Shown here piece by piece: positions 1 to 64,000 of a stretch of 64,000 nt of DNA. Source of the stretch: an uncultured Lachnospiraceae bacterium (GTDB lineage: Bacteria > Bacillota > Clostridia > Lachnospirales > Lachnospiraceae); NCBI GenBank assembly GCA_946414885.1, contig CAMKQH010000006.1, positions 1-64,000 of the forward strand, written 5' to 3'. A program made the position numbers and the translations under genes. Below the pieces are notes generated by a model that ran no database searches, was not told the origin of the DNA, and saw only the letters and a program-made list of their open reading frames with translations. The stretch's first letter is position 1. The number at the start of each line of letters is the position of its first letter.

Positions 1-1
1 A

Positions 2-64
2 TTAAAATCGATAGATGATAAGATAGCTACCAATTGTAGAGTAAACGATAATTTAGCGGCCTAA
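2..64 (+). CDS. hsdS: HsdS N-terminal half, 3' end only (type I restriction specificity subunit)
   Basis: Only the last 20 codons are in the window. The + frame reads LKSIDDKIATNCRVNDNLAA and stops at 62-64. The SIDDKI...N.R.NDNL pattern is the helix that follows the first target-recognition domain in HsdS subunits, so this is the 3' end of a gene that enters from the left. In a complete HsdS this helix leads into the second recognition domain. Here it stops two codons after a 14-bp repeat (42-55) that recurs inverted at 703-716. The coding frame therefore looks cut by a DNA inversion, not by decay. It may still give a half-subunit; some half-length HsdS proteins work as dimers. Identification rests on a short stretch, but the matching repeat inside the opposite half supports it. 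Confidence 0.72.
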   Translation, partial: LKSIDDKIATNCRVNDNLAA

Positions 65-716
65 ATGTCCAGGTTGGATACATCCAGTTCACCAGACATG
101 AGTTTGGGAAGCAAAGCATCACGCATCGTTGATAATCTACCATTTTCATTAAGATTGATCTCGATTTTTTTGATAATGGGCCATGCAAGATTTGAAAATT
201 GCTTTATTTGTTCCGTATCAGATTTAGGTATGCTTAATGCGCTTATCATCTTCGTTGTTAAGCTCCCTCGAATGCTATTTGAGTTAGAAATAACACGAAG
301 CTCCTCATAACGATTTGCAATATTCCAAAATAGAAATGGCAGGTAATCGCCATTTGCATGCACGACTATGATTGACTGATTAACATATGTTTCGGATAGA
401 AGCATAGAGGTCTGACCTCTGGTATGTCCCTGGCCAGCTGATGCAATAGCAATATCATACTTATTGGCTTTTCGCGTAGATGAATTGGTTATGCCCTCAT
501 CAGTAATAGTTTTTATGGTAGATACTATGAAACGATTAGAGGTTTCACCGGAAGAGAGCCAATAATGATCTCCATTCCAATATGCTTCATTAGCCGTGGA
601 TGGAGTGCCGCCACTGAAGATGTTGTCAGCCATCTCACCCACTGATGTTGTACTCGTGATACCTGCGAACAACTGCTTATAATATGCAGTTAACTGCTCA
701 TATAAATTATCGTTTA
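42..716. repeat. Invertible hsdS segment bounded by 14-bp perfect inverted repeats
   Basis: TAAACGATAATTTA at 42-55 recurs as its exact reverse complement at 703-716. Both copies encode the same HsdS helix residues (NDNL) in the same codon phase, one on each strand. Flipping the segment joins the incoming + strand hsdS to the second recognition domain without a frame change (RVNDNL followed by YEQLTAYYKQLF). This is the known layout of phase-variable type I specificity genes. No recombinase gene is seen in the window, so it would lie to the left or elsewhere. Confidence 0.75.
61..672 (-). CDS. hsdS: Silent HsdS C-terminal half (second target-recognition domain) in inverted orientation
   Basis: The protein carries one target-recognition domain (start near SVGEMADNIFSGGTPST, then WLSSGE) and the usual HsdS ending LLPKLMSGELDVSNLDI. 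The frame stays open upstream past 672 through NDNLYEQLTAYYKQLF, the central conserved helix, as far as a stop at 787-789, but that stretch has no ATG or GTG. The TTG at 672 is the only formal start and sits inside the helix region without a ribosome site. The segment is therefore best read as a silent cassette that supplies the second recognition domain when the flanking repeats invert. It lies head to head with hsdR. HsdS gives the DNA sequence specificity of the HsdMRS complex. Confidence 0.75.
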   Translation of the reverse strand: MFAGITSTTSVGEMADNIFSGGTPSTANEAYWNGDHYWLSSGETSNRFIVSTIKTITDEGITNSSTRKANKYDIAIASAGQGHTRGQTSMLLSETYVNQSIIVVHANGDYLPFLFWNIANRYEELRVISNSNSIRGSLTTKMISALSIPKSDTEQIKQFSNLAWPIIKKIEINLNENGRLSTMRDALLPKLMSGELDVSNLDI

Positions 717-788
717 TACGAGATAGATATAACGGCTCATTGATAAATGAGTAAGCAATAAGAAAATCAGTAAAAAGGAGAGTAAACT

Positions 789-3700
789 ATGTCAGGATTC
801 ATTGAAGCAGATTATGAAAATTCGCTTATTGAGTTATTCCAGAACATGGGCTACCAGTATGTCTATGGTCCGGCTATTGACAGGGATTATAAAGATCCGC
901 TATATGAGGAAATCTTGTTAGATTCGTTATATAGATTGAATCCGTCCTTGCCAGATGCTGCCATACAGGATGCGCTGTATAAGCTGAAGAATTTTGAAAA
1001 TGGCACGATTGTTCAAAAGAATACGGTATTCATGAATTATCTGCAAAATGGCATAGAGGTCAGCTATCACGATAAGGATGAAACCAAATCGGATATTGTG
1101 TACATTGCGGATTATGAGCATGCAGGGAATAACTCTTTTATAGTTGCGAACCAGTGGACATTTATCGAAAACAGTAATAAGCGTCCAGACATTTTGCTTT
1201 TCTTGAATGGACTTCCGGTAGTTCTGATTGAGTTGAAATCTCCCTCCAGGGAGGAGACCGATGCATCGGAGGCGTTTCTGCAGATCAGGAACTATATGCA
1301 GGAGATCCCGTCCATGTTTAACTATAACACCATCTGCGTTATGAGTGACATGTCCATGTCCAAGGCTGGAACCATTACGTCAGGTGAAGATAGGTTCATG
1401 GAATGGAAGACTAAGGACGGAGATTATGAGAATACGCAGTATGCTCAGTTTGACACCTTCTTTGAAGGAATCTTTGAGCGTGAGCGATTCCTCGATATTC
1501 TGAAAAACTTTATATGTTTTAATGTTGAGGGTATCAATTCCTATAAGATTTTGGCAGGATACCATCAGTATTTTGCCGTTCGGAAGGCAATCGAAAGCAC
1601 GAAGCGGGCAGCTGCAGAAGGCGGCGACGGAAAGGGCGGCGTATTTTGGCATACGCAGGGATCTGGAAAGTCCTTATCAATGGTGTTCTATGCGCATCTT
1701 CTTCAGCAGGCGCTTGACAGTCCTACAATAGTTGTTATCACAGATAGAAATGATCTGGATGATCAGCTCTTTTCGCAATTTGCAAGGTGCAGTGATTTCT
1801 TGCGCCAAAAACCGGAGCATGCAACCAGCAGGGATCATCTCATGAAATGGCTTGCTGCCAGAAATGCAAATGGAATCATTTTCACGACGATGCAGAAATT
1901 TGAAGAATCGGCATCAGCGCTTTCTTTAAGAAAAAATATTGTGGTCATGGCTGACGAAGCACACAGAAGCCAGTATGGATTGTCGGAACGAATAAAGATG
2001 GTCACCAATGAAGATGGTGAGCAAGAGGCTAAACGAGTAATAGGTACTGCACGTATTATTCGTGATTGTTTGCCGAATGCTACGTTCATCGGATTTACTG
2101 GAACGCCGGTATCGTCAAAAGATCATAACACTAGAGCCGTATTCGGCGACTATATTGATGTTTATGACATGACGCAGGCTGTAGAGGATGGTGCTACAAG
2201 ACCCGTTTATTATGAAAGCCGTGTCGTAAAGCTCAATTTGGATGAGGAAACTATCAAGCTCATCGATCAGGAATACGACATATTCGAGGCAACCAATCAG
2301 GCAGATGAAGCCGTTATTCAGAAGAGTAAGCAGATGCTTGGCAAGATGGAAGCCATTCTTGGCAACCCACAGACCATTGATTCTCTCGTAAACGACATCT
2401 TGGACCATTACGAGAATTACCGTGCAAACCTGCTTACCGGTAAGGCTATGATCGTTGCATATTCACGTAGCATTGCCATGGATATTTACCATCGCATTCT
2501 TGAACTCAGACCTTCATGGACTGAAAAGATTGCGGTTGTCATGACGGAAAGCAATAAGGACCCGGAAGAGTGGAGAAGCATTATCGGTAACAAGGCTCAT
2601 AAGAATGAACTGGCAAAGAAATTCAAGGATAATGACAGTCCCTTAAAGATCGTTATTGTCGTAGACATGTGGCTGACCGGATTTGATGTTCCGTCGCTTG
2701 CAACGATGTATGTTTACAAACCAATGTCGGGTCATAACCTGATGCAAGCAATCGCAAGAGTAAACCGCGTGTTTAAGGATAAAGAAGGTGGACTTGTAAT
2801 AGATTACGTCGGAATTGCAACTGCACTGAAGCAGGCAATGAACGACTATACGGCTCGTGATAAAAAGAACTACGGTGATACTGACGTGGCCAAGGTTGCG
2901 TATCCTAAGTTCCAGGAAAAACTGGAGGTTTGCCGTGATCTGTTCCATGAATATGATTATAGAGACTTCATGAGAGGCTCGGATCTTGAACGCGCGAAGG
3001 CTATAACGGGGGCCGTAAACTTTGTGGCTGCACCGGATAAAGAAGAACTGCTTAAATCTTTTATCAAGGAAGCCTTCCTGCTTCATCAGGCATTTTCTCT
3101 GTGCTCTTCCCTTACAACGGAAGACGAGAGACTGGAAGCCGCATTCTTTGAAGCAGTCCGTGTTATGGCGGGACGAATTTTGGTTGACGGAGGCAAGAGT
3201 AAACTGTCACTTAAGGAGATTAATGACAGGATTAACAATCTTCTGAAACAGAGCATAAAGAGCGATGGTGTTATCAACCTGTTTGATGGTGTGAAGGAAG
3301 AGTTCTCTCTGTTTGATCCGAAATTTCTTGAAGAGATTTCGAAGATGAAGCAGAAGAACCTAGCGGTCGAATTACTGAAAAAGCTGATTGCAGAACAAGT
3401 GGCACTGTACCGCAGATCAAATGTGGTTAAGTCGGAGAAATTCAGCGAAATGATCCAGCGAGTCATGAATCAATATCTTAATGGTTTGCTAACAAATCAA
3501 CAAGTTATAGATGAATTGATGAAACTGGCAAAAGAGATTCAAAAAAGCAAACAGGCAGGAAATGATCTGGGACTGACGGATGAAGAACTTGCATTTTATG
3601 ATGCGTTGACAAAGCCAGAGGCAATTAAGGATTTCTATGAGAATGCTGAACTTGTAGCTTTGACGAAAGAGTTGACGGAAACATTGCGGAAGAACAAAAC

Positions 3701-3992
3701 CATTGATTGGCAGAAGCGTGAAACGGCCAGGGCCAAGATGCGCATGATGATCAAAAAGCTCCTTAAAAAGTACAAGTATCCGCCTGAGGGTATGGAAGAT
3801 GCTTTGGAAACGGTTATGATTCAGTGTGAGCTGTGGACGGATAACAATGACATGGAAGACCACTACGCTACTTATACATTGGAACGGCGATTTGGAGATA
3901 ACGGAGTTTATCGTTTGTGCGGTGGCATCGAAACTCAGGACATGATGGTGGCTGAGGAAACAACTTATGGGCGGAAGCTTTCTGAAAATTGA
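789..3992 (+). CDS. hsdR: Type I restriction enzyme R subunit (HsdR)
   Basis: HsdR is the ATP-driven translocase and nuclease of the type I restriction complex and cuts unmodified DNA away from the recognition site. At 1067 residues it has normal family length. The N-terminal nuclease shows the PD-(D/E)XK pattern as PDILLFLNGLPVVLIELKSP (about 133-152). The SF2 motor follows with Walker A QGSGKS (about 289), DEAHRS (about 388), the motif GFTGTP and a C-terminal helicase lobe containing TGFDVPSL and QAIARVNR. A ribosome site AAGGAG lies 8 bases before the ATG. With hsdS in the orientation seen here, transcription from the left has to pass through the inverted cassette. hsdM is not in the window and is presumably to the left. 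Confidence 0.95.
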   Translation: MSGFIEADYENSLIELFQNMGYQYVYGPAIDRDYKDPLYEEILLDSLYRLNPSLPDAAIQDALYKLKNFENGTIVQKNTVFMNYLQNGIEVSYHDKDETKSDIVYIADYEHAGNNSFIVANQWTFIENSNKRPDILLFLNGLPVVLIELKSPSREETDASEAFLQIRNYMQEIPSMFNYNTICVMSDMSMSKAGTITSGEDRFMEWKTKDGDYENTQYAQFDTFFEGIFERERFLDILKNFICFNVEGINSYKILAGYHQYFAVRKAIESTKRAAAEGGDGKGGVFWHTQGSGKSLSMVFYAHLLQQALDSPTIVVITDRNDLDDQLFSQFARCSDFLRQKPEHATSRDHLMKWLAARNANGIIFTTMQKFEESASALSLRKNIVVMADEAHRSQYGLSERIKMVTNEDGEQEAKRVIGTARIIRDCLPNATFIGFTGTPVSSKDHNTRAVFGDYIDVYDMTQAVEDGATRPVYYESRVVKLNLDEETIKLIDQEYDIFEATNQADEAVIQKSKQMLGKMEAILGNPQTIDSLVNDILDHYENYRANLLTGKAMIVAYSRSIAMDIYHRILELRPSWTEKIAVVMTESNKDPEEWRSIIGNKAHKNELAKKFKDNDSPLKIVIVVDMWLTGFDVPSLATMYVYKPMSGHNLMQAIARVNRVFKDKEGGLVIDYVGIATALKQAMNDYTARDKKNYGDTDVAKVAYPKFQEKLEVCRDLFHEYDYRDFMRGSDLERAKAITGAVNFVAAPDKEELLKSFIKEAFLLHQAFSLCSSLTTEDERLEAAFFEAVRVMAGRILVDGGKSKLSLKEINDRINNLLKQSIKSDGVINLFDGVKEEFSLFDPKFLEEISKMKQKNLAVELLKKLIAEQVALYRRSNVVKSEKFSEMIQRVMNQYLNGLLTNQQVIDELMKLAKEIQKSKQAGNDLGLTDEELAFYDALTKPEAIKDFYENAELVALTKELTETLRKNKTIDWQKRETARAKMRMMIKKLLKKYKYPPEGMEDALETVMIQCELWTDNNDMEDHYATYTLERRFGDNGVYRLCGGIETQDMMVAEETTYGRKLSEN

Positions 3993-4036
3993 TGAATTTG
4001 GCCATGCAAATAATGTGTTCTTAAGGGGTAATACAT

Positions 4037-7000
4037 ATGAGATGGAGTGATTTGTTCGCCGATGAAATAATACAGGATGCGGTAGGTTACATCAACGATT
4101 ATCAATACAAAGACTTAGTAGTCTCGGACGATGAGCTTAGCGTGACCATTTTGGGCAGAAAAGAGTATAACGTGAAAATCCAGTATAAGGACGGGAGCAT
4201 TGCGGACATGCAGTGCACCTGTCCTTATGGTGCTTCTGGAGTAAAATGTGAGCACATGGCCGCAGCCTGCTTTATGGGCGAGGCGAATAATAAGATGGCA
4301 GAGTCAGTGATCGAAAAGAAAATTGACAACCAAGACATTGTGATGGAACAGGTAAAGACAACGGAACTCGTTGGTGAAACAAGCGGAGCTTATTCCATAA
4401 GTGCGGAAATAAATAATTATTACTGTTACGCATTGCAGCAAAACGGTGGAATCCCGTTAATTAAATACATCGAAGTAAAAAACGGATCAGAAGAGGACAT
4501 TGAAGAAGTCATCATTCACATAGAGACGGATACCGAACTAATTGAACCGCTTTTTAAGGAGATTGACGTAATTACATCCAATGGATCGGAACTGATAAGA
4601 GACATTAACATCGCGGTGCACGGAAATTTCCTTGCTACAATCGAAGAAACATTAAAATGCAATCTGAAGTTGGAATTACTAAAAGACGGACAATGTCTTG
4701 TTGCATGTAATTGCGAAATAACGGTTATGCCATACAATCACTGGCCCGGTGACATTAGATATTCTCCAGAGTTACTGGCTGCATATATTCTGCCTTCGCA
4801 TCCGGAGGTAAAAGCAACATTGAAAAGGGCAGCAATGATTCTAAAGGATCAAACGGGAGATGATTCCCTTGCGGATTATCAAGATGGAACGGTTGAACGA
4901 ATTGTTGAGATATCCAAAGCAATTTACACTGCGATTCAGGAAAAGAACATATCTTACTTGACAGCGCCGCCGAGCTTCGAAGATCAAGGGCAAAAGGTGC
5001 GATTCCCGGATGAGATTATGGAATTCCGCATGGGAACCTGTCTTGACATGACGTTGTTTTATCTAGCATGTCTTGAGGCAGCGGGAATACATGGTCTGTT
5101 TGTGTTTTTAAGGGAACATATTTTTGCCGGCTTATGGCTGAAAAAGGATGGAAGCTTTGGGAGCAGTTGCACAAAGGATGGATCTAAACTGTTAAAAATG
5201 GCATCTGACGGCATTGGTGAAGTGCTTTTTATAGATGCCGTGGCCATGGCGCAAGATATTACTTTTGAAGAGGCCGTGGCACGTGGAAAAGACAACATTA
5301 AGGATCCTGATGATTTTGAGTGTGCCATTGACGTGAAACGTGCGCGACTGAGCGGAGTAAGGCCAATACCATACAGGGTAAAGCGGCAGGAAGGTTATTC
5401 ATTAGTTTTCGAAGATAGAGACATGAGCAAGCTTCGCGGCAGGGATACCATTGAATTAAATCAAGTGGACCTGCTTGATTTTCAAGCACAAAAAAACCAA
5501 GTAACCAAGCTGACGCAGTGGGAACGGAGATTACTTGATGTTTCTACCAGAAATATATTGGTCAATACGAGGGAAAGCAGGGTGGTTGTTTTTATGACTT
5601 CCTCGCCTGCTAAAATAGAAGATGCCCTTGCTGATGAGAGTGAGTTCGTTATAGCTCCCGTTTTGGAAGAAGCAACGGAGCACATTAAGACAAGCGGAAG
5701 AAAGCGAGTTGCAGGTCGTCTTGACATGGGATATGAGAAGCCCATGGTCTTTGAACGCTATGACGAAATCATAGATAAAGACATCGACGGCCATATTCTT
5801 CATACATATTTTCTGGATGAAGCGTCCATGCGCAAGGAACTTAGGAAACTATATAACGACAATAATTCTTCCGTGGAGGAAACAGGAAGTAATGTCATGT
5901 ATCTAGCGCTTGGAATGCTGAAGTGGTCGGAAGACCCTAAGAAAAAGAAATATAATTATTCCCCTGTGATACTGGTTCCAGCAGAAATTATTAATAAATC
6001 AGCGTCAAAGGGATATACGCTAAGAAAGCGTGACAGTGAGACCGTGATCAACATGACCCTTCTGGAAATGTTGAAGGAGCAGTTTGGCATGGATGTGCTG
6101 GGATTGGATGAATTGCCTGAGGATGAACATGGCGTTGACGTAAGCAAGGTATTTGCCATCATGAGAAAAGCCATTATGAACAAGGAAGGCTGGGATGTAG
6201 TGGAATGTTGTGTCCTAGGTAATTTCTCATTTGGCCAGATTGTAATGTGGAATGACGTACACTCACATCCGGAGTTTTTGGAGAATAACAAGGTTGTTAG
6301 GGCACTGATTTCTGGAGAGGCGATGTTGGATAATACTATTCCGGAGATTGTAGAGCGCGACGTGCCATATCTTCCGGTATCAGTAGATGCATCACAGATG
6401 CGTGCAGTTAACATGGCTGCTAATGGAGTAAGCTTTATCCTTCAGGGACCTCCCGGGACAGGAAAATCCCAGACTATAACCGCCATGATCGCCAATGCAC
6501 TGATGAAGGAGAAAAGAGTGCTGTTCGTTGCTGAAAAGCAGGCGGCTCTTGACGTAGTACACAACCGGCTTAAGGAGATTGGCCTTGATGATTTTTGCCT
6601 TGAAATATACTCCAATAAGGCGACGAAACGGAGCGTACTAAACCAGATTGCCAGAAACATGTCTTTGAAGAATCTGGGAATGCATACCGAATATGAGAAA
6701 AAGCTGAAGGAAATAACCGCAAGAAAGGCTGAACTAGATGAATACGTAAAGGTTCTTCATGAACCATTGAAGTGCGGGATGAGTTTAAGACAGCTGATTG
6801 ATGAATACGAAGGGATGCCAAAGGCTTCGAAAAGGATTAGGTTTACGGATGCATTTTTGGAGGAACTTGACGCGGATAAACTTCAGGAACTTAGAATGCT
6901 ATTGGACCAGCTTATAACAGAAGGAAAGAGAATAGGTTATCCTAATGGCTCTAAATTCGATTACATTGGACTCGGGGAATATTCACAAAGCCTTAAAAGA

Positions 7001-9730
7001 AAGCTTGAAGAATCTTTGGATGATTGTACCGAAGCTGTTAAGGCGCTACGCGCAGCTGCGGAACAAGCGGCAGCAAATTATGGCGTTGACTTACCCAAAG
7101 ACTATCTAAATTGGATGGAATTCTTTGAATTGTCCAAGACATTAACATCGTGCGAAGAAGTACCAGGTTTTATTTTAGAGGCTGCTTCTTTGGATGAATT
7201 GTTTGCGGCGCCCAAGGGATATCTTATCGCAAAAAAACAGTTTGAGAATGAAAAGGCATCATTACTTGAAAAGTGGAAAGAAGATTTGTTTTCTGTTAAT
7301 ACGTCGGAATTAGAGGAAAAGTATCAGACAGCGTTAAGTAAGTTTTTTGGAAAAGCTAAAGCAATTCAAGACATATGTGATGACCTTAGTTCCTATTCGA
7401 AAACGGGTAACAGGGTCGAGGACGTTGAAAGCATCATCACGCTTGTAAAGGATTGCCGTAAAAGGGAAGCAACCATAAATGCCATAAGAGATAATCTATC
7501 CAAAGAGTGGAAAAATGTTCTTACGGAAGATTATACTTTGGAGAGGCTTTCAAGCTTTAAGGATGAAGCGGAAACGCAAAGAGAGGTTCTCGGGGAATAT
7601 CTGACCGTCATTGCTGACATTCAAAAAGCTGGGAAAATGGAAGTGGTGCGAGCAGACGCAGAAAAGGTTTTGAGCGCGTTCGACGAACTGAAAACGAAAG
7701 AGCAAGAGATTGACGAATTGCTTGAGATGGTTCCTTACAATCCAACTTCAGATTGGCTGGAAGGGAAAATGGAACGGTTTGAAGAGATTGAGGACAATGC
7801 TGGCAAATTAAGGGATTGGCTCTCTTTTCGTGGCGTGGAAAAGAAATGCATGGAAGCGGGCCTTGATCAGGTGTGCAGGGAATACAAAGCAGGAATGGAT
7901 ACGGATGAGCTTTGCCAGTCATTTTGGGGATCCCTGTACAAAACTCTTATCTGGAATGCAATAGAGAGCTCACCTGCGGCAGATAAGTTTTCGGGAAATG
8001 CATTCAATGAGCGTATTAAAGAGTTTAAGAAGGCAGATGATGAATTTGTTCAGGTAACCAGGGAGGAAATTTTGTATCAGTTGCGCCTTAGAACTCCTTC
8101 AGCCAGGGGCTCGATCGCAAATGGCGTTAACGGGAAAATCATTGCCAAAGCAATTAAGAGTGGAGGAAGAGGTATTACAATCAGGGGACTTTTTGAGCAA
8201 ACTTTTCCTACAATAAACACTTGCTGTCCGTGTATGTTAATGAGCCCTTTGTCCGTGGCGCAATATATACCGCCTAAGAATAATATGTTTGACCTTGTGA
8301 TTTTTGATGAGGCCTCGCAGTTGCCAACGAGCAAGGCAGTTGGAGTAATCGCCCGCGGAAAGAATGCCGTAATCGTCGGTGATCCGAAGCAGATGCCACC
8401 TACCAATTTCTTTACCGGAAAGTACGAAGACATTGAGAATTATGAGTTGGAAGACCTTGAGAGCATATTGGATGACTGCGAGGTGATAGGAATGCCAAAT
8501 ACAAGTCTTAGGTGGCATTATCGCAGTCGCCATGAAAGCTTAATTGCCTTTAGCAACCGCAGTTACTATGAGAATGGCATGTTTACGTTCCCTTCCGTAA
8601 ATGACGCGGAAAAGCGGGTGACTTTAGTTAAGGTAAACGGAAGGAAGAATGGTAACGTAAATGAGAAGGAAGCCAAACGGGTAGTGGAAGACGTGCTTCA
8701 CAGGTACCATGACGAGAACCTGAAAAAGATGTCACTGGGCATTGTCACGTTTAACGTGAGCCAATCGGAATACATCAAGAAATTATTGTTGGAGGAATAT
8801 TCAAAGGATACGGATTTTGAAGCATGGGCGACCACTGGAGAGGAACCGCTTTTTGTAAAGAATCTAGAAAACGTACAGGGAGATGAAAGGGATGTGATTC
8901 TTTTCTCCGTTACTTTCGGACCAGATGAAGAAGGAAGATTTTCCATAAACTTTGGTCCGCTTAACAAAGACGGGGGTTGGCGCAGACTTAACGTTGCAGC
9001 GTCAAGGGCAAAATATGAAATGGTTCTTTTCTCTTCTATGACGAGTACCATGATCGAACAAAAACATCCTTCGTCTGAGGGGGCAAAAGGACTTAGCGCT
9101 TTTCTTAAGTATGCTGAGACGGGAGTGCTTCCCGAGTGCATGGATGAAAACATAAGTGGTACCATGACACAAGGCATCAAGAAAAAGATTTGTGAAGCCA
9201 TTACCAATGCGGGATACCAGGTAAAGACGGATTTGGGGCACTCTGAGTTTAAGATTGACGTGGCCGTGGTAAATCCAGATAATCCTGAGGAATATCTGAT
9301 GGGGATCATGCTTGACGGAGAATCCTATAGGCTGGCTGGGAATACAAGGGATCGCGAGATTGCACAGGCAAGCGTTTTAAAGGGCCTCGGATGGCATTTG
9401 CATAGGGTTTGGACCATGGACTGGTGGGATGACAGCGAGAGGGAAATCAATTTCATCTTGGACGAATTGGAAACCCTAAAGGAAGAATTGAAATCTCAGA
9501 AATCAGAGCATTGGTACCCGGAATCGGAAGAAATTATTTACGAAGAACCGACAAAAACAAAACGAAATACCGAGAAAAAAGGGAAAATGTTAGTGGAGAT
9601 TACGCCAGAGCGTTTTAATCCTGCCATGCCACATACTGACAGCGTGGAAGAGTTGGCTGAATCAAAGCTGATCAGTGACGTCGCGGAAATGATGAAAAGA
9701 AACGAAAAGGCAAATGCGAGAAAGGAGTAG
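4037..9730 (+). CDS. Giant SWIM/transglutaminase-like/DUF4011/SF1 helicase with C-terminal Vsr-like nuclease
   Basis: This 1897-residue protein strings several domains together. A SWIM zinc finger has C60, C62, C71 and H73. A transglutaminase-like stretch around 325-370 has GTCLDMT and REHIFAGLW. DUF4011 starts near 475 (QWERRLLDVSTRN). An SF1 helicase follows with Walker A GPPGTGKSQT near 805, a long helical insertion, Walker B DLVIFDEASQL near 1418 and NVQGDERDV near 1612. The C-terminal part (about 1730-1800, KIDVAVV...GIMLDGESY) resembles MTES_1575/Vsr-type nucleases. DUF4011-helicase-Vsr fusions are known antiphage proteins; the SWIM and transglutaminase-like additions are less usual. 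It is followed 5 bp later by the FtsK-like ATPase, so the two probably act together. The start uses AAGGGG 9 bases upstream. Confidence 0.85.
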   Translation: MRWSDLFADEIIQDAVGYINDYQYKDLVVSDDELSVTILGRKEYNVKIQYKDGSIADMQCTCPYGASGVKCEHMAAACFMGEANNKMAESVIEKKIDNQDIVMEQVKTTELVGETSGAYSISAEINNYYCYALQQNGGIPLIKYIEVKNGSEEDIEEVIIHIETDTELIEPLFKEIDVITSNGSELIRDINIAVHGNFLATIEETLKCNLKLELLKDGQCLVACNCEITVMPYNHWPGDIRYSPELLAAYILPSHPEVKATLKRAAMILKDQTGDDSLADYQDGTVERIVEISKAIYTAIQEKNISYLTAPPSFEDQGQKVRFPDEIMEFRMGTCLDMTLFYLACLEAAGIHGLFVFLREHIFAGLWLKKDGSFGSSCTKDGSKLLKMASDGIGEVLFIDAVAMAQDITFEEAVARGKDNIKDPDDFECAIDVKRARLSGVRPIPYRVKRQEGYSLVFEDRDMSKLRGRDTIELNQVDLLDFQAQKNQVTKLTQWERRLLDVSTRNILVNTRESRVVVFMTSSPAKIEDALADESEFVIAPVLEEATEHIKTSGRKRVAGRLDMGYEKPMVFERYDEIIDKDIDGHILHTYFLDEASMRKELRKLYNDNNSSVEETGSNVMYLALGMLKWSEDPKKKKYNYSPVILVPAEIINKSASKGYTLRKRDSETVINMTLLEMLKEQFGMDVLGLDELPEDEHGVDVSKVFAIMRKAIMNKEGWDVVECCVLGNFSFGQIVMWNDVHSHPEFLENNKVVRALISGEAMLDNTIPEIVERDVPYLPVSVDASQMRAVNMAANGVSFILQGPPGTGKSQTITAMIANALMKEKRVLFVAEKQAALDVVHNRLKEIGLDDFCLEIYSNKATKRSVLNQIARNMSLKNLGMHTEYEKKLKEITARKAELDEYVKVLHEPLKCGMSLRQLIDEYEGMPKASKRIRFTDAFLEELDADKLQELRMLLDQLITEGKRIGYPNGSKFDYIGLGEYSQSLKRKLEESLDDCTEAVKALRAAAEQAAANYGVDLPKDYLNWMEFFELSKTLTSCEEVPGFILEAASLDELFAAPKGYLIAKKQFENEKASLLEKWKEDLFSVNTSELEEKYQTALSKFFGKAKAIQDICDDLSSYSKTGNRVEDVESIITLVKDCRKREATINAIRDNLSKEWKNVLTEDYTLERLSSFKDEAETQREVLGEYLTVIADIQKAGKMEVVRADAEKVLSAFDELKTKEQEIDELLEMVPYNPTSDWLEGKMERFEEIEDNAGKLRDWLSFRGVEKKCMEAGLDQVCREYKAGMDTDELCQSFWGSLYKTLIWNAIESSPAADKFSGNAFNERIKEFKKADDEFVQVTREEILYQLRLRTPSARGSIANGVNGKIIAKAIKSGGRGITIRGLFEQTFPTINTCCPCMLMSPLSVAQYIPPKNNMFDLVIFDEASQLPTSKAVGVIARGKNAVIVGDPKQMPPTNFFTGKYEDIENYELEDLESILDDCEVIGMPNTSLRWHYRSRHESLIAFSNRSYYENGMFTFPSVNDAEKRVTLVKVNGRKNGNVNEKEAKRVVEDVLHRYHDENLKKMSLGIVTFNVSQSEYIKKLLLEEYSKDTDFEAWATTGEEPLFVKNLENVQGDERDVILFSVTFGPDEEGRFSINFGPLNKDGGWRRLNVAASRAKYEMVLFSSMTSTMIEQKHPSSEGAKGLSAFLKYAETGVLPECMDENISGTMTQGIKKKICEAITNAGYQVKTDLGHSEFKIDVAVVNPDNPEEYLMGIMLDGESYRLAGNTRDREIAQASVLKGLGWHLHRVWTMDWWDDSEREINFILDELETLKEELKSQKSEHWYPESEEIIYEEPTKTKRNTEKKGKMLVEITPERFNPAMPHTDSVEELAESKLISDVAEMMKRNEKANARKE

Positions 9731-9735
9731 CAGAC

Positions 9736-10866
9736 ATGAAATACGCTAAACCGAAGATTGAACTTTTAGAGTACCATAACGAAAGCACAAGGTTTATGAA
9801 TCGTGATTACGTAAAGGCCTTGGGAGAAGACTTGTCTAAAATTCTGCAGGCATATAAAGTAGACGCCGTAATCAAGGATTGCAGAATGACACCACTCGCT
9901 GCGATGTATGACGTTATTCCCGGAACTGGCGTTAGCATAAAGGCTTTTCGGACATTGAGGAGCGAATTGGAACTTTGGTTGGCATCGCCAGTTGAAATTA
10001 TGGAAACAGGAAGTGACATGTATACCATAGGCGTTGCCGTGAAGAACTGGAATGAATCACCAACAGTTGGATTAAGGGAAGTGTTGGAATCGGATGAGTT
10101 TACTAAGTCAGATTACGTGTTGCCCATAGCAGCGGGAGTTAACGTTATGGGAAAGCCGTTTGTTTTTGATCTTGCCGAGTCCACGCATTTGCTGATTGCA
10201 GGAACTACCGGATCTGGTAAGAGCGTGTTCCTAAATGACATTATTATGAGCATTCTGTTTACTAAGGATCCCGACGAAGTAAAACTGGCAATGATTGATC
10301 CTAAACATGTGGAATTAGGTGCATATAACGGCATCCCCCACATGCTAATGCCAGTGGTGAGCGAGGCAGGAAAGGCGCTTGCCTTAATGCAGTTTATCGA
10401 TGGTGAACTGGATGAAAGATTTAAACTGTTTGCTGACGTAGGCGTAAGAAAGATTGAAGACTATAACGAAAAGATGGGAGACAAGAAAAAACTCCCGCGA
10501 ATTGTTGTCGTTGTGGATGAGTACATGGAGATGATGTTTAAGGCTCCCAAGGAGCTTGAAAACTATATCAGTAGAGTTGCCAGAATGGCTCGCGCAGCTG
10601 GTATTCATTTGATATTGGCAACGCAGAGACCTACTTCGAACGTGGTTACTTCAAGCATCAAAGCCAATATTCCTTGCAGGGCATCCTTTACCGTTTTGGA
10701 CTGGCGAGAGTCTAAAACTATTTTGGATAGGACTGGTGCGGAGCGCCTTTTGGGAAACGGCGACATGCTGTTCTCAGCAGCTGATGCGGCCGTTCCGGTT
10801 CATGCACAGGCGGCACTAATTACTGGAGAGGAAGTTGACAGGGTTGTGGCAAGTATACGAATTTAG
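9736..10866 (+). CDS. Soluble FtsK/SpoIIIE-type DNA translocase ATPase
   Basis: The 376-residue protein has only the motor part of an FtsK/SpoIIIE ATPase: Walker A GTTGSGKS (about 156-163), the DPKHVEL segment, Walker B VVVVDEYMEM (about 256-265) and the arginine-finger region LATQRPTSNVVT. There are no membrane segments and no C-terminal gamma winged helix, so it is not the cell-division translocase. The N-terminal 110 residues are unassigned. It starts 5 bp after the giant helicase, which suggests translational coupling and joint function. Stand-alone FtsK/HerA-type motors accompany nucleases in several defence systems. Its role as the DNA pump of a two-gene system with the upstream helicase-nuclease is inference. 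Confidence 0.85.
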   Translation: MKYAKPKIELLEYHNESTRFMNRDYVKALGEDLSKILQAYKVDAVIKDCRMTPLAAMYDVIPGTGVSIKAFRTLRSELELWLASPVEIMETGSDMYTIGVAVKNWNESPTVGLREVLESDEFTKSDYVLPIAAGVNVMGKPFVFDLAESTHLLIAGTTGSGKSVFLNDIIMSILFTKDPDEVKLAMIDPKHVELGAYNGIPHMLMPVVSEAGKALALMQFIDGELDERFKLFADVGVRKIEDYNEKMGDKKKLPRIVVVVDEYMEMMFKAPKELENYISRVARMARAAGIHLILATQRPTSNVVTSSIKANIPCRASFTVLDWRESKTILDRTGAERLLGNGDMLFSAADAAVPVHAQAALITGEEVDRVVASIRI

Positions 10867-10925
10867 GATAGTGATGAGGTTAATTCGTCAATGGTTGCGC
10901 TTAATAAATGAATGGGGGATTATTC

Positions 10926-12788
10926 ATGGAGAATTCTAATGTAGATTATAAGCAGGAAAAGTACGAGCTTACGATAACGGCTGAAAATGTGCATTCCACA
11001 GATAGACGCTTTACAATGAATAATTTAAGCCTTGGTGATAATTACAAGCCTATAGATGTATATTTCCAAAAGGCTGATGGGACCGTTGTAAGGAGGAAGA
11101 GGAGCAAAAGCGAAAGTCCAATATCAAATCGTACATTGCCAAAACTAGTTTGCCAGATATTTGAAAGCCAATTAGATTCACTTTCAGACAACGATAAAAA
11201 GAATTTTCCAATATGTCGTTATTCGCCTAAAACTGCAATTGTCAGAGGTATTTATCCGACTAAGGATGAGTACAAGAGACATAATAAAACTATCGAAATG
11301 ATGACATATAAAAGGGAAGATGGTCCACAGTTTGTTTTTTACGCATGGAATGTATTTTCAACTCTGGTTTTTGCTCGAGAATGCTTAAAACGCTTTGGCG
11401 ATGCAGAAGATAGATTTGTCTTGATTTATCGTGACAAAACGGAACAAGAAAAAAAGCAACCGTCTAATAGTAAAAAGGTTGAAGATGATGTAATTAAGAC
11501 GGCGCAAGAAAGCAAGAATCCTTATTCAAAGATTTTATTAGAATCAAAAAACATTATTTTGAGAGGTGCTCCTGGAACTGGAAAGTCTTATCTTGCAAAA
11601 GCAATTGCCGCAGACATTATTAGTAATGGATACACAGATCAATACGCTAATCTCACGGTTGAACAGCGTAAGCAGGTTGAATTCGTGCAATTCCATCCAA
11701 GTTACGATTATTCAGATTTTGTAGAAGGCTTGCGTCCAAAAATGAATGACGACGGAACAATGGGTTTCGAATTACAGGATGGAGTCTTTAAGAGATTTGT
11801 CGATAGAGCACGTAAGAATTATGAAGATTCACAAAAAACAAAAGAAGAGATGGAACAGGAAATTACTGCATTGGAGGCAATTTCTGATTTCTTTGATAAT
11901 ATAAACTTTGGCGTGGATTCTTTTAAAACCATTACTGGAAACGAGTTTTTTGTTACAAATGTTGATGACAAGCATGTTTATGTTTCAATACCAGGAAACG
12001 AATCCGCTAATAAGTTGACATTAAGTATGCTTGAGATTAAGAAGTTGGTAGAATCAGGGCAGGATTTTAATAAAATCAGCGATATCACTCGATTCTTTGG
12101 AAAACAGTTTGCCACACAGGGCTATTCCTATGACTTTGCTATATGTAAGGCAATAAAGAAGCATAAGATTTCGAAGGCAAAGTCAGTTGATAAGACGGAA
12201 GAACTGAAAAAATTCATTTTTATTATCGATGAGATTAATCGAGGGGAAATCTCAAAAATCTTAGGAGAATTATTCTATGCCATTGATCCTGGATACAGAG
12301 GAATAAAAGGAGAAGTGTCAACGCAATATGCCAACATGCATGCGGATCCGGATGAAAAGTTTTACGTTCCGGAAAATGTATATATTATAGGAACCATGAA
12401 TGACATAGATAGGTCCGTTGACAGCTTTGACTTTGCCACGAGAAGGCGATTTAGATTTGTTGAAATAAAAGCGGATGCTACACAGGGTATGTTAGAAGAT
12501 CTCGAGGATGAGGAGCTTAAGAATGAAGCAGTCTCTAGAATGGATCGACTGAACGCTGAAATACTCAAAGTCGAAGATTTGAATAGGAATTATCAGATCG
12601 GAGCGTCCTATTTCTTGAAACTGAAAACGCTAAGTTTTGAAGAATTATGGACTGATTCGCTCAAACCGCTTTTAGAAGATTATGTGCGCGGCTTGTATGA
12701 CGAAAAGGGCAAAATGGAGCAATTTGCGCATGCGTACGGATACATTGCACCATCAGGAGATGATTCGGATGAAGGTATTCAGAATTAA
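10926..12788 (+). CDS. mcrB: McrB-type AAA+ GTPase of a modification-dependent restriction system
   Basis: McrB is the GTP-driven motor that recognises modified DNA and activates the McrC nuclease. The AAA+ part shows Walker A GAPGTGKS (about 214-221), FHPSYDYSDFVEGLRP, Walker B IIDEINRGE (about 433) and the McrB signature GTMNDIDRS (about 488-496) followed by ATRRRF. The first 200 residues should hold the DNA-reading domain; I do not recognise the fold, so target modification is unknown. The ATG at 10926 is preferred over 10908 because GGGGG at 10914-10918 sits 7 bases before it. It overlaps mcrC by 20 bp. Confidence 0.9.
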   Translation: MENSNVDYKQEKYELTITAENVHSTDRRFTMNNLSLGDNYKPIDVYFQKADGTVVRRKRSKSESPISNRTLPKLVCQIFESQLDSLSDNDKKNFPICRYSPKTAIVRGIYPTKDEYKRHNKTIEMMTYKREDGPQFVFYAWNVFSTLVFARECLKRFGDAEDRFVLIYRDKTEQEKKQPSNSKKVEDDVIKTAQESKNPYSKILLESKNIILRGAPGTGKSYLAKAIAADIISNGYTDQYANLTVEQRKQVEFVQFHPSYDYSDFVEGLRPKMNDDGTMGFELQDGVFKRFVDRARKNYEDSQKTKEEMEQEITALEAISDFFDNINFGVDSFKTITGNEFFVTNVDDKHVYVSIPGNESANKLTLSMLEIKKLVESGQDFNKISDITRFFGKQFATQGYSYDFAICKAIKKHKISKAKSVDKTEELKKFIFIIDEINRGEISKILGELFYAIDPGYRGIKGEVSTQYANMHADPDEKFYVPENVYIIGTMNDIDRSVDSFDFATRRRFRFVEIKADATQGMLEDLEDEELKNEAVSRMDRLNAEILKVEDLNRNYQIGASYFLKLKTLSFEELWTDSLKPLLEDYVRGLYDEKGKMEQFAHAYGYIAPSGDDSDEGIQN

Positions 12789-14094
12789 GGATAATAACTC
12801 GCGGCGAAAAGAAGATTTTCGTGATGTTTCCAGTTTGGTTAACATTGTGGCCAATAAGACTATGCTTAAGCTAGAACAGGAAGGCGTTTTTATTTTTCCT
12901 GAAATAATAAAGGATTCAGATGACATTACTAAAGATCAGATGATTTTACAGGGAATAAACGATTGCTATCAGTCGGGTAATGTCATGGGGTATATTGGTT
13001 ATGGTGAAGAAAGACTAATTATTGAGTCGCGCTTTAGTAATGGCGAAGAAGATTTCTTTTTTCAGTATCTTTTGGAACGAGTTCTTGAAGTGCCTAACAT
13101 AGTGGATTTAAAAGTGGAAGCAAACCAGCGAAATAGAATTTATAACTTATTGCTTTTTATGTTTCCGCATTACTTAAAATCGGCAATGCGAAAGGGGCTT
13201 TTCAAGACATACATAAGGCGGTGCTATAATGATGAAAATGTGAGGGGTTCTATAGATATTGCGAGGCACATTAGTAAGAACACGCCATTTCAGGGAAACA
13301 TAGCATATAATCAGCGAGAATATGATTTTGACAATTATCTAATTGAACTCATCCGGCATGCTATAGAATACATAAACGGAAAATCGTATGGAAGCAATCT
13401 CCTTGGCACGATTAAAGATGAAGTCAAACTAATAGTTGATGCAACACCTAAATATAGAATTGCTGACAGAAGAAAGGTCGTCGAGTATAATCAAAATCAT
13501 GTAGTAAGGCATGCGTTTTACCATGAATACAGAGCATTGCAGCAACTATGCCTTTTAATCCTTAGGAACGAAAAAAATCAGATTGGACTTGGAACAAGGA
13601 GAATGTACGGTATTCTTTTTGATGGTGCATGGCTGTGGGAAGAATATATAAACAAGTTGGTGGGGGATAAGTATTATCATCCAATGAATAAAAGCAGAAG
13701 TGGCGCCCAATGGTTGTTTGCGGGAAATAACGGGCTTATATATCCTGATTTCATCGGCAAGAATGCAAATAATAGGATTATAGCTGATGCCAAATATAAG
13801 CCAGAAGAGAATATTCGAAATAAAGATTATCTTCAGATTGTGGCATACATGTATCGTTTTGATGCAAGAAGAGGCGCATATTTTTATCCGGAAAGCAAAG
13901 AGGGTACGGATGAGATATTTAGACTCAATTGCGGAATCTCCCATGAGAAAAACGTAAAAGCCAGAAACGATGTAATTATTTTGAAACATGGTTTAAAGAT
14001 TCCGCAAAAAGTAAGTGGCTATCTTGAATTTAAGAAGCTTATGAAAAAGAATGAAACCTGTTTTATTTCTGAACTGAAGGCGTTTGCAGAATAA
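12769..14094 (+). CDS. mcrC: McrC-type nuclease subunit
   Basis: McrC binds the McrB ring and cuts DNA. The C-terminal half carries a PD-(D/E)XK active site seen as LIYPDFIG (about 322-329) and IIADAKYK (about 336-343). The N-terminal half is the usual McrC scaffold. The start at 12769 is preferred because AGGAG at 12754-12758 lies about 10 bases before it; an alternative ATG at 12760 sits too close to that site. The gene begins inside the end of mcrB, so the two products are translationally coupled, as expected for subunits of one complex. The length of 441 residues is somewhat longer than E. coli McrC. Confidence 0.9.
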   Translation: MKVFRIKDNNSRRKEDFRDVSSLVNIVANKTMLKLEQEGVFIFPEIIKDSDDITKDQMILQGINDCYQSGNVMGYIGYGEERLIIESRFSNGEEDFFFQYLLERVLEVPNIVDLKVEANQRNRIYNLLLFMFPHYLKSAMRKGLFKTYIRRCYNDENVRGSIDIARHISKNTPFQGNIAYNQREYDFDNYLIELIRHAIEYINGKSYGSNLLGTIKDEVKLIVDATPKYRIADRRKVVEYNQNHVVRHAFYHEYRALQQLCLLILRNEKNQIGLGTRRMYGILFDGAWLWEEYINKLVGDKYYHPMNKSRSGAQWLFAGNNGLIYPDFIGKNANNRIIADAKYKPEENIRNKDYLQIVAYMYRFDARRGAYFYPESKEGTDEIFRLNCGISHEKNVKARNDVIILKHGLKIPQKVSGYLEFKKLMKKNETCFISELKAFAE

Positions 14095-14174
14095 TTATTT
14101 TTTTATGGACATTGGAAGTTTGGATATGTGATTTGAATTCATTTGGTAGTCCCAATGGGAGGAGATATTCTTTG

Positions 14175-15149
14175 ATGAAAAACAAAATTGTATTGCTATT
14201 TCTTATGCTTTTGATTGCAACACTGTTTGGCGCTTGTAATGACATGTTTAATATTCCTAAATCTCAGGAAAATACGATAGATGCATCAGGAAAAAGCGAG
14301 GAGACTGATGAACCCAGACAAAAGGAGACTGCAGATAAGTTGGAAGCGTACGAAATGACTTCATCATCCATGACGGAAGATAACTTTTCGATAGAAAGTG
14401 AGGAGATGAAGAATACAAATACTTCAGAAGGATATTTAATGGATGCAAGGGTTCGGGATGCTGCCTTTACAGATTGTCTGATTCAAGTTAACAACATGGT
14501 GCTTAAGGCTGTTGACAATGGCGCTAATTATGCGGACATGAAATACACAGGTACGGTTTCGGAATTGATTGATCAGATTAACTCGAAATCGGAGGAAGAA
14601 TTATATTATTATAATGTTAAAGATATAAATATTAATCCGGATATTAGTGTTTATAATCCAGATATGCTTATTGCAAACACTCCTTTAGATTCAAGGATAT
14701 TTGTCAGTGACAAAGAGGGTAAAACCCTTTTAGAGTTGGAATACCATAATGATAGTAAAAGAACTTGTGCTCTAAAAGATTGTTTGGCGAATATAGTTAT
14801 CCATATTCCAGGATATGAACCAACATGCGAATTTCCCACTTTTATTTGGAAGAACATAGATGCTGATAACAGTACATGGACATATTCTTCCGTTACCGAA
14901 CTGTTTGAAGAATTTAGAGATGATCCAAGATTTTTCATTTCGGAGATGAATATGTCAAATGGGCTGGAGTATAGAATATCATTTGACATCTTGGATCATG
15001 ATAACATCTACAATACGGGTAAGCATGTGAACTTTGGCTACACATTCATATTTGATCCCGATACAGCTGATTTGATTAACATTGAAGCCAATTGGGACGG
15101 TGGGTTAAACATTTTGGGACGTCACATGTATTTTGAATTTATTGATTAA
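14175..15149 (+). CDS. Predicted lipoprotein of unknown function
   Basis: The protein of 324 residues starts MKNKIVLLFLMLLIATLFGAC: a charged tip, a hydrophobic stretch and a lipobox LFGAC with the lipidated cysteine at residue 21. A Ser/Thr/Glu-rich linker follows (about 25-90), then a globular part of about 230 residues that I do not recognise. It is expected on the outer face of the membrane. GGAGGAGA at 14158-14165 serves the ATG at 14175; the upstream in-frame ATG at 14112 would spoil the signal peptide. It lies 80 bp after mcrC and before the riboswitch promoter. A link to the defence genes cannot be shown. Confidence 0.7.
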   Translation: MKNKIVLLFLMLLIATLFGACNDMFNIPKSQENTIDASGKSEETDEPRQKETADKLEAYEMTSSSMTEDNFSIESEEMKNTNTSEGYLMDARVRDAAFTDCLIQVNNMVLKAVDNGANYADMKYTGTVSELIDQINSKSEEELYYYNVKDININPDISVYNPDMLIANTPLDSRIFVSDKEGKTLLELEYHNDSKRTCALKDCLANIVIHIPGYEPTCEFPTFIWKNIDADNSTWTYSSVTELFEEFRDDPRFFISEMNMSNGLEYRISFDILDHDNIYNTGKHVNFGYTFIFDPDTADLINIEANWDGGLNILGRHMYFEFID

Positions 15150-15258
15150 ATATGTCCGATGGTATTAATAGGGTATGACGCCCTGGTTGTTATATAGAAT
15201 AGATGAGGTGATAAGAATTTTGTTTTCTTAAAAATGACAGTTATAGTTGGTATTCCTC

Positions 15259-15288
15259 TTGACAGAATTCGCCTAAATGAATTATAAT
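15259..15288 (+). promoter_or_regulatory. Consensus sigma-A promoter of the Zorya/DrmAB-like operon
   Basis: TTGACA at 15259-15264 and TATAAT at 15283-15288 are both perfect consensus hexamers with an 18-bp spacer. Transcription would start near 15295, about 20 nt before the riboswitch aptamer. The flanking stretch 15150-15258 holds no gene and no convincing structure. Confidence 0.85.
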
Positions 15289-15316
15289 ATAGTACATAAG
15301 AAGAAAACGAAAATAT

Positions 15317-15407
15317 GGTAATACGAATCAGCAAAACAGTCGAAAGGCTGCGGCGCAAAACTAATAGGGCCTGTAAAATGGTAGCCAGTTGCAGTGTATT
15401 GGTATTA
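15317..15407 (+). ncRNA. Cyclic di-GMP-I (GEMM-I) riboswitch aptamer
   Basis: The GEMM-I landmarks occur in order: closing stem TAATAC (15319-15324) with GTATTA (15402-15407); GCAAAAC; a five-pair stem CAGTC/GGCTG with a GAAA tetraloop; the near-invariant GGCGCAAAAC; GGGCCTG; and ATGGTAGCCAGTTGC as the 3' half of the second stem. The GAAA loop and the GGTAGCC receptor side are the parts that dock in the known c-di-GMP-I structure. It sits directly between a consensus promoter and an intrinsic terminator, the standard layout for transcription control. The downstream operon should therefore respond to c-di-GMP. The sign of the response cannot be read with certainty. Confidence 0.9.
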
Positions 15408-15408
15408 G

Positions 15409-15448
15409 GCATTCAAAGCCCTGGAAGGGTAGCTTTGGGTGCTTTTTT
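15409..15448 (+). terminator. Intrinsic terminator of the c-di-GMP riboswitch (expression platform)
   Basis: CAAAGC (15414-15419) pairs with GCTTTG (15432-15437), extended by inner CC/GG pairs and an outer GCA/TGC, and six T follow at 15443-15448. It begins one base after the aptamer closing stem. The 5' arm GCCCT (15418-15422) can instead pair with AGGGC (15366-15370) inside the aptamer, a possible antiterminator that ligand binding would block; that would make an OFF switch. Confidence 0.85.
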
Positions 15449-15469
15449 ATTTGAATGAAAGGTAGATAT

Positions 15470-15688
15470 ATGATGAACGATTATTTGACAATAAAAGAAA
15501 CGGCGGAGAAGTGGGAATTGACGCCAAGACGAGTTCAGAAAATGTGCTCAGACGGGAGGATCGAAGGAGCCGTTAAGTTTGGACGGGATTGGGCTATCCC
15601 CATCAATGCAGAAAAACCAAAGGATGGAAGAATGACAACTGGTGAGTACAAGGATTGGAGAAAAAAGATACGCAAAAAAACGGAATAG
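15470..15688 (+). CDS. Small helix-turn-helix protein (MerR/excisionase-like)
   Basis: The protein of 72 residues has YLTIKETAEKWELTPRRVQKMCSDGRIEGAVKFGRDWAIP-type sequence, the winged-helix fold of excisionases and MerR-like DNA-binding domains, followed by a basic tail. It is the first gene after the riboswitch terminator. AAAGG at 15458-15462 lies 7 bases before the ATG at 15470; an in-frame ATG at 15455 sits right after the terminator and lacks a site. It may autoregulate the operon, or may simply be a common accessory HTH protein of this group. No effector domain is present. Confidence 0.75.
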   Translation: MMNDYLTIKETAEKWELTPRRVQKMCSDGRIEGAVKFGRDWAIPINAEKPKDGRMTTGEYKDWRKKIRKKTE

Positions 15689-15701
15689 AAGGTGCATGTT
15701 A

Positions 15702-16127
15702 ATGGATAAATACTATACTTTGCCAGAACTTTATGAAACCAAAGAAATAGATGAAGCATTTGTAGAGGTCTATAACAAGTTGTATGAGAAAGCTAAGGCT
15801 AGAGTGCGAGATAAGAATGTATATTTAAGAGCTTATCTTGACAAGCCAAGAGAATCTTCGTATGACGCACTGGATTTCAAACAAGATGCGATTATGGTCG
15901 AATGTGTTTTTTTAAGACAAATGACAAGGGACATGCAATGCGCTGAGGGACATGAATTAAAAAAATCTTCTATTAGGAATCGGGTAAAAGGACGACTTAA
16001 GGGAATATACTTGATGACATGTCCGATATGTAAAAGAATATACTCAGACATGACTGAAGACATAGAGAAACTGGAGCACTTAGGAATACCTTACTACATT
16101 GTTGAAGAAGGGAAGAACAGAAGATGA
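15702..16127 (+). CDS. Small zinc-ribbon-like protein of unknown function in the Zorya-like operon
   Basis: The product of 141 residues has a helical N-terminal half and a candidate metal site C80...H84...C107/C110 (CAEGH and CPIC) in the C-terminal half. I do not recognise the family. AGAAGG at 15687-15692 fits the ATG at 15702 (9-base spacing) better than 15696 or the longer frame from 15642, which overlaps the upstream gene. Its stop overlaps the zorA start (ATGA), so it is translated together with the motor. It lacks an HNH motif, so it is not a ZorE equivalent by eye. An operon-specific adaptor or nucleic-acid binder is a guess. Confidence 0.65.
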   Translation: MDKYYTLPELYETKEIDEAFVEVYNKLYEKAKARVRDKNVYLRAYLDKPRESSYDALDFKQDAIMVECVFLRQMTRDMQCAEGHELKKSSIRNRVKGRLKGIYLMTCPICKRIYSDMTEDIEKLEHLGIPYYIVEEGKNRR

Positions 16128-18112
16128 AAAACGAAATTCACTTTTTGAGATGGTGCACGTGGATAATTTTTGTATTAGGAATTATAGTGGCGTTAGTGTT
16201 TAAGTATGCGCATGCCGGAACACTGGACATGTCCATAGATTCCAATATGATTATTATGTTGATATTCTTTGTTTTTGTTTTTTGTTTCTTTTTGCGTGCG
16301 TTCCTTAAGTTTGGCATAGGCAATAAGCTTATAATGAATGTAAACATAGTGACGGAACAAATAAAAACATGGAAAGATAATGGCTCTAAACCGCATGAAA
16401 TTATGGGAAGGATCATATCAGGCGAAATTTCGTTTGATAATGATGAAATGAAAAATGCTTTAGAACAGTATAAACAGGATGTTAAGGATATGATGAATGC
16501 ATCGGGCGACACATATCTAGACATTGACGCGTATATAAATAATTCCATTATTGATAAAGAGATTCGCACATATTTCCTAAACCAGATTTCGGGTACTATG
16601 ACGGGTTTAGGTATTCTTGGAACATTTATAGGTTTGTCCATTGGTTTGAATAGTTTTAATCTGAGTGGTACTTCCTCCGACATAACTAACCAGATACAAC
16701 CATTGATGGAAGGAATCAAAGTTGCTTTCCATACTTCGATAGTAGGTATTTTTTATTCAATATTCTTCAACCTTATTTATCGAAGATTGCTTACTAAGTA
16801 TCATAATGAGGTAAATACGTTTCTCACAACCTTTCATAAATGTGTAATTCCGATTTCAGATAATGGAACGGAAAGCACAATGATTAAATATCAGAAAAAG
16901 ATTGAAGCATTGCTGGAAAGACAACTTGAGGAGTCTGTAAAAAGAAATATTGCTGAATCAGAACAAAATAAGATATGGAATGGTAGCTTAGATAATATAT
17001 ACGGAGCCTTAAACAGAAGCAATAATTTAGTTGGACACATAAGTGAGGAGGTTTCAGGTAGCTTTACGAGAGTGATGAATGATGTTGTCGTTCCGGAAAT
17101 CCGCAAGATGGGAAAAATCGTCGAGGAGTTTGCGAAGAATACTCATAAAGACCAAGTGGAAGAGTTGTCCAGATTGGTAAATACGTTTGTCCAGGAAATG
17201 AAAAAAGCATTGGGTAGTAGCTTTGAAGATTTGGCATCTATCATAAAGGAAACTAATGAATGGCAGAAGAAATCGCTTGATGAGATGCAGAATGTCTTGG
17301 ACAAAGTTAATGCAACTACGGTCGATTTGGTTACGATTGATGGTTTGATTGAAGATGCAATTAAGAGCGTTTCTGATTATTCCGCAGAAATTGAGAAGAT
17401 GCAGGAGGCAGTTAACAGAAATCTTGAAAGTCTGAACGTGCAATGTGATCTGAATAATGATATTATTCAAAGCCAGACTCAGGAATTGGCCGAGATTAAT
17501 AAGAGACAAGCGGCATTGCAATACGGAATGTCTGAGTCGATTAAACAAATTACGGAATGTTCTGAGAAGACCACCAAATATGTTGCTGATGCCTTGGAAC
17601 AGGTTAAGAGTAGCGCGGAGGAAGTGACGGAAACAATAACTTCAAGTACGGAAGAAGCACTGGAGAATATCCGACAAAAGACTGAAGATACTGTTGCAAG
17701 TATTGAAACGCTGTCAACTGAGGTGATGGATAAGCTCAACAATCAAATTGAGGACGTAAATGAACTGGATGATCAGGTAATGTCAGATATTTCCGATGCG
17801 GCCGATCGTTTGGGCAGTGTCGTTGAAGATTTGGATGAGCGAATGCAGGAAAGAATCAAGGAAACATTTATAACGTTTGATCAGCAACTAACCCATATTG
17901 TTTCACACTTGGCGAGTGTGCTTCAAGAGATGGAAAAAGTATCAAAGAGTACCAAAACTTCATATGATGGCATTTCTGGAAATATTGAAGACCAATTCAA
18001 TGAGTTACAGAGTAAACTGGAGGAGTATTTGGAATATGCTGACAAACTGCATCATGATATTTCAAATAAGTGGAACCAGTATAGACAGATTTCACTGGAG
18101 GAGAAGCAGTAA
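16124..18112 (+). CDS. zorA: ZorA-like MotA/ExbB-family motor protein with long coiled tail
   Basis: ZorA forms the stator-like proton-driven membrane motor of Zorya antiphage systems and carries a long cytoplasmic tail that signals to effector subunits. The 662 residues show membrane segments at about 11-27, 41-62, 157-178 and 197-221; the latter two, with GTMTGLGILGTFIGLSIGL and AFHTSIVGIF, match the MotA/TolQ/ExbB core. From about 235 to the end the sequence is heptad-rich coiled coil (repeated EEV, EEAL, ELDDQV patterns), as in ZorA tails. It overlaps the upstream gene by 4 bp and abuts zorB. The tail and defence neighbours argue against a flagellar MotA. Confidence 0.9.
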   Translation: MKNEIHFLRWCTWIIFVLGIIVALVFKYAHAGTLDMSIDSNMIIMLIFFVFVFCFFLRAFLKFGIGNKLIMNVNIVTEQIKTWKDNGSKPHEIMGRIISGEISFDNDEMKNALEQYKQDVKDMMNASGDTYLDIDAYINNSIIDKEIRTYFLNQISGTMTGLGILGTFIGLSIGLNSFNLSGTSSDITNQIQPLMEGIKVAFHTSIVGIFYSIFFNLIYRRLLTKYHNEVNTFLTTFHKCVIPISDNGTESTMIKYQKKIEALLERQLEESVKRNIAESEQNKIWNGSLDNIYGALNRSNNLVGHISEEVSGSFTRVMNDVVVPEIRKMGKIVEEFAKNTHKDQVEELSRLVNTFVQEMKKALGSSFEDLASIIKETNEWQKKSLDEMQNVLDKVNATTVDLVTIDGLIEDAIKSVSDYSAEIEKMQEAVNRNLESLNVQCDLNNDIIQSQTQELAEINKRQAALQYGMSESIKQITECSEKTTKYVADALEQVKSSAEEVTETITSSTEEALENIRQKTEDTVASIETLSTEVMDKLNNQIEDVNELDDQVMSDISDAADRLGSVVEDLDERMQERIKETFITFDQQLTHIVSHLASVLQEMEKVSKSTKTSYDGISGNIEDQFNELQSKLEEYLEYADKLHHDISNKWNQYRQISLEEKQ

Positions 18113-18931
18113 ATGCGAAAAAGTGTTGATAATGTTAAAGAACCAGAGGAGTTGACATTCTGGCAATCATATTCTGACATGATGGCGGCATTGCTTCTGG
18201 TATTCGTTTTAATCATTGCGTTTGCCATAAGTCTGACAAAGTCGACTTATGAGGAAAAGCAAGCGGAATTAGAAGCAAGAAACGCCAAAATCAATGAATA
18301 TGAGGAAATGCTTCAGCAAAAGGAAGCAGAGATCGAGGAACAGAAAACAAGGATTGAAGAACAAAAAGTTGCATTTAGGCAGCAACAGGAAAAACTTGAT
18401 TCCATTGTTGGGATTAGAGCTACGCTAATTACAAAACTAAAAGATGAGTTTAAGGATTCCAAAATGAATATCTTGGTTGATCCTGAAACGGGAGCAATCT
18501 CGTTTGATTCGAATATTTTGTTTGATGTCGATAGATCTGTATTGAAGCCAGCCGGGAAGGAATTCTTAAATGAGTTCTTCCCCATGTATTTTGAGACATT
18601 GCTCAGTGATGAGGTGAAGGATTATGTTTCTGAAGTTATTATAGAAGGGCATACAGACAATACAGGTACGTATTTGCATAACCTTGACCTGTCTCAAAGA
18701 AGAGCGTCTGCCGTTGTTGAGTATTGTTTGGGTGATAGAAGTAAAATGTTTGGTAAAGGTCAGATTGAAACGATCCGCTCCTTAGTTACGGCGAATGGAA
18801 GGGCCTTTTACGAACTGAAATATTTGGAAGACGGTAGCGTAGATCTTCAAGCATCAAGGAGAGTAGAAATCAAATTTAGACTTAAGGAAGACGAAATGAT
18901 TCAAGAGATGACGGATATCCTTAGCAAATAA
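18113..18931 (+). CDS. zorB: ZorB-like MotB/OmpA-family peptidoglycan-binding motor protein
   Basis: The 272 residues begin with a single membrane segment FWQSYSDMMAALLLVFVLII (about 17-36) that contains the conserved Asp22 expected to carry protons, then a coiled stretch (about 46-105) and a C-terminal OmpA-type domain with EGHTDNTG and LSQRRASAVVEY that binds peptidoglycan. This is the ZorB layout. The gene starts at the base after the zorA stop, so the two subunits are coupled. In Zorya the ZorA5B2 complex senses phage entry at the envelope. The DMMAALLLVF pattern is closer to ZorB than to flagellar MotB. Confidence 0.9.
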   Translation: MRKSVDNVKEPEELTFWQSYSDMMAALLLVFVLIIAFAISLTKSTYEEKQAELEARNAKINEYEEMLQQKEAEIEEQKTRIEEQKVAFRQQQEKLDSIVGIRATLITKLKDEFKDSKMNILVDPETGAISFDSNILFDVDRSVLKPAGKEFLNEFFPMYFETLLSDEVKDYVSEVIIEGHTDNTGTYLHNLDLSQRRASAVVEYCLGDRSKMFGKGQIETIRSLVTANGRAFYELKYLEDGSVDLQASRRVEIKFRLKEDEMIQEMTDILSK

Positions 18932-18947
18932 TGAGTGAGGTAGGACT

Positions 18948-20153
18948 ATGGAGAAATACTATGTCCCATCGCTGTTGATAAATGAAGGTCAGCGTGTCAA
19001 GGAAATGTTTCCTAAGGTGGCAAAGGTGATTAAGCCAGGCGGAATGGATGATTCATTAAAACAACTGATTTACATACTGGTTAAATTGAAACCGGCACAT
19101 GTGAGTCGATTTGGAAAGGAACGATCAGAAGCAGATATTTCTTCGCTTGCTGGATATGTTGTGACCAACACGCTGAATGTCAATTGCACGAATATCTATG
19201 CACTGTTAGAAGAATATGCTTCGCCTAAAGATTGGGAGATCATGTTTGGTAACTGGCAGAATTATTCAGAGCGTCAAGAACCCATGGGATTTTTGAAACG
19301 AGGAGTATTGACGAATCCGAGATTTCAGGCATATTTGGCTGATAAAGATATTGGACAGGAGAATCTTTCTTGGATAGATCATAGAGAGAAGGTTCAGATA
19401 CTTTGTAATTACTGTAAGGGAGCGGAATCCTTAGATACATACAAAGAAAGCTTGAAGAAATTTGGATTAATAGAGGATACGCTTCTTATGAATGAATGCC
19501 TTTCCAAATTCTTCTTAAATTGTACGGTAAAAGCCTATCAAAATGCAGGAGAGATAAATATATGTGGAGCATTTAATAAACTGTCATCAGAAGACAAACT
19601 ATCGATGATAATTAATTTTGTTAAGGTCTTCACATTACAAGAGCTAAAAAAATATATGGGAGTTTGTCAGACTTTTGAATCAGAAGCAAATAACAAGAAA
19701 TTTGCGGATAAGCTTAAAAGCAAATTAAGAACAAATCTTTTAGCGGATAAGTATGATAAATGGATTAATGCTTTGAAAATTGTGGAGGCCTTCGCTGATG
19801 ATGAAGATCCTTACAGAAGAGAATATTGGCTTCGCTTCTCCGATCAATCGGTTAATGAGATAACCCGTTTTGGTGATTTGACTAATCAAGTACTGATCAT
19901 GGATTTTGGCAGGTATGTGATTACTGAATTTGGAGAAAAAGCTGCGGGAAAGGCATATCTTTTTACGAAGGAATATTTCGATAAGAATTACAAATGGTAT
20001 ATTTCATTTCATGCAAAGAATGAATATATTCATAAAGTAAACAAAGATATAAATGCGTTTGAGAAATTGAAACATTTCCCTCCTTATGGTGGGTGGTGGG
20101 ATATATTTGATGATGCCCTTAGAAAATATGGAATAGTGTATAATAAGGTGTGA
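18948..20153 (+). CDS. zorC: ZorC-like EH-signature protein
   Basis: The 401-residue soluble protein follows zorB by 16 bp. Its C-terminal quarter (about 290-398) has YWLRFSDQSVNEI, a MDFGRYVITEFG...GKAYLF core and a closing HFPPYGGWWDIFDDALRKYGI. That pattern matches the EH-signature domain that defines ZorC of type I Zorya, a DNA-binding effector partner. The N-terminal 280 residues are helical and show no motif I recognise. The identity rests on the domain pattern and on position after zorA and zorB. Its usual partner ZorD, a SNF2-type helicase-nuclease, is absent; a UvrD-like helicase gene overlaps its end instead. Confidence 0.78.
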   Translation: MEKYYVPSLLINEGQRVKEMFPKVAKVIKPGGMDDSLKQLIYILVKLKPAHVSRFGKERSEADISSLAGYVVTNTLNVNCTNIYALLEEYASPKDWEIMFGNWQNYSERQEPMGFLKRGVLTNPRFQAYLADKDIGQENLSWIDHREKVQILCNYCKGAESLDTYKESLKKFGLIEDTLLMNECLSKFFLNCTVKAYQNAGEINICGAFNKLSSEDKLSMIINFVKVFTLQELKKYMGVCQTFESEANNKKFADKLKSKLRTNLLADKYDKWINALKIVEAFADDEDPYRREYWLRFSDQSVNEITRFGDLTNQVLIMDFGRYVITEFGEKAAGKAYLFTKEYFDKNYKWYISFHAKNEYIHKVNKDINAFEKLKHFPPYGGWWDIFDDALRKYGIVYNKV

Positions 20154-20155
20154 TT

Positions 20156-22552
20156 ATGGGAAAATGGAATTCAATCGAAGAAGCGTATAGATTTGTAATC
20201 AAGTATTTTGTTTCTGGCTCCACGGATGTTAGCCGTAGTGATATACGCGAGGCGCTGGATTATTGTGTTGCTGAAAAGAACGCAAATGCACATTATCTGG
20301 CGTATGCATTAGATTATGATGAGACTGAACGAAATGGTAAGAGTTTGTCATTAGATAATCTTTGGGTAGCTGCTGAAAACGGAATTCCTGGGGCGCAATA
20401 CGACCTTGGTCTTCATTTGTTCTACGGAGAAAATGTAGAAAAAAACATACTTCTTGCGCTAACATGGATGGAGCAAGCAGCTACGCAAGGCTATTTGGAA
20501 GCTTGTAGAACATTGATTAGGCTTTATACTCATGACAGTAGGGTGAGAAGAAATCCTGAGCGAGCAAGCTTTTGGCAGGACAAACTGGATGGAGGATCGT
20601 TGGCGGACAGATTCTCTCTTTATCCTCTTTCAGAACGAGACATCCGCGTAGATGCTGAAAGTACTTGGCAAGAGCAGGACGACAAATCTAAGACATCCTT
20701 TGCCAAACTGTTCACGACAGTAAAACAAGACGTGGTTATTGAGGCGCCCTATCGTACAAATATGATCGTTAATGCAGGCCCGGGTACAGGCAAAACATAT
20801 ACCTTGATCCAAAGAATAGCGCATTTGGTTAAAAATGAAAATATTGATCCCAGTAAAATTGTCGTGTTTTCTTTTACTAGAGCAGTAGTAAAAGAAATAA
20901 GGAACAAAGTAGAAAAGAAGTTTGAGAATGATTCGGCAGCTTCTCGGAAAGTGGATATCAGTACGTTTCACAAGAATGCATATGCTGCTTTGCAATTTGC
21001 AAATAAATTAGGAGAATTTGATGATTGGGAAAAGGTGGATTTAGACATTTCAAGGATGATGTATGAAGACTGTATGGTGAAAGGAGCTGAACTACTAGAA
21101 AAACATCCTGAAATTATTGCGGATTGGGAATATATTATCATAGATGAAATACAGGATATCAATCATGCCAAGGCATACTTTGTGTTGCAATTACTTGAAG
21201 CGTGTAGATCAAATCAAATACCATACCTCTTATTGGGGGATTCATGCCAAGCCATATACGATTATTTAGATACTGTGGGTATAAGAAACTCTGCGGGTAT
21301 ACAGATTAAGTCATTGGAGTTTTATAAAAAAGTGATTAATAATGCGGACGAAAGTACAAGGTTTTATAGCTTTGACATTAATGAGAATTATCGCTCTGTT
21401 GAGAAGATAAAGTTACAAGCATTGCCACTCAGAAATGTTATTTTAAGTGACGATAACGATACGCTGAAAGATACTGTGGTTGATTATAAGAATAGCATAG
21501 TTTCTTTGGATTTTGAGGAGATTGAAGCATTTGTAAAAGAGCATTCTAATGATAAGATTTGTTTGCTAGAATGGAAAAATATTCATGCTAGGTATATTTC
21601 CACGAAACTTAAGAAAAGAGGTGTACAGAATCAGTGCGTACTTAATATTCAGCGAGATGCATATCCCCGCTGGATAGGAGAGGTGTTTGGAGGGTGTACC
21701 GAAGACAGTATTTCAGAGGAGGTATTAAAGAAATTATTCTTAAAATCTGGTAAGGATGTTGAAGATGCACGTGTATGCTGGAATGAAACAAAAAAATCAG
21801 AACATGTTAAATCTGAGATCATACCAATGAAAACATTTCTTCTTATTCTTTTGGCGCATAATCTCGATGATTTGTTTTTGGATGAATTAGATAATAACCT
21901 TATTGTATCCAACGTGCACAGATCCAAGGGTTTGGAATATGATTATGTTTTGATAGACAATGGAATTATAGATAGTGGTGCAAATAAGCTTGAAAATGCA
22001 CGAGTACTTTATGTGGCAATGACCAGAGCAAAGAAGGAAACCATTAATCTGAAAAACGCTAGTCTCCCATATAAATTAAAAACAGACAAGGGAAGAAATT
22101 ATAAATGGGAATCGATTAGCAAAAAGAAGCTTAGATTAAAATATATTGAAATCGGACATGTATCAGAGAAAACGGATGCCGGACCAGAAGACTTTGTTAT
22201 CAGTGACATGATGGAGAGCCAAAGGATTATTGGTCAACTAAAAGTTGACGACGAAATAGAGTTGATTTTTTCGGAGGAAGAACAGAGATACGTGATCATG
22301 GCGCATGATAAGGCAATTGGTATGATGAAGGAGGCTTTTAGCCGCGAGGTAAAAAAACATAACTATGAAAATTACCCCAAGCGCCTTAAAGATATCTTTG
22401 TTGATGGAATCTATACTTATATTGGGCAACCCAATAGTATAATTACGAATTATGAGAAAAAAGCTGCAGAGTATTGCCCGGAAATAGGCGTGTATAGAAT
22501 TTGGAATTATGTTTCATTTTCCGGACTGGCACGTGCTGTTTATGACGAATAA
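20156..22552 (+). CDS. Sel1-repeat/UvrD-family SF1 helicase
   Basis: This 798-residue protein joins a helical repeat region to a UvrD/Rep-type helicase. Residues 40-130 contain Sel1/TPR-like repeats (PGAQYDLGLHLFYGE..., MEQAATQGYLEACRTLIRLY). The helicase has Walker A NAGPGTGKTYTL (about 204-215), FSFTRAVVKEI, Walker B IIDEIQDIN (about 327), VHRSKGLEYD (about 587) and YVAMTRAKKE (about 618). No nuclease motif is evident. The ATG at 20156 is preferred to the GTG at 20150 because AAGG at 20144-20147 lies 8 bases upstream. It overlaps or abuts the zorC stop. In this operon it stands where ZorD is normally found, so it may be a replacement DNA-processing effector; that is inference. Confidence 0.85.
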   Translation: MGKWNSIEEAYRFVIKYFVSGSTDVSRSDIREALDYCVAEKNANAHYLAYALDYDETERNGKSLSLDNLWVAAENGIPGAQYDLGLHLFYGENVEKNILLALTWMEQAATQGYLEACRTLIRLYTHDSRVRRNPERASFWQDKLDGGSLADRFSLYPLSERDIRVDAESTWQEQDDKSKTSFAKLFTTVKQDVVIEAPYRTNMIVNAGPGTGKTYTLIQRIAHLVKNENIDPSKIVVFSFTRAVVKEIRNKVEKKFENDSAASRKVDISTFHKNAYAALQFANKLGEFDDWEKVDLDISRMMYEDCMVKGAELLEKHPEIIADWEYIIIDEIQDINHAKAYFVLQLLEACRSNQIPYLLLGDSCQAIYDYLDTVGIRNSAGIQIKSLEFYKKVINNADESTRFYSFDINENYRSVEKIKLQALPLRNVILSDDNDTLKDTVVDYKNSIVSLDFEEIEAFVKEHSNDKICLLEWKNIHARYISTKLKKRGVQNQCVLNIQRDAYPRWIGEVFGGCTEDSISEEVLKKLFLKSGKDVEDARVCWNETKKSEHVKSEIIPMKTFLLILLAHNLDDLFLDELDNNLIVSNVHRSKGLEYDYVLIDNGIIDSGANKLENARVLYVAMTRAKKETINLKNASLPYKLKTDKGRNYKWESISKKKLRLKYIEIGHVSEKTDAGPEDFVISDMMESQRIIGQLKVDDEIELIFSEEEQRYVIMAHDKAIGMMKEAFSREVKKHNYENYPKRLKDIFVDGIYTYIGQPNSIITNYEKKAAEYCPEIGVYRIWNYVSFSGLARAVYDE

Positions 22553-22554
22553 GG

Positions 22555-25500
22555 ATGAAAACTATGAAATACGATGAGTATTATTTGGCGAGAAATCAAA
22601 TAACGAAAATTATCCAAGAGGATATCCTGGGACCGCTCGAAGACGATGAGGTGTTGGAAGAAACACCGATAAGCTATTATCTGGTTGGAAAGCTATATCC
22701 GAGGAAAGTATCAAAGATTCGAAATGACGAGGATGAGGAAGCTTCGTTTGTGGATGCAGAGATTCTTTCCCTTGGAAATGGAGAGTACCCATCGGCTATG
22801 GGCATGACTTTTGCCGTGTCGACGACTACGAAAGAACTTAAAGTGTCGGTTGAAACGGCTAAGTACGTACCTTTTGATGAATTGAAAAAGTGGCAGAGGA
22901 TTCCCATAAGGCAGACGGTTACTATTGACTTAAGTCAGTTGAAGGCGGAGCGAAGAATACAAGCAGTAATTGATGGCGAGTTAATGATGCAAATAAGTTC
23001 TTATGAGCATTCAGCCGTAAATGATCTGAAACTTACGGTAACAATAGTGAATACTGCTGAAACACCAGACATCTCTTATCGTGAATTATCGCAGCTCGCT
23101 TATTTTCAACCTAAAATCATGATATCGAATTTGAAAGAAGGTTCTTTCTTACCGCTTTATAACGCAAACATAACTGTGGACGATGATGAAACCAAGGAGT
23201 TTGAACTGCTTTATCACGAAGTCCAAAGCTTTGCGGTTGGTCATGGGATTTCCGTGGATTGGGAAAAGAATGCTTCTGGAGAAATTAGTAAAATCTTTAC
23301 GGAAGTTATACCGCATTATGATTTATTACAGATGAAACCGTCGAATTGTATGGACAAACGGTTTTTATCGATGAAATATCTCGCCAATGCTGATTCGGAT
23401 GAAATGATACATATTGTTTCCTCCCTTATCAATGATTATCATAAGTGGATTCAAGCGCAAGAAACAAAAGCAAAAGATTTGAGAATAGAACTAAAAGCAT
23501 CGGCAGAATCGAATCTCAGTAAATGCAAGACAGTCCTTCGGAGATTGGAAAAGACAAAAGTACTGTTTGCCGACAGGAATGCGTTGAAAGCATTTCAATA
23601 TGCAAATCAGACAATGCTTGAACAACGGATCTGTACGCATGAGCCTGACATGGTTGCCAACGACGCTGAGGTTACTTGGTATCCATTCCAGCTTGCATTC
23701 ATTTTATTGGAATTGGAATCAATTGTTCATCCAGACTGCGAAGATAGGAAGTTGGTGGACTTGTTGTGGTTCCCTACTGGCGGCGGAAAAACTGAGGCAT
23801 ACTTGGGGATAGCCGCATTTACGATCTTTTACAGAAGAATTAAGCTTCAAGACAATGATTTAGGCGTTGCAGTCTTTATGAGGTATACGCTTAGACTTCT
23901 TTCGTTTCAACAGTTTGAGCGTGCTGCGGCAATGATCTGCGCAGCTGAAAAGGTAAGAAAGGAACAAGGTCTTGGAGGAACTGCATTTGGCATAGGGTTA
24001 TGGGCAGGCGGAAGTTTAACGCCTAATTCACTAAAGGATGCTGCAGATTATTTGAGAGGGATGACAAAGGACAATACGTCTCCGGCACAGCTGAAAAAAT
24101 GTCCTTGGTGTCGTACGCAGATTTTTGAATCTGATTATGAAGTGAACCTAAAGAATAAACGTATGTATATTCGTTGCCATAATGAAAAGTGTCTTTTCCA
24201 TCATGGATTGCCCGTTCATTTGGTTGACGAGGACATATATACGGTAAAGCCGTCTTTTGTTATAGGAACAATAGACAAGTTTGCTCAGGTTGCGTTTAAG
24301 GAAGAAGCAGGGTGTCTGCTGGGCGTGGATTTGCAGAATCCGCCTGAATTAATCATTCAGGACGAGTTGCATTTGATATCAGGGCCTCTTGGTACCATTA
24401 CTGGTTTGTATGAAGCGGCTATAACAAAGTTGTGTGCCCAAGGAAGCATAAAGCCTAAGATTATCGCTTCAACCGCAACAATCAAGAATGCAAAGGAACA
24501 GCTTAATGCTTTGTATGGGATGGATTATGCTCAATTCCCGCCGCAAGGGATTTCCATTAATGATTCCTTTTTTGCTTGTGTGTCAGGTGAAAAGGAGAAA
24601 GCATCCAGAAGGTATATGGGCGTTCTAGCCTCTGGCGCGTCCAGAGCGCTTACGTTTAACCGAATTATGGCAGCATTACTGTTCGCCAGTAGATATTTGA
24701 TTGATGCGGGCTATTCGGAAGCGGTTATCGATTCCTTCTGGACTGAAACGGGATATTTTAATACGTTGCGTGAATTAGGATCTGCGCTTTCACGAATTGT
24801 TGACAGTGTTCAGGACAGATATCAATACCTTAAGAATACTAAGTTTAAGGACAGGTACCCGTTCAAAAGCGGAAACGAAAGATATGACCGTTACTACGAA
24901 CTTACAAGTAGACAAAGCAGTAACAACCTTGGAGAAGCGATACAAAATAACCTCTTGATTTCTTATAAATCGGATGGGTCGACAAAACCATATGATTTTC
25001 TTGTGGCATCGAACATGATCTCCGTGGGAGTGGATGTTTCAAGGTTGAATTCCATGCTGGTTGTTGGGCAACCAATTAAAACTTCGGAATATATACAGTC
25101 TTCTAGTCGCGTTGGCAGAAATACGCCGGGGTTAGTCATTGTTGAGTATCATCCAAGCATGGTCAGAGATCGTTCTTTCTACGAACGGTTTATTCAATTT
25201 CATTCTTCTTTATACAAGTTTGTGGAAGCATCCAGCCTTACGCCGTTTTCAGACAGAGCAAGGGACAGGGCGTTACAGGCGTTGTATGTTATCTTATGCA
25301 GATATTTTGTTCCTGGATTGCGAGAGAACAAGGATGCTAAGAATTATACAAGGGACATTCCAGAACTGGAGAAGGTGCGCAAATATATATTGGATTATGT
25401 TTCGATAGTGGATCCAGAGGAAAAAGAGAATGTGGCTCGTGAGATTGAGGAAATAGAAACGGTTTGGGATGAAAAAGCTAGTCATTCATCTGAATTGATT

Positions 25501-25626
25501 TATTGGTCATATGTTGAAAATGACCACATGCTTTTCCAAAAGGATTACTTGGAGGGAAACAGATTTCGCATGATGAATTCCATGCGAAGCGTGGAACCGG
25601 CAATCAATGTTTATGTGGAAGAATAG
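22555..25626 (+). CDS. drmA: DrmA-like SF2 helicase (DISARM family)
   Basis: The 1023-residue protein has an N-terminal region of about 380 residues without clear motifs, then Walker A WFPTGGGKTEAYLG (about 403-416), a zinc-ribbon insertion with CPWC and CHNEKC (about 518-545), the DELH box QDELHLISGP (about 601), SATIK, and a C-terminal lobe with NMISVGVDVSRLN and SSRVGRN. This architecture matches DrmA of DISARM, which with DrmB loads on phage DNA with unprocessed ends. It starts 3 bp after the helicase stop; an in-frame ATG at 22564 has a better placed AAGG and may be the real start. DrmB follows 13 bp later. DrmC and DISARM methyltransferases are not in the window. Confidence 0.82.
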   Translation: MKTMKYDEYYLARNQITKIIQEDILGPLEDDEVLEETPISYYLVGKLYPRKVSKIRNDEDEEASFVDAEILSLGNGEYPSAMGMTFAVSTTTKELKVSVETAKYVPFDELKKWQRIPIRQTVTIDLSQLKAERRIQAVIDGELMMQISSYEHSAVNDLKLTVTIVNTAETPDISYRELSQLAYFQPKIMISNLKEGSFLPLYNANITVDDDETKEFELLYHEVQSFAVGHGISVDWEKNASGEISKIFTEVIPHYDLLQMKPSNCMDKRFLSMKYLANADSDEMIHIVSSLINDYHKWIQAQETKAKDLRIELKASAESNLSKCKTVLRRLEKTKVLFADRNALKAFQYANQTMLEQRICTHEPDMVANDAEVTWYPFQLAFILLELESIVHPDCEDRKLVDLLWFPTGGGKTEAYLGIAAFTIFYRRIKLQDNDLGVAVFMRYTLRLLSFQQFERAAAMICAAEKVRKEQGLGGTAFGIGLWAGGSLTPNSLKDAADYLRGMTKDNTSPAQLKKCPWCRTQIFESDYEVNLKNKRMYIRCHNEKCLFHHGLPVHLVDEDIYTVKPSFVIGTIDKFAQVAFKEEAGCLLGVDLQNPPELIIQDELHLISGPLGTITGLYEAAITKLCAQGSIKPKIIASTATIKNAKEQLNALYGMDYAQFPPQGISINDSFFACVSGEKEKASRRYMGVLASGASRALTFNRIMAALLFASRYLIDAGYSEAVIDSFWTETGYFNTLRELGSALSRIVDSVQDRYQYLKNTKFKDRYPFKSGNERYDRYYELTSRQSSNNLGEAIQNNLLISYKSDGSTKPYDFLVASNMISVGVDVSRLNSMLVVGQPIKTSEYIQSSSRVGRNTPGLVIVEYHPSMVRDRSFYERFIQFHSSLYKFVEASSLTPFSDRARDRALQALYVILCRYFVPGLRENKDAKNYTRDIPELEKVRKYILDYVSIVDPEEKENVAREIEEIETVWDEKASHSSELIYWSYVENDHMLFQKDYLEGNRFRMMNSMRSVEPAINVYVEE

Positions 25627-25638
25627 CGGGGACAAGGT

Positions 25639-27435
25639 ATGGCTGTATTTACTGCAGGAAATAAAAAGCATATCAAATATGTTGGAGAAATCAGAAAATC
25701 TAAGTTGACAAATTCTGCTGGATGTGGCGCTTTGGTAGAGTTCCCAGGATTTTCAGGAATTATGGGAGGACAAAATCTTTGGGACGTAAGTAAAGCAGGA
25801 AAGTTTCGCATACATGAGAAGACGCTGGAGGATTTCTTAAAAAAAGAATATTTTCTTCAGGTCTCTTCTGAATTGCAGAATAAAAAAGTGTATGAGGAAG
25901 CATACAAAATCCCTGTTTTTAGATTCCCGGAATATTACTTTTGCCCGTCATGTCATGAACTGGATTATGCCAGGCGGTTGGCAAAAAACTTTGGAACGAA
26001 TACAGACATGATTGATCCCCTTTTGTGCAGCCGGTGTAAAAACGTGGAGCTTATTCCTTCTCGTTTCGTCATGGCATGTGAAAATGGTCACATAGAAGAT
26101 TTCCCGTATCAGTGGTGGGTTCACAGGGGAGAAAAATGTGACAATCCAAGATTAATGCTTGAATACAAAGGATATACTGGAGGATTGGAGGGAATAGTTG
26201 TTTCCTGCGCTACTTGTAAGAAAGCGAATTCCATGAAAAACGTGCTTAATAAAGAAACAACCAGGACGCTTCGGTGTAATGGAAAAAGCCCATGGCTAGG
26301 TAAGACGGTACAATGCAATTGTGGAAAAGAAGTGAGGGTTCTTCTGCGTGGAGCAACAAACATGTATTTCCCGGATACGATATCTGCATTAACCATTCCA
26401 CCTTGGAGTACTACGGTGCAAAAAGTGATTGCGGAGAATTTGGAAATACTTAAGAGTATGTTTTTTGAGGGAATGCCTGAAGAATACAGAAGAAAGGCAA
26501 CAGACAATTTTTTTGAGCAACATGATTTACAGGAGTATTTGCATTGTTCGAAGGAAGATTTTTTTGCGCAAGTGATGCTACGCCTCGGAGGGAATAACGC
26601 GATAATCAAGGAGGCATCAGATTTTCAAAAGGATGAATACAGAGCGTTCATTGGACCTGACGTAGATGATGAGATGTTTAAGACTGTATCAGCGGAAATT
26701 GACGAAGAACTTTTGCCATTCATTCAAACGGTTAAGCTTGTAAAGCGCATTAGGAAAGTGAATGTTTTGACCTCGTTCAAGCGCATTGATGCTTTTTCTA
26801 ATGGCTCTGCGCCATTATCTAATAAAGCTGAGAAATGGCTCCCGGCAACTGAAATGCTCGGGGAGGGGATTTTTATTGAATTCTCCAAAGAATGCATTGA
26901 AAATTGGGAGCTACGAGTCGGATCACGCTATGATGCAATGCAGTTGAAATACAATGATAGCCACTTAGGCCCTAGATTCGGTAGTTTTTCCAAGAAGATG
27001 GTTCTGGCACATTCCATTTCGCATTTGATCATGAGAGAGCTGGCGTATACATGTGGTTATGATGCTGCTTCCATTAGTGAGCGGTTGTATGTATCCGATG
27101 ATAAGAGTGACGCGTGGATGGCGGGAGTGCTTATTTATACAACCACCAGTTGCTCAGATGGCAGTTTGGGTGGATTGGTTAGACTGGGACAGAAGGATCG
27201 ACTTAAAAAGGTTATAGATTCCATGTTGAAAAAAGCTGTTTGGTGTTCCAATGATCCAATTTGTGTTGAGTCGGAAGAACTTGTGGATGATGCCATAAAT
27301 TACGCGGCATGTCATGCATGCATGTTTGTACCTGAGATTTCATGCGAGTATGCGAATAAAGTGCTTGATCGAGTTGCAGTAGTTGGTAAGCCGGGCAATG
27401 AAGAGATGGGGTATTTTTGTGATCTTTTGAAATAA
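25639..27435 (+). CDS. drmB: DrmB-like DUF1998 protein (DISARM family)
   Basis: At 598 residues it has DrmB length. The N-terminal part has a zinc-binding pair FCPSCHELDYARR and LLCSRCKN (about 98-133) and further cysteines in CATCKK and CNCGKE. The C-terminal DUF1998 domain shows HSISHLIMRELAY (about 455-467), SERLYVS and IYTTTSCSDGSLGGLVRLG, ending with CHACMFVPEISCE. DrmB pairs with the DrmA helicase and regulates its DNA binding. It ends the operon that begins at the c-di-GMP riboswitch. A GGGGACAAGG site lies just upstream of the ATG. No clear terminator follows; a hairpin at 27479-27500 lacks a T run. Confidence 0.85.
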   Translation: MAVFTAGNKKHIKYVGEIRKSKLTNSAGCGALVEFPGFSGIMGGQNLWDVSKAGKFRIHEKTLEDFLKKEYFLQVSSELQNKKVYEEAYKIPVFRFPEYYFCPSCHELDYARRLAKNFGTNTDMIDPLLCSRCKNVELIPSRFVMACENGHIEDFPYQWWVHRGEKCDNPRLMLEYKGYTGGLEGIVVSCATCKKANSMKNVLNKETTRTLRCNGKSPWLGKTVQCNCGKEVRVLLRGATNMYFPDTISALTIPPWSTTVQKVIAENLEILKSMFFEGMPEEYRRKATDNFFEQHDLQEYLHCSKEDFFAQVMLRLGGNNAIIKEASDFQKDEYRAFIGPDVDDEMFKTVSAEIDEELLPFIQTVKLVKRIRKVNVLTSFKRIDAFSNGSAPLSNKAEKWLPATEMLGEGIFIEFSKECIENWELRVGSRYDAMQLKYNDSHLGPRFGSFSKKMVLAHSISHLIMRELAYTCGYDAASISERLYVSDDKSDAWMAGVLIYTTTSCSDGSLGGLVRLGQKDRLKKVIDSMLKKAVWCSNDPICVESEELVDDAINYAACHACMFVPEISCEYANKVLDRVAVVGKPGNEEMGYFCDLLK

Positions 27436-27539
27436 AATGATCGTTCCATGATGAAATCAAGAGATAAGAATAGCGAAAGAAAGATGGCTGACTATCTTTC
27501 CGAACGAAAGAATGCCGTTTCAATACGAAACCACCCCTA

Positions 27540-27569
27540 TTGAAATCGAAATAAGGATAATGTTACAAT
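27540..27569 (+). promoter_or_regulatory. Promoter of the Lrp-type regulator operon
   Basis: TTGAAA at 27540-27545 and TACAAT at 27564-27569 with an 18-bp spacer lie about 50 bp upstream of the regulator gene, after the end of the defence operon. Confidence 0.6.
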
Positions 27570-27619
27570 AAAACTACAGAGTCGACGCTGTTTCATATTT
27601 AATCAAAAGGAGGACCCGC

Positions 27620-28141
27620 ATGCAGATTGACGGTTTGGACGAGCTGGACAATAAGATCCTGTCGGTGATAAAAGAGAATGCGCGCCTGAGTTATTCGGAA
27701 ATAGGCGAAAAGGTGGGCGTGTCCAGGGTGTGCGTGAAGAACCGCATGGCAATCATGGAGCAAAAGGGAGTGATTGAGGGGTATTATACCAAGATCAATC
27801 TCGACAGCGCAACGGAAGGGACGAGGTTCTTTGTGGAGATCGTAACGCAGCCGGATCAATTCGAGCAGGTTGTAGATCGCATCGCAAGCAAGGGAGTTAT
27901 TCGCAGGGTATATGCCGTGTCCGGAGATTGCAGGATTTTTGCAGAAGGGGTTGCTCCAACTAGATCAACGTATGAAGTATTTTTGCGAAACCTAAGAATC
28001 AATTTGACTGGCGTAAGGAGCATCACGGTAACGGAAGCTCAGTATGCCATCAAGAATACTTATGGAGGCGTCGACTACGTGAGCCTGGAGCAACGGAAAA
28101 ACAGAAAAGAAACGGAGGATAACCAGGAGAATCAGTCGTGA
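27620..28141 (+). CDS. Lrp/AsnC-family transcriptional regulator
   Basis: The 173-residue protein has the Lrp layout: an N-terminal winged helix-turn-helix (LDNKILSVIKENARLSYSEIGEKVGVS, about 8-60) and a C-terminal ligand/oligomerisation domain (about 65-150, FFVEIVTQP...VYAVSGDCRIFAEG). Such proteins act as feast-famine regulators that bind amino acids. AAAAGGAGG at 27605-27613 precedes the ATG. It leads a cluster with a free alpha-CTD protein whose frame opens at its stop, which suggests a joint regulatory role, but no target can be named. Confidence 0.88.
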   Translation: MQIDGLDELDNKILSVIKENARLSYSEIGEKVGVSRVCVKNRMAIMEQKGVIEGYYTKINLDSATEGTRFFVEIVTQPDQFEQVVDRIASKGVIRRVYAVSGDCRIFAEGVAPTRSTYEVFLRNLRINLTGVRSITVTEAQYAIKNTYGGVDYVSLEQRKNRKETEDNQENQS

Positions 28142-28161
28142 CGCCTTCCAGGGAGGACGAC

Positions 28162-28545
28162 ATGGCAGGGAATAAGGAGAATTATGAAAAGATAAAAGGC
28201 ATCCTTGCGGCTACGCAGCTTCTGGATGCAGCGGAAAGTAAGGGCGGGCAATTTCGCTTTCCGATATACATGACTGAATCAATGGCAAAGACGGACGTGT
28301 TGGAATTGGATTTAAGCGTTAGGTCTTCTAATTGCTTAAAGCGCGCGAACATCATGACGATCGGAGATCTGTGTTCCCAGATACATTGCAGCACTGACCT
28401 AAAGAAAATAAGGAATTGCGGCGCCACGAGCGTTGCGGAAATCATGGATCACTTGTTTGCGTATCAGTTCTTTGCATTAAAGCCTGAGAGGAGAGGCAGT
28501 TACCTGGCAAAAGTTTTGGAAATGAATGCCGGCATAACGGAATAA
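28162..28545 (+). CDS. Stand-alone RNA polymerase alpha C-terminal-domain-like protein
   Basis: Residues about 45-110 (LDLSVRSSNCLKRANIMTIGDL...DLKKIRNCGATSVAEI) match the helix-hairpin-helix C-terminal domain of RNA polymerase alpha, the part that contacts UP elements and activators. At 127 residues there is no alpha N-terminal assembly domain. GGGAGG at 28151-28156 selects the ATG at 28162; the frame also opens with GTG at 28138 overlapping the Lrp stop. Such free alpha-CTD proteins could bind DNA or regulators without polymerase. The last 20 codons of this gene recur as remnants at 31984-32028 and 33260-33316, showing past duplication of the region. Confidence 0.8.
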   Translation: MAGNKENYEKIKGILAATQLLDAAESKGGQFRFPIYMTESMAKTDVLELDLSVRSSNCLKRANIMTIGDLCSQIHCSTDLKKIRNCGATSVAEIMDHLFAYQFFALKPERRGSYLAKVLEMNAGITE

Positions 28546-28553
28546 TGATTTTG

Positions 28554-28594
28554 AAAAGGCCGGCGTGATTGGATGGTTTCACGCGGGCCTTTTT
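28554..28594 (+). terminator. Intrinsic terminator after the alpha-CTD-like gene
   Basis: AAAGGCC with GGCCTTTTT, and inside it GCGTGA with TCACGC, form a strong hairpin followed by a T run. Nearly the same hairpin recurs at 32036-32078. Confidence 0.88.
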
Positions 28595-28732
28595 AGACCC
28601 TGAATTCTGCAAAATGCTTGCAGTGAGGACGGCCGAAGGAGTGGAGGTATTTTTATAGGACAGCCTAGGTAGTAGCTTTTAAGCAGAACAGTAAACCAAT
28701 GTCGCTTTGAAAGAAGAAACGGAGGGCTGATT

Positions 28733-28951
28733 ATGAAGAAAAGCATATGGAGGCAGTGTACAAGCAAAAGAAGATACAAGGATGAGCATACGGCAAACCA
28801 TTACAGAAAGATGTACCAAAGAGAACGGGGAAAGCAGTTGGATTATTACTGGTGCGTATACTGCAGGGGATATCACCTGACAAGTACGGAAAGTCAGATG
28901 GAGAAATATCTTGTTGTTCTGGAAGATGATTGTTTGGCGATTGGAGGTTGA
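28733..28951 (+). CDS. Small basic zinc-ribbon-like protein, copy 1
   Basis: The 72-residue basic protein starts MKKSIWRQCTSKRRYKDEH and has WCVYCRGYHLT (C41, C44, H48), a single CxxC...H knuckle of a type common in small phage- and island-borne proteins. The gene follows a GGAGG site 9 bases upstream. A close paralog is at 32187-32387, about 80 percent identical by eye over the first 50 residues and diverging after it. Function unknown; the knuckle and positive charge suggest nucleic-acid binding. Confidence 0.65.
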   Translation: MKKSIWRQCTSKRRYKDEHTANHYRKMYQRERGKQLDYYWCVYCRGYHLTSTESQMEKYLVVLEDDCLAIGG

Positions 28952-28955
28952 TGAT

Positions 28956-29264
28956 ATGAGTAAGAAGGGTTACAGCGCACCTGGCTTCTTTGGACAGATT
29001 AATCATTATGATGAGAATGGGAAAAAGATCGGCGAGAGCATGCCAGGGCTTTTCGGCGGAATGAATCATTATGATGCCAACGGTAATAAGACCGGACACA
29101 GTGATCTGGGTTTCTTTGGCGGCGTAAATCATTATGATGCGAAAGGTAATAAGACGGGCCACAGCGACCTCGGATTCTTTGGCGTAAATCATTATGACAA
29201 AGACGGCAATAAGAAGGGACATTCTGATCCTGGATTCTTTGGCTGGAATCATTACGACAAATAA
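28956..29264 (+). CDS. Short tandem-repeat protein (GFFG-NHYD repeats)
   Basis: The 102-residue protein is made of about five copies of a roughly 20-residue unit: GFFG(G), NHYD, a polar turn such as ANGNK, TGHSD. Two central units are almost identical. TTGGAGG at 28941-28947 selects the ATG at 28956. There is no signal peptide or membrane segment. The NHYDxxGNKxGHSDxGFFG pattern reads as a WG/YD-type beta-hairpin repeat similar to toxin-associated or wall-binding repeats, but without a signal it is probably cytoplasmic. Function unknown. The repeats make copy-number change by slippage likely. Confidence 0.65.
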   Translation: MSKKGYSAPGFFGQINHYDENGKKIGESMPGLFGGMNHYDANGNKTGHSDLGFFGGVNHYDAKGNKTGHSDLGFFGVNHYDKDGNKKGHSDPGFFGWNHYDK

Positions 29265-29291
29265 CGAAACATTTAGTCATGAGGACGAAGC

Positions 29292-30407
29292 ATGGACAAT
29301 TCCATTATCGAAATCCAATCTGAATATGACAAGCTGATGGAGGAGGTTCATCGGCTGAAGAGCCGCATTGTTTCCCTGACGGCGCTTCGGGATGACCTTC
29401 TGTATCATGTGTGTCCCGCGCTTGAGGCGGAATACGAGGAAAAGATTGCAGGTCTTGAACGCGAGCTGATGGCCGCGTATCTTTATCTGAACACGTACCG
29501 AAGAACGATAGAGCTCCTTCAGGCGCAGATCAACAACCGCCGCAAAAAGGTTTCGGTCGAGGAGGCTGAGGCACAGGCACAGGAAGAATTCCGCCAGGCA
29601 CAGGAAGACATCAATAAGAAGGCGGAAGAGGCGAAAAAGGCCAGGGAAGAATGGCAGGGCGGCAGCAACTGGTCACAGTATGATAAGGAGACCAGGGAAC
29701 AGAAAAAAGAGGAATCCTCACAAGATTCGACTGGACCTAAGGACAGCGCTGGATCAGAAAAGACGCAAGAAAAGTCTCACAGTGCCAAACATGAATCGGA
29801 TGAGGACGAATGGGAGCGCATGGGCCGTGAAGATGAGGAAGAAAACGACTCTGCGAAGAAGGATGATCAGGATGGGCAAGGCGATGACAATTCCCGCGAT
29901 GGCGATCAGGCAAATCAGCAGAACGGTGAAGGCGGCTCTGCCAATAAGGATGAAAGCATTACCGCAAAGATTAAGCGCCTTTACAGGAAGATCGTGAAGA
30001 GACTTCATCCTGACGTGCATCCGAATCCTACGGAACGTGAAAAGGAACTGTTAAACAAGGCGCACGAGGCATATAAAAAGGGTGACTTGGATGACCTGAA
30101 AATGATTTGGGAAGAGCTTGCGGGTGCTGACGTTCCGGAAGATGAGTTTAAGGATACGCCAGAAGACGTTGCGAGAATCAAGGAAGCAATTAGGATACTT
30201 CAGGGACTTTGTGACAAGCTGATCCGGCAGATCCAGAAGATCAAGGGCGAATTCCCGTATACCATGAAGTCGTTCCTGGAGGACGAGGAGGCAGTTGCAG
30301 AGAAACGCTTCATGCTGTCAGGCGAATTGAGCGACGTGCGGGAGATGTGCTCGAAATTGGTTGATGAGATTGAAAGGCTGAGATGGGAACTGGCGCGCGA
30401 TACATAG
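29292..30407 (+). CDS. Coiled-coil protein with J-like domain (HPD motif)
   Basis: The 371-residue protein begins with a coiled coil (about 5-135), then a very acidic, Ser/Asp/Gln-rich low-complexity linker (about 135-220). A J-like domain follows at about 222-275 (KIKRLYRKIVKRLHPDVHPNP...LLNKAHEAYKKGD) with the HPD tripeptide that stimulates Hsp70 ATPases. A final coiled coil ends the protein. It lacks the G/F and zinc domains of true DnaJ, so it is a J-domain co-chaperone of special use. It is followed 33 bp later by the HIRAN-domain gene. Its client is unknown. Confidence 0.8.
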   Translation: MDNSIIEIQSEYDKLMEEVHRLKSRIVSLTALRDDLLYHVCPALEAEYEEKIAGLERELMAAYLYLNTYRRTIELLQAQINNRRKKVSVEEAEAQAQEEFRQAQEDINKKAEEAKKAREEWQGGSNWSQYDKETREQKKEESSQDSTGPKDSAGSEKTQEKSHSAKHESDEDEWERMGREDEEENDSAKKDDQDGQGDDNSRDGDQANQQNGEGGSANKDESITAKIKRLYRKIVKRLHPDVHPNPTEREKELLNKAHEAYKKGDLDDLKMIWEELAGADVPEDEFKDTPEDVARIKEAIRILQGLCDKLIRQIQKIKGEFPYTMKSFLEDEEAVAEKRFMLSGELSDVREMCSKLVDEIERLRWELARDT

Positions 30408-30440
30408 TGCAGATTGCAGAAAGAATTGACGAGGTTCTTC

Positions 30441-31634
30441 ATGGGAAAGAATGACGAAAAGAAAGAACTGGGTTTTCGTGATGAGCAGGGGCTGGCATTG
30501 ATAAACTTAATGCACGGCATTGGAATTGGTGCTTCCCTTGCAAAGGACCTCTTTTTGGGGTATCAGATGATCGTTGGTATGCGGTTTAACGGCGGGGCAG
30601 ACGTGATCCTTAGCGAGTTAAATCCCGGCGAGAAAGTGTCCCTTGTGAGGGAAACTGATAACCCTTACGACAAGAGGGCCATCATGGTCATCGACGAGGA
30701 TGAGCGGAAGGTCGGGTACATACCTAGGAATCAAAATACAGTTCTGAGTTCTCTCATGGACGCGGGGAAGTATGTTTACGGCATCGTGGCAGAACCACGG
30801 GAGAGGGACGTGCCTCCTTCGCATGGCGGCGGCGTTTCGATCAAGTTATACATGCGGGAGTATGCGATGCCCGATGACCTATCCATCATTCCGAGGCAGG
30901 GAGCAAGAGGGTCGTTTGCCATCGTAAAACTATGGACGGCTGCTGATGATGACGGAAAGGAGTCTCTGTGTGGCATCAGTGCCATTAAGGTCATCAACGG
31001 CGAGGAGAAGGGCATTTTCCACTGCGCGTTACACGAGGTTGGGGAAGATGACGACATGCTTGCCATAGTAAGCGATTCAAAGGCCCTTGTGGAACAGTTT
31101 TATAAATTCGCGGGTTTTCTTCCGCTTGTCAGCCACGAATGGAATTATGAGGCATTGGACGCTCTTAAGGAGCGGTATGGTGTTTTGTTGGGCAAGCCGT
31201 TTTCCAATTTCATCGTGGACACGGAAGAAATGGCCGTGCAGCATTACCGGTACCTAAACAACACGGACATCGATTCTGTGCTGGAGCAGGTGGAAATCAA
31301 GAAAAACAAATATGCCGGCGACCTGCCAAGCTGCCGCAAGATTCTTGTCCTTTACCGAGAGATGGAGGAAGTGGACAAGAGGCGGGAAAAGGAAAAGATG
31401 ACTTACGCAACGGCCAAGAAGCAGATTACTCCTGGCACATACAAGGACAAGCGCGGAAAACGCTACGAAGTGCTTGGCGTATCTAAACTGGCCGGAGGAG
31501 AGGCGACAATTGTAGTCTACAAAAAGCTTGACGGAAAGGACGGCGAAATCCTGACATGCACCGCGGAGTATTTTACAGAGGATGCTTCCGGTGGGCGGGG
31601 ATTAAGAAAAAGATACGAGAAGGTATCAGATTAG
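30441..31634 (+). CDS. HIRAN-domain protein with DUF1653-like C terminus
   Basis: Residues about 42-118 (GMRFNGGADVILSELNPGEKVSLVRETDNPYDKRAIMV...VGYIPR) match the HIRAN domain, which binds 3' DNA ends in HLTF-type helicases and occurs alone in bacteria. The middle is unassigned. The last 65 residues (TPGTYKDKRGKRYEVLGVS...VVYKKL) look like a DUF1653-type small beta fold. At 397 residues it has no helicase or nuclease motif. GACGAGG at 30428-30434 selects the ATG at 30441. With the J-domain and alpha-CTD neighbours, a DNA-damage or replication-stress role is possible but not shown. Confidence 0.8.
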   Translation: MGKNDEKKELGFRDEQGLALINLMHGIGIGASLAKDLFLGYQMIVGMRFNGGADVILSELNPGEKVSLVRETDNPYDKRAIMVIDEDERKVGYIPRNQNTVLSSLMDAGKYVYGIVAEPRERDVPPSHGGGVSIKLYMREYAMPDDLSIIPRQGARGSFAIVKLWTAADDDGKESLCGISAIKVINGEEKGIFHCALHEVGEDDDMLAIVSDSKALVEQFYKFAGFLPLVSHEWNYEALDALKERYGVLLGKPFSNFIVDTEEMAVQHYRYLNNTDIDSVLEQVEIKKNKYAGDLPSCRKILVLYREMEEVDKRREKEKMTYATAKKQITPGTYKDKRGKRYEVLGVSKLAGGEATIVVYKKLDGKDGEILTCTAEYFTEDASGGRGLRKRYEKVSD

Positions 31635-31646
31635 GAGGTACAAGTG

Positions 31647-31715
31647 ATGGGACCTTTTGGAGATAAGACGCAGATTCAAATAGAGGATGTTGAAATGGAT
31701 TTGGATAGTGAATGA
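31647..31715 (+). CDS. Very short ORF, paralogous start of the acidic protein at 32400
   Basis: The 22-codon frame starts MGPFGDK after a strong TAGGAGGTA site and is acidic to its TGA at 31713-31715. Its first seven residues and its ribosome site match those of the 62-residue acidic protein at 32400-32588. It is probably a degenerate copy left by local duplication. Confidence 0.4.
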   Translation: MGPFGDKTQIQIEDVEMDLDSE

Positions 31716-31797
31716 TGGCGCAGAGATGACAAGGGACAAGCGCAGGGAGCCGTAGGTGTTTTGGACTCGCAAAGCGTGGGAAAGGTGGGTAAGGATC

Positions 31798-31959
31798 ATG
31801 GGATTTTTTGATGATGAAGCTGATGAGGAACTAGAGGATGAACTTGAGGAAAGAACCGGATACAGCATTTTTGAACTGGAAAGGATGAGCAGGGCGGAGA
31901 GGAACCGCGTCATTAAAAAGGCAGGACTTGATCCGGATGACTATGATGGATTGTTCTAG
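31798..31959 (+). CDS. Small acidic protein of unknown function
   Basis: The 53-residue product starts MGFFDDEADEELEDEL and ends with a basic-acidic helical stretch (MSRAERNRVIKKAGLDPDDYDGLF). AAAGGTGGG at 31781-31789 lies 8 bases before the ATG at 31798; a longer frame from 31756 has no site. The GFFD opening and acidic run resemble its neighbour at 32400. Function unknown. Confidence 0.5.
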   Translation: MGFFDDEADEELEDELEERTGYSIFELERMSRAERNRVIKKAGLDPDDYDGLF

Positions 31960-31983
31960 AGTTAAATCATACTAAGTGGAGGT

Positions 31984-32335
31984 TATCTGGCGATGGTTTT
32001 GGAGATGAAAGCCGGCATAATGGAATAATGAGTTTGAAAAGGCCGGCGTGATTGGATGGTTTCACGCGGGCCTTTTTTCAAGTACTGGCGCCTGGAAAAA
32101 ACAGAGGCATTTTTATTGGACAGTCTGAGCAGTATCCTTTGTTTAGAACAGTTAATCGATTCGCAAAGAGAAACGGAGGGCTGATCATGAAAAAAAGCAT
32201 ATGGAGGCAATGTACAAGCAAAAGAAGATACAAAGACGAACATACGGCTAATCATTACAGAAAGATGTTCGAACGGGAACGGGGAAAGGAATTGGATTAT
32301 TATTGGTGTGTATACTGCGAAGGGTATCATTTGAC
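31984..32335 (+). repeat. Second copy of a duplicated block (alpha-CTD tail, terminator, small zinc-ribbon gene)
   Basis: This block matches 28500-28890 in order: the coding tail of the alpha-CTD gene (YLAMVLEMKAGIME then stop at 32026-32028), the same GGCCGGCGTGA...TCACGCGGGCC terminator, and a copy of the MKKSIWRQCTSKRRYKDEH gene. The stretch between terminator and gene has diverged. The alpha-CTD tail here has no 5' part, so it is a remnant. Confidence 0.85.
32036..32078 (+). terminator. Duplicated intrinsic terminator
   Basis: AAAAGGCC...GCGTGA/TCACGC...GGCCTTTTTT repeats the hairpin at 28554-28594 and ends in six T. Confidence 0.85.
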
Positions 32336-32387
32336 GAGTTCGAAAAGTTTCTTGGAGGAGAAGTATCTTTTAGTGCATGAGTTTTAG
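32187..32387 (+). CDS. Small basic zinc-ribbon-like protein, copy 2
   Basis: The 66-residue paralog of the protein at 28733-28951 keeps WCVYCEGYHLT with C41, C44 and H48 and the MKKSIWRQCTSKRRYKDEH start. It ends differently after about residue 52. ACGGAGGGCTG precedes the ATG at 32187; the longer open frame from 32052 includes the terminator and is not coding. Synonymous differences from copy 1 are common (AAG/AAA, GAC/GAT), so both copies seem to be kept under protein-level selection. Confidence 0.65.
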   Translation: MKKSIWRQCTSKRRYKDEHTANHYRKMFERERGKELDYYWCVYCEGYHLTSSKSFLEEKYLLVHEF

Positions 32388-32399
32388 GAGGTAAAGAGC

Positions 32400-32588
32400 A
32401 TGGGACCTTTTGGAGATGATAAGTTTATGGATGACGAGGATTATCTGCTTACGAGAGTAGATCCGGCAGAGTACGACAGCATCGAGGAATATGAGCTGGA
32501 ACACGGAACCTACGACAGCCCCAGAAGAAAGAAGTATGACTATTTTGACGATGATGATGACGATGATGAGGATGAGGATGAATTCTAG
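32400..32588 (+). CDS. Small Asp/Glu-rich protein
   Basis: The 62-residue product starts MGPFGDDKFMDDEDYLL and ends in a run of Asp and Glu. TAGGAGG lies about 8 bases upstream of the ATG, and the gene begins 12 bp after the small zinc-ribbon gene, so the basic and acidic proteins are coexpressed. Opposite charges could mean they bind each other; this is a guess. Confidence 0.55.
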   Translation: MGPFGDDKFMDDEDYLLTRVDPAEYDSIEEYELEHGTYDSPRRKKYDYFDDDDDDDEDEDEF

Positions 32589-32650
32589 GTCTAACTTGAT
32601 TGAGAGGAGCATCTCTGATAACATGGGATTAGGCAAAGGAGGATGAATGA

Positions 32651-32737
32651 CGTGCAAAGGTTGTTGACGGTAAGAAGTTTTCACCCAGAGCCTCGGAGAA
32701 AGAGCTTAAGGACTGGGCCGATCAAGTTCTGGCGTAA
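32651..32737 (+). pseudogene. Coding remnant without a start
   Basis: One frame reads KVVDGKKFSPRASEKELKDWADQVLA to a TAA at 32735-32737 but is closed upstream by TGA at 32648-32650 and has no start codon with a ribosome site. It looks like the 3' end of a lost gene. The source gene is not elsewhere in the window. Confidence 0.4.
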
Positions 32738-32763
32738 TCTTAATAATGAATTGTTCCGCGACG

Positions 32764-32796
32764 AAATCAAGCTCACCTTGTGGGCTTGATTTTTAT
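32764..32796 (+). terminator. Intrinsic terminator
   Basis: AAATCAAGC (32764-32772) pairs with GCTTGATTT (32784-32792), followed by a T-rich tract. It closes the small-protein cluster before the membrane protein gene. Confidence 0.8.
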
Positions 32797-32852
32797 TTGG
32801 GGAATAATTAGAATATTAATCAAATGGCAATTGTAAGAAAGGCGGATATGGT

Positions 32853-33260
32853 ATGAAGAAATATATTATTACGTATGTTGCGATATTTCTTGTGGCAATC
32901 CTATTGATCATTACAAAAGGGATACCGTGGGAATTAGTAATTGCTTTTATAGGACAACGATATGTTTTTGATGGATTCGCTTTTGGAGTTTGTTTGCTTC
33001 CGGGAAATATTTTGATTGCAGCAACGTGTCTTTTGATATCAATCCTAATTACAGTTCGGTCATCTAATAAAATTCCGAAGAAATGGTTGATTATGTTTGG
33101 GATTTACATTGCCATTTTATTAGTTCCGTTAGTGTCTGTGATAACTAGTGGTGGTTTGGTTGGCGGAATAAGGGGACGACGCTATTTTAGTCCGATCACT
33201 TTTATGCCGGAGATGGTTGAGTTGATTTTTCTTGATTCATTTTATAATTCCATATATTAA
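32853..33260 (+). CDS. Small integral membrane protein of unknown function
   Basis: The 135-residue protein has three to four hydrophobic stretches (about 4-22, 42-66 and 77-98, plus a weaker one near the end) and a short basic loop RSSNKIPKK. I see no family motif. GAAAGGCGG lies upstream of the ATG. The gene sits between two remnants of duplicated sequence. Function unknown. Confidence 0.55.
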   Translation: MKKYIITYVAIFLVAILLIITKGIPWELVIAFIGQRYVFDGFAFGVCLLPGNILIAATCLLISILITVRSSNKIPKKWLIMFGIYIAILLVPLVSVITSGGLVGGIRGRRYFSPITFMPEMVELIFLDSFYNSIY

Positions 33261-33316
33261 AGCCAGAGAGAAGAGGCAAATGTCTGGCAAAGGTTTTGAA
33301 GATGAATGTCGGTACG
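33260..33316 (+). pseudogene. Third remnant of the alpha-CTD gene tail
   Basis: The frame KPERRGKCLAKVLKMNVGT matches KPERRGSYLAKVLEMNAGI at the end of the intact gene (28482-28538). Only these 19 codons remain; there is no start and the match stops before the terminator found in the other two copies. Confidence 0.65.
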
Positions 33317-33361
33317 CAAGATAGAATGTGCGGTGGGTTGTAGATTTAGGGAGTAAATGAC

Positions 33362-34123
33362 ATGGCAGTTGAAGATGGGCAGTGGATTATGCGGGGTCTG
33401 GAGTGGAATGATCCGTACCGGATCCGGTCGTGGAAAGAGTTGGTGAATTGGATCAATGAGGTGGGATTCCTTCCGCTGTTTGCAAACGGAGTGGAGGGAT
33501 TCTCGGCGGAGGAGCATGTGTCGCCTAAGTATTGGTGGACGGGCGTGAAGAAGGAAGATCCTTGGGAGTGGCGCGAGATCATTGCGGCGAGTCATGAGGT
33601 GGCCTACGGGAAGTTCTTCGATAAGAAGGCGGGATTTATCAGTCTGGAGTGGTTGCCCTACTTTGCGAATTATCGGCGGAGCGGGTATGATTTTGATGCG
33701 CGCTGGGAGGATGGGAAGGCCAATCGACGCGAGAAGAAGATCATGGATTTCTATCTTGCGGATGAGGAGGGCGATGCGGCATTCAAGGACGTGCACGTGT
33801 TGTCGACGGACTTAAAGAAGCAGGCGGGCTTCGGGAAGGACGGGGAGAAGAATTATCCCGGAATTGTCACGGAGCTGCAGATGAACACGTATCTCGTGAT
33901 CTCGGAGTTTGAAAGGCGGAAGAATAAGCGCGGCGAGGAGTATGGGATGGCGGTGTCGGTGATGCTGCCCCCGGAGAAGCTGTGGGGATATGGGCGCGTG
34001 ACGGCGGCATATAACGAGGAGCCGGTGAAGTCCTGGGAGCGGATCATGAAGCGCGTAAAAGAACTTTATCCTAATGCGGAGGACAAGGAAGTGATCCGGC
34101 TGATCGGAAAAAGGCCGGAATAA
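33362..34123 (+). CDS. AlkZ-related family protein
   Basis: The 253 residues match a family annotated as AlkZ-related and common in Lachnospiraceae: WKELVNWINEVGFLPLFAN, WWTG...DPWEWREIIA, VAYGKFFDKKAGFIS, ANYRRSGYDFDARWEDG and NYPGIVTELQMNTYLVI. True AlkZ/YcaQ proteins are DNA glycosylases that unhook crosslinks; this family is shorter and I cannot see the catalytic QxQ pattern, so enzyme activity is unproven. GGGAG lies upstream of the ATG. It is a single gene flanked by intergenic DNA. Confidence 0.65.
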   Translation: MAVEDGQWIMRGLEWNDPYRIRSWKELVNWINEVGFLPLFANGVEGFSAEEHVSPKYWWTGVKKEDPWEWREIIAASHEVAYGKFFDKKAGFISLEWLPYFANYRRSGYDFDARWEDGKANRREKKIMDFYLADEEGDAAFKDVHVLSTDLKKQAGFGKDGEKNYPGIVTELQMNTYLVISEFERRKNKRGEEYGMAVSVMLPPEKLWGYGRVTAAYNEEPVKSWERIMKRVKELYPNAEDKEVIRLIGKRPE

Positions 34124-34224
34124 GGTCGGGATAAGGCTAAGTAAATTGGGTGAAACTTTCAGATGCGGATTGCGTCTATGTACTCAGAGACGTAAATTAT
34201 ACGGCATCTTGAAAGGAGACTCTC

Positions 34225-34599
34225 ATGAAAAAAAGTATTGGCTTTATTGTTTTGATGGTGGTTGTGGACTCGCTTTTGTTTTTCTTATTATCCCGGCTGA
34301 CCACGCCGCTCTGGCATCTTTTTGGCTCGGACGTTATCGAGTATGAGAATTGGTTCGGGGAAATGGAGGATACGATCAGGTACAGGTTTGGCGTCGGAAG
34401 CTTTGAGTTTCTCTTTGTGGCAGTGAAGGCGATCGTTTTGTTTCTCATGGAAATCCGGATGATAAAAAGATTCCAAGGGAAGAAACCGTTGATCGTGGCG
34501 GCAGGCATCACTCACGGAGTTCTGCTCTGCCTGCAATTAGCGTACGTAGCCACTTATTTGGATGGAAGGGAGATCATTTCTTTTCTGTTTAGGTCATAG
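34225..34599 (+). CDS. Small membrane protein with three predicted helices
   Basis: The 124-residue protein has hydrophobic segments at about 3-22, 57-74 and 90-112 and a basic KKPL loop. AAAGGAG at 34211-34217 fits the ATG. No family recognised. A hairpin with CAG-TCT/AGA-CTG arms and a T run at about 34629-34660 is its likely terminator and overlaps the next promoter. Confidence 0.55.
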   Translation: MKKSIGFIVLMVVVDSLLFFLLSRLTTPLWHLFGSDVIEYENWFGEMEDTIRYRFGVGSFEFLFVAVKAIVLFLMEIRMIKRFQGKKPLIVAAGITHGVLLCLQLAYVATYLDGREIISFLFRS

Positions 34600-34639
34600 T
34601 TTGACGGGAGGAGTGGGATTAAATGACGAAAAGCAGGTC

Positions 34640-34693
34640 TTGACGAGATCTGTTTTTCGTGCTACATTCTTTTTATGAATGAATATTCGTTCA
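34640..34693 (+). promoter_or_regulatory. Promoter and palindromic operator of the TetR operon
   Basis: TTGACG at 34640-34645 and TACATT at 34663-34668 are separated by 17 bp. The near-palindrome TGAATGAATATTCGTTCA at 34676-34693 lies over the expected start of transcription, where bound TetR would block it. It sits 19 bp before the tetR-type gene, so autoregulation is likely. Confidence 0.7.
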
Positions 34694-34712
34694 GTTAAAA
34701 AGGAGAGGTAGC

Positions 34713-35291
34713 ATGCCGAAAAACGAAGAGCAGTTTAAGAAGATGAGAGAAGACATGCGGAGTAAGATTCTGAAGATGTCTTCTCTTTATTTTGCAAAAT
34801 ATGGATTTGGAGACACGAAGATCGGTGACCTTGCGAAGTATATGGGGATTGGTCAGGGAACGATCTATCTGTATTTTAAGTCCAAGGAGGAATTATTTGA
34901 GGCTATCCGGAGCCGGGCGGAAAACACGGAGGAGATCGAGAGGTTAAAAGCACTCTCAAAGCTTCCGCTGCCTGCGAAAGCGAAGATCGACCTGATCTCC
35001 AAGGAGATGGCAAAGAAGCTTAAGGAAGATGAGGAGTACTGCGTTAAGATCACGATCCTCACGCAGCTCCTGCTTGAGAAGAAGGAAGCGCCTTATGGGA
35101 ATGATTTGTATAAGGAGCTGGCGAAGATCATACGGCAGGGACAGAAAGAGGGAAGCGTGGTGAAGGGTGACGCTTTGTATCTTGCGGACCTATACTGGGG
35201 AACCGTGTATTTATATGCGTTGAAACGGTTGTTCTTGGAGAAATTCAAGATGGTGACTTGGGAGACGCTGTCCCGTTTGTTGGAGGTTTAG
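34713..35291 (+). CDS. TetR-family transcriptional regulator
   Basis: The 192-residue protein has the N-terminal TetR helix-turn-helix (about 15-62, ILKMSSLYFAKYGFGDTKIGDLAKYMGIGQGTIYLYFKSKEELF, of which the last part is the conserved recognition region). The C-terminal ligand domain is helical and unassigned. It is the first gene of an operon with an SDR oxidoreductase 1 bp later and a condensation-type acyltransferase-like gene, so it probably controls them, with a palindromic site just upstream. AAAAAGGAGAGG precedes the ATG. Confidence 0.88.
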   Translation: MPKNEEQFKKMREDMRSKILKMSSLYFAKYGFGDTKIGDLAKYMGIGQGTIYLYFKSKEELFEAIRSRAENTEEIERLKALSKLPLPAKAKIDLISKEMAKKLKEDEEYCVKITILTQLLLEKKEAPYGNDLYKELAKIIRQGQKEGSVVKGDALYLADLYWGTVYLYALKRLFLEKFKMVTWETLSRLLEV

Positions 35292-35292
35292 C

Positions 35293-36048
35293 ATGAGAAT
35301 CGCGATCATAACTGGCGCGACTGGCGGATTGGGCAAGGGATTTGTGCAGACCATCGCGGCCATGGAAGAAATTGATGAGGTTTGGGCGGTTGGTAGAAAT
35401 GTCCGTAAGCTCAGAGAACTAAAGGAAGCTTTTGAAAAAGTAGTGCCAGTGGAAGCGGATCTGACAAAGGATGGAGTTAACTGCCTGGAAGGGCTGATGA
35501 AGGAGAAAAGGCCAGACGTAAGGTTCCTTGTGAATAATGCAGGCGTAGGGTATTTTGGCGCCTATGAAAAGATGAAAAGGGAAGAGGTCGAGGCGTTTTG
35601 CAGGATCAACTGCAGTGCGCCCGCGGAGTTGATCACTGCGGCGCTGCCTTATATGCAAAAGGGTGCAAGGATCATCAACATTTCCTCGGCATCGTCGTTT
35701 CAACCCAACCCGTATCTGAGCGCATATTCCGCAAGCAAGGTGTTTCTAAAGAATCTGTCGCGAGCGCTTAGCATCGAGCTAAAGCCACGCGGGATCAGCG
35801 TTACCTGCGTTTGTCCGGGATGGGTGGACACGGGAATGCTCCCGAGGACAAAGGACGGGAACGAGATCAAGTATGGCGGCGTGATCAGCGTGGACCGGGT
35901 CGTCAAGAAAGCTTTGAAGGATAGCATACGAGGAAAGGACATGTCCGTGCCGGGAGTATTCGCGAAATACTTCCGGATCTATTCCAAGATCATGCCCACC
36001 GGGCTGGTCATGAGGCAGTGGACGTGGAGCGTAAGGAAATACTTATGA
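35293..36048 (+). CDS. Short-chain dehydrogenase/reductase
   Basis: The 251 residues show the classical SDR features: GATGGLGKGF cofactor loop near the N terminus, NNAGVGYFG (about 79-87), a Ser in NISSASS (about 118-123) and YSASK (about 142-146). The C-terminal extension has PKYFRIYSKIMP-like sequence typical of SDRs acting on lipid or long-chain substrates. It starts right after the TetR stop and overlaps the next gene by 4 bp (ATGA). The real substrate is unknown. Confidence 0.88.
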   Translation: MRIAIITGATGGLGKGFVQTIAAMEEIDEVWAVGRNVRKLRELKEAFEKVVPVEADLTKDGVNCLEGLMKEKRPDVRFLVNNAGVGYFGAYEKMKREEVEAFCRINCSAPAELITAALPYMQKGARIINISSASSFQPNPYLSAYSASKVFLKNLSRALSIELKPRGISVTCVCPGWVDTGMLPRTKDGNEIKYGGVISVDRVVKKALKDSIRGKDMSVPGVFAKYFRIYSKIMPTGLVMRQWTWSVRKYL

Positions 36049-37232
36049 GAGCGAAAATTGAGACGGAGAGAGTGGATTTATTTGACGTGAACATGATGAT
36101 CACGATGAACGTGCGGATCAACCGGGAGGTTCCCTTTGATGCGCTGAGCACCGCGTTTGAAAAGGCGTGCAAGGTTCATGAGGTTTTGAATTCGAAGATC
36201 GTGATCGAAGCGTCCGGGGAGGCGTTTTATGTTGAAAATGCTTCGCTGCAAAATAGTTTCGCAAAGACGCCGCTGGGTCTTGTGGAGTTGATAGGGGAGA
36301 ATGAAAAGCGGAGGTTCCGGTTGGAAGATGGCGAGTTCCTCCGAGGGTTTCTGTCCCCTGACGGTCTGGTGTTTATGATGCATCATTTAGGCGGAGACGG
36401 GAAATCGTTGTTGTATTTCATCGAAACCTTTATGAGATGCCTTGCAGGGGAGGAATGCTCACCGGTATCCTTTAGGAATCTGACGCTGGAGAATCTCCCG
36501 GCGAAGAGCAAGCTGCCGTTTTTTTACGTGCCGCTGATCAGATCATGGAACCGCGAGTGGCAAAAGGAAAAGAAGATCTTTGGATTCCAAGAGATGGATG
36601 AGGCTTATGCCGATTTCTGGAAGGATCATCAGACGGAAATCTCGATCGAGCGCTATGGTGAGAATGAACTTTCTTATTTGCTGACGCGGGCGAAGGAATC
36701 CGGGGTGTCGCTGACCGCGTGGCTGATCACCAACATGATCAAGGACAGTGGGAAAACGATGGACATTGGGCTTGCGGTTGACGGCAGGATGGATCAAAAC
36801 AGGTCCATGGGAAATCAGGCGACGGGGATCTCCGTCCAATATAAATATCAGAAAGGTAAGTCCTTTGAGAAGAATGCCAAGGCAGTTCATGGTTTGATGC
36901 AAAAGAAGCTCTCAGATGACAGATATCGGTTTTTTGTATTGCAATTTATGGGAAGGTTGGATGATACCCTGAAGGATTCACTGAACTTGGAGCATGCCGG
37001 ATACTTTCACGGGAAGACGTCCGCAAAGTTGGCGGAGCTTTTGGGATATGGCGATAAGGTGAGGGATCTGAGCATCACGAACCTAACGCGTGCGGACATT
37101 CCCCTTAAGTATGGTGAATATGAGATCAAAGAGATGGTTTTCATCCCGCCGGTGGTTTCCTATGCAAAAAACGTGATTGGCATCATAACGACCGGGAACG
37201 CTATGTACGTTACAAGACACGTGTATCGATAG
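36045..37232 (+). CDS. Condensation-domain/acyltransferase-like protein
   Basis: The 395-residue protein has HHLGGDGKS (about 113-121), a form of the HHxxxDG motif of the condensation/CAT/WS-DGAT acyltransferase fold; the first His is the usual catalytic base. DGRMD...GNQATGI near 250 fits the second half of this fold. No carrier or adenylation domain is present. The ATG at 36045 overlaps the SDR stop, so SDR and acyltransferase are coupled. A role in making an acyl ester or modified lipid is inference. Confidence 0.75.
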   Translation: MRAKIETERVDLFDVNMMITMNVRINREVPFDALSTAFEKACKVHEVLNSKIVIEASGEAFYVENASLQNSFAKTPLGLVELIGENEKRRFRLEDGEFLRGFLSPDGLVFMMHHLGGDGKSLLYFIETFMRCLAGEECSPVSFRNLTLENLPAKSKLPFFYVPLIRSWNREWQKEKKIFGFQEMDEAYADFWKDHQTEISIERYGENELSYLLTRAKESGVSLTAWLITNMIKDSGKTMDIGLAVDGRMDQNRSMGNQATGISVQYKYQKGKSFEKNAKAVHGLMQKKLSDDRYRFFVLQFMGRLDDTLKDSLNLEHAGYFHGKTSAKLAELLGYGDKVRDLSITNLTRADIPLKYGEYEIKEMVFIPPVVSYAKNVIGIITTGNAMYVTRHVYR

Positions 37233-37317
37233 ATAAAGGACGTACGCCAGACCTGTATTTCACAAACGGATGATACGGAAGCGCTGCCACGCCGGAAGAG
37301 CAAAGGCAACGTGGCAG

Positions 37318-37677
37318 TTACGTTGTCGCAACTGCCAGGCCCATGACGGCACAGATGGTGAGTGCAAGGAAGAGGGCCGTAAATATTTGGCGAACGGCAT
37401 CCTTTCTTGCGCGTGCTTCCATCAGCGTAGCCCGCTGTGCCGGATCTTCCGTATGAATTTCAGATGAATGCGTATCGGGGAGGAAGGCAAGGAATTGCAG
37501 CGGCAGCAGGATCAGTGCGCCGGCCTTGAAACCGTAAGCACCATTTCCGACATGGAATAATTTCGTGTTAGTGAAGACGTCAGGCAAAAAAGTCCACAGG
37601 ATGAAGCCACCGACAATCCCGGCAACGCAGATCAGATTCCGAATCAGCTTTAAGTGTTTTACCGATAGTTTTTTCAT
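37318..37677 (-). CDS. Small membrane protein (three predicted helices)
   Basis: The 119-residue protein has hydrophobic segments at about 11-30, 48-64 and 95-115 with a charged cytoplasmic-type loop TEDPAQRATLMEARARK. It lies 9 bp after the MerR-type gene on the same strand with GAGGAGGATCC at the start, so the two form an operon. It may be a DUF-type membrane protein controlled by the regulator; no function can be named. Confidence 0.6.
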   Translation of the reverse strand: MKKLSVKHLKLIRNLICVAGIVGGFILWTFLPDVFTNTKLFHVGNGAYGFKAGALILLPLQFLAFLPDTHSSEIHTEDPAQRATLMEARARKDAVRQIFTALFLALTICAVMGLAVATT

Positions 37678-37686
37678 GGATCCTCC

Positions 37687-38388
37687 TCATTCCTCGTAGC
37701 TGGTCCAAAGACCATGGATCACAAGGTTGCGAAATACAAACTTTACTTGAAGGTTCAGTTTTTCGAAGATGAAGCTTTGGAATATGACGTCGGAGGATTC
37801 ATCGCTGACGCGAGCTTCTCCGATTTTTAGAAGCTTCCCTCCACCGGTGATGCCGTCTTGCCAGACGGCCCGGAATGCGGCTTCGGGCATATATGCCTGC
37901 AGCTGTTTGCTAAAGAAGGGATAGAGTTTTCCGAAAGCGCCCTGAACAATATATTGCGCGCATTTTTGGACGATTTCCATTCGCATTGCCGTTTCTTTCT
38001 GCAAATACTTTGTGTCATGCGAGGCTTTTGCATCAAAGATGTTTTCTTCGTCATCGATCGCCATGAGGGTTTGATTTAACATTTCTATGACACGCATCTT
38101 GCTGTCAATCAACGCAATGATCTCAGCCTTTTTTAGGTGCACAATCTCCTTCAGAGACAGATTCCCTTTCAGATAATCCTTGATTTCTTTTACGGAAATC
38201 CCGATATTTCGAAGCGTCAGTACTTCCCGGATCCGGTTGATCTGTTCCGGGGTATACTTTCGGCGCGCGGATTCTATACTCCGGGTGCTTTCAATGATCC
38301 CTTCTTCTTCATAAAACCGCAGAGTCCTTGAAGAAACATTAAATTGTTCGCATATTTCCGATATGTCCGTAAGCTTTATTTCATCCAT
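37687..38388 (-). CDS. MerR-family transcriptional regulator
   Basis: The 233-residue protein has the MerR winged helix (about 5-73: ISEICEQFNVSSRTLRFYEEEGII...YTPEQINRIREVLTLRNIGISVKEIKDYL), a dimer helix, and a C-terminal region of about 110 residues that may bind a ligand. No metal-binding Cys pattern is seen. Its own promoter has the 19-bp spacer and central dyad that MerR activators need. The small membrane protein downstream is the probable target together with itself. Confidence 0.88.
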   Translation of the reverse strand: MDEIKLTDISEICEQFNVSSRTLRFYEEEGIIESTRSIESARRKYTPEQINRIREVLTLRNIGISVKEIKDYLKGNLSLKEIVHLKKAEIIALIDSKMRVIEMLNQTLMAIDDEENIFDAKASHDTKYLQKETAMRMEIVQKCAQYIVQGAFGKLYPFFSKQLQAYMPEAAFRAVWQDGITGGGKLLKIGEARVSDESSDVIFQSFIFEKLNLQVKFVFRNLVIHGLWTSYEE

Positions 38389-38407
38389 TTTCTATCCCTC
38401 TGTCTGT

Positions 38408-38438
38408 ATTATATCAGTTGACGTTGCGTCAACGTCAA
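38408..38438 (-). promoter_or_regulatory. MerR-type promoter with 19-bp spacer and central dyad
   Basis: On the - strand TTGACG (38433-38438) and TATAAT (38408-38413) are 19 bp apart, too far for good unaided recognition. The spacer holds the perfect dyad GTTGACG-N3-CGTCAAC (38417-38433). This is the arrangement that MerR proteins bind and twist to activate transcription. Confidence 0.85.
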
Positions 38439-38496
38439 GGGCATTCATGTTTTTTTCTGATCACTATGTTTATGATTCCTTTGTAAGGATCATAAT

Positions 38497-39393
38497 CTAT
38501 GTCAATTTCCGAAGCATTTCGATATATTTTTCCGTGAGATGCGACGGAGGAATATTGCCGGGGAGGATATAACCGATCTCCATGTGATCCATAACCTTTA
38601 ACGGTTTGGCGATAATGTTCGGGCCGTTTAGTTCTTCGCTGATCACACCGCTGCAGATGGTATATCCGTTCAGACCGATCAGCATGTTAAACAGAGTGGC
38701 ACGGTCACAGACGATCAGTTCCTTATCGCTATCTACAGTGCTAAGGATTTCCTCAGAATAATAGAAAGAGTTATGGCTTCCCTGTTCGTAGGAGAGTCTG
38801 GGATAGGGCTTTAGATCCTCGAGAGATAAAGCTCTTTTTTTGGCAAGCGGAGAGTTCTTGCCGATAAATACGTGTGGTTTGGCCAGAAACAGTCGCGTAA
38901 AGGTCAGATCATTATCGCGCAGGGCTTTCCGGATAATGGTCTCGTTGAAATCATTGAGATAGAGTATCCCAATCTCGCTGCGCAGACGTGCCACGTCATC
39001 GATGATTTCATAAGTCTGTGTTTCCCGCATGTGGAATTCATATTTATCGCCGCCATATTCTTTGAGCAGCTCCACAAACGCTTCCACGGCAAAAGAATAG
39101 TGCTGTGCTGAGACGCAGAAGCGCTGTTTGCCCTTTTGTTTGCCGGTGTAGCGTTCATCGATCAGATTGGTCTGTTCTAAGACCTGCCGGGCATAGCCTA
39201 AGAATTCATCGCCTTCCGTAGTGACTTCTACGCCTTTACTGCTACGGATAAAGATTGTAATGCCGTATTCTTTTTCCAATTCATGAATCGAAGCGGTCAG
39301 GGAAGGCTGGGCGATAAACAGTCGTTTCGCAGCTTCGGTAATATTCCCGACATCGGCTACCGTGACGACATATTGTAATTGCTTTAATGTCAT
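38497..39393 (-). CDS. LysR-family regulator divergent from metE (probable methionine pathway regulator)
   Basis: The 298-residue protein has the LysR N-terminal helix-turn-helix (MTLKQLQYVVTVADVGNI then TEAAKRLFIAQPSLTASIHELE) and the two-lobed effector domain. The ATG at 39393 follows an AAAGGAG site; the longer frame to 39450 lacks one. It is divergent from metE-metF across 165 bp that contain a CCATAG-N7-CTATGG dyad. This arrangement matches LysR regulators that activate metE. The effector is not visible in the sequence. Confidence 0.85.
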   Translation of the reverse strand: MTLKQLQYVVTVADVGNITEAAKRLFIAQPSLTASIHELEKEYGITIFIRSSKGVEVTTEGDEFLGYARQVLEQTNLIDERYTGKQKGKQRFCVSAQHYSFAVEAFVELLKEYGGDKYEFHMRETQTYEIIDDVARLRSEIGILYLNDFNETIIRKALRDNDLTFTRLFLAKPHVFIGKNSPLAKKRALSLEDLKPYPRLSYEQGSHNSFYYSEEILSTVDSDKELIVCDRATLFNMLIGLNGYTICSGVISEELNGPNIIAKPLKVMDHMEIGYILPGNIPPSHLTEKYIEMLRKLT

Positions 39394-39446
39394 TTGTTGT
39401 TTCTCCTTTGAATGAAAAATAGATTGTAAAAACATAATATCATATT

Positions 39447-39515
39447 CCATAGGAAAAATCTATGGGATAGAGATGATTAATTGTATTTTACCTATTTGAT
39501 TAGTAGGCATATAAT
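39447..39515 (+). promoter_or_regulatory. metE promoter region with LysR-type dyad
   Basis: The dyad CCATAG-N7-CTATGG at 39447-39465 fits a LysR binding site. A consensus -10 TATAAT lies at 39510-39515 but there is no good -35 hexamer 17 bp before it, as expected for an activator-dependent promoter. Confidence 0.65.
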
Positions 39516-39558
39516 TCAGGAATGAACGGACCTAAAAACTTAAAAAGGAGAATGAAAC

Positions 39559-41829
39559 ATGTTAACGTCAGTAGTTGGCTATCCAAGGATTGGTGCAGAA
39601 AGAGAATTGAAGTTTGCCTCTGAAAAATATTTTAAGGGAGAAGCAGATGAAGCAGAATTGCGGGCAGTCGCAAGGAATCTGCGTGCAGAGCATATCCGCA
39701 GCCAGAAGGAAGCAGGAATAGATTTTATCACTTCCAACGACTTCTCATTTTATGACGGACTGCTGGATACCGCAGTATTGTGCGGGATCGTTCCGAAGAG
39801 ATATAAAGAGCTGGGGCTGTCTGAGCTGGATACCTATTTTGCAATGGCCAGAGGTTATCAGGGGGAAAAGGGGGACGTAAAAGCGCTGGCCATGAAAAAA
39901 TGGTTTAATACCAATTATCATTATATCGTGCCGGAGCTGGAGGATGATACGGTCATTAGGCTTTCCGGGACAAAGATCTTTGATGAGTACGAAGAAGCAA
40001 AGGAAAATAATATCGAAACAAAACCGGTCATTGTCGGAGCTTATACGTTGCTTTCCTTATGCAGATATACCGGGAGAAAACAACGGGAAGATTATAAAGA
40101 TGCCGTGGTTGCAGTATATAAAGAGATCATTGAAGGACTAAAAGAGCGCGGCGCAAAATGGATCCAGTTTGACGAACCTTCTTTTGTAAGGGATCTGGAT
40201 GCGAAGGAAGTCGGATTTGCGAAGAATCTCTATCAGGAAATCCTGTCTGCCAAGGGGGACGTGAAAATCCTGGTACAGACCTATTTCGGTGACGTACGAG
40301 ATATCTATGAAACATTGACGGAGCTTGATTTTGACGGGATCGGGCTGGATTTTATTGAAGGAAGGCAAACAAGGGAGCTTATCGAAAAAAACGGATTCCC
40401 GAAGGATAAACTGCTGTTTGCCGGCCTGATCAATGGTAAAAACGTCTGGAAAAACAATTATGAAAAGTCGCTGAACGTTTTGGCAGAGCTTAAAGCAAAG
40501 GGGATCAACGCTGTTCTTTCAACATCTTGTTCTCTGCTGCACGTGCCTTATACGTTGGATGCAGAAACGAAGCTCGATGAGAAGTATAAGAAGCATTTTG
40601 CGTATGCAAAGGAAAAACTGACTGAGCTCCGTACGATTGCAAATATTGCAGACAGTGGGGACCGTGAAGCGTTTGCGGCATACCGTGAGAATAAAGAACT
40701 GTTTGCACGCGGCAGGGATTGCGTGGATGCGGACGTACGCAAGCGCCTTTCCGAGATCCGGGAAGCGGATTATACGAGGCTGCCGATAAGAAAAGAGCGT
40801 GAGAAGATTCAGAAGGAAGCACTGAAACTGCCGAAATTCCCGACCACGACGATCGGTTCTTTCCCACAGACAAAGGACGTAAAGAAAAACCGTTCTTCTT
40901 TCCGCAAGGGTGAGATCAGTGAAGCACAGTATAAAGAATTTAACCGCGCAAAGATCAAAAGGGCAGTGGAGTGGCAGGAGAGTATCGGCATCGACGTGCT
41001 GGTACATGGAGAGTATGAGCGCAATGACATGGTGGAATATTTCGGAGAATCACTTTCCGGATATCTCTTTACTGAGAAGGCATGGGTACAGTCCTACGGA
41101 ACGCGATGCGTAAAGCCGCCTGTCATCTGGGGAGACGTGAGCCGGAAGAAACCGATCACGGTTGAGTGGGCTGTATACGCACAGTCGCTGTCGGACAAAC
41201 CGGTCAAGGGAATGCTGACTGGACCGGTAACGATCCTTAACTGGTCCTTCCCAAGAGAGGATATCAGCATCAAGGAATCCATGACGCAGATCGCACTTGC
41301 AATCCGTGACGAAGTATTGGATCTGGAAAAGAACGGTATCCGTATCATCCAGATCGACGAAGCCGCGCTTCGTGAAAAGCTCCCGCTGCGCAAATCAGAC
41401 TGGTACGACGAGTATCTGGATTTTGCGATCCCTGCATTCCGGCTGGTTCACAGCGGCGTAAAGGCAGGGACGCAGATCCATACGCATATGTGTTACAGCG
41501 AGTTTACGGATATCATTCCTGCAATTGATAATATGGATGCGGACGTGATTACTTTTGAAGCATCCAGGTCGGATCTGCTGATTCTGGATGCATTGAAAAA
41601 ATGCAACTTTGAGACAGAGACGGGACCGGGGGTATACGATATTCATTCTCCGAGAGTTCCTTCGGTAGAGGAAATCGTAACGGCACTTCGTAAGATGCGT
41701 GAGAAGGTGGCGGATGATAAATTGTGGGTCAATCCGGATTGCGGTCTGAAGACCAGAGGCGAAGAAGAAACCAAGGCGAGCCTGATCAATCTGGTCCAAG
41801 CTGCAAAGCAAATCCGCAATGAGGCATAA
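39559..41829 (+). CDS. metE: Cobalamin-independent methionine synthase
   Basis: MetE transfers the methyl group of methyltetrahydrofolate to homocysteine to make methionine. The 756 residues are full family length with two barrel halves: the N-terminal [12 protein letters not shown] opening and the C-terminal catalytic half ([28 protein letters not shown]). The zinc ligands appear in [11 protein letters not shown] and [20 protein letters not shown] precedes the ATG. metF follows 4 bp later, so the methyl donor and its user are made together. Confidence 0.97.
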
Positions 41830-41833
41830 AAAG

Positions 41834-42694
41834 ATGAAAGTATCGGATATCTACAAAAATGGCAGGAGATCTTTGTCCTTTGAGATTTTCCCGCCCAAAA
41901 AGGATGCGGACCTGCATAATATCGATGATACGTTGGACGTTCTGTGCGAACTGAAACCGGATTTTATTAGTGTGACCTTTGGTGCAGGCGGAAGCTGTAA
42001 TTGTAACAAAACGATCGAACTGGCACATAAGATTAAAGAAAAATATCACGTGGAACCCGTGGTGCATCTGACGTGCCTGCACTACAGCAGGGAAGAGATC
42101 GATGCGTTTGCCAGGGTGTTGACGGAAGCGGGGATAGAAAATATTCTGGCGCTTCGCGGGGACGTGCGGGAGGATATACCAAAGAAAGAGGATTTTGCGT
42201 ATGCCTCCGATCTGGCGTCGTATCTAAAAAGCACGTATGATTTCTGCGTGCTTGGGGCATGTTACCCGGAATGCCATCCGGAATCCTGCAATATGGTGGA
42301 TGAGATCAAACATCTGAAAACGAAAGTAAATGCCGGGACCGACGTATTGCTGTCACAATTGTTTTTTGACAATAACGTCTTTTATGATTTTAAGGAAAGA
42401 TGCAGAATCGCAGACATCAATGTTCCGATCATTCCGGGGATCATGCCTGTGGTTAAGGCAGCACAGATCAAGCGGATGGTATCCATGTGTAATGCCTCAT
42501 TTCCGTTACGTTTCCAAAAGATCGTAGATCGATATGAGGACAATAAAGAGGCACTCTTTGATGCAGGAATGGCATATGCGCTGAGCCAGATCATCGATCA
42601 GCTGGTAAGTGATACGGACGGGATACATCTGTATACGATGAACAATCCACGCATCGCAAGACGTATTTGCGAAGGAATCAGGAATATTGTATAA
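41834..42694 (+). CDS. metF: 5,10-methylenetetrahydrofolate reductase
   Basis: MetF makes the methyltetrahydrofolate used by MetE. The 286-residue protein has the FAD-barrel pattern SFEIFPPKKDADLHNI, ISVTFGAGGSCNC, HLTCL, ILALRGD and QLFFDNNVFYDF. The ATG at 41834 is chosen because GAGG at 41821-41824 lies 9 bases before it; the longer frame overlaps metE. A strong terminator follows, so metE-metF is a two-gene operon. Confidence 0.96.
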   Translation: MKVSDIYKNGRRSLSFEIFPPKKDADLHNIDDTLDVLCELKPDFISVTFGAGGSCNCNKTIELAHKIKEKYHVEPVVHLTCLHYSREEIDAFARVLTEAGIENILALRGDVREDIPKKEDFAYASDLASYLKSTYDFCVLGACYPECHPESCNMVDEIKHLKTKVNAGTDVLLSQLFFDNNVFYDFKERCRIADINVPIIPGIMPVVKAAQIKRMVSMCNASFPLRFQKIVDRYEDNKEALFDAGMAYALSQIIDQLVSDTDGIHLYTMNNPRIARRICEGIRNIV

Positions 42695-42731
42695 CGTCTT
42701 TTGTTCGAAATGAAATACGGATTTTTAACCC

Positions 42732-42764
42732 AAAGGTCTTCCTGAAAAAGGAGGACCTTTTTTT
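42732..42764 (+). terminator. metE-metF intrinsic terminator
   Basis: AAAGGTC..CCT pairs with AGGAGGACCTTT around a GAAAA loop, followed by a T run. Confidence 0.9.
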
Positions 42765-42929
42765 CGGAGTTTTTTGGCAAGATCCACGGAAGAAGGGAGA
42801 GATGATAGAAGAAGACGCATTGAAAAAGGCTTCAGAAAAGAATTTTTGGTCAAATTTTGGTCAAATGGTCCATTTTAGACTTTCTTAATAGTTCTATAAC
42901 CCTTATTTTATTGGATTTTTACAAAATAA

Positions 42930-42972
42930 TTAGCACTCACCTCTTGACAGTGCTAATAATATATGTTATAAC
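42930..42972 (+). promoter_or_regulatory. CIRCE operator overlapping the hsp20 promoter
   Basis: TTAGCACTC (42930-42938), 9 bp, then CAGTGCTAA (42948-42956) is the HrcA operator CIRCE with one mismatch (C for G at 42948). That base is part of the -35 hexamer TTGACA (42944-42949); TATAAC at 42967-42972 gives a 17-bp spacer. HrcA bound here would block the promoter until heat or folding stress. Confidence 0.92.
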
Positions 42973-43090
42973 ACAAGTAGAACAAAGGAAGGGAAAAGAT
43001 TTGAGGTGTCAGAGATGACCCGAGGATGGAATAACTCTTCCGATGCTCGGAAACAATAAAGGACAAAGTAATAAAAAGGAGGAATGACCT

Positions 43091-43546
43091 ATGTTGTACC
43101 CGAGTATTTTTAATGAAAGCATTTTTGATGACCTGATGGATTTTGATTTTCCTACCATGAGAGGCTTTGGCGACATTGACAAGAAGCTCTATGGCAAGCA
43201 CGCTGGACAGGTGATGAAGACTGACGTTCACGAGCAGGAAAATGGATATGAAGTAGATATTGACCTGCCCGGATTCAAGAAAGATGAGATCACCTTAAGC
43301 CTGGATAACGGTTATCTGACCGTTGGTGCTTCCAAGGGCCTTGACAAGGACGAGAAGGACAAGAAGGGTAAGCTGATCAGGCAGGAGCGTTACGCAGGCG
43401 CAATGCAGAGAAGCTTCTACATTGGCGAGAACGTAACGGAAGAGGACGTGAAGGCGAAATTTGAGGATGGTGTTTTGAAGCTTGCCATTCCTAAGAAGGA
43501 AGCCCCGAAGATCCCTGAGAAGAAGACCATCATGATTGAGGGATGA
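43091..43546 (+). CDS. Hsp20/alpha-crystallin family small heat shock protein
   Basis: The 151-residue protein has the alpha-crystallin domain (about 38-140: TDVHEQENGYEVDIDLPGFKKDEI, LTLDNGYLTV-like strand, GVLKLAIPKKE) and a short N-terminal arm. Small heat shock proteins hold unfolded proteins for refolding by DnaK. AAAAAGGAGG precedes the ATG. Control by CIRCE rather than a general stress site is a direct reading of the upstream sequence. Confidence 0.95.
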   Translation: MLYPSIFNESIFDDLMDFDFPTMRGFGDIDKKLYGKHAGQVMKTDVHEQENGYEVDIDLPGFKKDEITLSLDNGYLTVGASKGLDKDEKDKKGKLIRQERYAGAMQRSFYIGENVTEEDVKAKFEDGVLKLAIPKKEAPKIPEKKTIMIEG

Positions 43547-43573
43547 TCCTTTACGGATCATGCAAATGCGAAG

Positions 43574-43618
43574 CCCTCCCCGGTGCGCCTAATGGACGTG
43601 CCGGGGAGGGTGTTTTTT
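43574..43618 (+). terminator. hsp20 intrinsic terminator
   Basis: CCCTCCCCGG (43574-43583) pairs with CCGGGGAGGG (43601-43610) and is followed by TGTTTTTT. Confidence 0.92.
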
Positions 43619-43675
43619 ATGCCGGAAAGAACCTTTTTTGTGCCGGAAAGGGCGCGAGGGGCGAAGAGAATGGAA

Positions 43676-43704
43676 TTGACCGATGTTTCTCATTCTGATA
43701 TACT
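43676..43704 (+). promoter_or_regulatory. Promoter upstream of the Nudix gene
   Basis: TTGACC (43676-43681) and TATACT (43699-43704) with a 17-bp spacer, about 85 bp before the start codon. Confidence 0.6.
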
Positions 43705-43788
43705 TTTACCGTCGGGCTGATGGGGTATGTGCGTGGTTATGATCAGTGATCCGGCTGAGTAAGGTTAACATGACGGGAGAAGATAGAA

Positions 43789-44250
43789 ATGAGTAGTTAC
43801 GTTATGGATCTTAGAAAGATCGTGGGGCATCGGACGTTGATCCAGTGCTCGGGAAGTATTTTGATCGAGAATGAAAAGGGAGAATTACTCCTTGGGAGGA
43901 GGACGGACAATCATCTTTGGGGCTATGCCGGCGGGTCCATCGAGATGGGCGAGACGATTGAAGAATGTGCCAAGCGGGAGCTTTTTGAGGAGATGGGGCT
44001 CGTACCGGAGGAGATGGAGCTGTTCATGGTAAATTCCGGCCCGGAGGCGCATTACGTGTATCCAAACGGGGATGAGGTGGATAACGTGGAGATCATTTAT
44101 CTCTGCAAGAAGTATCACGGGGAGCCACGGCGCCAGGTGGAAGAGGTGGAAGAGCTCCGGTTCTTTAAGCCGGAAGAGCTTTCCTTAGAAATGATCTCGC
44201 CTCCGATCCGGCCAGTTTTCCGGAAGTATTTAGAGCAAAAAAGGTCATAA
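43789..44250 (+). CDS. Nudix hydrolase
   Basis: The 153-residue protein has a complete Nudix box at about 44-66: GGSIEMGETIEECAKRELFE followed by EMGL, with the REx(2)EE core that binds Mg2+. Nudix enzymes cleave nucleoside diphosphates linked to another group; the substrate cannot be told from sequence. TNHLWGYAGG and a C-terminal PEELSLEMISPPIRPVF suit a small housecleaning or sugar-nucleotide type. GGGAGA lies upstream of the ATG. Single-gene unit with its own promoter and terminator. Confidence 0.93.
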   Translation: MSSYVMDLRKIVGHRTLIQCSGSILIENEKGELLLGRRTDNHLWGYAGGSIEMGETIEECAKRELFEEMGLVPEEMELFMVNSGPEAHYVYPNGDEVDNVEIIYLCKKYHGEPRRQVEEVEELRFFKPEELSLEMISPPIRPVFRKYLEQKRS

Positions 44251-44263
44251 ATTGGGCAAAATC

Positions 44264-44301
44264 AAGCAATATCCTTCGGGGCGGAGGGTATTGCTTTTTT
44301 T
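44264..44301 (+). terminator. Intrinsic terminator after the Nudix gene
   Basis: AGCAATA.CCT pairs with AGGGTATTGCT around GCGG and is followed by a long T run. Confidence 0.9.
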
Positions 44302-44388
44302 ATGGGAATGGTTTAATATATATAGGTCAAAATTTCAGAAAAGCAGAAGAAAAAACATGAGAGAAACAAAGGAAAGGTAGAAAAAAAG

Positions 44389-44850
44389 ATGGGAGCAATT
44401 TATTACGGAACTAGAACATTTTCAAAGCACGTGGGGTATTTCGGACCAGTACAGGAGTGTGAGAACTGCCACCGCGCCTATAAGAAGGCATTTGTAAAGT
44501 TTTCTTCGTGGTTCCATATCGATTATATTCCGCTGGTTCCTACCAAGACTGTATATTTTAAGGCTTGTCCGGTATGCGGCAGAGGGTTTGAACTCCGCAA
44601 GAAGGATGCGAAGATGGAAATGCAAAATGGCGGTAATGACGGAACGCAGGTTTTGACGCCGCATGCAAAGCATATTCTTGCAAATAAGCCGAAGGGACTT
44701 CTGGCAACTGACAGCAGCTTTGAGCTTTGGCTGAAGGATGAAGCATCCGGAGAAGACATTTTGATCGCAAGTGAGATCACGAAAGAGGACATCAAGAATT
44801 TCAAAAAAGAGCGTGGTTGGAAAAAGGTTCCCATGGAGAACGTAGAATAG
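44389..44850 (+). CDS. Zinc-ribbon protein of unknown function
   Basis: The 153-residue protein has two CxxC knuckles, C24/C27 (ECENCHRAY) and C60/C63 (ACPVCGRGFELR), with a hydrophobic WFHIDYIPLVPTKTVYF segment between them, the pattern of zinc-ribbon membrane-associated or YgiT-like small proteins. The C-terminal half is charged and helical. It lies 22 bp upstream of hisS and is likely cotranscribed with it. Function unknown. Confidence 0.75.
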   Translation: MGAIYYGTRTFSKHVGYFGPVQECENCHRAYKKAFVKFSSWFHIDYIPLVPTKTVYFKACPVCGRGFELRKKDAKMEMQNGGNDGTQVLTPHAKHILANKPKGLLATDSSFELWLKDEASGEDILIASEITKEDIKNFKKERGWKKVPMENVE

Positions 44851-44872
44851 GAACGGAAAGAGAGAGAACAGA

Positions 44873-46138
44873 ATGGCACTTAGCAAAAAGCCCGTGACGG
44901 GCATGAAGGATATATTGCCGGAGGAAATGCAGATCCGCGATTACGTGATCGGCGTGATCAAGGAGACCTACGGCAAGTTTGGATTTACGTCCATTGAGAC
45001 TCCCTGCGTGGAGAATATTGCAAACCTGACGAATAAGCAGGGCGGCGACAATGAGAAGCTGATCTTTAAGATCTTAAAGCGCGGCGAGAAGCTGAACGTG
45101 GCAGAAGCCACCACCGAAGAGGAAGTGGTGGACGGCGGTCTTCGTTATGACCTGACGGTTCCGCTGGTTCGTTATTATTCCAATAATTCGGCAAATCTGC
45201 CCGCACCTTTTAAGGCATTGCAGATGGGAAACGTATGGCGTGCCGACAGACCTCAGAGAGGCCGTTACCGTCAGTTCATGCAGTGCGACATTGACATCCT
45301 CGGCGAGGCGTCAAACCTTGCTGAGATCGAGCTGATCCTTGCGACTACGACGACCATCAGCAAGCTTGGTTTCAAGAATTTCCAGATCCGCATCAATGAC
45401 CGCCGGATCTTGAAGGCGATGGCGAAGTACGCAGGCTTCAAGGAAGCGGATTATGACGGCGTGTTCATCACCCTCGACAAGATGGATAAGATTGGCACCG
45501 ACGGCGTAATGGCTGAGCTTTTGGAAAAGGGCTACGGCGATGACGCGCAGTGCAAGAAATACTTGGATCTGTTCACGGAAATCCAGAATAGCGCAGACGG
45601 AATCGCATGTCTCATGGATAAGCTGGGAGATTTCCTGGATGCGGACATGATGGCATCCTTCCGCGAGATCGTGGACAGCGTGAAGGCTACGCAGGCTGAC
45701 ACCTTTGAACTGGTATTTGATCCCACGCTGGTACGCGGCATGAGCTACTACACCGGTACGATTTTTGAGATCGCAATGCCGGAGTTCGGCGGAAGCTGCG
45801 GTGGCGGCGGAAGATATGACAAGATGGTTGGCAAGTTCACTGGCCAGGACGTGCCTGCATGTGGTTTCTCCATTGGCTTCGAGCGCATCGTGCTCCTTCT
45901 CATGGAGAGCGGATTCAAGGTACCTACGGCACCCGCGAAGGTTGCATACCTCATCGAAAAGGGTGTTGCCGGCGAGAAACTCTGCGAAGTCATCGCCAAG
46001 GCCCAAGCAGCCCGCGCCGAAGGCAAGCAAGTCCTTGTAGCTCGCATGAACAAAAACAAGAAATTCCAGAAAGAGCAACTGCAAGCTGAAGGATACGTGG
46101 AATTCGAGGAGTTCTACAAAGAGGAGCTCAAGAGATAA
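44873..46138 (+). CDS. hisS: Histidyl-tRNA synthetase
   Basis: HisRS charges tRNA-His. The 421 residues have class II motif 2 around MGNVWRADRPQRGRYRQF, the histidine-A loop RGMSYYTGTIFEI and the GGGGRYD motif 3 region, then a C-terminal anticodon-binding domain (APAKVAYLIEKG to the end). The ATG follows AAAGAGAGAACAG. In many Firmicutes hisS-aspS are an operon under a T-box; here no T-box is seen before hisS, and a large hairpin element separates the two genes. Confidence 0.97.
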   Translation: MALSKKPVTGMKDILPEEMQIRDYVIGVIKETYGKFGFTSIETPCVENIANLTNKQGGDNEKLIFKILKRGEKLNVAEATTEEEVVDGGLRYDLTVPLVRYYSNNSANLPAPFKALQMGNVWRADRPQRGRYRQFMQCDIDILGEASNLAEIELILATTTTISKLGFKNFQIRINDRRILKAMAKYAGFKEADYDGVFITLDKMDKIGTDGVMAELLEKGYGDDAQCKKYLDLFTEIQNSADGIACLMDKLGDFLDADMMASFREIVDSVKATQADTFELVFDPTLVRGMSYYTGTIFEIAMPEFGGSCGGGGRYDKMVGKFTGQDVPACGFSIGFERIVLLLMESGFKVPTAPAKVAYLIEKGVAGEKLCEVIAKAQAARAEGKQVLVARMNKNKKFQKEQLQAEGYVEFEEFYKEELKR

Positions 46139-46195
46139 CTTTAAGAGAAAACTTTATGATAATATTTTTAAGATAATGTTTTAAGGATTACACTA

Positions 46196-46434
46196 CCTCG
46201 AGGGGAGAGGCTTGGTTGTCTTCCTCAGGCATGTGTGCCAAGCGTCGGTACTTAGTTGACGTATGCGGATGAATCCATATGCATTAAATGGATTCATCCA
46301 GCGGCAACTTAGTACCGATACGCTGCACCAGTCGCAGACTTGTCTGCGATCCGAAGCGAAGCGAGGACGAGCCGGAAGGCTCGCCTCAAAAGCGCGAGCG
46401 TGCCTGAGAAGACTGCCAAGCCTCCACCCCGAGG
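46196..46434. other. Large self-complementary intergenic element between hisS and aspS
   Basis: The two ends are complementary over about 36 nt (46196-46233 with 46399-46434, for example AGGCTTGG with CCAAGCCT and TCAGGCA with TGCCTGA). Inside are GCGTCGGTACTTAGTTG (46242-46258) with CAACTTAGTACCGATACGC (46305-46323), a perfect 12-bp hairpin GGATGAATCCAT/ATGGATTCATCC (46267-46299), TCGCAGAC/GTCTGCGA (46332-46349) and CGAGCC-GGAA-GGCTCG (46368-46383). This makes a closed multi-branch RNA or a palindromic mobile repeat. It is not a T-box: no UGGN bulge element or terminator is present. It fills the 326-bp gap between the two genes. Confidence 0.75.
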
Positions 46435-46464
46435 GATGCAAAAACATTGAAAGAGGATTTGAAA

Positions 46465-48261
46465 ATGGCAGAGTCTATGAAGGGATTGAAGAGGACTTGC
46501 AGATGCGCGGAACTCTCCGTTGCGAACGTGGGTCAGACCGTCACCGTGATGGGATGGGTGCAGAAGCAGAGAAACAAAGGAGGTCTGATCTTTGTGGATC
46601 TGCGCGACCGCTCCGGCATCCTGCAGGTGTTGTTTGAGGAAGAGATTTGCGGCAGTGAGGCTTTTGAGAAGGCCAGCAAGCTGCGCAGCGAGTTTGTGGT
46701 TGCCGTTGTGGGAACCGTGGTGAGCAGAAATGCTGACGTAAATGAGAAGATGGCAACGGGTGCCATCGAGGTTCAGGCGAAGGAGGTCCGCATCCTTTCC
46801 GAGGCACAGACGCCTCCCTTCCCCATCGAGGCTGATTCCAAGACGAAGGAAGAGCTGAGATTAAAGTATCGCTATTTGGATCTGAGAAGACCTGACATCC
46901 AGAAGAACCTGATCCTGAGAAGCAAGATCGCGACCACGATCCGTACCTTTCTTGCGGCAGAAGGCTTCCTGGAGATCGAGACGCCGATCCTGAATAAGTC
47001 TACGCCGGAGGGCGCAAGAGATTATCTGGTGCCGAGCCGCGTACATCCCGGAACGTTCTATGCGCTTCCGCAGTCGCCCCAGATCTTTAAGCAGCTGCTG
47101 ATGTGCTCCGGATATGACCGTTATTTCCAGATCGCAAAGTGCTTCCGCGATGAGGACCTTCGCGCGGACCGTCAGCCAGAGTTCACGCAGGTGGACCTGG
47201 AGATGAGCTTTGTGACGGAAGAGGACGTGATGGATGCCACTGAGCGCATGGTGGCAAAGGTTTGCAAGGAGGCCATCGGTCTGGACGTGCAGCTTCCCCT
47301 GAAGCGCATGACCTGGAATGAGGCCATGAACCGTTTCGGTTCCGACAAGCCTGACACTAGATTTGGATTGGAACTGACTGACGTTTCCGAGGTCGTAAAG
47401 GATTGCGGCTTTAGCGTATTCTCCGGTGCCGTGCAGGGCGGCGGAAGCGTTCGCGGCATTAACGTAAAAGGACAGGCAGAGATGCCCAGAAAGAAGATCG
47501 ACGCGCTGGTAGAGTTCGCAAAGGGCTATGGCGTAAAGGGTCTGGCTTATCTTGGCGTGTTGCCTGACGGTACGTATAAGTCTTCCTTCGCGAAGTTTAT
47601 GACGGAAGAGGAACTGAAGGCATTGGTTGACGCAATGCAGGGCGAGCCTGGCGACTTGCTGTTGTTTGCGGCTGACCGCCTGAAGATCGTATGGAACGTA
47701 CTTGGCGCGCTGCGCTGCGAGCTCGCAAGGCAGCTGGGCCTGATCGATGAAGATAAGTTTAATTTCCTTTGGGTGACGGAGTTCCCTCAGTTCGAGTGGA
47801 GCGACGAGGAGGAGAGATTTGTTGCGATGCATCATCCCTTCACCATGCCCATGGAGGAGGATCTGCCGATGCTGGAGAGCGATCCCGGCGCGGTTCGCGC
47901 AAAGGCTTACGACATTGTACTCAATGGCGTTGAGCTTGGCGGCGGAAGCGTCCGTATTTTCCAGGATGACGTGCAGGAGAGAATGTTCCGTGCACTTGGA
48001 TTTACGAATGAAAAGGCACATGAGCAGTTCGGATTCCTTCTGGATGCCTTTAAGTATGGCGTTCCGCCTCATGCAGGACTGGCCATCGGTTTGGACCGCT
48101 TCGTGATGCTGTTGACAAAGGCGGAGAGCATCCGTGAGGTGATCGCATTCCCGAAGGTGAAGGATGCGTCCTGTCTCATGAGCGATTGCCCGAACGTGGT
48201 GGATCCTGCACAATTGAAGGAACTTTGCTTGGAGATCGTACCCGAAGAGGAGACGAAGTAA
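46465..48261 (+). CDS. aspS: Aspartyl-tRNA synthetase
   Basis: AspRS charges tRNA-Asp. The 598 residues match the bacterial type: N-terminal OB fold (GWVQKQRNKGGLIFVDLRDRSGILQV), class II motif 2 (CFRDEDLRADRQPEFTQVDLEM), the bacterial GAD insertion (about 285-420) and motif 3 with GLAIGLDRFVMLL. The ATG at 46465 is preferred because AAAGAGG at 46450-46456 lies 8 bases before it; a TTG at 46447 would overlap that site. It is followed 3 bp later by the Sfp-type gene. Confidence 0.96.
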   Translation: MAESMKGLKRTCRCAELSVANVGQTVTVMGWVQKQRNKGGLIFVDLRDRSGILQVLFEEEICGSEAFEKASKLRSEFVVAVVGTVVSRNADVNEKMATGAIEVQAKEVRILSEAQTPPFPIEADSKTKEELRLKYRYLDLRRPDIQKNLILRSKIATTIRTFLAAEGFLEIETPILNKSTPEGARDYLVPSRVHPGTFYALPQSPQIFKQLLMCSGYDRYFQIAKCFRDEDLRADRQPEFTQVDLEMSFVTEEDVMDATERMVAKVCKEAIGLDVQLPLKRMTWNEAMNRFGSDKPDTRFGLELTDVSEVVKDCGFSVFSGAVQGGGSVRGINVKGQAEMPRKKIDALVEFAKGYGVKGLAYLGVLPDGTYKSSFAKFMTEEELKALVDAMQGEPGDLLLFAADRLKIVWNVLGALRCELARQLGLIDEDKFNFLWVTEFPQFEWSDEEERFVAMHHPFTMPMEEDLPMLESDPGAVRAKAYDIVLNGVELGGGSVRIFQDDVQERMFRALGFTNEKAHEQFGFLLDAFKYGVPPHAGLAIGLDRFVMLLTKAESIREVIAFPKVKDASCLMSDCPNVVDPAQLKELCLEIVPEEETK

Positions 48262-48264
48262 TTT

Positions 48265-49065
48265 ATGTGGAAAGCCTGTTATCTTTTGGATATGGGACAA
48301 GAGCAAGCGATGATGCAAGAAATGGAGGCGCTTCTGGACAGGGAGCGCCTTCTTAAGTATCAAGGCATGAAGGATGGTCGGGCGAAGGTGCTGTGCCTTG
48401 GCGCGGGAGTCCTTTTGCGGCTTGCCTGGGCGGAGAGCCAGAGCAGGCTTTTATTGGATGAGAGCCAGAGCGGGCTTTGCAAGGACGAGAGTCAAAACGG
48501 AGCGTTCCCGGACGAGAGCCAAAGCGAACGGGAAGCGCCGTCGATCCTTACGCCGTCTGAGGTCGTAAGGCGCCTTGGAGAGCTTCCGAAGTGTCCGGAG
48601 CCTCGGTATCGCCATAGTGAAAAAGGAAAGCCCTATTTTGAGGATTCGCCGCTTTCCTTTAGCCTGTCGCATTCCGGTGACATGGTGCTCTGTGCGATCG
48701 CGGATCATGAGATTGGCGCTGACCTGCAACGGGTCACGGAGGTTCGATGGGAGCAGCTGGCAGAGCGTTATTACTCCCCGCAGGAGCAGGATTATCTCGG
48801 GATTTTTGCGGAGAAGAATGCAGGGTGTTTCCGACCTTCCGAGGAGAATGCAAGGCTGGAATTCTTTAGCCTGTGGTGCAGGAAGGAAGCCTATGGCAAG
48901 ATGACGGGCGAGGGCGTGGCACCGTATCTGGGACGGCCGATCTTGGAGGAAGAGGCAGGCATTTCGATCTGGGAAGGGCTGTTGGACCTTCGCGAGGAAA
49001 CCTATTGTTATTGCATCACGGAGCAGGATGCAAGGAAGTTGTTTGTGGAGAACTTACAGGGGTAG
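48265..49065 (+). CDS. 4'-phosphopantetheinyl transferase (Sfp type) with an internal tandem repeat
   Basis: Sfp-type enzymes attach phosphopantetheine to carrier proteins. The 266 residues include FSLSHSGDMVLCAI, the metal-binding GADLQRV (about 150-156) and the FFSLWCRKEAYGKMTGEG signature (about 208-225), which are the family hallmarks. Residues 57-88 hold four ESQS/N units of 9 residues each in a region where the family normally has a loop. No carrier-protein operon is next to it; aspS lies upstream and an ABC exporter downstream. The insertion is unlikely to affect the active site. Confidence 0.9.
   Translation: MWKACYLLDMGQEQAMMQEMEALLDRERLLKYQGMKDGRAKVLCLGAGVLLRLAWAESQSRLLLDESQSGLCKDESQNGAFPDESQSEREAPSILTPSEVVRRLGELPKCPEPRYRHSEKGKPYFEDSPLSFSLSHSGDMVLCAIADHEIGADLQRVTEVRWEQLAERYYSPQEQDYLGIFAEKNAGCFRPSEENARLEFFSLWCRKEAYGKMTGEGVAPYLGRPILEEEAGISIWEGLLDLREETYCYCITEQDARKLFVENLQG
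48433..48525 (+). repeat. 27-bp in-frame tandem repeat inside the Sfp-type gene
   Basis: Four tandem units of 27 bp start at 48433, 48460, 48487 and 48514 (the last incomplete). Each starts GAGAGCCAGAGC or a near form and encodes ESQS or ESQN plus five variable residues ending in Asp. The units have diverged by several bases, so the array is not very recent. Confidence 0.8.
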
Positions 49066-49068
49066 GAC

Positions 49069-50871
49069 ATGAAAAAGTTAATGAAGTATTTGAAAAGCTA
49101 TCGGAAGGAATGTATCATCGCACCGCTGTTTAAACTGTTGGAAGCGTGCTTTGAGCTCTTCGTGCCGCTGGTGATCGTGAGGATCATTGACGTGGGCGTG
49201 GGGCAGGGTGACAAGACGTGCGTCATTCAGATGGGTGCGCTTCTGATCGTACTTGCGGTCATCGGCTTGTCCTGTGCGGTGACGGCGCAGTTTTTTGCGG
49301 CAAAGGCGGCAGTGGGATTCTCCACGAAGCTGAGGGAAGTGCTGTTTGGGCACATTGAGGGGCTTTCGTTTACGGACGTGGATCAGGCCGGGACTTCCAC
49401 CATGATCACGCGCATGACCAGTGACGTGAATCAAGTGCAGTCCGGCGTGAACATGACGCTTCGTCTTTTCCTTAGATCCCCCATCGTGGTGTTTGGTGCC
49501 ATGATCATGGCGTTTACGATCGACGTCAAGATGGCGTTGGTATTTGTGGTTGCGATCCCCTTGCTTGCCGTGATCGTGTTTGGCATCATGCTGATCACCA
49601 TGCCGCTGTACAAAAAGGTGCAGGGCGGGCTCGACAAGGTGCTTGGAATCACCAGGGAGAATCTGACGGGCGTTCGCGTGATCCGCGCGTTCCATCAGGA
49701 GCAGAGAGAGGAAGAGCGGTTCCAGGAGAGCAATCAGAATCTGACGAACATGCAGAAATTCGTTGGAAAGATCAGTGCCTTCATGAATCCCGTGACCTAC
49801 GTGATCGTGAACGTGGCAGCCATCGTCTTGATCTATAAGGGCGGGCTGAAGGTGGAGATCGGTGAACTCACCCAAGGTCAGGTAGTCGCAATTTTGGATT
49901 ACATGTCGCAGATCCTGGTGGAGCTTGTGAAGCTGGCAAACCTGATCATATTGATGACAAAGGCAATGGCATGTGCTGACAGAGTGGCAGCAGTGCTGGA
50001 GATCGGCGAGAATGGGGATAACGCCGCAGAAGGAGAGAAGACCACGGCGGATGACGCGGATGCGGAAGACCGCAAGGCTGCCTTCATCGGTGAGTCCGTT
50101 CGGAATAGAAAGGGCGGGTTCCTTACGTTTGATCACGTGTCCTTGAAATACAAGGGCGCAGGCGAGGAGACGCTGGAGGACGTCAGCATTGACGTGCGCA
50201 AGGGCGACGTCATTGGCGTCATCGGAGGTACCGGCTCAGGAAAGACTTCGTTTGTCAACTTGATCCCTAAGTTTTACGAGGCGACAAAGGGAAGCATTAC
50301 CTTGAATGGAAAGAACTTGAATGATTACGACGAGACGGAGCTTAGAAAGCGCGTTGGCGTGGTTCCGCAGAAGGCGGTTCTTTTCCAGGGAACCATTCGT
50401 TCCAATCTTCTCTGGGGCAAAGAGAATGCCACGGAGGAGGAGATGTGGCGCGCGCTGGAGCTTGCGCAGGCGAAGGAGATCGTTGAGGGGAAGGACGGCA
50501 TGCTGGAGGCAGAGGTTGCCCAGAATGGCCGGAATTTCTCGGGCGGACAGCGTCAGCGTCTGACCATCGCGAGAGCGCTGATCAGAAGGCCGGAGATTTT
50601 GATCTTGGATGACAGTGCCTCCGCGCTGGACTACGCGACGGATGCGAAGCTCCGCAATTCCATCAAGAGCATCAAGGATGAGACCACTACGTTCATTGTT
50701 TCCCAGAGGGCTTCCAGCATCAGGCATGCGGACCAGATCCTTGTCTTGGAGGATGGCCGCGTGGCAGGACTTGGAACCCACGATGAACTCTTGGAGAACT
50801 GTGAAGTATATCAGGAAATCTATTATTCCCAGTATCCTGAGGAGAGAAAGGGGGCGGTGAGCGTTGGCTAA
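49069..50871 (+). CDS. ABC exporter half, degenerate-site subunit (multidrug type)
   Basis: The 600-residue half-transporter has six membrane helices in the first 320 residues and an ATPase domain with Walker A GGTGSGKTS, signature FSGGQRQRLTIARAL and Walker B ILILDDSASALD. The residue after Walker B is Asp instead of the catalytic Glu, so this subunit forms the degenerate site of a heterodimer. It overlaps the partner gene by 8 bp. The pair resembles TM287/288- and YheHI-type multidrug or lipid exporters. Substrate unknown. Confidence 0.9.
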   Translation: MKKLMKYLKSYRKECIIAPLFKLLEACFELFVPLVIVRIIDVGVGQGDKTCVIQMGALLIVLAVIGLSCAVTAQFFAAKAAVGFSTKLREVLFGHIEGLSFTDVDQAGTSTMITRMTSDVNQVQSGVNMTLRLFLRSPIVVFGAMIMAFTIDVKMALVFVVAIPLLAVIVFGIMLITMPLYKKVQGGLDKVLGITRENLTGVRVIRAFHQEQREEERFQESNQNLTNMQKFVGKISAFMNPVTYVIVNVAAIVLIYKGGLKVEIGELTQGQVVAILDYMSQILVELVKLANLIILMTKAMACADRVAAVLEIGENGDNAAEGEKTTADDADAEDRKAAFIGESVRNRKGGFLTFDHVSLKYKGAGEETLEDVSIDVRKGDVIGVIGGTGSGKTSFVNLIPKFYEATKGSITLNGKNLNDYDETELRKRVGVVPQKAVLFQGTIRSNLLWGKENATEEEMWRALELAQAKEIVEGKDGMLEAEVAQNGRNFSGGQRQRLTIARALIRRPEILILDDSASALDYATDAKLRNSIKSIKDETTTFIVSQRASSIRHADQILVLEDGRVAGLGTHDELLENCEVYQEIYYSQYPEERKGAVSVG

Positions 50872-52627
50872 GACGAAGGAAAAGCTTGCGTTAGACAAGA
50901 AGACGACTTGGAAAAAGGTCTTTCAATACGTAAAGAAGTACTGGTTCATGCTGGTTCTGTCATTTATTCTGGCAGCAGTTACCGTAGCCTTTACGCTGTA
51001 CTTGCCCATCCTCACCGGTCAGGCCGTTGACGAGATGATCGGTCCCGGCCAAGTGGACATGGCAGTGATCACGGGATTATTGAAGAAGATTGGAATTGCC
51101 ATTTTGATCACGGCGGCAGCGCAGTGGATCATGAATATCTGTAATAACTACGTTTGCTATCACGTGGTGCGGGACATCCGTCGGGATGCCTTCCAGAAGA
51201 TTGAGATCCTGCCCCTGAGCTATCTTGACAGTCATGCGGCAGGCGACGTGGTAAGCCGCGTCGTTGCAGACGTTGATACCTTTGCGGACGGCTTGCTTAT
51301 GGGATTTACGCAGCTCTTTACTGGCGTGCTGACCATCGGCGGAACGCTGGTTTTCATGCTGATCTACAGTGCTCCCATCGCACTTGTCGTGGTGTGCCTT
51401 ACGCCAATTTCTTTCCTGGTAGCAAAGTTCATCGCGACGCACACCCATGACATGTTCCAGGAGCAGAGCAAGACGAGGGGTGAACAGACGGCCCTGATCA
51501 ATGAGATGGTGGAGAATCAGAAGGTGGTCCGCATGTTCTCACGGGAAGAAGAGGTAAAGGAGCGGTTTGGGGAGATCAATGACAGACTGCAAAAGTGCTC
51601 CCTGAAGGCGATCTTTTATTCCTCTCTGGTAAATCCCTGCACGAGATTTGTCAACAGTATCGTGTACGCGGGCGTGGCGATCTTTGGCGCGTTCCTGGCG
51701 ATCGGGGGAGGCATCTCCGTCGGAAATCTCTATTGCTTCTTGAGATATGCAAACCAGTACACCAAGCCTTTTAACGAGATCTCGGGCGTGGTGACGGAGC
51801 TGCAGAACGCGTTTGTCTGCGCGTCGAGAGTATTCGCACTGATCGATGAAAAGCCTCAGGTGCCCGAGGATGCGGATGCCGTGGAACTTGGTACGGCAAA
51901 GGGCAACGTGGAGCTTCGGGACGTATACTTCTCCTACGTGCCTGAGAAGAAGCTGATCGAGAACTTTAACCTCAGCGTAAAGCCCGGCCAGAGAGTGGCG
52001 ATCGTGGGTCCTACGGGCTGTGGCAAGACCACCGTCATCAATTTGCTGATGCGTTTCTATGACGTGAATTCCGGAAGCATTTCCGTGGAGGGAGTCGACG
52101 TGCGGCACCTCACCAGGGGAAGCCTTAGGACCAATTATGGCATGGTGCTTCAAGAGACCTGGCTACGCGGCGGAACGATCCTGGATAACATCCGCATGGG
52201 AAAGCCTGATGCGACGGAAGAGGAAGTGAAGGCAGCCGCAAAGGCCGCGCACGCACACAGCTTCATCAAGCGTCTCCCGAAGGGCTACCACACCGTGATC
52301 ACAGAGGACGGCGGAAGTCTTTCCCAGGGCCAGAAGCAGCTCCTTTGCATCGCGCGCGTCATGCTGTGCCTGCCGCCCATGCTGATTTTGGATGAGGCGA
52401 CGAGCTCCATCGATACCAGAACGGAGATCCGGATCCAGAAGGCTTTCGCAAAGATGATGGAGGGAAGAACGAGCTTTATCGTGGCCCACAGACTTTCCAC
52501 CATCCGCGAGGCAGACGTGATCCTTGTCATGAAGGACGGCAACATCATTGAGCAGGGAAATCACGAGACGCTACTTGCGCAGAACGGATTCTACACGAAC
52601 CTGTACAACAGCCAGTTCGCAGGTTGA
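50864..52627 (+). CDS. ABC exporter half, catalytic-site subunit (multidrug type)
   Basis: The 587-residue partner has six membrane helices and an ATPase domain with Walker A GPTGCGKTT, Walker B MLILDEATSSID with the catalytic Glu, and an altered signature LSQGQKQ in place of LSGGQ. In the heterodimer, its weak signature pairs with the Asp-type Walker B of the upstream subunit, so both defects fall in the same ATP site, as in known asymmetric exporters. The start is TTG at 50864 with AAAGGGGG about 9 bases upstream. A hairpin terminator follows. Confidence 0.9.
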   Translation: MAKTKEKLALDKKTTWKKVFQYVKKYWFMLVLSFILAAVTVAFTLYLPILTGQAVDEMIGPGQVDMAVITGLLKKIGIAILITAAAQWIMNICNNYVCYHVVRDIRRDAFQKIEILPLSYLDSHAAGDVVSRVVADVDTFADGLLMGFTQLFTGVLTIGGTLVFMLIYSAPIALVVVCLTPISFLVAKFIATHTHDMFQEQSKTRGEQTALINEMVENQKVVRMFSREEEVKERFGEINDRLQKCSLKAIFYSSLVNPCTRFVNSIVYAGVAIFGAFLAIGGGISVGNLYCFLRYANQYTKPFNEISGVVTELQNAFVCASRVFALIDEKPQVPEDADAVELGTAKGNVELRDVYFSYVPEKKLIENFNLSVKPGQRVAIVGPTGCGKTTVINLLMRFYDVNSGSISVEGVDVRHLTRGSLRTNYGMVLQETWLRGGTILDNIRMGKPDATEEEVKAAAKAAHAHSFIKRLPKGYHTVITEDGGSLSQGQKQLLCIARVMLCLPPMLILDEATSSIDTRTEIRIQKAFAKMMEGRTSFIVAHRLSTIREADVILVMKDGNIIEQGNHETLLAQNGFYTNLYNSQFAG

Positions 52628-52675
52628 CGGACGACGGGCTTCCTGGTTTTATAAACAAAGGGGACGATTTCAAAT

Positions 52676-52730
52676 CTCCCGCATATCATGGAATGAGAAA
52701 CTTACGTACCATGAATGCGGGAGGTTTTTT
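52676..52730 (+). terminator. Exporter terminator hairpin whose 3' arm contains the amidase ribosome site
   Basis: CTCCCGCAT (52676-52684) pairs perfectly with ATGCGGGAG (52715-52723), and inside it TCATGG pairs with CCATGA; GTTTTTT follows directly. The 3' arm GCGGGAGG is also the only ribosome site for the amidase ATG at 52731. The hairpin would both end exporter transcripts and hide the amidase ribosome site in any read-through RNA. Confidence 0.8.
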
Positions 52731-53255
52731 ATGGCTTTGATCGTTTTGGATGCCGGACACGGGGGAGAAAACCCTGGCGCCACGTACCAGGGAAGACAGG
52801 AGAAGGATGATGCGCTGCAGCTGGTGTTGGCAGTGGGAAAAATCCTGGAAAGAAACGGACAGGACGTCTATTATACGAGGACGTCGGACGTCTATGAATC
52901 GCCGGCACAGAAGGCCGCGGAGGCGAACCAGACTGGAGCGGACTACTTTGTCTCCATTCACCGGAATTCAAGCCCTTATCCCAATCAGTATACGGGGGTG
53001 GAGAGCCTCGTATATAACAAGTATGGCTCGGCCGCGCGGATGGCAAGAAACATTAACGCGGAGCTCGAAAAGGTGGGATTTGCCAATCAGGGCATCCAGG
53101 AGAGGCCGAATCTGGCGGTGCTGCGCCGCACCAGAATGCCGGCAGTGCTCGTTGAGGTCGGATTTATCAATACGGACGCGGACAATGCCCTTTTGGACAG
53201 CCGGTTTGATGACGTGGCAAACGCCATCGCGAAGGGGATTTTGGAGAGTTTGTAG
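52731..53255 (+). CDS. N-acetylmuramoyl-L-alanine amidase (Amidase_3)
   Basis: The 174-residue zinc enzyme cuts the bond between muramic acid and the peptide stem of peptidoglycan. It shows LDAGHGGENPGA with the first zinc His, YTRTSD, SIHRNSS with the second His, and LVEVGFINT with the catalytic Glu. No signal peptide or wall-binding domain is present, so release or export is not explained; phage-type or sporulation amidases can look like this. The ATG at 52731 is set by GGGAGG at 52719-52724. It stands alone before the Bce-type operon. Confidence 0.9.
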   Translation: MALIVLDAGHGGENPGATYQGRQEKDDALQLVLAVGKILERNGQDVYYTRTSDVYESPAQKAAEANQTGADYFVSIHRNSSPYPNQYTGVESLVYNKYGSAARMARNINAELEKVGFANQGIQERPNLAVLRRTRMPAVLVEVGFINTDADNALLDSRFDDVANAIAKGILESL

Positions 53256-53302
53256 GGCATTGCGGCGAGGAAGGGCAGATTGGTTGCCAGGGCCGTCAAA
53301 AG

Positions 53303-53332
53303 TTGACAAGGAAACGGGAAATCCATTATACT
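53303..53332 (+). promoter_or_regulatory. Promoter of the response regulator/kinase pair
   Basis: TTGACA (53303-53308) and TATACT (53327-53332) with an 18-bp spacer lie about 65 bp before the response regulator gene. Confidence 0.7.
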
Positions 53333-53396
53333 AAGAGAGGTTCGCCGAAGCAGTTTCGCGGCGGATCTAGGTTACGACAGGAAAGGCGGGAACGCT

Positions 53397-54074
53397 ATGT
53401 ATAAGATTATGATCGTGGAAGATGAGCCCGGAATCCGGGAGTCCGTGGCGCAGCAGCTGAGAAGCTGGGACATGGACGTAAAGATCGTGGAGGATTTCCG
53501 GAAGGTAACGGCGGAATTTGCGGAGTATGCGCCACATCTGGTGCTTTTGGACATTTCCCTTCCATTTATGAATGGATATCATTGGTGTAAGGAGATCCGC
53601 GCCACGTCAAAGGTCCCCATCATTTTTGTTTCCTCTGCCGCGGACAACATGAATATCGTCATGGCCATGACCATGGGGGCGGATGATTTCATTGCAAAGC
53701 CCTTTGACGGCAGTGTTCTGGTGGCGAAGGTGCAGGCGCTGCTCCGCAGAACCTATGATTTTGCAGAAAGCGTTGCAGTGATGGAGCACCGCGGCGCCCT
53801 TCTGAATACGGAGGACGGGAGTCTTAGCTTTTCGGGGGAAAAGATACCGCTGTCAAAAAATGAATTTAGGATTCTCATGGTGCTCATGAAGAATAAGGGA
53901 AAGATCGTGAGCCGCGAGAAGCTCATGGAGGCGCTCTGGCAGACGGATTCCTTTGTGGATGAGAACGCGCTGACGGTCAACGTGGGACGCCTCCGCAAGA
54001 AATTAGAGCAGGCCGGATTGGATAATTTCATTGAAACAAAGTTTGGACAGGGATATTTGATCCCACAGGAGTAG
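53397..54074 (+). CDS. OmpR-family response regulator (BceR-like)
   Basis: The 225-residue protein has a receiver domain with acidic pocket E8/D9, phosphoryl acceptor Asp52 (LVLLDISLP) and Lys in FIAKPFD, then an OmpR winged-helix domain (about 130-225, LSKNEFRILMVLMKNKGKIVSREKLMEALW). The kinase starts 3 bp later and a BceAB-type transporter follows, so this is a Bce-type module that responds to wall-active peptides such as bacitracin. Confidence 0.92.
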   Translation: MYKIMIVEDEPGIRESVAQQLRSWDMDVKIVEDFRKVTAEFAEYAPHLVLLDISLPFMNGYHWCKEIRATSKVPIIFVSSAADNMNIVMAMTMGADDFIAKPFDGSVLVAKVQALLRRTYDFAESVAVMEHRGALLNTEDGSLSFSGEKIPLSKNEFRILMVLMKNKGKIVSREKLMEALWQTDSFVDENALTVNVGRLRKKLEQAGLDNFIETKFGQGYLIPQE

Positions 54075-54077
54075 AGC

Positions 54078-55064
54078 ATGAGCTTTGGAAGATTTCTTAA
54101 GGAACGCATGGGCGGCATAATCATATTTGCCGTCTGTGCAGTCATTTATTTCGTAACGTTTGCCCTGTATCATTTCCCATTACGGGCTGTTTTGTATCCT
54201 ACGTATTTTTGTGCCCTGATCCTTCTGGGCACGCTTTTTTTTCGCTATCGCAGTCAGAGGAGAAAGCATGAGCAGTTAGAGCTCCTTAAGCAACTTCCGG
54301 AGACGCTTCACGAGACGCTGGAGGAATGGCAGGAGCAGGACGACGAGGATTATCAGGAGATTCTTAGATTGTTGCAGGAGAAGCGGCTTGCGGAAAAGCA
54401 GGAGAGTCAAAATCGTTTTGCCGATGCCATGGAGTATTTTACGACTTGGGTGCATCAGATCAAGACGCCCATCGCTTCCATGCGCCTGCGCCTGGAGAGT
54501 GAGGACAGTGCTTTTGCCAGGGGGATATCAGAGGATCTTTTCCGCATAGAAAGCTACGTGGAGATGGTACTGACCTATCTTCGGCTGGATGGCGGATCCT
54601 CGGACTACGTGTTTAAGAAAACGGAGCTGGACGGCGTTGTCAAAGGGTGCCTTAGAAAATATGCCGGACAATTTATCGGGCGAGGCATCAAGCTTGTCTA
54701 TGAACCGGTGGAAATCAGCGTGGTCTCGGATGAAAAGTGGTTGTCTTTTGTGATGGAACAACTCCTTTCTAATGCTCTCAAGTATACGCAACAGGGGAGC
54801 GTGACGATCGAAATGCGAGGATCGGATACCTTATGCATTCGTGACACCGGGATCGGAATCGCGGCGGAGGATCTTCCGCGAATTTTTGAAAAGGGTTACA
54901 CAGGCTATAACGGACGCATGGACAAGCGTGCCAGTGGCTTGGGACTTTATCTTTGTAAGAGAATTTGCGAGAATCTGGGGATCCAGATCACGGCGGAGTC
55001 CGTCTTGGGAGAAGGAACCGGCTTTTATCTGAAATTTGATCTGGATAAGAAGATATTTGAATAA
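54078..55064 (+). CDS. Intramembrane-sensing histidine kinase (BceS-like)
   Basis: The 328-residue kinase has two membrane helices (about 13-31 and 38-56) with almost no outer loop, as in BceS kinases that rely on the transporter as sensor. The phospho-acceptor His lies in TTWVHQIKTPIASMRLRLE (about 125). The ATPase domain shows EQLLSNALKYT, DTGIGI and GLGLYLCKRI. Gene order regulator-kinase-ATPase-permease matches BceRSAB. Confidence 0.92.
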   Translation: MSFGRFLKERMGGIIIFAVCAVIYFVTFALYHFPLRAVLYPTYFCALILLGTLFFRYRSQRRKHEQLELLKQLPETLHETLEEWQEQDDEDYQEILRLLQEKRLAEKQESQNRFADAMEYFTTWVHQIKTPIASMRLRLESEDSAFARGISEDLFRIESYVEMVLTYLRLDGGSSDYVFKKTELDGVVKGCLRKYAGQFIGRGIKLVYEPVEISVVSDEKWLSFVMEQLLSNALKYTQQGSVTIEMRGSDTLCIRDTGIGIAAEDLPRIFEKGYTGYNGRMDKRASGLGLYLCKRICENLGIQITAESVLGEGTGFYLKFDLDKKIFE

Positions 55065-55091
55065 AAGGTAATTGTGACAAAAACGTTAGTT

Positions 55092-55120
55092 TTGAGGAGC
55101 AAAGCGTAAGAAAATACAAT
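55092..55120 (+). promoter_or_regulatory. Candidate BceR-controlled promoter of the transporter genes
   Basis: TTGAGG (55092-55097) and TACAAT (55115-55120) are 17 bp apart. Just upstream, TGACA-N4-CGTTA (55075-55088) resembles the BceR-type half-site pattern TNACA-N4-TGTAA. The link is suggestive only. Confidence 0.45.
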
Positions 55121-55212
55121 GGAGACGAGAGAGCCGTTTTGGTAAGCTAAGATCATGAACGAAAACAACAAAAAGATTCCGGAGCCTTGATCCGGACAAA
55201 CAGGAGGCAAAA

Positions 55213-55977
55213 ATGAGTTTACTGACGGCGGAGCATTTGAAAAAGGTTTATACCACGCGCTTTGGAGGAAATCAGGTGGAAGCCCTGCGCGACGTTAACT
55301 TCACGGTAGAAAAGGGTGAGTACGTGGCGATCATGGGTGAATCCGGATCCGGAAAGACGACGCTTCTTAACATTCTCGCGTCCCTGGATCGCCCCACGGC
55401 CGGGAAGGTGATCCTTGACGGACTGGACACGGCCCAGATCAAAGAAAAGAATCTGGCGGAGTACAGAAGGGATCATCTGGGTTTTGTTTTCCAGGAGTTT
55501 AATCTTCTTGATACGTTTTCCCTGGAGGACAACATATTTCTTCCCCTGGTGCTGGCGGGAAAGAAATATGAAGAGATGAGCGAAAAGCTGAAACCCATTG
55601 CGGCAAAGCTTGGAATCACCGAACTGCTCAAAAAGTATCCTTACGAAGTTTCCGGAGGACAAAAGCAGAGGGCAGCCGTGGCGAGAGCGCTGATCAATGA
55701 TCCGAAGATCCTGCTCGCTGATGAACCGACGGGGGCGTTGGATTCCAAGGCGACGGACGAGCTGCTGGGACTCTTCAACGCCGTGAACGCGGGCGGGCAG
55801 ACGATCTTGATGGTAACCCATTCCGTTAAGGCGGCCAGCCATGCAGGCAGAGTACTGTTCATCAAAGACGGCGAAGTATTCCATCAGCTGTATCGAGGAG
55901 AACTGTCACAGGAACAGTTCTACCAGAAGATTTCCGACACCTTGACGCTTTTACAGGCGGGAGGTGAGCGCAGATGA
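55213..55977 (+). CDS. BceA-like ABC transporter ATPase
   Basis: The 254-residue ATPase has Walker A GESGSGKTT (about 42-50), the Q-loop VFQEFNLLD, signature VSGGQKQRAAVARAL and Walker B ILLADEPTGALD, typical of the MacB/LolD/BceA group that drives FtsX-type permeases. It overlaps the permease gene by 4 bp. CAGGAGG precedes the ATG. With the permease it removes wall-active peptides from lipid targets and also serves as the stimulus sensor for the kinase. Confidence 0.93.
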   Translation: MSLLTAEHLKKVYTTRFGGNQVEALRDVNFTVEKGEYVAIMGESGSGKTTLLNILASLDRPTAGKVILDGLDTAQIKEKNLAEYRRDHLGFVFQEFNLLDTFSLEDNIFLPLVLAGKKYEEMSEKLKPIAAKLGITELLKKYPYEVSGGQKQRAAVARALINDPKILLADEPTGALDSKATDELLGLFNAVNAGGQTILMVTHSVKAASHAGRVLFIKDGEVFHQLYRGELSQEQFYQKISDTLTLLQAGGERR

Positions 55978-58037
55978 AAGGATTTTTCTTCTTAAGGCTC
56001 GCCGTTGACGGGATGAAGAAGAACCGGCAGATCTACGTACCTTATCTTTTGACCTGCGTCGGCACGGTGGCCATGTTTTATATTTTGCAAAGTTTGAGCT
56101 ATTCCCCCCTCCTTGAGAAGATGAAAGGCGGCGGAAGCACTCAGATCTGTCTGTCCCTCGGAAAATTTGTGATTGCGGTTTTTTCCGTCTTGTTTCTTTG
56201 GTATTCGAACTCCTTTCTGTCGAAGCGCAGGGGGAAGGAATTTGGTCTATATAACATTCTCGGCATGGGAAAGCGCGGGCTTCGCAAGATCATGCTGTGG
56301 GAATCCCTGATGGTGACGGCAATTGGCGTGATCGGAGGTCTGTTTTTCGGTTTTTTGTTTTCGAAGTTTGCAGAGTTAGGCCTTGCAAACGCATTAAAGA
56401 TTACGTTGGAGGATTATTCTTTTGTCATCAAGGGTAACGCGTTCCTTTTTACGGTGGAGATCTATGCCTGCATTTTTGCGCTGCTTTATCTTCGGAACGT
56501 GATCAAGGTACAGCTTAGCAACCCATTGGATTTGTTTCATAGCGTAAGTCACGGGGAAAAACCGCCCAAGGCCAATTGGCTTCTGGCGCTTCTGGGACTT
56601 TTGCTTCTTGGGGCAGCGTACGTTACGGCAGTCAGCATTCAGGCACCGCTGGCGGCGCTGTTTCTCTTTTTCATTGCCGTGATCGCAGTCATCATTGCAA
56701 CCTATCTGCTTTTTATTGCGGGTTCCGTGGTATTATGCAGGCTGCTAAAGAACAATAAAAAATACTATTATCAAAAAAGACATTTTGTCTCTGTCTCGTC
56801 GATGATCTTCCGCATGAGGAGAAACGGAGCGGGATTGGCGTCCATCTGCATTCTGAGTACCATGGTGCTTGTGATGCTGTCCTCGACGGGAAGCCTGTAT
56901 TTTGGCATGGATGACGCAATGGAGAAGCGTTTTTTCAGGGATTCGGAAGTAAGTCTGAATTTTTACGGTGAAACGAAGGCCCCATCGGAAGAGAAGAAGC
57001 AGCGCGTGTTGGACGTTTTTCACAAAGAATTTGACAAGCTGGGCGTAACGCCCGAGAATGAGATCAGTTATGCCTACGTCATGACGGAGGGCGTGATTAA
57101 CGGAAGTGAAGTGGATCTCGGCGCGTCCTACAATGATGAAATGAGTGCCTTTTTTTCTGCCGATGCCTTTCGGGGTTTTTATTTCCTTGACGTGAAAGAA
57201 TATAACAAGATCGTGGGCACGGATTTATCAGTCGCTCCGGGAGAAGCGTGGCTGTATGCGAATGACTGCCAATTTTCCGGATCCTCTCTTTGCATTTCCG
57301 GAATAACCTGGCGGATCGGAGGTTTTTTGGAGAAGTCCTTCCCTCTGGGAGAGGATGAATTTAGCATTTTCCCGTCCCTTACGATCGTTGTTTCCGACCT
57401 GAACGAATTGGAAGACTTATGGAGAGTGGTTATGGCAGAGGATTATTGGATGTCACTCAGATGGTATTATGGTTATGACCTGGATGCCTCTGACGAATTG
57501 GCCTCCAAGACGCACATGGCGCTTCGAAACAGTATTGGAAGGGATGATTTAATGGCTTTCCTTAGGGACGAAGACGGAGGTTATTCCTATTTCTCCTCCT
57601 GTAAGTCAGATGAGATGAAAGGGTTTGTTGACTTATACGGCGGATTGTTTTTCCTTGGAATCCTGCTAAGCATTGCGTTCCTCTTCGCGGCGGTTTTGAT
57701 CATCTATTACAAGCAGATCGCTGAAGGCTTCGAGGATCAGGGCAGGTTTGAGATCATGCAGAAGGTTGGCATGACGACAAAGGACATTAAGAGTAGCATC
57801 AATTCGCAGGTACTCACCGTGTTTTTTGCGCCGCTTTTGATGGCCGGATTACATTTGGCCTTTGCTTATCCCATGATCTGGAAGGTACTAAAGCTATTTG
57901 GCCTCATTAATCTGGGGCACGTGATCTTTGTCACGCTGATCATTTTCCTTGCCTTTACGGTTTTCTACGTGGCAGTTTACAAGTGGACGGCGGGAACGTA
58001 TTACCGAATCGTAAACGGAAACAGAAAAGCAAAATAA
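55974..58037 (+). CDS. BceB-like FtsX-type permease
   Basis: The 687-residue permease has about ten membrane helices, arranged as one near the N terminus, a group between about 55 and 260, one near 285-305 and three at the C terminus (about 555-680). A large outer domain of about 230 residues (about 310-545) lies between; that domain is the hallmark of BceB and binds peptide antibiotic or lipid. The start overlaps the ATPase stop. A strong terminator follows at 58074. Confidence 0.9.
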   Translation: MKGFFFLRLAVDGMKKNRQIYVPYLLTCVGTVAMFYILQSLSYSPLLEKMKGGGSTQICLSLGKFVIAVFSVLFLWYSNSFLSKRRGKEFGLYNILGMGKRGLRKIMLWESLMVTAIGVIGGLFFGFLFSKFAELGLANALKITLEDYSFVIKGNAFLFTVEIYACIFALLYLRNVIKVQLSNPLDLFHSVSHGEKPPKANWLLALLGLLLLGAAYVTAVSIQAPLAALFLFFIAVIAVIIATYLLFIAGSVVLCRLLKNNKKYYYQKRHFVSVSSMIFRMRRNGAGLASICILSTMVLVMLSSTGSLYFGMDDAMEKRFFRDSEVSLNFYGETKAPSEEKKQRVLDVFHKEFDKLGVTPENEISYAYVMTEGVINGSEVDLGASYNDEMSAFFSADAFRGFYFLDVKEYNKIVGTDLSVAPGEAWLYANDCQFSGSSLCISGITWRIGGFLEKSFPLGEDEFSIFPSLTIVVSDLNELEDLWRVVMAEDYWMSLRWYYGYDLDASDELASKTHMALRNSIGRDDLMAFLRDEDGGYSYFSSCKSDEMKGFVDLYGGLFFLGILLSIAFLFAAVLIIYYKQIAEGFEDQGRFEIMQKVGMTTKDIKSSINSQVLTVFFAPLLMAGLHLAFAYPMIWKVLKLFGLINLGHVIFVTLIIFLAFTVFYVAVYKWTAGTYYRIVNGNRKAK

Positions 58038-58073
58038 CGTAAGATTGCAAAAAGAAATCCATAGTTTGCAAAA

Positions 58074-58125
58074 AAACTTTTGCATGGGCCGAGGAGCTTC
58101 CCGGCAGACGTGCAAAAGTTTTTTT
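58074..58125 (+). terminator. Terminator of the Bce-type transporter genes
   Basis: AAACTTTTGCA (58074-58084) pairs with TGCAAAAGTTT (58111-58121), with an inner GGGCCG/CCCGGC-type part, followed by a T run. Confidence 0.9.
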
Positions 58126-58172
58126 ATGGCAATTTTTGAGCAGAATTTGGCATGTTTTTGGGAGTAAAACAG

Positions 58173-58201
58173 TTGACCTTTTTGCCATGGCATATTAAGA
58201 T
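58173..58201 (+). promoter_or_regulatory. Promoter of the xylan oligosaccharide operon
   Basis: TTGACC (58173-58178) and TAAGAT (58196-58201), 17-bp spacer, lie about 50 bp before the GH8 start. Confidence 0.6.
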
Positions 58202-58250
58202 AGGATATAAGGGAAATTAGGCGCATTATGCAAATTTGGAGGAACAAAAA

Positions 58251-59411
58251 ATGCAAAAGCAGACGTATCGCAACGTGTTTGCGGAGATTGGTAAGACGGA
58301 AAAAGAGATTCAGGAAAGACTGCAGCAGATCAAGGAAGAATTCTTCTATGGACCGGACAAGGTGTATTTCACCGCCGGGGACGACATGGGTTATCTCGAG
58401 GATACCGGAAACCACGATGCGCGTACGGAAGGCATGTCCTATGGCATGATGTTCTGCGTCCAGATGGACATGAAGGAGGAGTTTGACCGCATTTGGAAGT
58501 GGGCAAAGACCTACATGTACATGGACGAAGGCTTTAACGAGGGTTATTTTGCATGGTCCTGCGCCGTGGACGGAAAGAAGAATGCATACGGACCGGCACC
58601 AGACGGTGAAGAATACTTTGCGATGGCACTGTTCTTTGCTTCCCACAGATGGGGAGACGGCGAGGGGATCTTTGATTATTCCCATGAGGCGAAGGAGATC
58701 CTGAGGGCCGTGCTTCACAAGGGAGAGAACGGAAGAGAGGGATTCCCGATGTGGAATCGAGAAAACAAGCAGATCCTTTTTGTTCCGGGCGTAGATTATA
58801 CGGATCCTTCCTATCACCTGCCGCATTTTTATGATCTGTTTGCGCAGTGGGCCTATGAGGAGGACCGAGAGTTCTGGAAGGAGGCGGCAAAGGCCAGCAG
58901 GGAATATCTTGCGAAGGCATGTCACCCCGTATCCGGCATGAATGCGGAGTATGCGGAGTTCGACGGCAGTCCCATGTCCCGACCCTTACGTTGGTCGAAG
59001 GACCGTCATGACTGGTTTTACAGTGATGCTTACAGGACGGTGGCAAACATCGGACTGGATTATGAGTGGAATGGCATTGACGTTGGTCAGCGCGTGGCTG
59101 CGGAGAGACTGCAGTATACGCTGGGCGTGGTGAACAGGGAGAATCCCTTCGTTGTCTATGAGGTTGACGGAACCCGCATTGACCAGAAGGCGCTGCATCC
59201 CGTTGGCATGATGGTGACGACGGCGCAGGGTGCGCTGGCAGTGGAAGGACCGCTGTCCCTGACAAGCCCGGATCAGACGAAGGCGCTGGCCGCCCAATGG
59301 GTTTCGAAATTTTGGAATGAACCGCTCCGCAAGGGCGACAGAAGATACTATGACAACTGTCTGTATCTGTTCGCGTTCCTGGCACTCAGCGGAAATTATA
59401 GAATTTACTAG
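58251..59411 (+). CDS. GH8 reducing-end xylose-releasing exo-oligoxylanase
   Basis: The 386-residue enzyme matches the Rex group of GH8, which removes xylose from the reducing end of xylo-oligosaccharides. DTGNHDARTEGMSYGMM holds the likely acid Glu, and RHDWFYSDAYRTVANIGLDYEW the likely base Asp. There is no signal peptide, so it works on imported oligosaccharides. GGAGG at 58238-58242 selects the ATG at 58251; the frame also opens at a TTG inside that site. An SGNH esterase and GH115 enzyme follow in the same operon. Confidence 0.92.
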   Translation: MQKQTYRNVFAEIGKTEKEIQERLQQIKEEFFYGPDKVYFTAGDDMGYLEDTGNHDARTEGMSYGMMFCVQMDMKEEFDRIWKWAKTYMYMDEGFNEGYFAWSCAVDGKKNAYGPAPDGEEYFAMALFFASHRWGDGEGIFDYSHEAKEILRAVLHKGENGREGFPMWNRENKQILFVPGVDYTDPSYHLPHFYDLFAQWAYEEDREFWKEAAKASREYLAKACHPVSGMNAEYAEFDGSPMSRPLRWSKDRHDWFYSDAYRTVANIGLDYEWNGIDVGQRVAAERLQYTLGVVNRENPFVVYEVDGTRIDQKALHPVGMMVTTAQGALAVEGPLSLTSPDQTKALAAQWVSKFWNEPLRKGDRRYYDNCLYLFAFLALSGNYRIY

Positions 59412-59424
59412 GAGGGATAAAGGA

Positions 59425-61113
59425 ATGGCAGGACCAAAGGCACCAAAGGATCCCACCGCAAAGGGGAGCAGCTTTTATATTTGCAGACAGAAGGAAGTGG
59501 CCGGAAATCCCACGCCGGACGGCAGGGGCGTACAGTTTATCTATTTGGACGGGACCAGACTCACGACGTTTGCGAGAATGGTCGGAAGTATTACGGATGA
59601 AAGCATGATCAAAAATCTGGAGACCGCTGAAGGATTTCTGAACATGGTGGCGGGCATTGGCGTCACCGTGGAGGCGGATGAACAGGACCAGGTGATCGAT
59701 TTCGCATTCCAGATGTATGGGAAGAAGGATCCGTACGGTTCAGGCGACACCATTCGCGTGCATTGCAAGCCGGACGGCATGGAGCAGATCATCTGGCTGG
59801 ATGACTATCAGTGGTGTGACGACAACGCCGTGGTTGGTCAGATGCGCTTTGAATTTGAAAAGGCGGAGAGACTTGCCACCGTTGACGTAAAGCTCTACCT
59901 GAGAGAAGGGTTCACGGCACCGGAGCAGGAAGAGCGCACGGTGATCGACGTAAATGGAGAGGCATATCAGGCAATCCTGAAGCGCTCTCTCATGAACATG
60001 GGAAATTATGCGAGGGTAAAGCGCGTGATCGACAGGGCAAAGCGCGGCGAGGAAGTGACGATCGCCTTCATTGGCGGTTCCATCACGCAGGGCGCGGGCG
60101 CCATTCCCATCCATAAGAAATCCTACGCATATCAGACTTGGGAACGCTTTAAGGCGAATTTTGGCGAGAACGTGAAGCTGATCAAGGCTGGCGTCGGCGG
60201 CACGCCTTCCGAGTTTGGCATGATCCGTTTTGAGAGGGACGTGCTCCGCGGAGGCAAGGTGAAGCCGGACCTGATCGTAATCGAATTCTCCGTAAATGAC
60301 GAGGGAGACGAGACCAAGGGCCTTTGCTATGAAAGCCTGGTGCGCAAGTGTCTGGCGCTTTCCGATGAGACGGCGGTGATCCTGATCCATGCCGTATTTG
60401 CGGATGACTGGAATCTGGAGGAGCGCCTCGGACCCGTGGGCGTAAGATACGAGGTTCCCATGGTGAGCGTTCGTCAGGGCGTGGTTCCCCAGTTTTACTT
60501 AAAGCCTGACACGGGAAGAGTGCTGACCAAGAGCCAGTTCTTCTATGACGTTTTCCATCCCACCAACATGGGGCATACCATTATGGCGGACTGTCTGATC
60601 CATTTGATGCAGCAGATCGACAAGGCGCCGGCAATGGAGGACGGGGACTGGAGAAGCAAGGAACCCGTGTTTGGCACGACGTTTGAGAACGTGGAGCTCG
60701 TTGACAAGGCATGGAAGTCAGAGCTTCTCATGGATTTAAAGCCTGGCAGCTTTAACGCGCAGGATGAGGATCTCCACAAGGTGGAGATGGATGACGAGAT
60801 CACCCCCGTGCCGGAGTTCCCAGATAACTGGCAGCATCTGGAGGGAAGCGAACCCTTTAGCGTGAAGATTAAATGTAAGGCGCTTTTGATCGTCAGCAAG
60901 GATTCCGCTTCGCCGGAATCAGGAAAGGCTATTGTTTCCGTGGATGGCAAGGAAGTATTGACGTTGGATCCAAGAGCCGTTGGCTGGACGCACTGCACGC
61001 CGCAGATCATTTGCAGGGACGACGTATCGAAGGAGAGAGTCGTGGAAGTGCGGATGATCCCGGGTGACGAGGGGAAGAAGCTGACGATTCTGGGCTTTGG
61101 CGTAGTAAGATAA
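59425..61113 (+). CDS. SGNH-family esterase, probably acetyl-xylan or glucuronoxylan deacetylase
   Basis: The 562-residue protein has an N-terminal beta-rich region of about 180 residues, an SGNH hydrolase core with FIGGSITQGAG (nucleophile Ser near 219), GVGGTPS, EFSVNDE and DVFHPTNMGH (Asp/His pair), and a C-terminal beta-sandwich-like part. The four SGNH blocks are all present. Position between GH8 Rex and GH115 makes an acetyl esterase for xylo-oligosaccharides likely. No signal peptide. AGGAGGGAT precedes the ATG at 59425; a longer frame from 59317 overlaps the GH8 gene. Confidence 0.85.
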   Translation: MAGPKAPKDPTAKGSSFYICRQKEVAGNPTPDGRGVQFIYLDGTRLTTFARMVGSITDESMIKNLETAEGFLNMVAGIGVTVEADEQDQVIDFAFQMYGKKDPYGSGDTIRVHCKPDGMEQIIWLDDYQWCDDNAVVGQMRFEFEKAERLATVDVKLYLREGFTAPEQEERTVIDVNGEAYQAILKRSLMNMGNYARVKRVIDRAKRGEEVTIAFIGGSITQGAGAIPIHKKSYAYQTWERFKANFGENVKLIKAGVGGTPSEFGMIRFERDVLRGGKVKPDLIVIEFSVNDEGDETKGLCYESLVRKCLALSDETAVILIHAVFADDWNLEERLGPVGVRYEVPMVSVRQGVVPQFYLKPDTGRVLTKSQFFYDVFHPTNMGHTIMADCLIHLMQQIDKAPAMEDGDWRSKEPVFGTTFENVELVDKAWKSELLMDLKPGSFNAQDEDLHKVEMDDEITPVPEFPDNWQHLEGSEPFSVKIKCKALLIVSKDSASPESGKAIVSVDGKEVLTLDPRAVGWTHCTPQIICRDDVSKERVVEVRMIPGDEGKKLTILGFGVVR

Positions 61114-61155
61114 TGACAATTGATTAGAGACGGAAGAACAGGAAGGTTGAACGGA

Positions 61156-64000
61156 ATGAGTCGCAAGTGTATTATTGCCGAGGAGGATCAATTAACAAGT
61201 TTTGTATTGGAGACTACTTCTTTCCCGGGCGTACAGCGCATAGCGGAAAAGGTTGCCAAGGACGTGAAGGCGGTTTGCGGCGCGCTGCCGAGGATCGCAG
61301 TTCAGGACGTGCTGCCCAAGGAGCAGATCTCCGCGGAAGGCGGAATGAAAGCCCTCGAGGACTTTTTCGATAAGGGCGTGGTTTTTGTGGCTACGCTTGG
61401 AAACAGCGAAACCCTGGAGTATCTGGTTGATTTTGGCGTGTACGACGCAACGCTGATTAGGGGAAAGAGAGAAGTTTACAGCATTTCCATCATTGGGAAT
61501 TCCCTAATGATCGTGGGAAGCGATAAGCTTGGAACCATCTATGGACTTTTTGCGCTGTCAGAGTATATCGGGGTTTCGCCCATGGTGAAGTTCGGCGATG
61601 CAGTGCCGCAGCCCCAAAAGTCCTTGGTGGCAAAGGAGGACATTGAGACGGTGTCCAAGGAGCCCAGCGTGAAATACCGCGGCTTCTTCATCAATGACGA
61701 GTGGCCTTGTTTTGGAACCTGGGCGATGAACCACTTTGGAGGCGTCAACGCAAAGCTGTACGATCAGGTATTTGAGTTCCTGCTTCGCATGAAGGGCAAT
61801 TATCTCTGGCCTGCCATGTGGGCATCCAGCTTCCCTCTGGATGGTCCCGGAAGTCAGAATGAGGAACTGGCGGACATGTATGGCATTACCGTTGCGTATT
61901 CCCATCATGAGCCGTGCCTTCGCGCAAGTGAGGAGTGGGACAAGGTGAAGGGACCGGATTCCCGTTACGGAAATGAGTGGAACTTCCATACCAATCAGGG
62001 CGGACTTCTCAATTATTGGATGGATTCCCTGAAGAGAAGCGGAAAATACAACCACATGGTGACCATCGGCATGCGCGGTGAGCGTGACAGCTCCATGCTT
62101 GGGCCGGATTCCACCATGAAGGATAACATTGACCTTTTGAAGAGCGTGATCAAGGCCCAGAGGGGATTGATCATGCATTACGTGAACTTTGACCTGAACA
62201 AGGTGCCGCAGCTTCTCGCCCTCTACAAGGAAGTGGAAGCATACTTCTATGGCGATGCGGAGACCGAGGGCCTGAAGGATTGGGAAGAGCTGGAGAACGT
62301 CATCTTCATGCTCTGTGAGGATAATTACGGTCACATGAGAACCCTGCCGACGGCGGACATCCGCAATCACAAGGGCGGATTCGGCATGTATTATCACCTG
62401 GATTATCACGGCGGTCCCGTTTCCTACGAGTGGATGCCTTCGACGCCGCTGTCCCTGATCTGGGAGCAGATGACGGAAGCTTATGAGTATGGCATCAAAG
62501 ACGTTTGGATCGTGAACGTGGGCGACGTCAAGGGAAATGAAGTGGCACTGAATTACTTCCTTGACCTGGCATATGATTTTGAAAAGTGGGGCAGCAGTGC
62601 CGTCAACAGTTGGAGACGGTACCTGTCGCAGTGGGCCGGCAAGGTGTTCACCGGTGCCACGAAGGAGCAGCAGCAGGCGCTGGCTGACATCTATGAGGGC
62701 TTTGTGAAGCTGAACTTTATGAGAAGGCCCGAGGCATTGCATGCGGGAACCTATCATCCCTGCAACTACGATGAGACGGCGCGGATGCTGAAGACCATCG
62801 CAAAGCTGGAGGAATTAAACGAGAAGACCTTTGAAGCCTTAGACAGGGTTTCCAAGCTTCCGGCATACAGCATGATCTATTATCCGGCCCGCAGCAGCAT
62901 GAACCTGCTGAAGATGCAGCTTTACGCCGGAAAGAACCAGTATTACGCGGCGCAGGGCCGTAAGGTGGCAAATGTTTACGGTGACCTGGTGAAACAGTGC
63001 ATCGAGGAAGACAAGAATCTTGCGAATGAGTTTAAGGAATTCCGTAACGGCAAATGGGCCGGCATGGAGTTGGAAAAGCACGTCGGCTTCACTAAGTGGA
63101 ATGACGACGGATGGAAGTATCCCGTGAGAAGCGTCGTGGAGCCCGTGACGGCGCCGAGACTTAGCGTTTCGCGTTCGGACGATCCGAGACTTGCAACGAA
63201 GAATTACGGTGCGCCGCAGTGCATCTTCGTGCATGATTTTCTGGATCTGACGAAGAATCACGTGACGCTGGAAATCAGCAATGACGGTATTGGAAGCCTG
63301 CCGTTTGCGGTAAAGGCAGCCGAAGGGGAGATTCCTTCCTGGCTGATCCTGTCCCAGACGGAGGGCGAGACGGAGAACCTTACGGAACTGGTATTGTCTT
63401 GCGACCGCGTGCAGTTGGAGAAGGCCATTCTAGCCAGCCGGGGTGAAGACGGAACGCTGGAAAATGACGGCGTTCAGAGTGCCATGCTATTGATCACCGC
63501 AGGTGATGCCGTGGTGGCAGTGAGCGTCAAGGCAGCGAACGCGGACGTGAGTGGTTTGGAGGCTGGGACGTTCCTGCCGGATCCGGAAGACGGCGTGATC
63601 GTCATGGAAGCAAACCACTATGCCGAGAAGAAAGACGTGGGCGGAGTTGGATTTGTGCATCTTGAGGGACATGGCAGAAGCGGCAACGGCATGAAGGTGC
63701 TGCCTTCCACGGAAGAGTTCCAGCCGAAGGGTGAGAAGCCTGAACTGATCTATCGGTTCATGATTCCTGAGGAAGGAAAGTATCGCGTGGAGCTTTGGAC
63801 TTCTCCCGTCAATTCCGTAGTGAATAATCGTGCGCTTCGCGTACATTTGGAGAACGGAACGCAGTCGAAGAACCTGAACGTTCTGAATCCGAGCTATCGC
63901 GGCGGTGATTACAATGATCCCAAGTGGTCTGCGGCGGTCATGAACCAGATCCACGTGGTTGGCACGGACATGAATTTCGAGCAGGGAACGCAGTTCCTGA
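61156..64000 (+). CDS. GH115 xylan alpha-1,2-glucuronidase, 3' end beyond the window
   Basis: The frame opens at the ATG at 61156 and stays open for 948 codons to the window end. GH115 enzymes remove glucuronic or methylglucuronic acid from xylan. Family signs are VKYRGFFINDEWPCFGTWA, MKGNYLWPAMWAS, AYSHHEPCLRASEEWD, MRGERDSSM, MLCEDNYGHMRTLPTADIR and DVWIVNVGDVKGNE. The family is usually about 950-1000 residues, so only a short C-terminal piece is missing. No signal peptide. It is the third gene of the cytoplasmic xylo-oligosaccharide set. Confidence 0.92.
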   Translation, partial: MSRKCIIAEEDQLTSFVLETTSFPGVQRIAEKVAKDVKAVCGALPRIAVQDVLPKEQISAEGGMKALEDFFDKGVVFVATLGNSETLEYLVDFGVYDATLIRGKREVYSISIIGNSLMIVGSDKLGTIYGLFALSEYIGVSPMVKFGDAVPQPQKSLVAKEDIETVSKEPSVKYRGFFINDEWPCFGTWAMNHFGGVNAKLYDQVFEFLLRMKGNYLWPAMWASSFPLDGPGSQNEELADMYGITVAYSHHEPCLRASEEWDKVKGPDSRYGNEWNFHTNQGGLLNYWMDSLKRSGKYNHMVTIGMRGERDSSMLGPDSTMKDNIDLLKSVIKAQRGLIMHYVNFDLNKVPQLLALYKEVEAYFYGDAETEGLKDWEELENVIFMLCEDNYGHMRTLPTADIRNHKGGFGMYYHLDYHGGPVSYEWMPSTPLSLIWEQMTEAYEYGIKDVWIVNVGDVKGNEVALNYFLDLAYDFEKWGSSAVNSWRRYLSQWAGKVFTGATKEQQQALADIYEGFVKLNFMRRPEALHAGTYHPCNYDETARMLKTIAKLEELNEKTFEALDRVSKLPAYSMIYYPARSSMNLLKMQLYAGKNQYYAAQGRKVANVYGDLVKQCIEEDKNLANEFKEFRNGKWAGMELEKHVGFTKWNDDGWKYPVRSVVEPVTAPRLSVSRSDDPRLATKNYGAPQCIFVHDFLDLTKNHVTLEISNDGIGSLPFAVKAAEGEIPSWLILSQTEGETENLTELVLSCDRVQLEKAILASRGEDGTLENDGVQSAMLLITAGDAVVAVSVKAANADVSGLEAGTFLPDPEDGVIVMEANHYAEKKDVGGVGFVHLEGHGRSGNGMKVLPSTEEFQPKGEKPELIYRFMIPEEGKYRVELWTSPVNSVVNNRALRVHLENGTQSKNLNVLNPSYRGGDYNDPKWSAAVMNQIHVVGTDMNFEQGTQFL

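Follow-up and report, generated by a model that had tools for sequence, protein, structure and literature searches.

Within the window, by which we mean the whole 64-kb stretch of DNA from a gut Lachnospiraceae bacterium analysed here, positions 15320-15448 are probably a true GEMM-I riboswitch leader, complete with an intrinsic terminator, governing read-through into an operon that encodes ZorAB, a 401-aa protein, a UvrD-like helicase and DrmAB. Under the same reading, and with the same confidence, the leader is a member of a recurrent cassette of promoter, GEMM-I, terminator and helix-turn-helix (HTH) gene that stands before exchangeable, often defence-type cargo in Acetatifactor. The initial annotation had placed a promoter, a GEMM-I aptamer and a terminator directly before eight close-packed genes ending with drmB, and this arrangement was confirmed by promoter scans, by RF01051 and by folding. 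The leader consists of the following features:

15259..15288, plus strand: sigma-70 promoter TTGACA-N18-TATAAT, 12 of 12 consensus bases
15268..15281, no strand assigned: TTCG-N7-GAA dyad in the promoter spacer, a candidate operator
15320..15396, plus strand: GEMM-I (c-di-GMP-I, RF01051) aptamer, 47.2 bits, E 4.2e-06
15408..15448, plus strand: intrinsic terminator, stem 15408-15443 and T's 15443-15448

Nothing else in the 64 kb reaches the gathering threshold of RF01051; the aptamer lies above the gathering score of 35, as the covariance-model check proposed earlier had called for. Its P1 helix pairs 15320-15325 with 15395-15400. The A at 15330 occupies position 20, which is column 11 in Rfam and directly precedes P2 on its 5' side; G is the consensus base there without being an absolute one. 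The promoter is the only perfect match among 46 promoter-like sites in a scan of 14000-29000, where such sites are as frequent as in shuffled sequence (43.8 expected). Similar promoters precede the leaders of a second Acetatifactor genome (G441) and of the cassette G524:C3. The exact form TTGACANNNTTCGN7GAANTATAAT, a pattern derived from these same leaders, occurs seven times in 138 genomes of the genus, each time with a GEMM-I downstream. Read by eye, the dyad is present in 10 of 13 TTGACA-bearing leaders; it has the form TACG...GTA in L334 and is missing from L336 and L337.

The segment 15395-15456 folds at -18.9 kcal/mol (z -2.36; 5 of 200 shuffles as good), with -17.8 for the terminator hairpin alone. 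A simple terminator scan gave no entry for the 15408-15448 stem, probably because of a bulge. G441 and G524:C3 form a like hairpin from other letters, and hairpin terminators are present in 10 of the 12 leaders tested. Across 16 chosen leaders of the genus, the named aptamer pairs are formed in 91.3% of cells, 5 of 23 pairs have changed on both sides, and one pair of P1 varies between CG, UA, AU and UG. The covariation score of this set is 0.176 compared with 0.117 after shuffling, a value reached by none of 500 shuffles. Two simpler counts weaken this case: the five two-sided pairs compare with a shuffle mean of 3.3 (56 of 500 shuffles reach five) and the 18 further pair types with a mean of 15.4 (31 of 500 reach 18). 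In 11 of the 16 leaders one named P2 pair is open, and for P1 the share of cells with a formed pair is 75%.

Behind the leader lie eight genes (15455-27435), listed here with two further proteins that follow them:

15455..15688, plus strand: HTH_17-like small protein, 77 aa, PF12728 26.4 bits, just below the cut-off of 27
15702..16127, plus strand: 141-aa protein, no function assigned, 60% identical in G441
16124..18112, plus strand: zorA, MotA/ExbB-type with a long tail, PADLOC ZorA 104.9 bits, PDB 8qyk E 1.1e-11
18113..18931, plus strand: zorB, MotB/OmpA-type, PADLOC ZorB1 235.9 bits, PDB 8qyd_F E 8.3e-18
18948..20153, plus strand: 401-aa protein, predicted fold helical, C-terminal part alpha/beta
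20150..22552, plus strand: Sel1-repeat and UvrD/Rep-like helicase, PF00580 103.7 bits, Sel1 35.8 bits
22555..25626, plus strand: drmA helicase, PADLOC 739.5 bits, PDB DrmA 7s9v E 1.1e-146
25639..27435, plus strand: drmB, MZB Zn-binding partner, PADLOC 276.2 bits, MZB 30.9 bits
27620..28545, plus strand: Lrp/AsnC-type regulator and RpoA C-terminal domain protein, putative members of the system

From the second gene onward, neighbouring genes overlap or are separated by 0, 16, 2 and 12 bp, which agrees with the earlier statement that no gap there exceeds 16 bp. For the 141-aa gene, the ATG at 15702 is the more likely start than the GTG at 15642 of the ORF list. The HTH protein, which forms the last part of the recurrent cassette, is 84% identical to its counterpart in G524:C3 and 85% to that in G441.

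This operon shares ZorA and ZorB with Zorya, and differs from it in carrying a UvrD-like helicase and DrmAB, with the 401-aa protein adjoining zorB. Zorya types are otherwise distinguished by ZorCD, ZorE or ZorFG, and no other Zorya protein was matched by PADLOC among the genes of the operon at E 0.001. The 401-aa protein has no Pfam or PADLOC match, its PDB profile search was empty, its homologue search returned the query alone, and its structural model (mean pLDDT 82.6) found no Foldseek match below E 0.001. A relative lies directly after zorB in 8 of 82 zorB-related loci. Nine relatives share an invariant Glu and His, which we take to resemble the EH signature of ZorC; there is no family or fold match to that protein. 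With DISARM the operon has DrmA and DrmB in common, here joined to ZorAB. DISARM systems also contain a methyltransferase and/or DrmC, DrmD and DrmE, none of which was matched in the operon or in the neighbouring genes scanned. The leader itself has the fold, the conserved core and the terminator-type expression platform of c-di-GMP-I riboswitches, and departs from them in its A at position 20 and in heading antiphage genes behind an HTH gene. We found no described Zorya or DISARM locus with such control in the open papers searched, as the initial annotation had supposed. A further parallel is RCd22-abiF of C. difficile, where the RNA leading a defence gene also has a premature terminator and has been termed "riboswitch-like"; it differs in that the excerpted text of its report describes no small-molecule aptamer for RCd22 (PMC12373285).

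The same operon is found in G441 (locus L081), with 48-85% protein identity per gene and behind its own GEMM-I leader (44.5 bits, also with A at position 20). The two loci are homologous from the promoter (15258) onward. The P2 sequence of G441 differs from that of the window, most of its pairs are kept, and it still forms a stem. Because a second genome holds this operon behind its own GEMM-I, the pairing of leader and operon looks non-accidental. A search of homologous loci for GEMM-I, as had been suggested, recovered the leader at L081, conserved with the operon, and at none of the other 81 of 82 zorB-related loci, many of which are short or cut. L081 was itself among the 16 leaders from which the covariance model used (R1) was built; as a control the model recovered 20 of 20 given family GEMM-I loci (L161-L180) and matched 0 of 14 drmA loci. 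A strict-regex hit at L100, the only one beside L081, was not matched by R1 and is not credible. Of 16 other genomes of the family with a drmA match, 14 were retrieved, and in none of these does zorAB or GEMM-I accompany drmA. Since the leader was not found in these loci and genomes, the link between GEMM-I and ZorAB-DrmAB appears, as far as seen, to be confined to one genus. The operon also occurs at 30-59% identity in a Riflebacteria MAG (L082), on a contig that begins just upstream of it, too late to show a leader. Viral contigs yielded two ZorAB loci only, 38% identical in ZorB.

The promoter-aptamer-terminator-HTH unit is present in 11 copies in 6 of the 138 Acetatifactor genomes; cargo annotation was mostly limited to GEMM-I loci carrying the HTH gene. 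Five copies head defence-type cargo, namely ZorAB-DrmAB (twice), a Druantia-like DruE, a kinase/NB-ARC and a dynamin-HerA-endonuclease set, the last two called defence-type by their domains alone. The other six precede cargo not known as defence, including GGDEF-EAL and fucosidase genes. The earlier idea of a Zorya motor placed under motility control is therefore too narrow. At two chromosomal sites a like leader and its flanks are kept while the cargo differs, and homology between the window and G524:C3 stops after the HTH gene, with different cargo beyond. One might go further and see in the cassette a fixed socket for expression at sites where defence systems are exchanged, into which the Zorya/DISARM hybrid, the Druantia-like, the kinase/NB-ARC and the dynamin-HerA systems have been plugged, so that any defence found there in a given strain would answer one cyclic-dinucleotide signal; we consider this possible and rather doubtful.

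In the mechanism we propose, transcription would start shortly upstream of the aptamer, the nascent aptamer would sense a cyclic dinucleotide, with c-di-GMP the likeliest, and depending on the result transcription would end at about 15448 or continue into the defence genes. The sequence, structure, synteny, recurrence and different cargo behind like leaders are observed; we infer the identity of the ligand, its effect on termination and the direction of that effect. The suggestion of c-di-GMP control over an antiphage operon thus stands in so far as a GEMM-I leader heads the operon, is kept in a second species and belongs to a unit that precedes other defence-type operons of the genus, and is weakened by the A at position 20 (A20) and by the lack of an antiterminator clearly above control.

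It is rather improbable, though conceivable, that the leader works as a fixed attenuator, its aptamer responding to the ligand less than before or no longer, and that the real regulator is the HTH protein acting on the spacer dyad. The window and G441 aptamers score 47.2 and 44.5 bits compared with 53.3 and 54.1 for same-genome copies with G at position 20 (G20), and most cassettes have the promoter dyad and the HTH gene. A constrained-ensemble test of 10 leaders, in three of which the automatic P1 was just 1-3 pairs long, found no antiterminator clearly above a shuffled-arm control, which also fits an attenuator. However, A20 by itself does not point to decay, since the scores of other A20 aptamers of this genus rise to 79.8 bits (L261); moreover, the 16 leaders preserve their helices, some changes being compensatory, and P2 of G441 remains a stem despite its changed sequence.

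The A20 allele raises a second alternative, to which we give an equally small chance: that the aptamer senses 3',3'-cGAMP instead of, or besides, c-di-GMP, which would place the operon under a signal of CBASS or Hypr type. Both the window and G441 aptamers carry A20, while the window genome's two other GEMM-I carry G20. According to the excerpted reports, the cGAMP-selective GEMM-Ib switches of Geobacter carry A at position 20 (PMC6456294, PMC6274999), an A-to-G change there turns cGAMP into c-di-GMP specificity in a Geobacter aptamer (PMC6456294), and PDB 4YB1 is a G20A GEMM-I with bound cGAMP (PMC6274999). The leaders studied here differ from GEMM-Ib in their cargo, in mixing A20 and G20 in tandem and in the absence of a Hypr-type GGDEF among those read. 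A link to CBASS was attractive because the window genome, on another contig, has a SMODS CD-NTase (product not assigned) with a 4TM effector, and the aptamer is A20. We kept it as a rival only: SMODS has no match in G441, which has a like leader, it is present in 7 of 138 genus genomes, and A20 is widespread.

A20 is indeed a common allele. By a rough count, it accounts for about 34 of the family sample's GEMM-I compared with 291 matches in all (the sum of table matches); a pattern search gave 46 hits, spread over 41 of 397 genomes, of which a length and stem filter kept these 34 and dropped 12. In the genus, 17 A20 and 48 G20 cores were read by eye from 79 regex hits, 13 of which were dropped as not GEMM-like and one of which was a site listed twice; 11 of the 66 stretches had no credible core. 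These stretches contain 76 of the 78 GEMM-I matches in the genus, the other two being below the cut-off. Tandem arrangements mix A20 and G20 in the five genus arrays read and in two of the six family loci with more than one core, the other four having G20 only. Two A20 cassettes precede a GGDEF-EAL gene. Presumably a Hypr GGDEF carries Ser where GHxxGD has its Asp; with the position mapped in this way, the 30 domains read of the genome's 34 GGDEF matches (counted for c-di-GMP) have 27 Asp, 3 Asn and no Ser, and a Hypr GGDEF was rejected as the ligand source. Because A20 and G20 are mixed in tandem arrays, A20 stands before GGDEF-EAL and no Hypr serine was read, c-di-GMP is the more likely ligand.

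That the riboswitch governs the HTH gene alone, with a separate downstream promoter for the defence genes, is very improbable: promoter-like sites with 9 and 10 of 12 bases lie at 16160-16251 within zorA and the homology with G524:C3 ends with the HTH gene, but the overlaps and the gaps of 0-16 bp throughout the operon argue against it, as do promoter-like sites no commoner than in shuffles. Of the second promoter after 15450 that had been raised earlier, none stands out, and a weak one is possible.

The switch would probably act as OFF, with ligand leading to termination and defence higher in low-c-di-GMP cells. We lean this way for two reasons: P1 and the terminator share no bases, and the type I switches of C. 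difficile mostly act so in the excerpted text of PMC3649979, where leaders give premature termination products, flgB falls about 3-fold at raised c-di-GMP and one type I case rises 10-fold. Folding led to no conclusion on direction. In full and truncated leaders the 5' arm of the terminator chose a different partner in each of four leaders. For the pairing of this arm with bases upstream of it in the test of 10 leaders, between 5 (in G524:C3) and 49 of 60 shuffled arms did as well. Forcing the aptamer reduced that pairing in 9 of 10 leaders, which would fit OFF, although forcing pairs removes partners in any case.

The promoter-sensor-regulator unit also precedes defence-type operons of unrelated kinds in sister species, so that a signal molecule of the cell and antiviral defence may be linked. 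If the leader switches, control of antiviral operons would lie with the small molecule behind the choice of a swimming or a settled life, or, should A20 stand for cGAMP, with a signal of immune alarm, and the trade-off between the cost of defence and lifestyle would be open to direct test. A regulatory leader that keeps its place while the defence genes behind it vary resembles the shared promoter of an integron, with a ligand sensor added. The unusual ZorAB-UvrD-DrmAB operon adds to the Zorya and DISARM families. The pair of Lrp/AsnC-type regulator and RpoA C-terminal domain protein that follows drmB also adjoins the operon in G441, there on its upstream side.

The initial annotation proposed that a promoter, a GEMM-I aptamer and a terminator stand ahead of an eight-gene antiphage operon, and this arrangement was confirmed by promoter consensus, covariance score, folding, gene calls and Pfam and PADLOC assignments. 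The features are:

15259-15288, sigma-70 promoter with 12 of 12 consensus bases
15320-15396, c-di-GMP-I (GEMM-I) aptamer, RF01051, 47.2 bits against a gathering score of 35
15408-15443, bulged terminator hairpin with T's up to 15448, from folding against shuffles
15455-27435, eight-gene run directly behind the leader; the first gene encodes a 77-aa HTH_17-like protein scoring slightly below the Pfam cut-off

The RF01051 score had been named beforehand as a check, and the aptamer is the sole Rfam match at gathering threshold within the 64 kb. The terminator folds at -18.9 kcal/mol (z -2.36), a value equalled by 5 of 200 shuffles. Pfam and PADLOC identify ZorA, ZorB, a UvrD-like helicase with Sel1 repeats, DrmA and DrmB, and PDB relatives include Zorya ZorA chains, Zorya ZorB chains and DrmA 7s9v. 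In an open-access library, judged by titles, abstract openings and the excerpts consulted, we found no paper that describes control of this kind for a Zorya- or DISARM-like operon.

The complete zorAB-401-UvrD-drmAB order was found in two of 82 zorB-related loci (80 from genome contigs by zorB alignment scan, 2 from viral contigs). One, in a Riflebacteria MAG (L082), lies on a contig cut off upstream of the operon. The other, in an Acetatifactor MAG (L081 of genome G441, JAEEVF010000005.1), keeps all eight genes, with protein identities to the window of 85% (HTH), 60% (second gene), 57% (zorA), 75% (zorB), 48% (401-aa protein), 56% (UvrD), 79% (drmA) and 75% (drmB). It also carries a GEMM-I at 7308-7383 (44.5 bits) flanked by a similar promoter and terminator. 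Among the 82 loci a 16-leader covariance model, which recovered 20 of 20 unrelated family GEMM-I as a control, matched L081 only. Sixteen other family genomes have a drmA match, and zorAB and GEMM-I are absent from 14 drmA loci of these genomes. A zorB match occurs in 70 of 138 Acetatifactor genomes; outside the window's genome (G000) and G441, the full-length matches span about 300-380 aa, at an identity of roughly 38-46%.

In 16 chosen genus leaders, standard pairs fill 91.3% of cells, against 15-40% with partners slid. The covariation score (0.176 against 0.117 shuffled) was reached by 0 of 500 shuffles. Weaker are the five two-sided pair changes, reached by 56 of 500 shuffles, the 10 cells with two-sided change (17 of 500), the 18 further pair types (31 of 500) and P1, whose pairs form in 75% of cells. 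Terminator hairpins occur in 10 of 12 leaders examined. The promoter spacer of the window contains a TTCG-N7-GAA inverted repeat (15268-15281), which is found in the spacer of 10 of 13 TTGACA-bearing leaders compared, L334 having TACG...GTA in its place, and which may be a candidate operator for the HTH protein.

Across the genus sample of 138 genomes there are 78 RF01051 matches in 35 genomes, and the stretches around them contain 11 promoter-GEMM-I-terminator-HTH units in 6 genomes: two in the window's own genome G000 (window and C18:55874), three in G524, two each in G498 and G414, and a single one each in G441 and G503. The cargo behind the HTH gene is:

window and G441, ZorAB-DrmAB
G524:C11, DruE (617.6 bits) and a NERD-UvrD protein
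G524:C3, TnsA-like endonuclease, 402-aa protein, kinase/NB-ARC protein of 1369 aa
G503:C89, dynamin, HerA/DUF87, non-specific endonuclease
G498:C26, GGDEF-EAL, with an 86% identical protein in G414:C65
own C18, 727-aa protein and a metallo-beta-lactamase-fold protein resembling LmuA and RTasMBL
G524:C9, fucosidase, then FtsX-type permease
G414:C67, set including a transglutaminase-domain protein, with a 65% identical relative in G498:C67

Defence-type cargo stands behind five of the 11 units, two of these by domain content alone, and the other six carry cargo not known as defence. The cassette HTH gene was absent from 59 wider-family stretches (L161-L190, L192-L220), about ten of which are chance pattern matches. 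The own C18 cargo (G000:C18:56204-59268; L256:10204-13268), whose 727-aa protein has no Pfam match, is possibly another defence system. In L328 and L329 (G414:C65 and G498:C26) a GEMM-I with A at aptamer position 20 (A20) and the HTH gene lie immediately 5' of the GGDEF-EAL protein, a possible feedback loop on c-di-GMP.

The window and G524:C3 have the same genes on both sides, hhe (69% protein identity) and ftsK (84%) to the left, DnaJ-like (96%) and HIRAN (91%) to the right; from promoter to last HTH codon, 445 aligned bp (window 15243-15685) are 83% identical, and past the HTH gene the cargo diverges. Own C18 and G503:C89 likewise have flanks of 88-99% DNA identity, a unit of 86% and unlike cargo. 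None of hhe, ftsK, DnaJ-like or HIRAN lies within the 29 kb examined around the G441 operon, whose homology to the window starts at 15258. These flank and leader comparisons indicate that the unit can accompany the same operon at a different site, and different cargo at the same site; the identities may partly be due to species relatedness. G407:C30 has flanks 91-95% identical to the own C18/G503:C89 site and an A20 GEMM-I there (L335:3333-12688); about 2.9 kb beyond it come a HTH gene and genes for proteins of 1296 aa and 771 aa, the latter weakly matching a colicin DNase.

The window aptamer probably binds c-di-GMP. That it binds cGAMP instead is unlikely, and the case for it turns on position 20 (Rfam column 11, immediately 5' of P2), occupied by A in the aptamers of the window and G441 and by G in the two other GEMM-I of G000. 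In excerpts of PMC6274999 the equivalent in the cGAMP-bound structure is A14, with P2 starting at C15, and in those of PMC6456294 an A-to-G change here makes c-di-GMP rather than cGAMP the ligand of a Geobacter switch. Against cGAMP, A20 recurs as a minority allele in the family sample (about 34 to 291, a rough count) and the genus (17 to 48 G20, read by eye), stands in tandem with G20 in every one of the five genus arrays read (L267, L268, L269, L276, L297) and in family loci L213 and L214 (four other family loci with several cores have G20 throughout), and precedes GGDEF-EAL genes (G498:C26, G414:C65). G000 has 34 GGDEF matches; at what we take to be the place of the Hypr serine, 30 of the 34 domains were read, giving 27 Asp, 3 Asn and no Ser. 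A CBASS-like pair, a SMODS nucleotidyltransferase (CD-NTase) and a 4TM effector, lies on another contig (G000:C10:15093-15560, L004), and a SMODS match is absent from G441.

The 3' side of P1 (15395-15400) ends 7 nt 5' of the terminator stem, so the simple ON layout, in which P1 overlaps the terminator, is not seen, and no antiterminator clearly above shuffled arms was found in the leaders compared. Excerpts of PMC3649979 report that flgB of C. difficile falls when c-di-GMP is raised; one type I case, described there as unlike the others, goes up 10-fold. By likeness to C. difficile, we lean towards ligand causing termination, which would lower the defence genes.

Upstream of the leader (789-15149) lie restriction/defence-type genes: HsdR-like, DUF4011/Hhe-like helicase-nuclease, FtsK-like, McrB and McrC. 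Two genes adjoin the operon downstream (27620-28545), one for an Lrp/AsnC-type regulator, the other for a small protein that carries an RNA polymerase alpha C-terminal domain; in G441 such a pair lies upstream of the operon (L081 6242-7123). A short gene of GFFGG/NHYD peptide repeats (28951-29260) is found at the right border in the window, G441 and G524:C3 alike.
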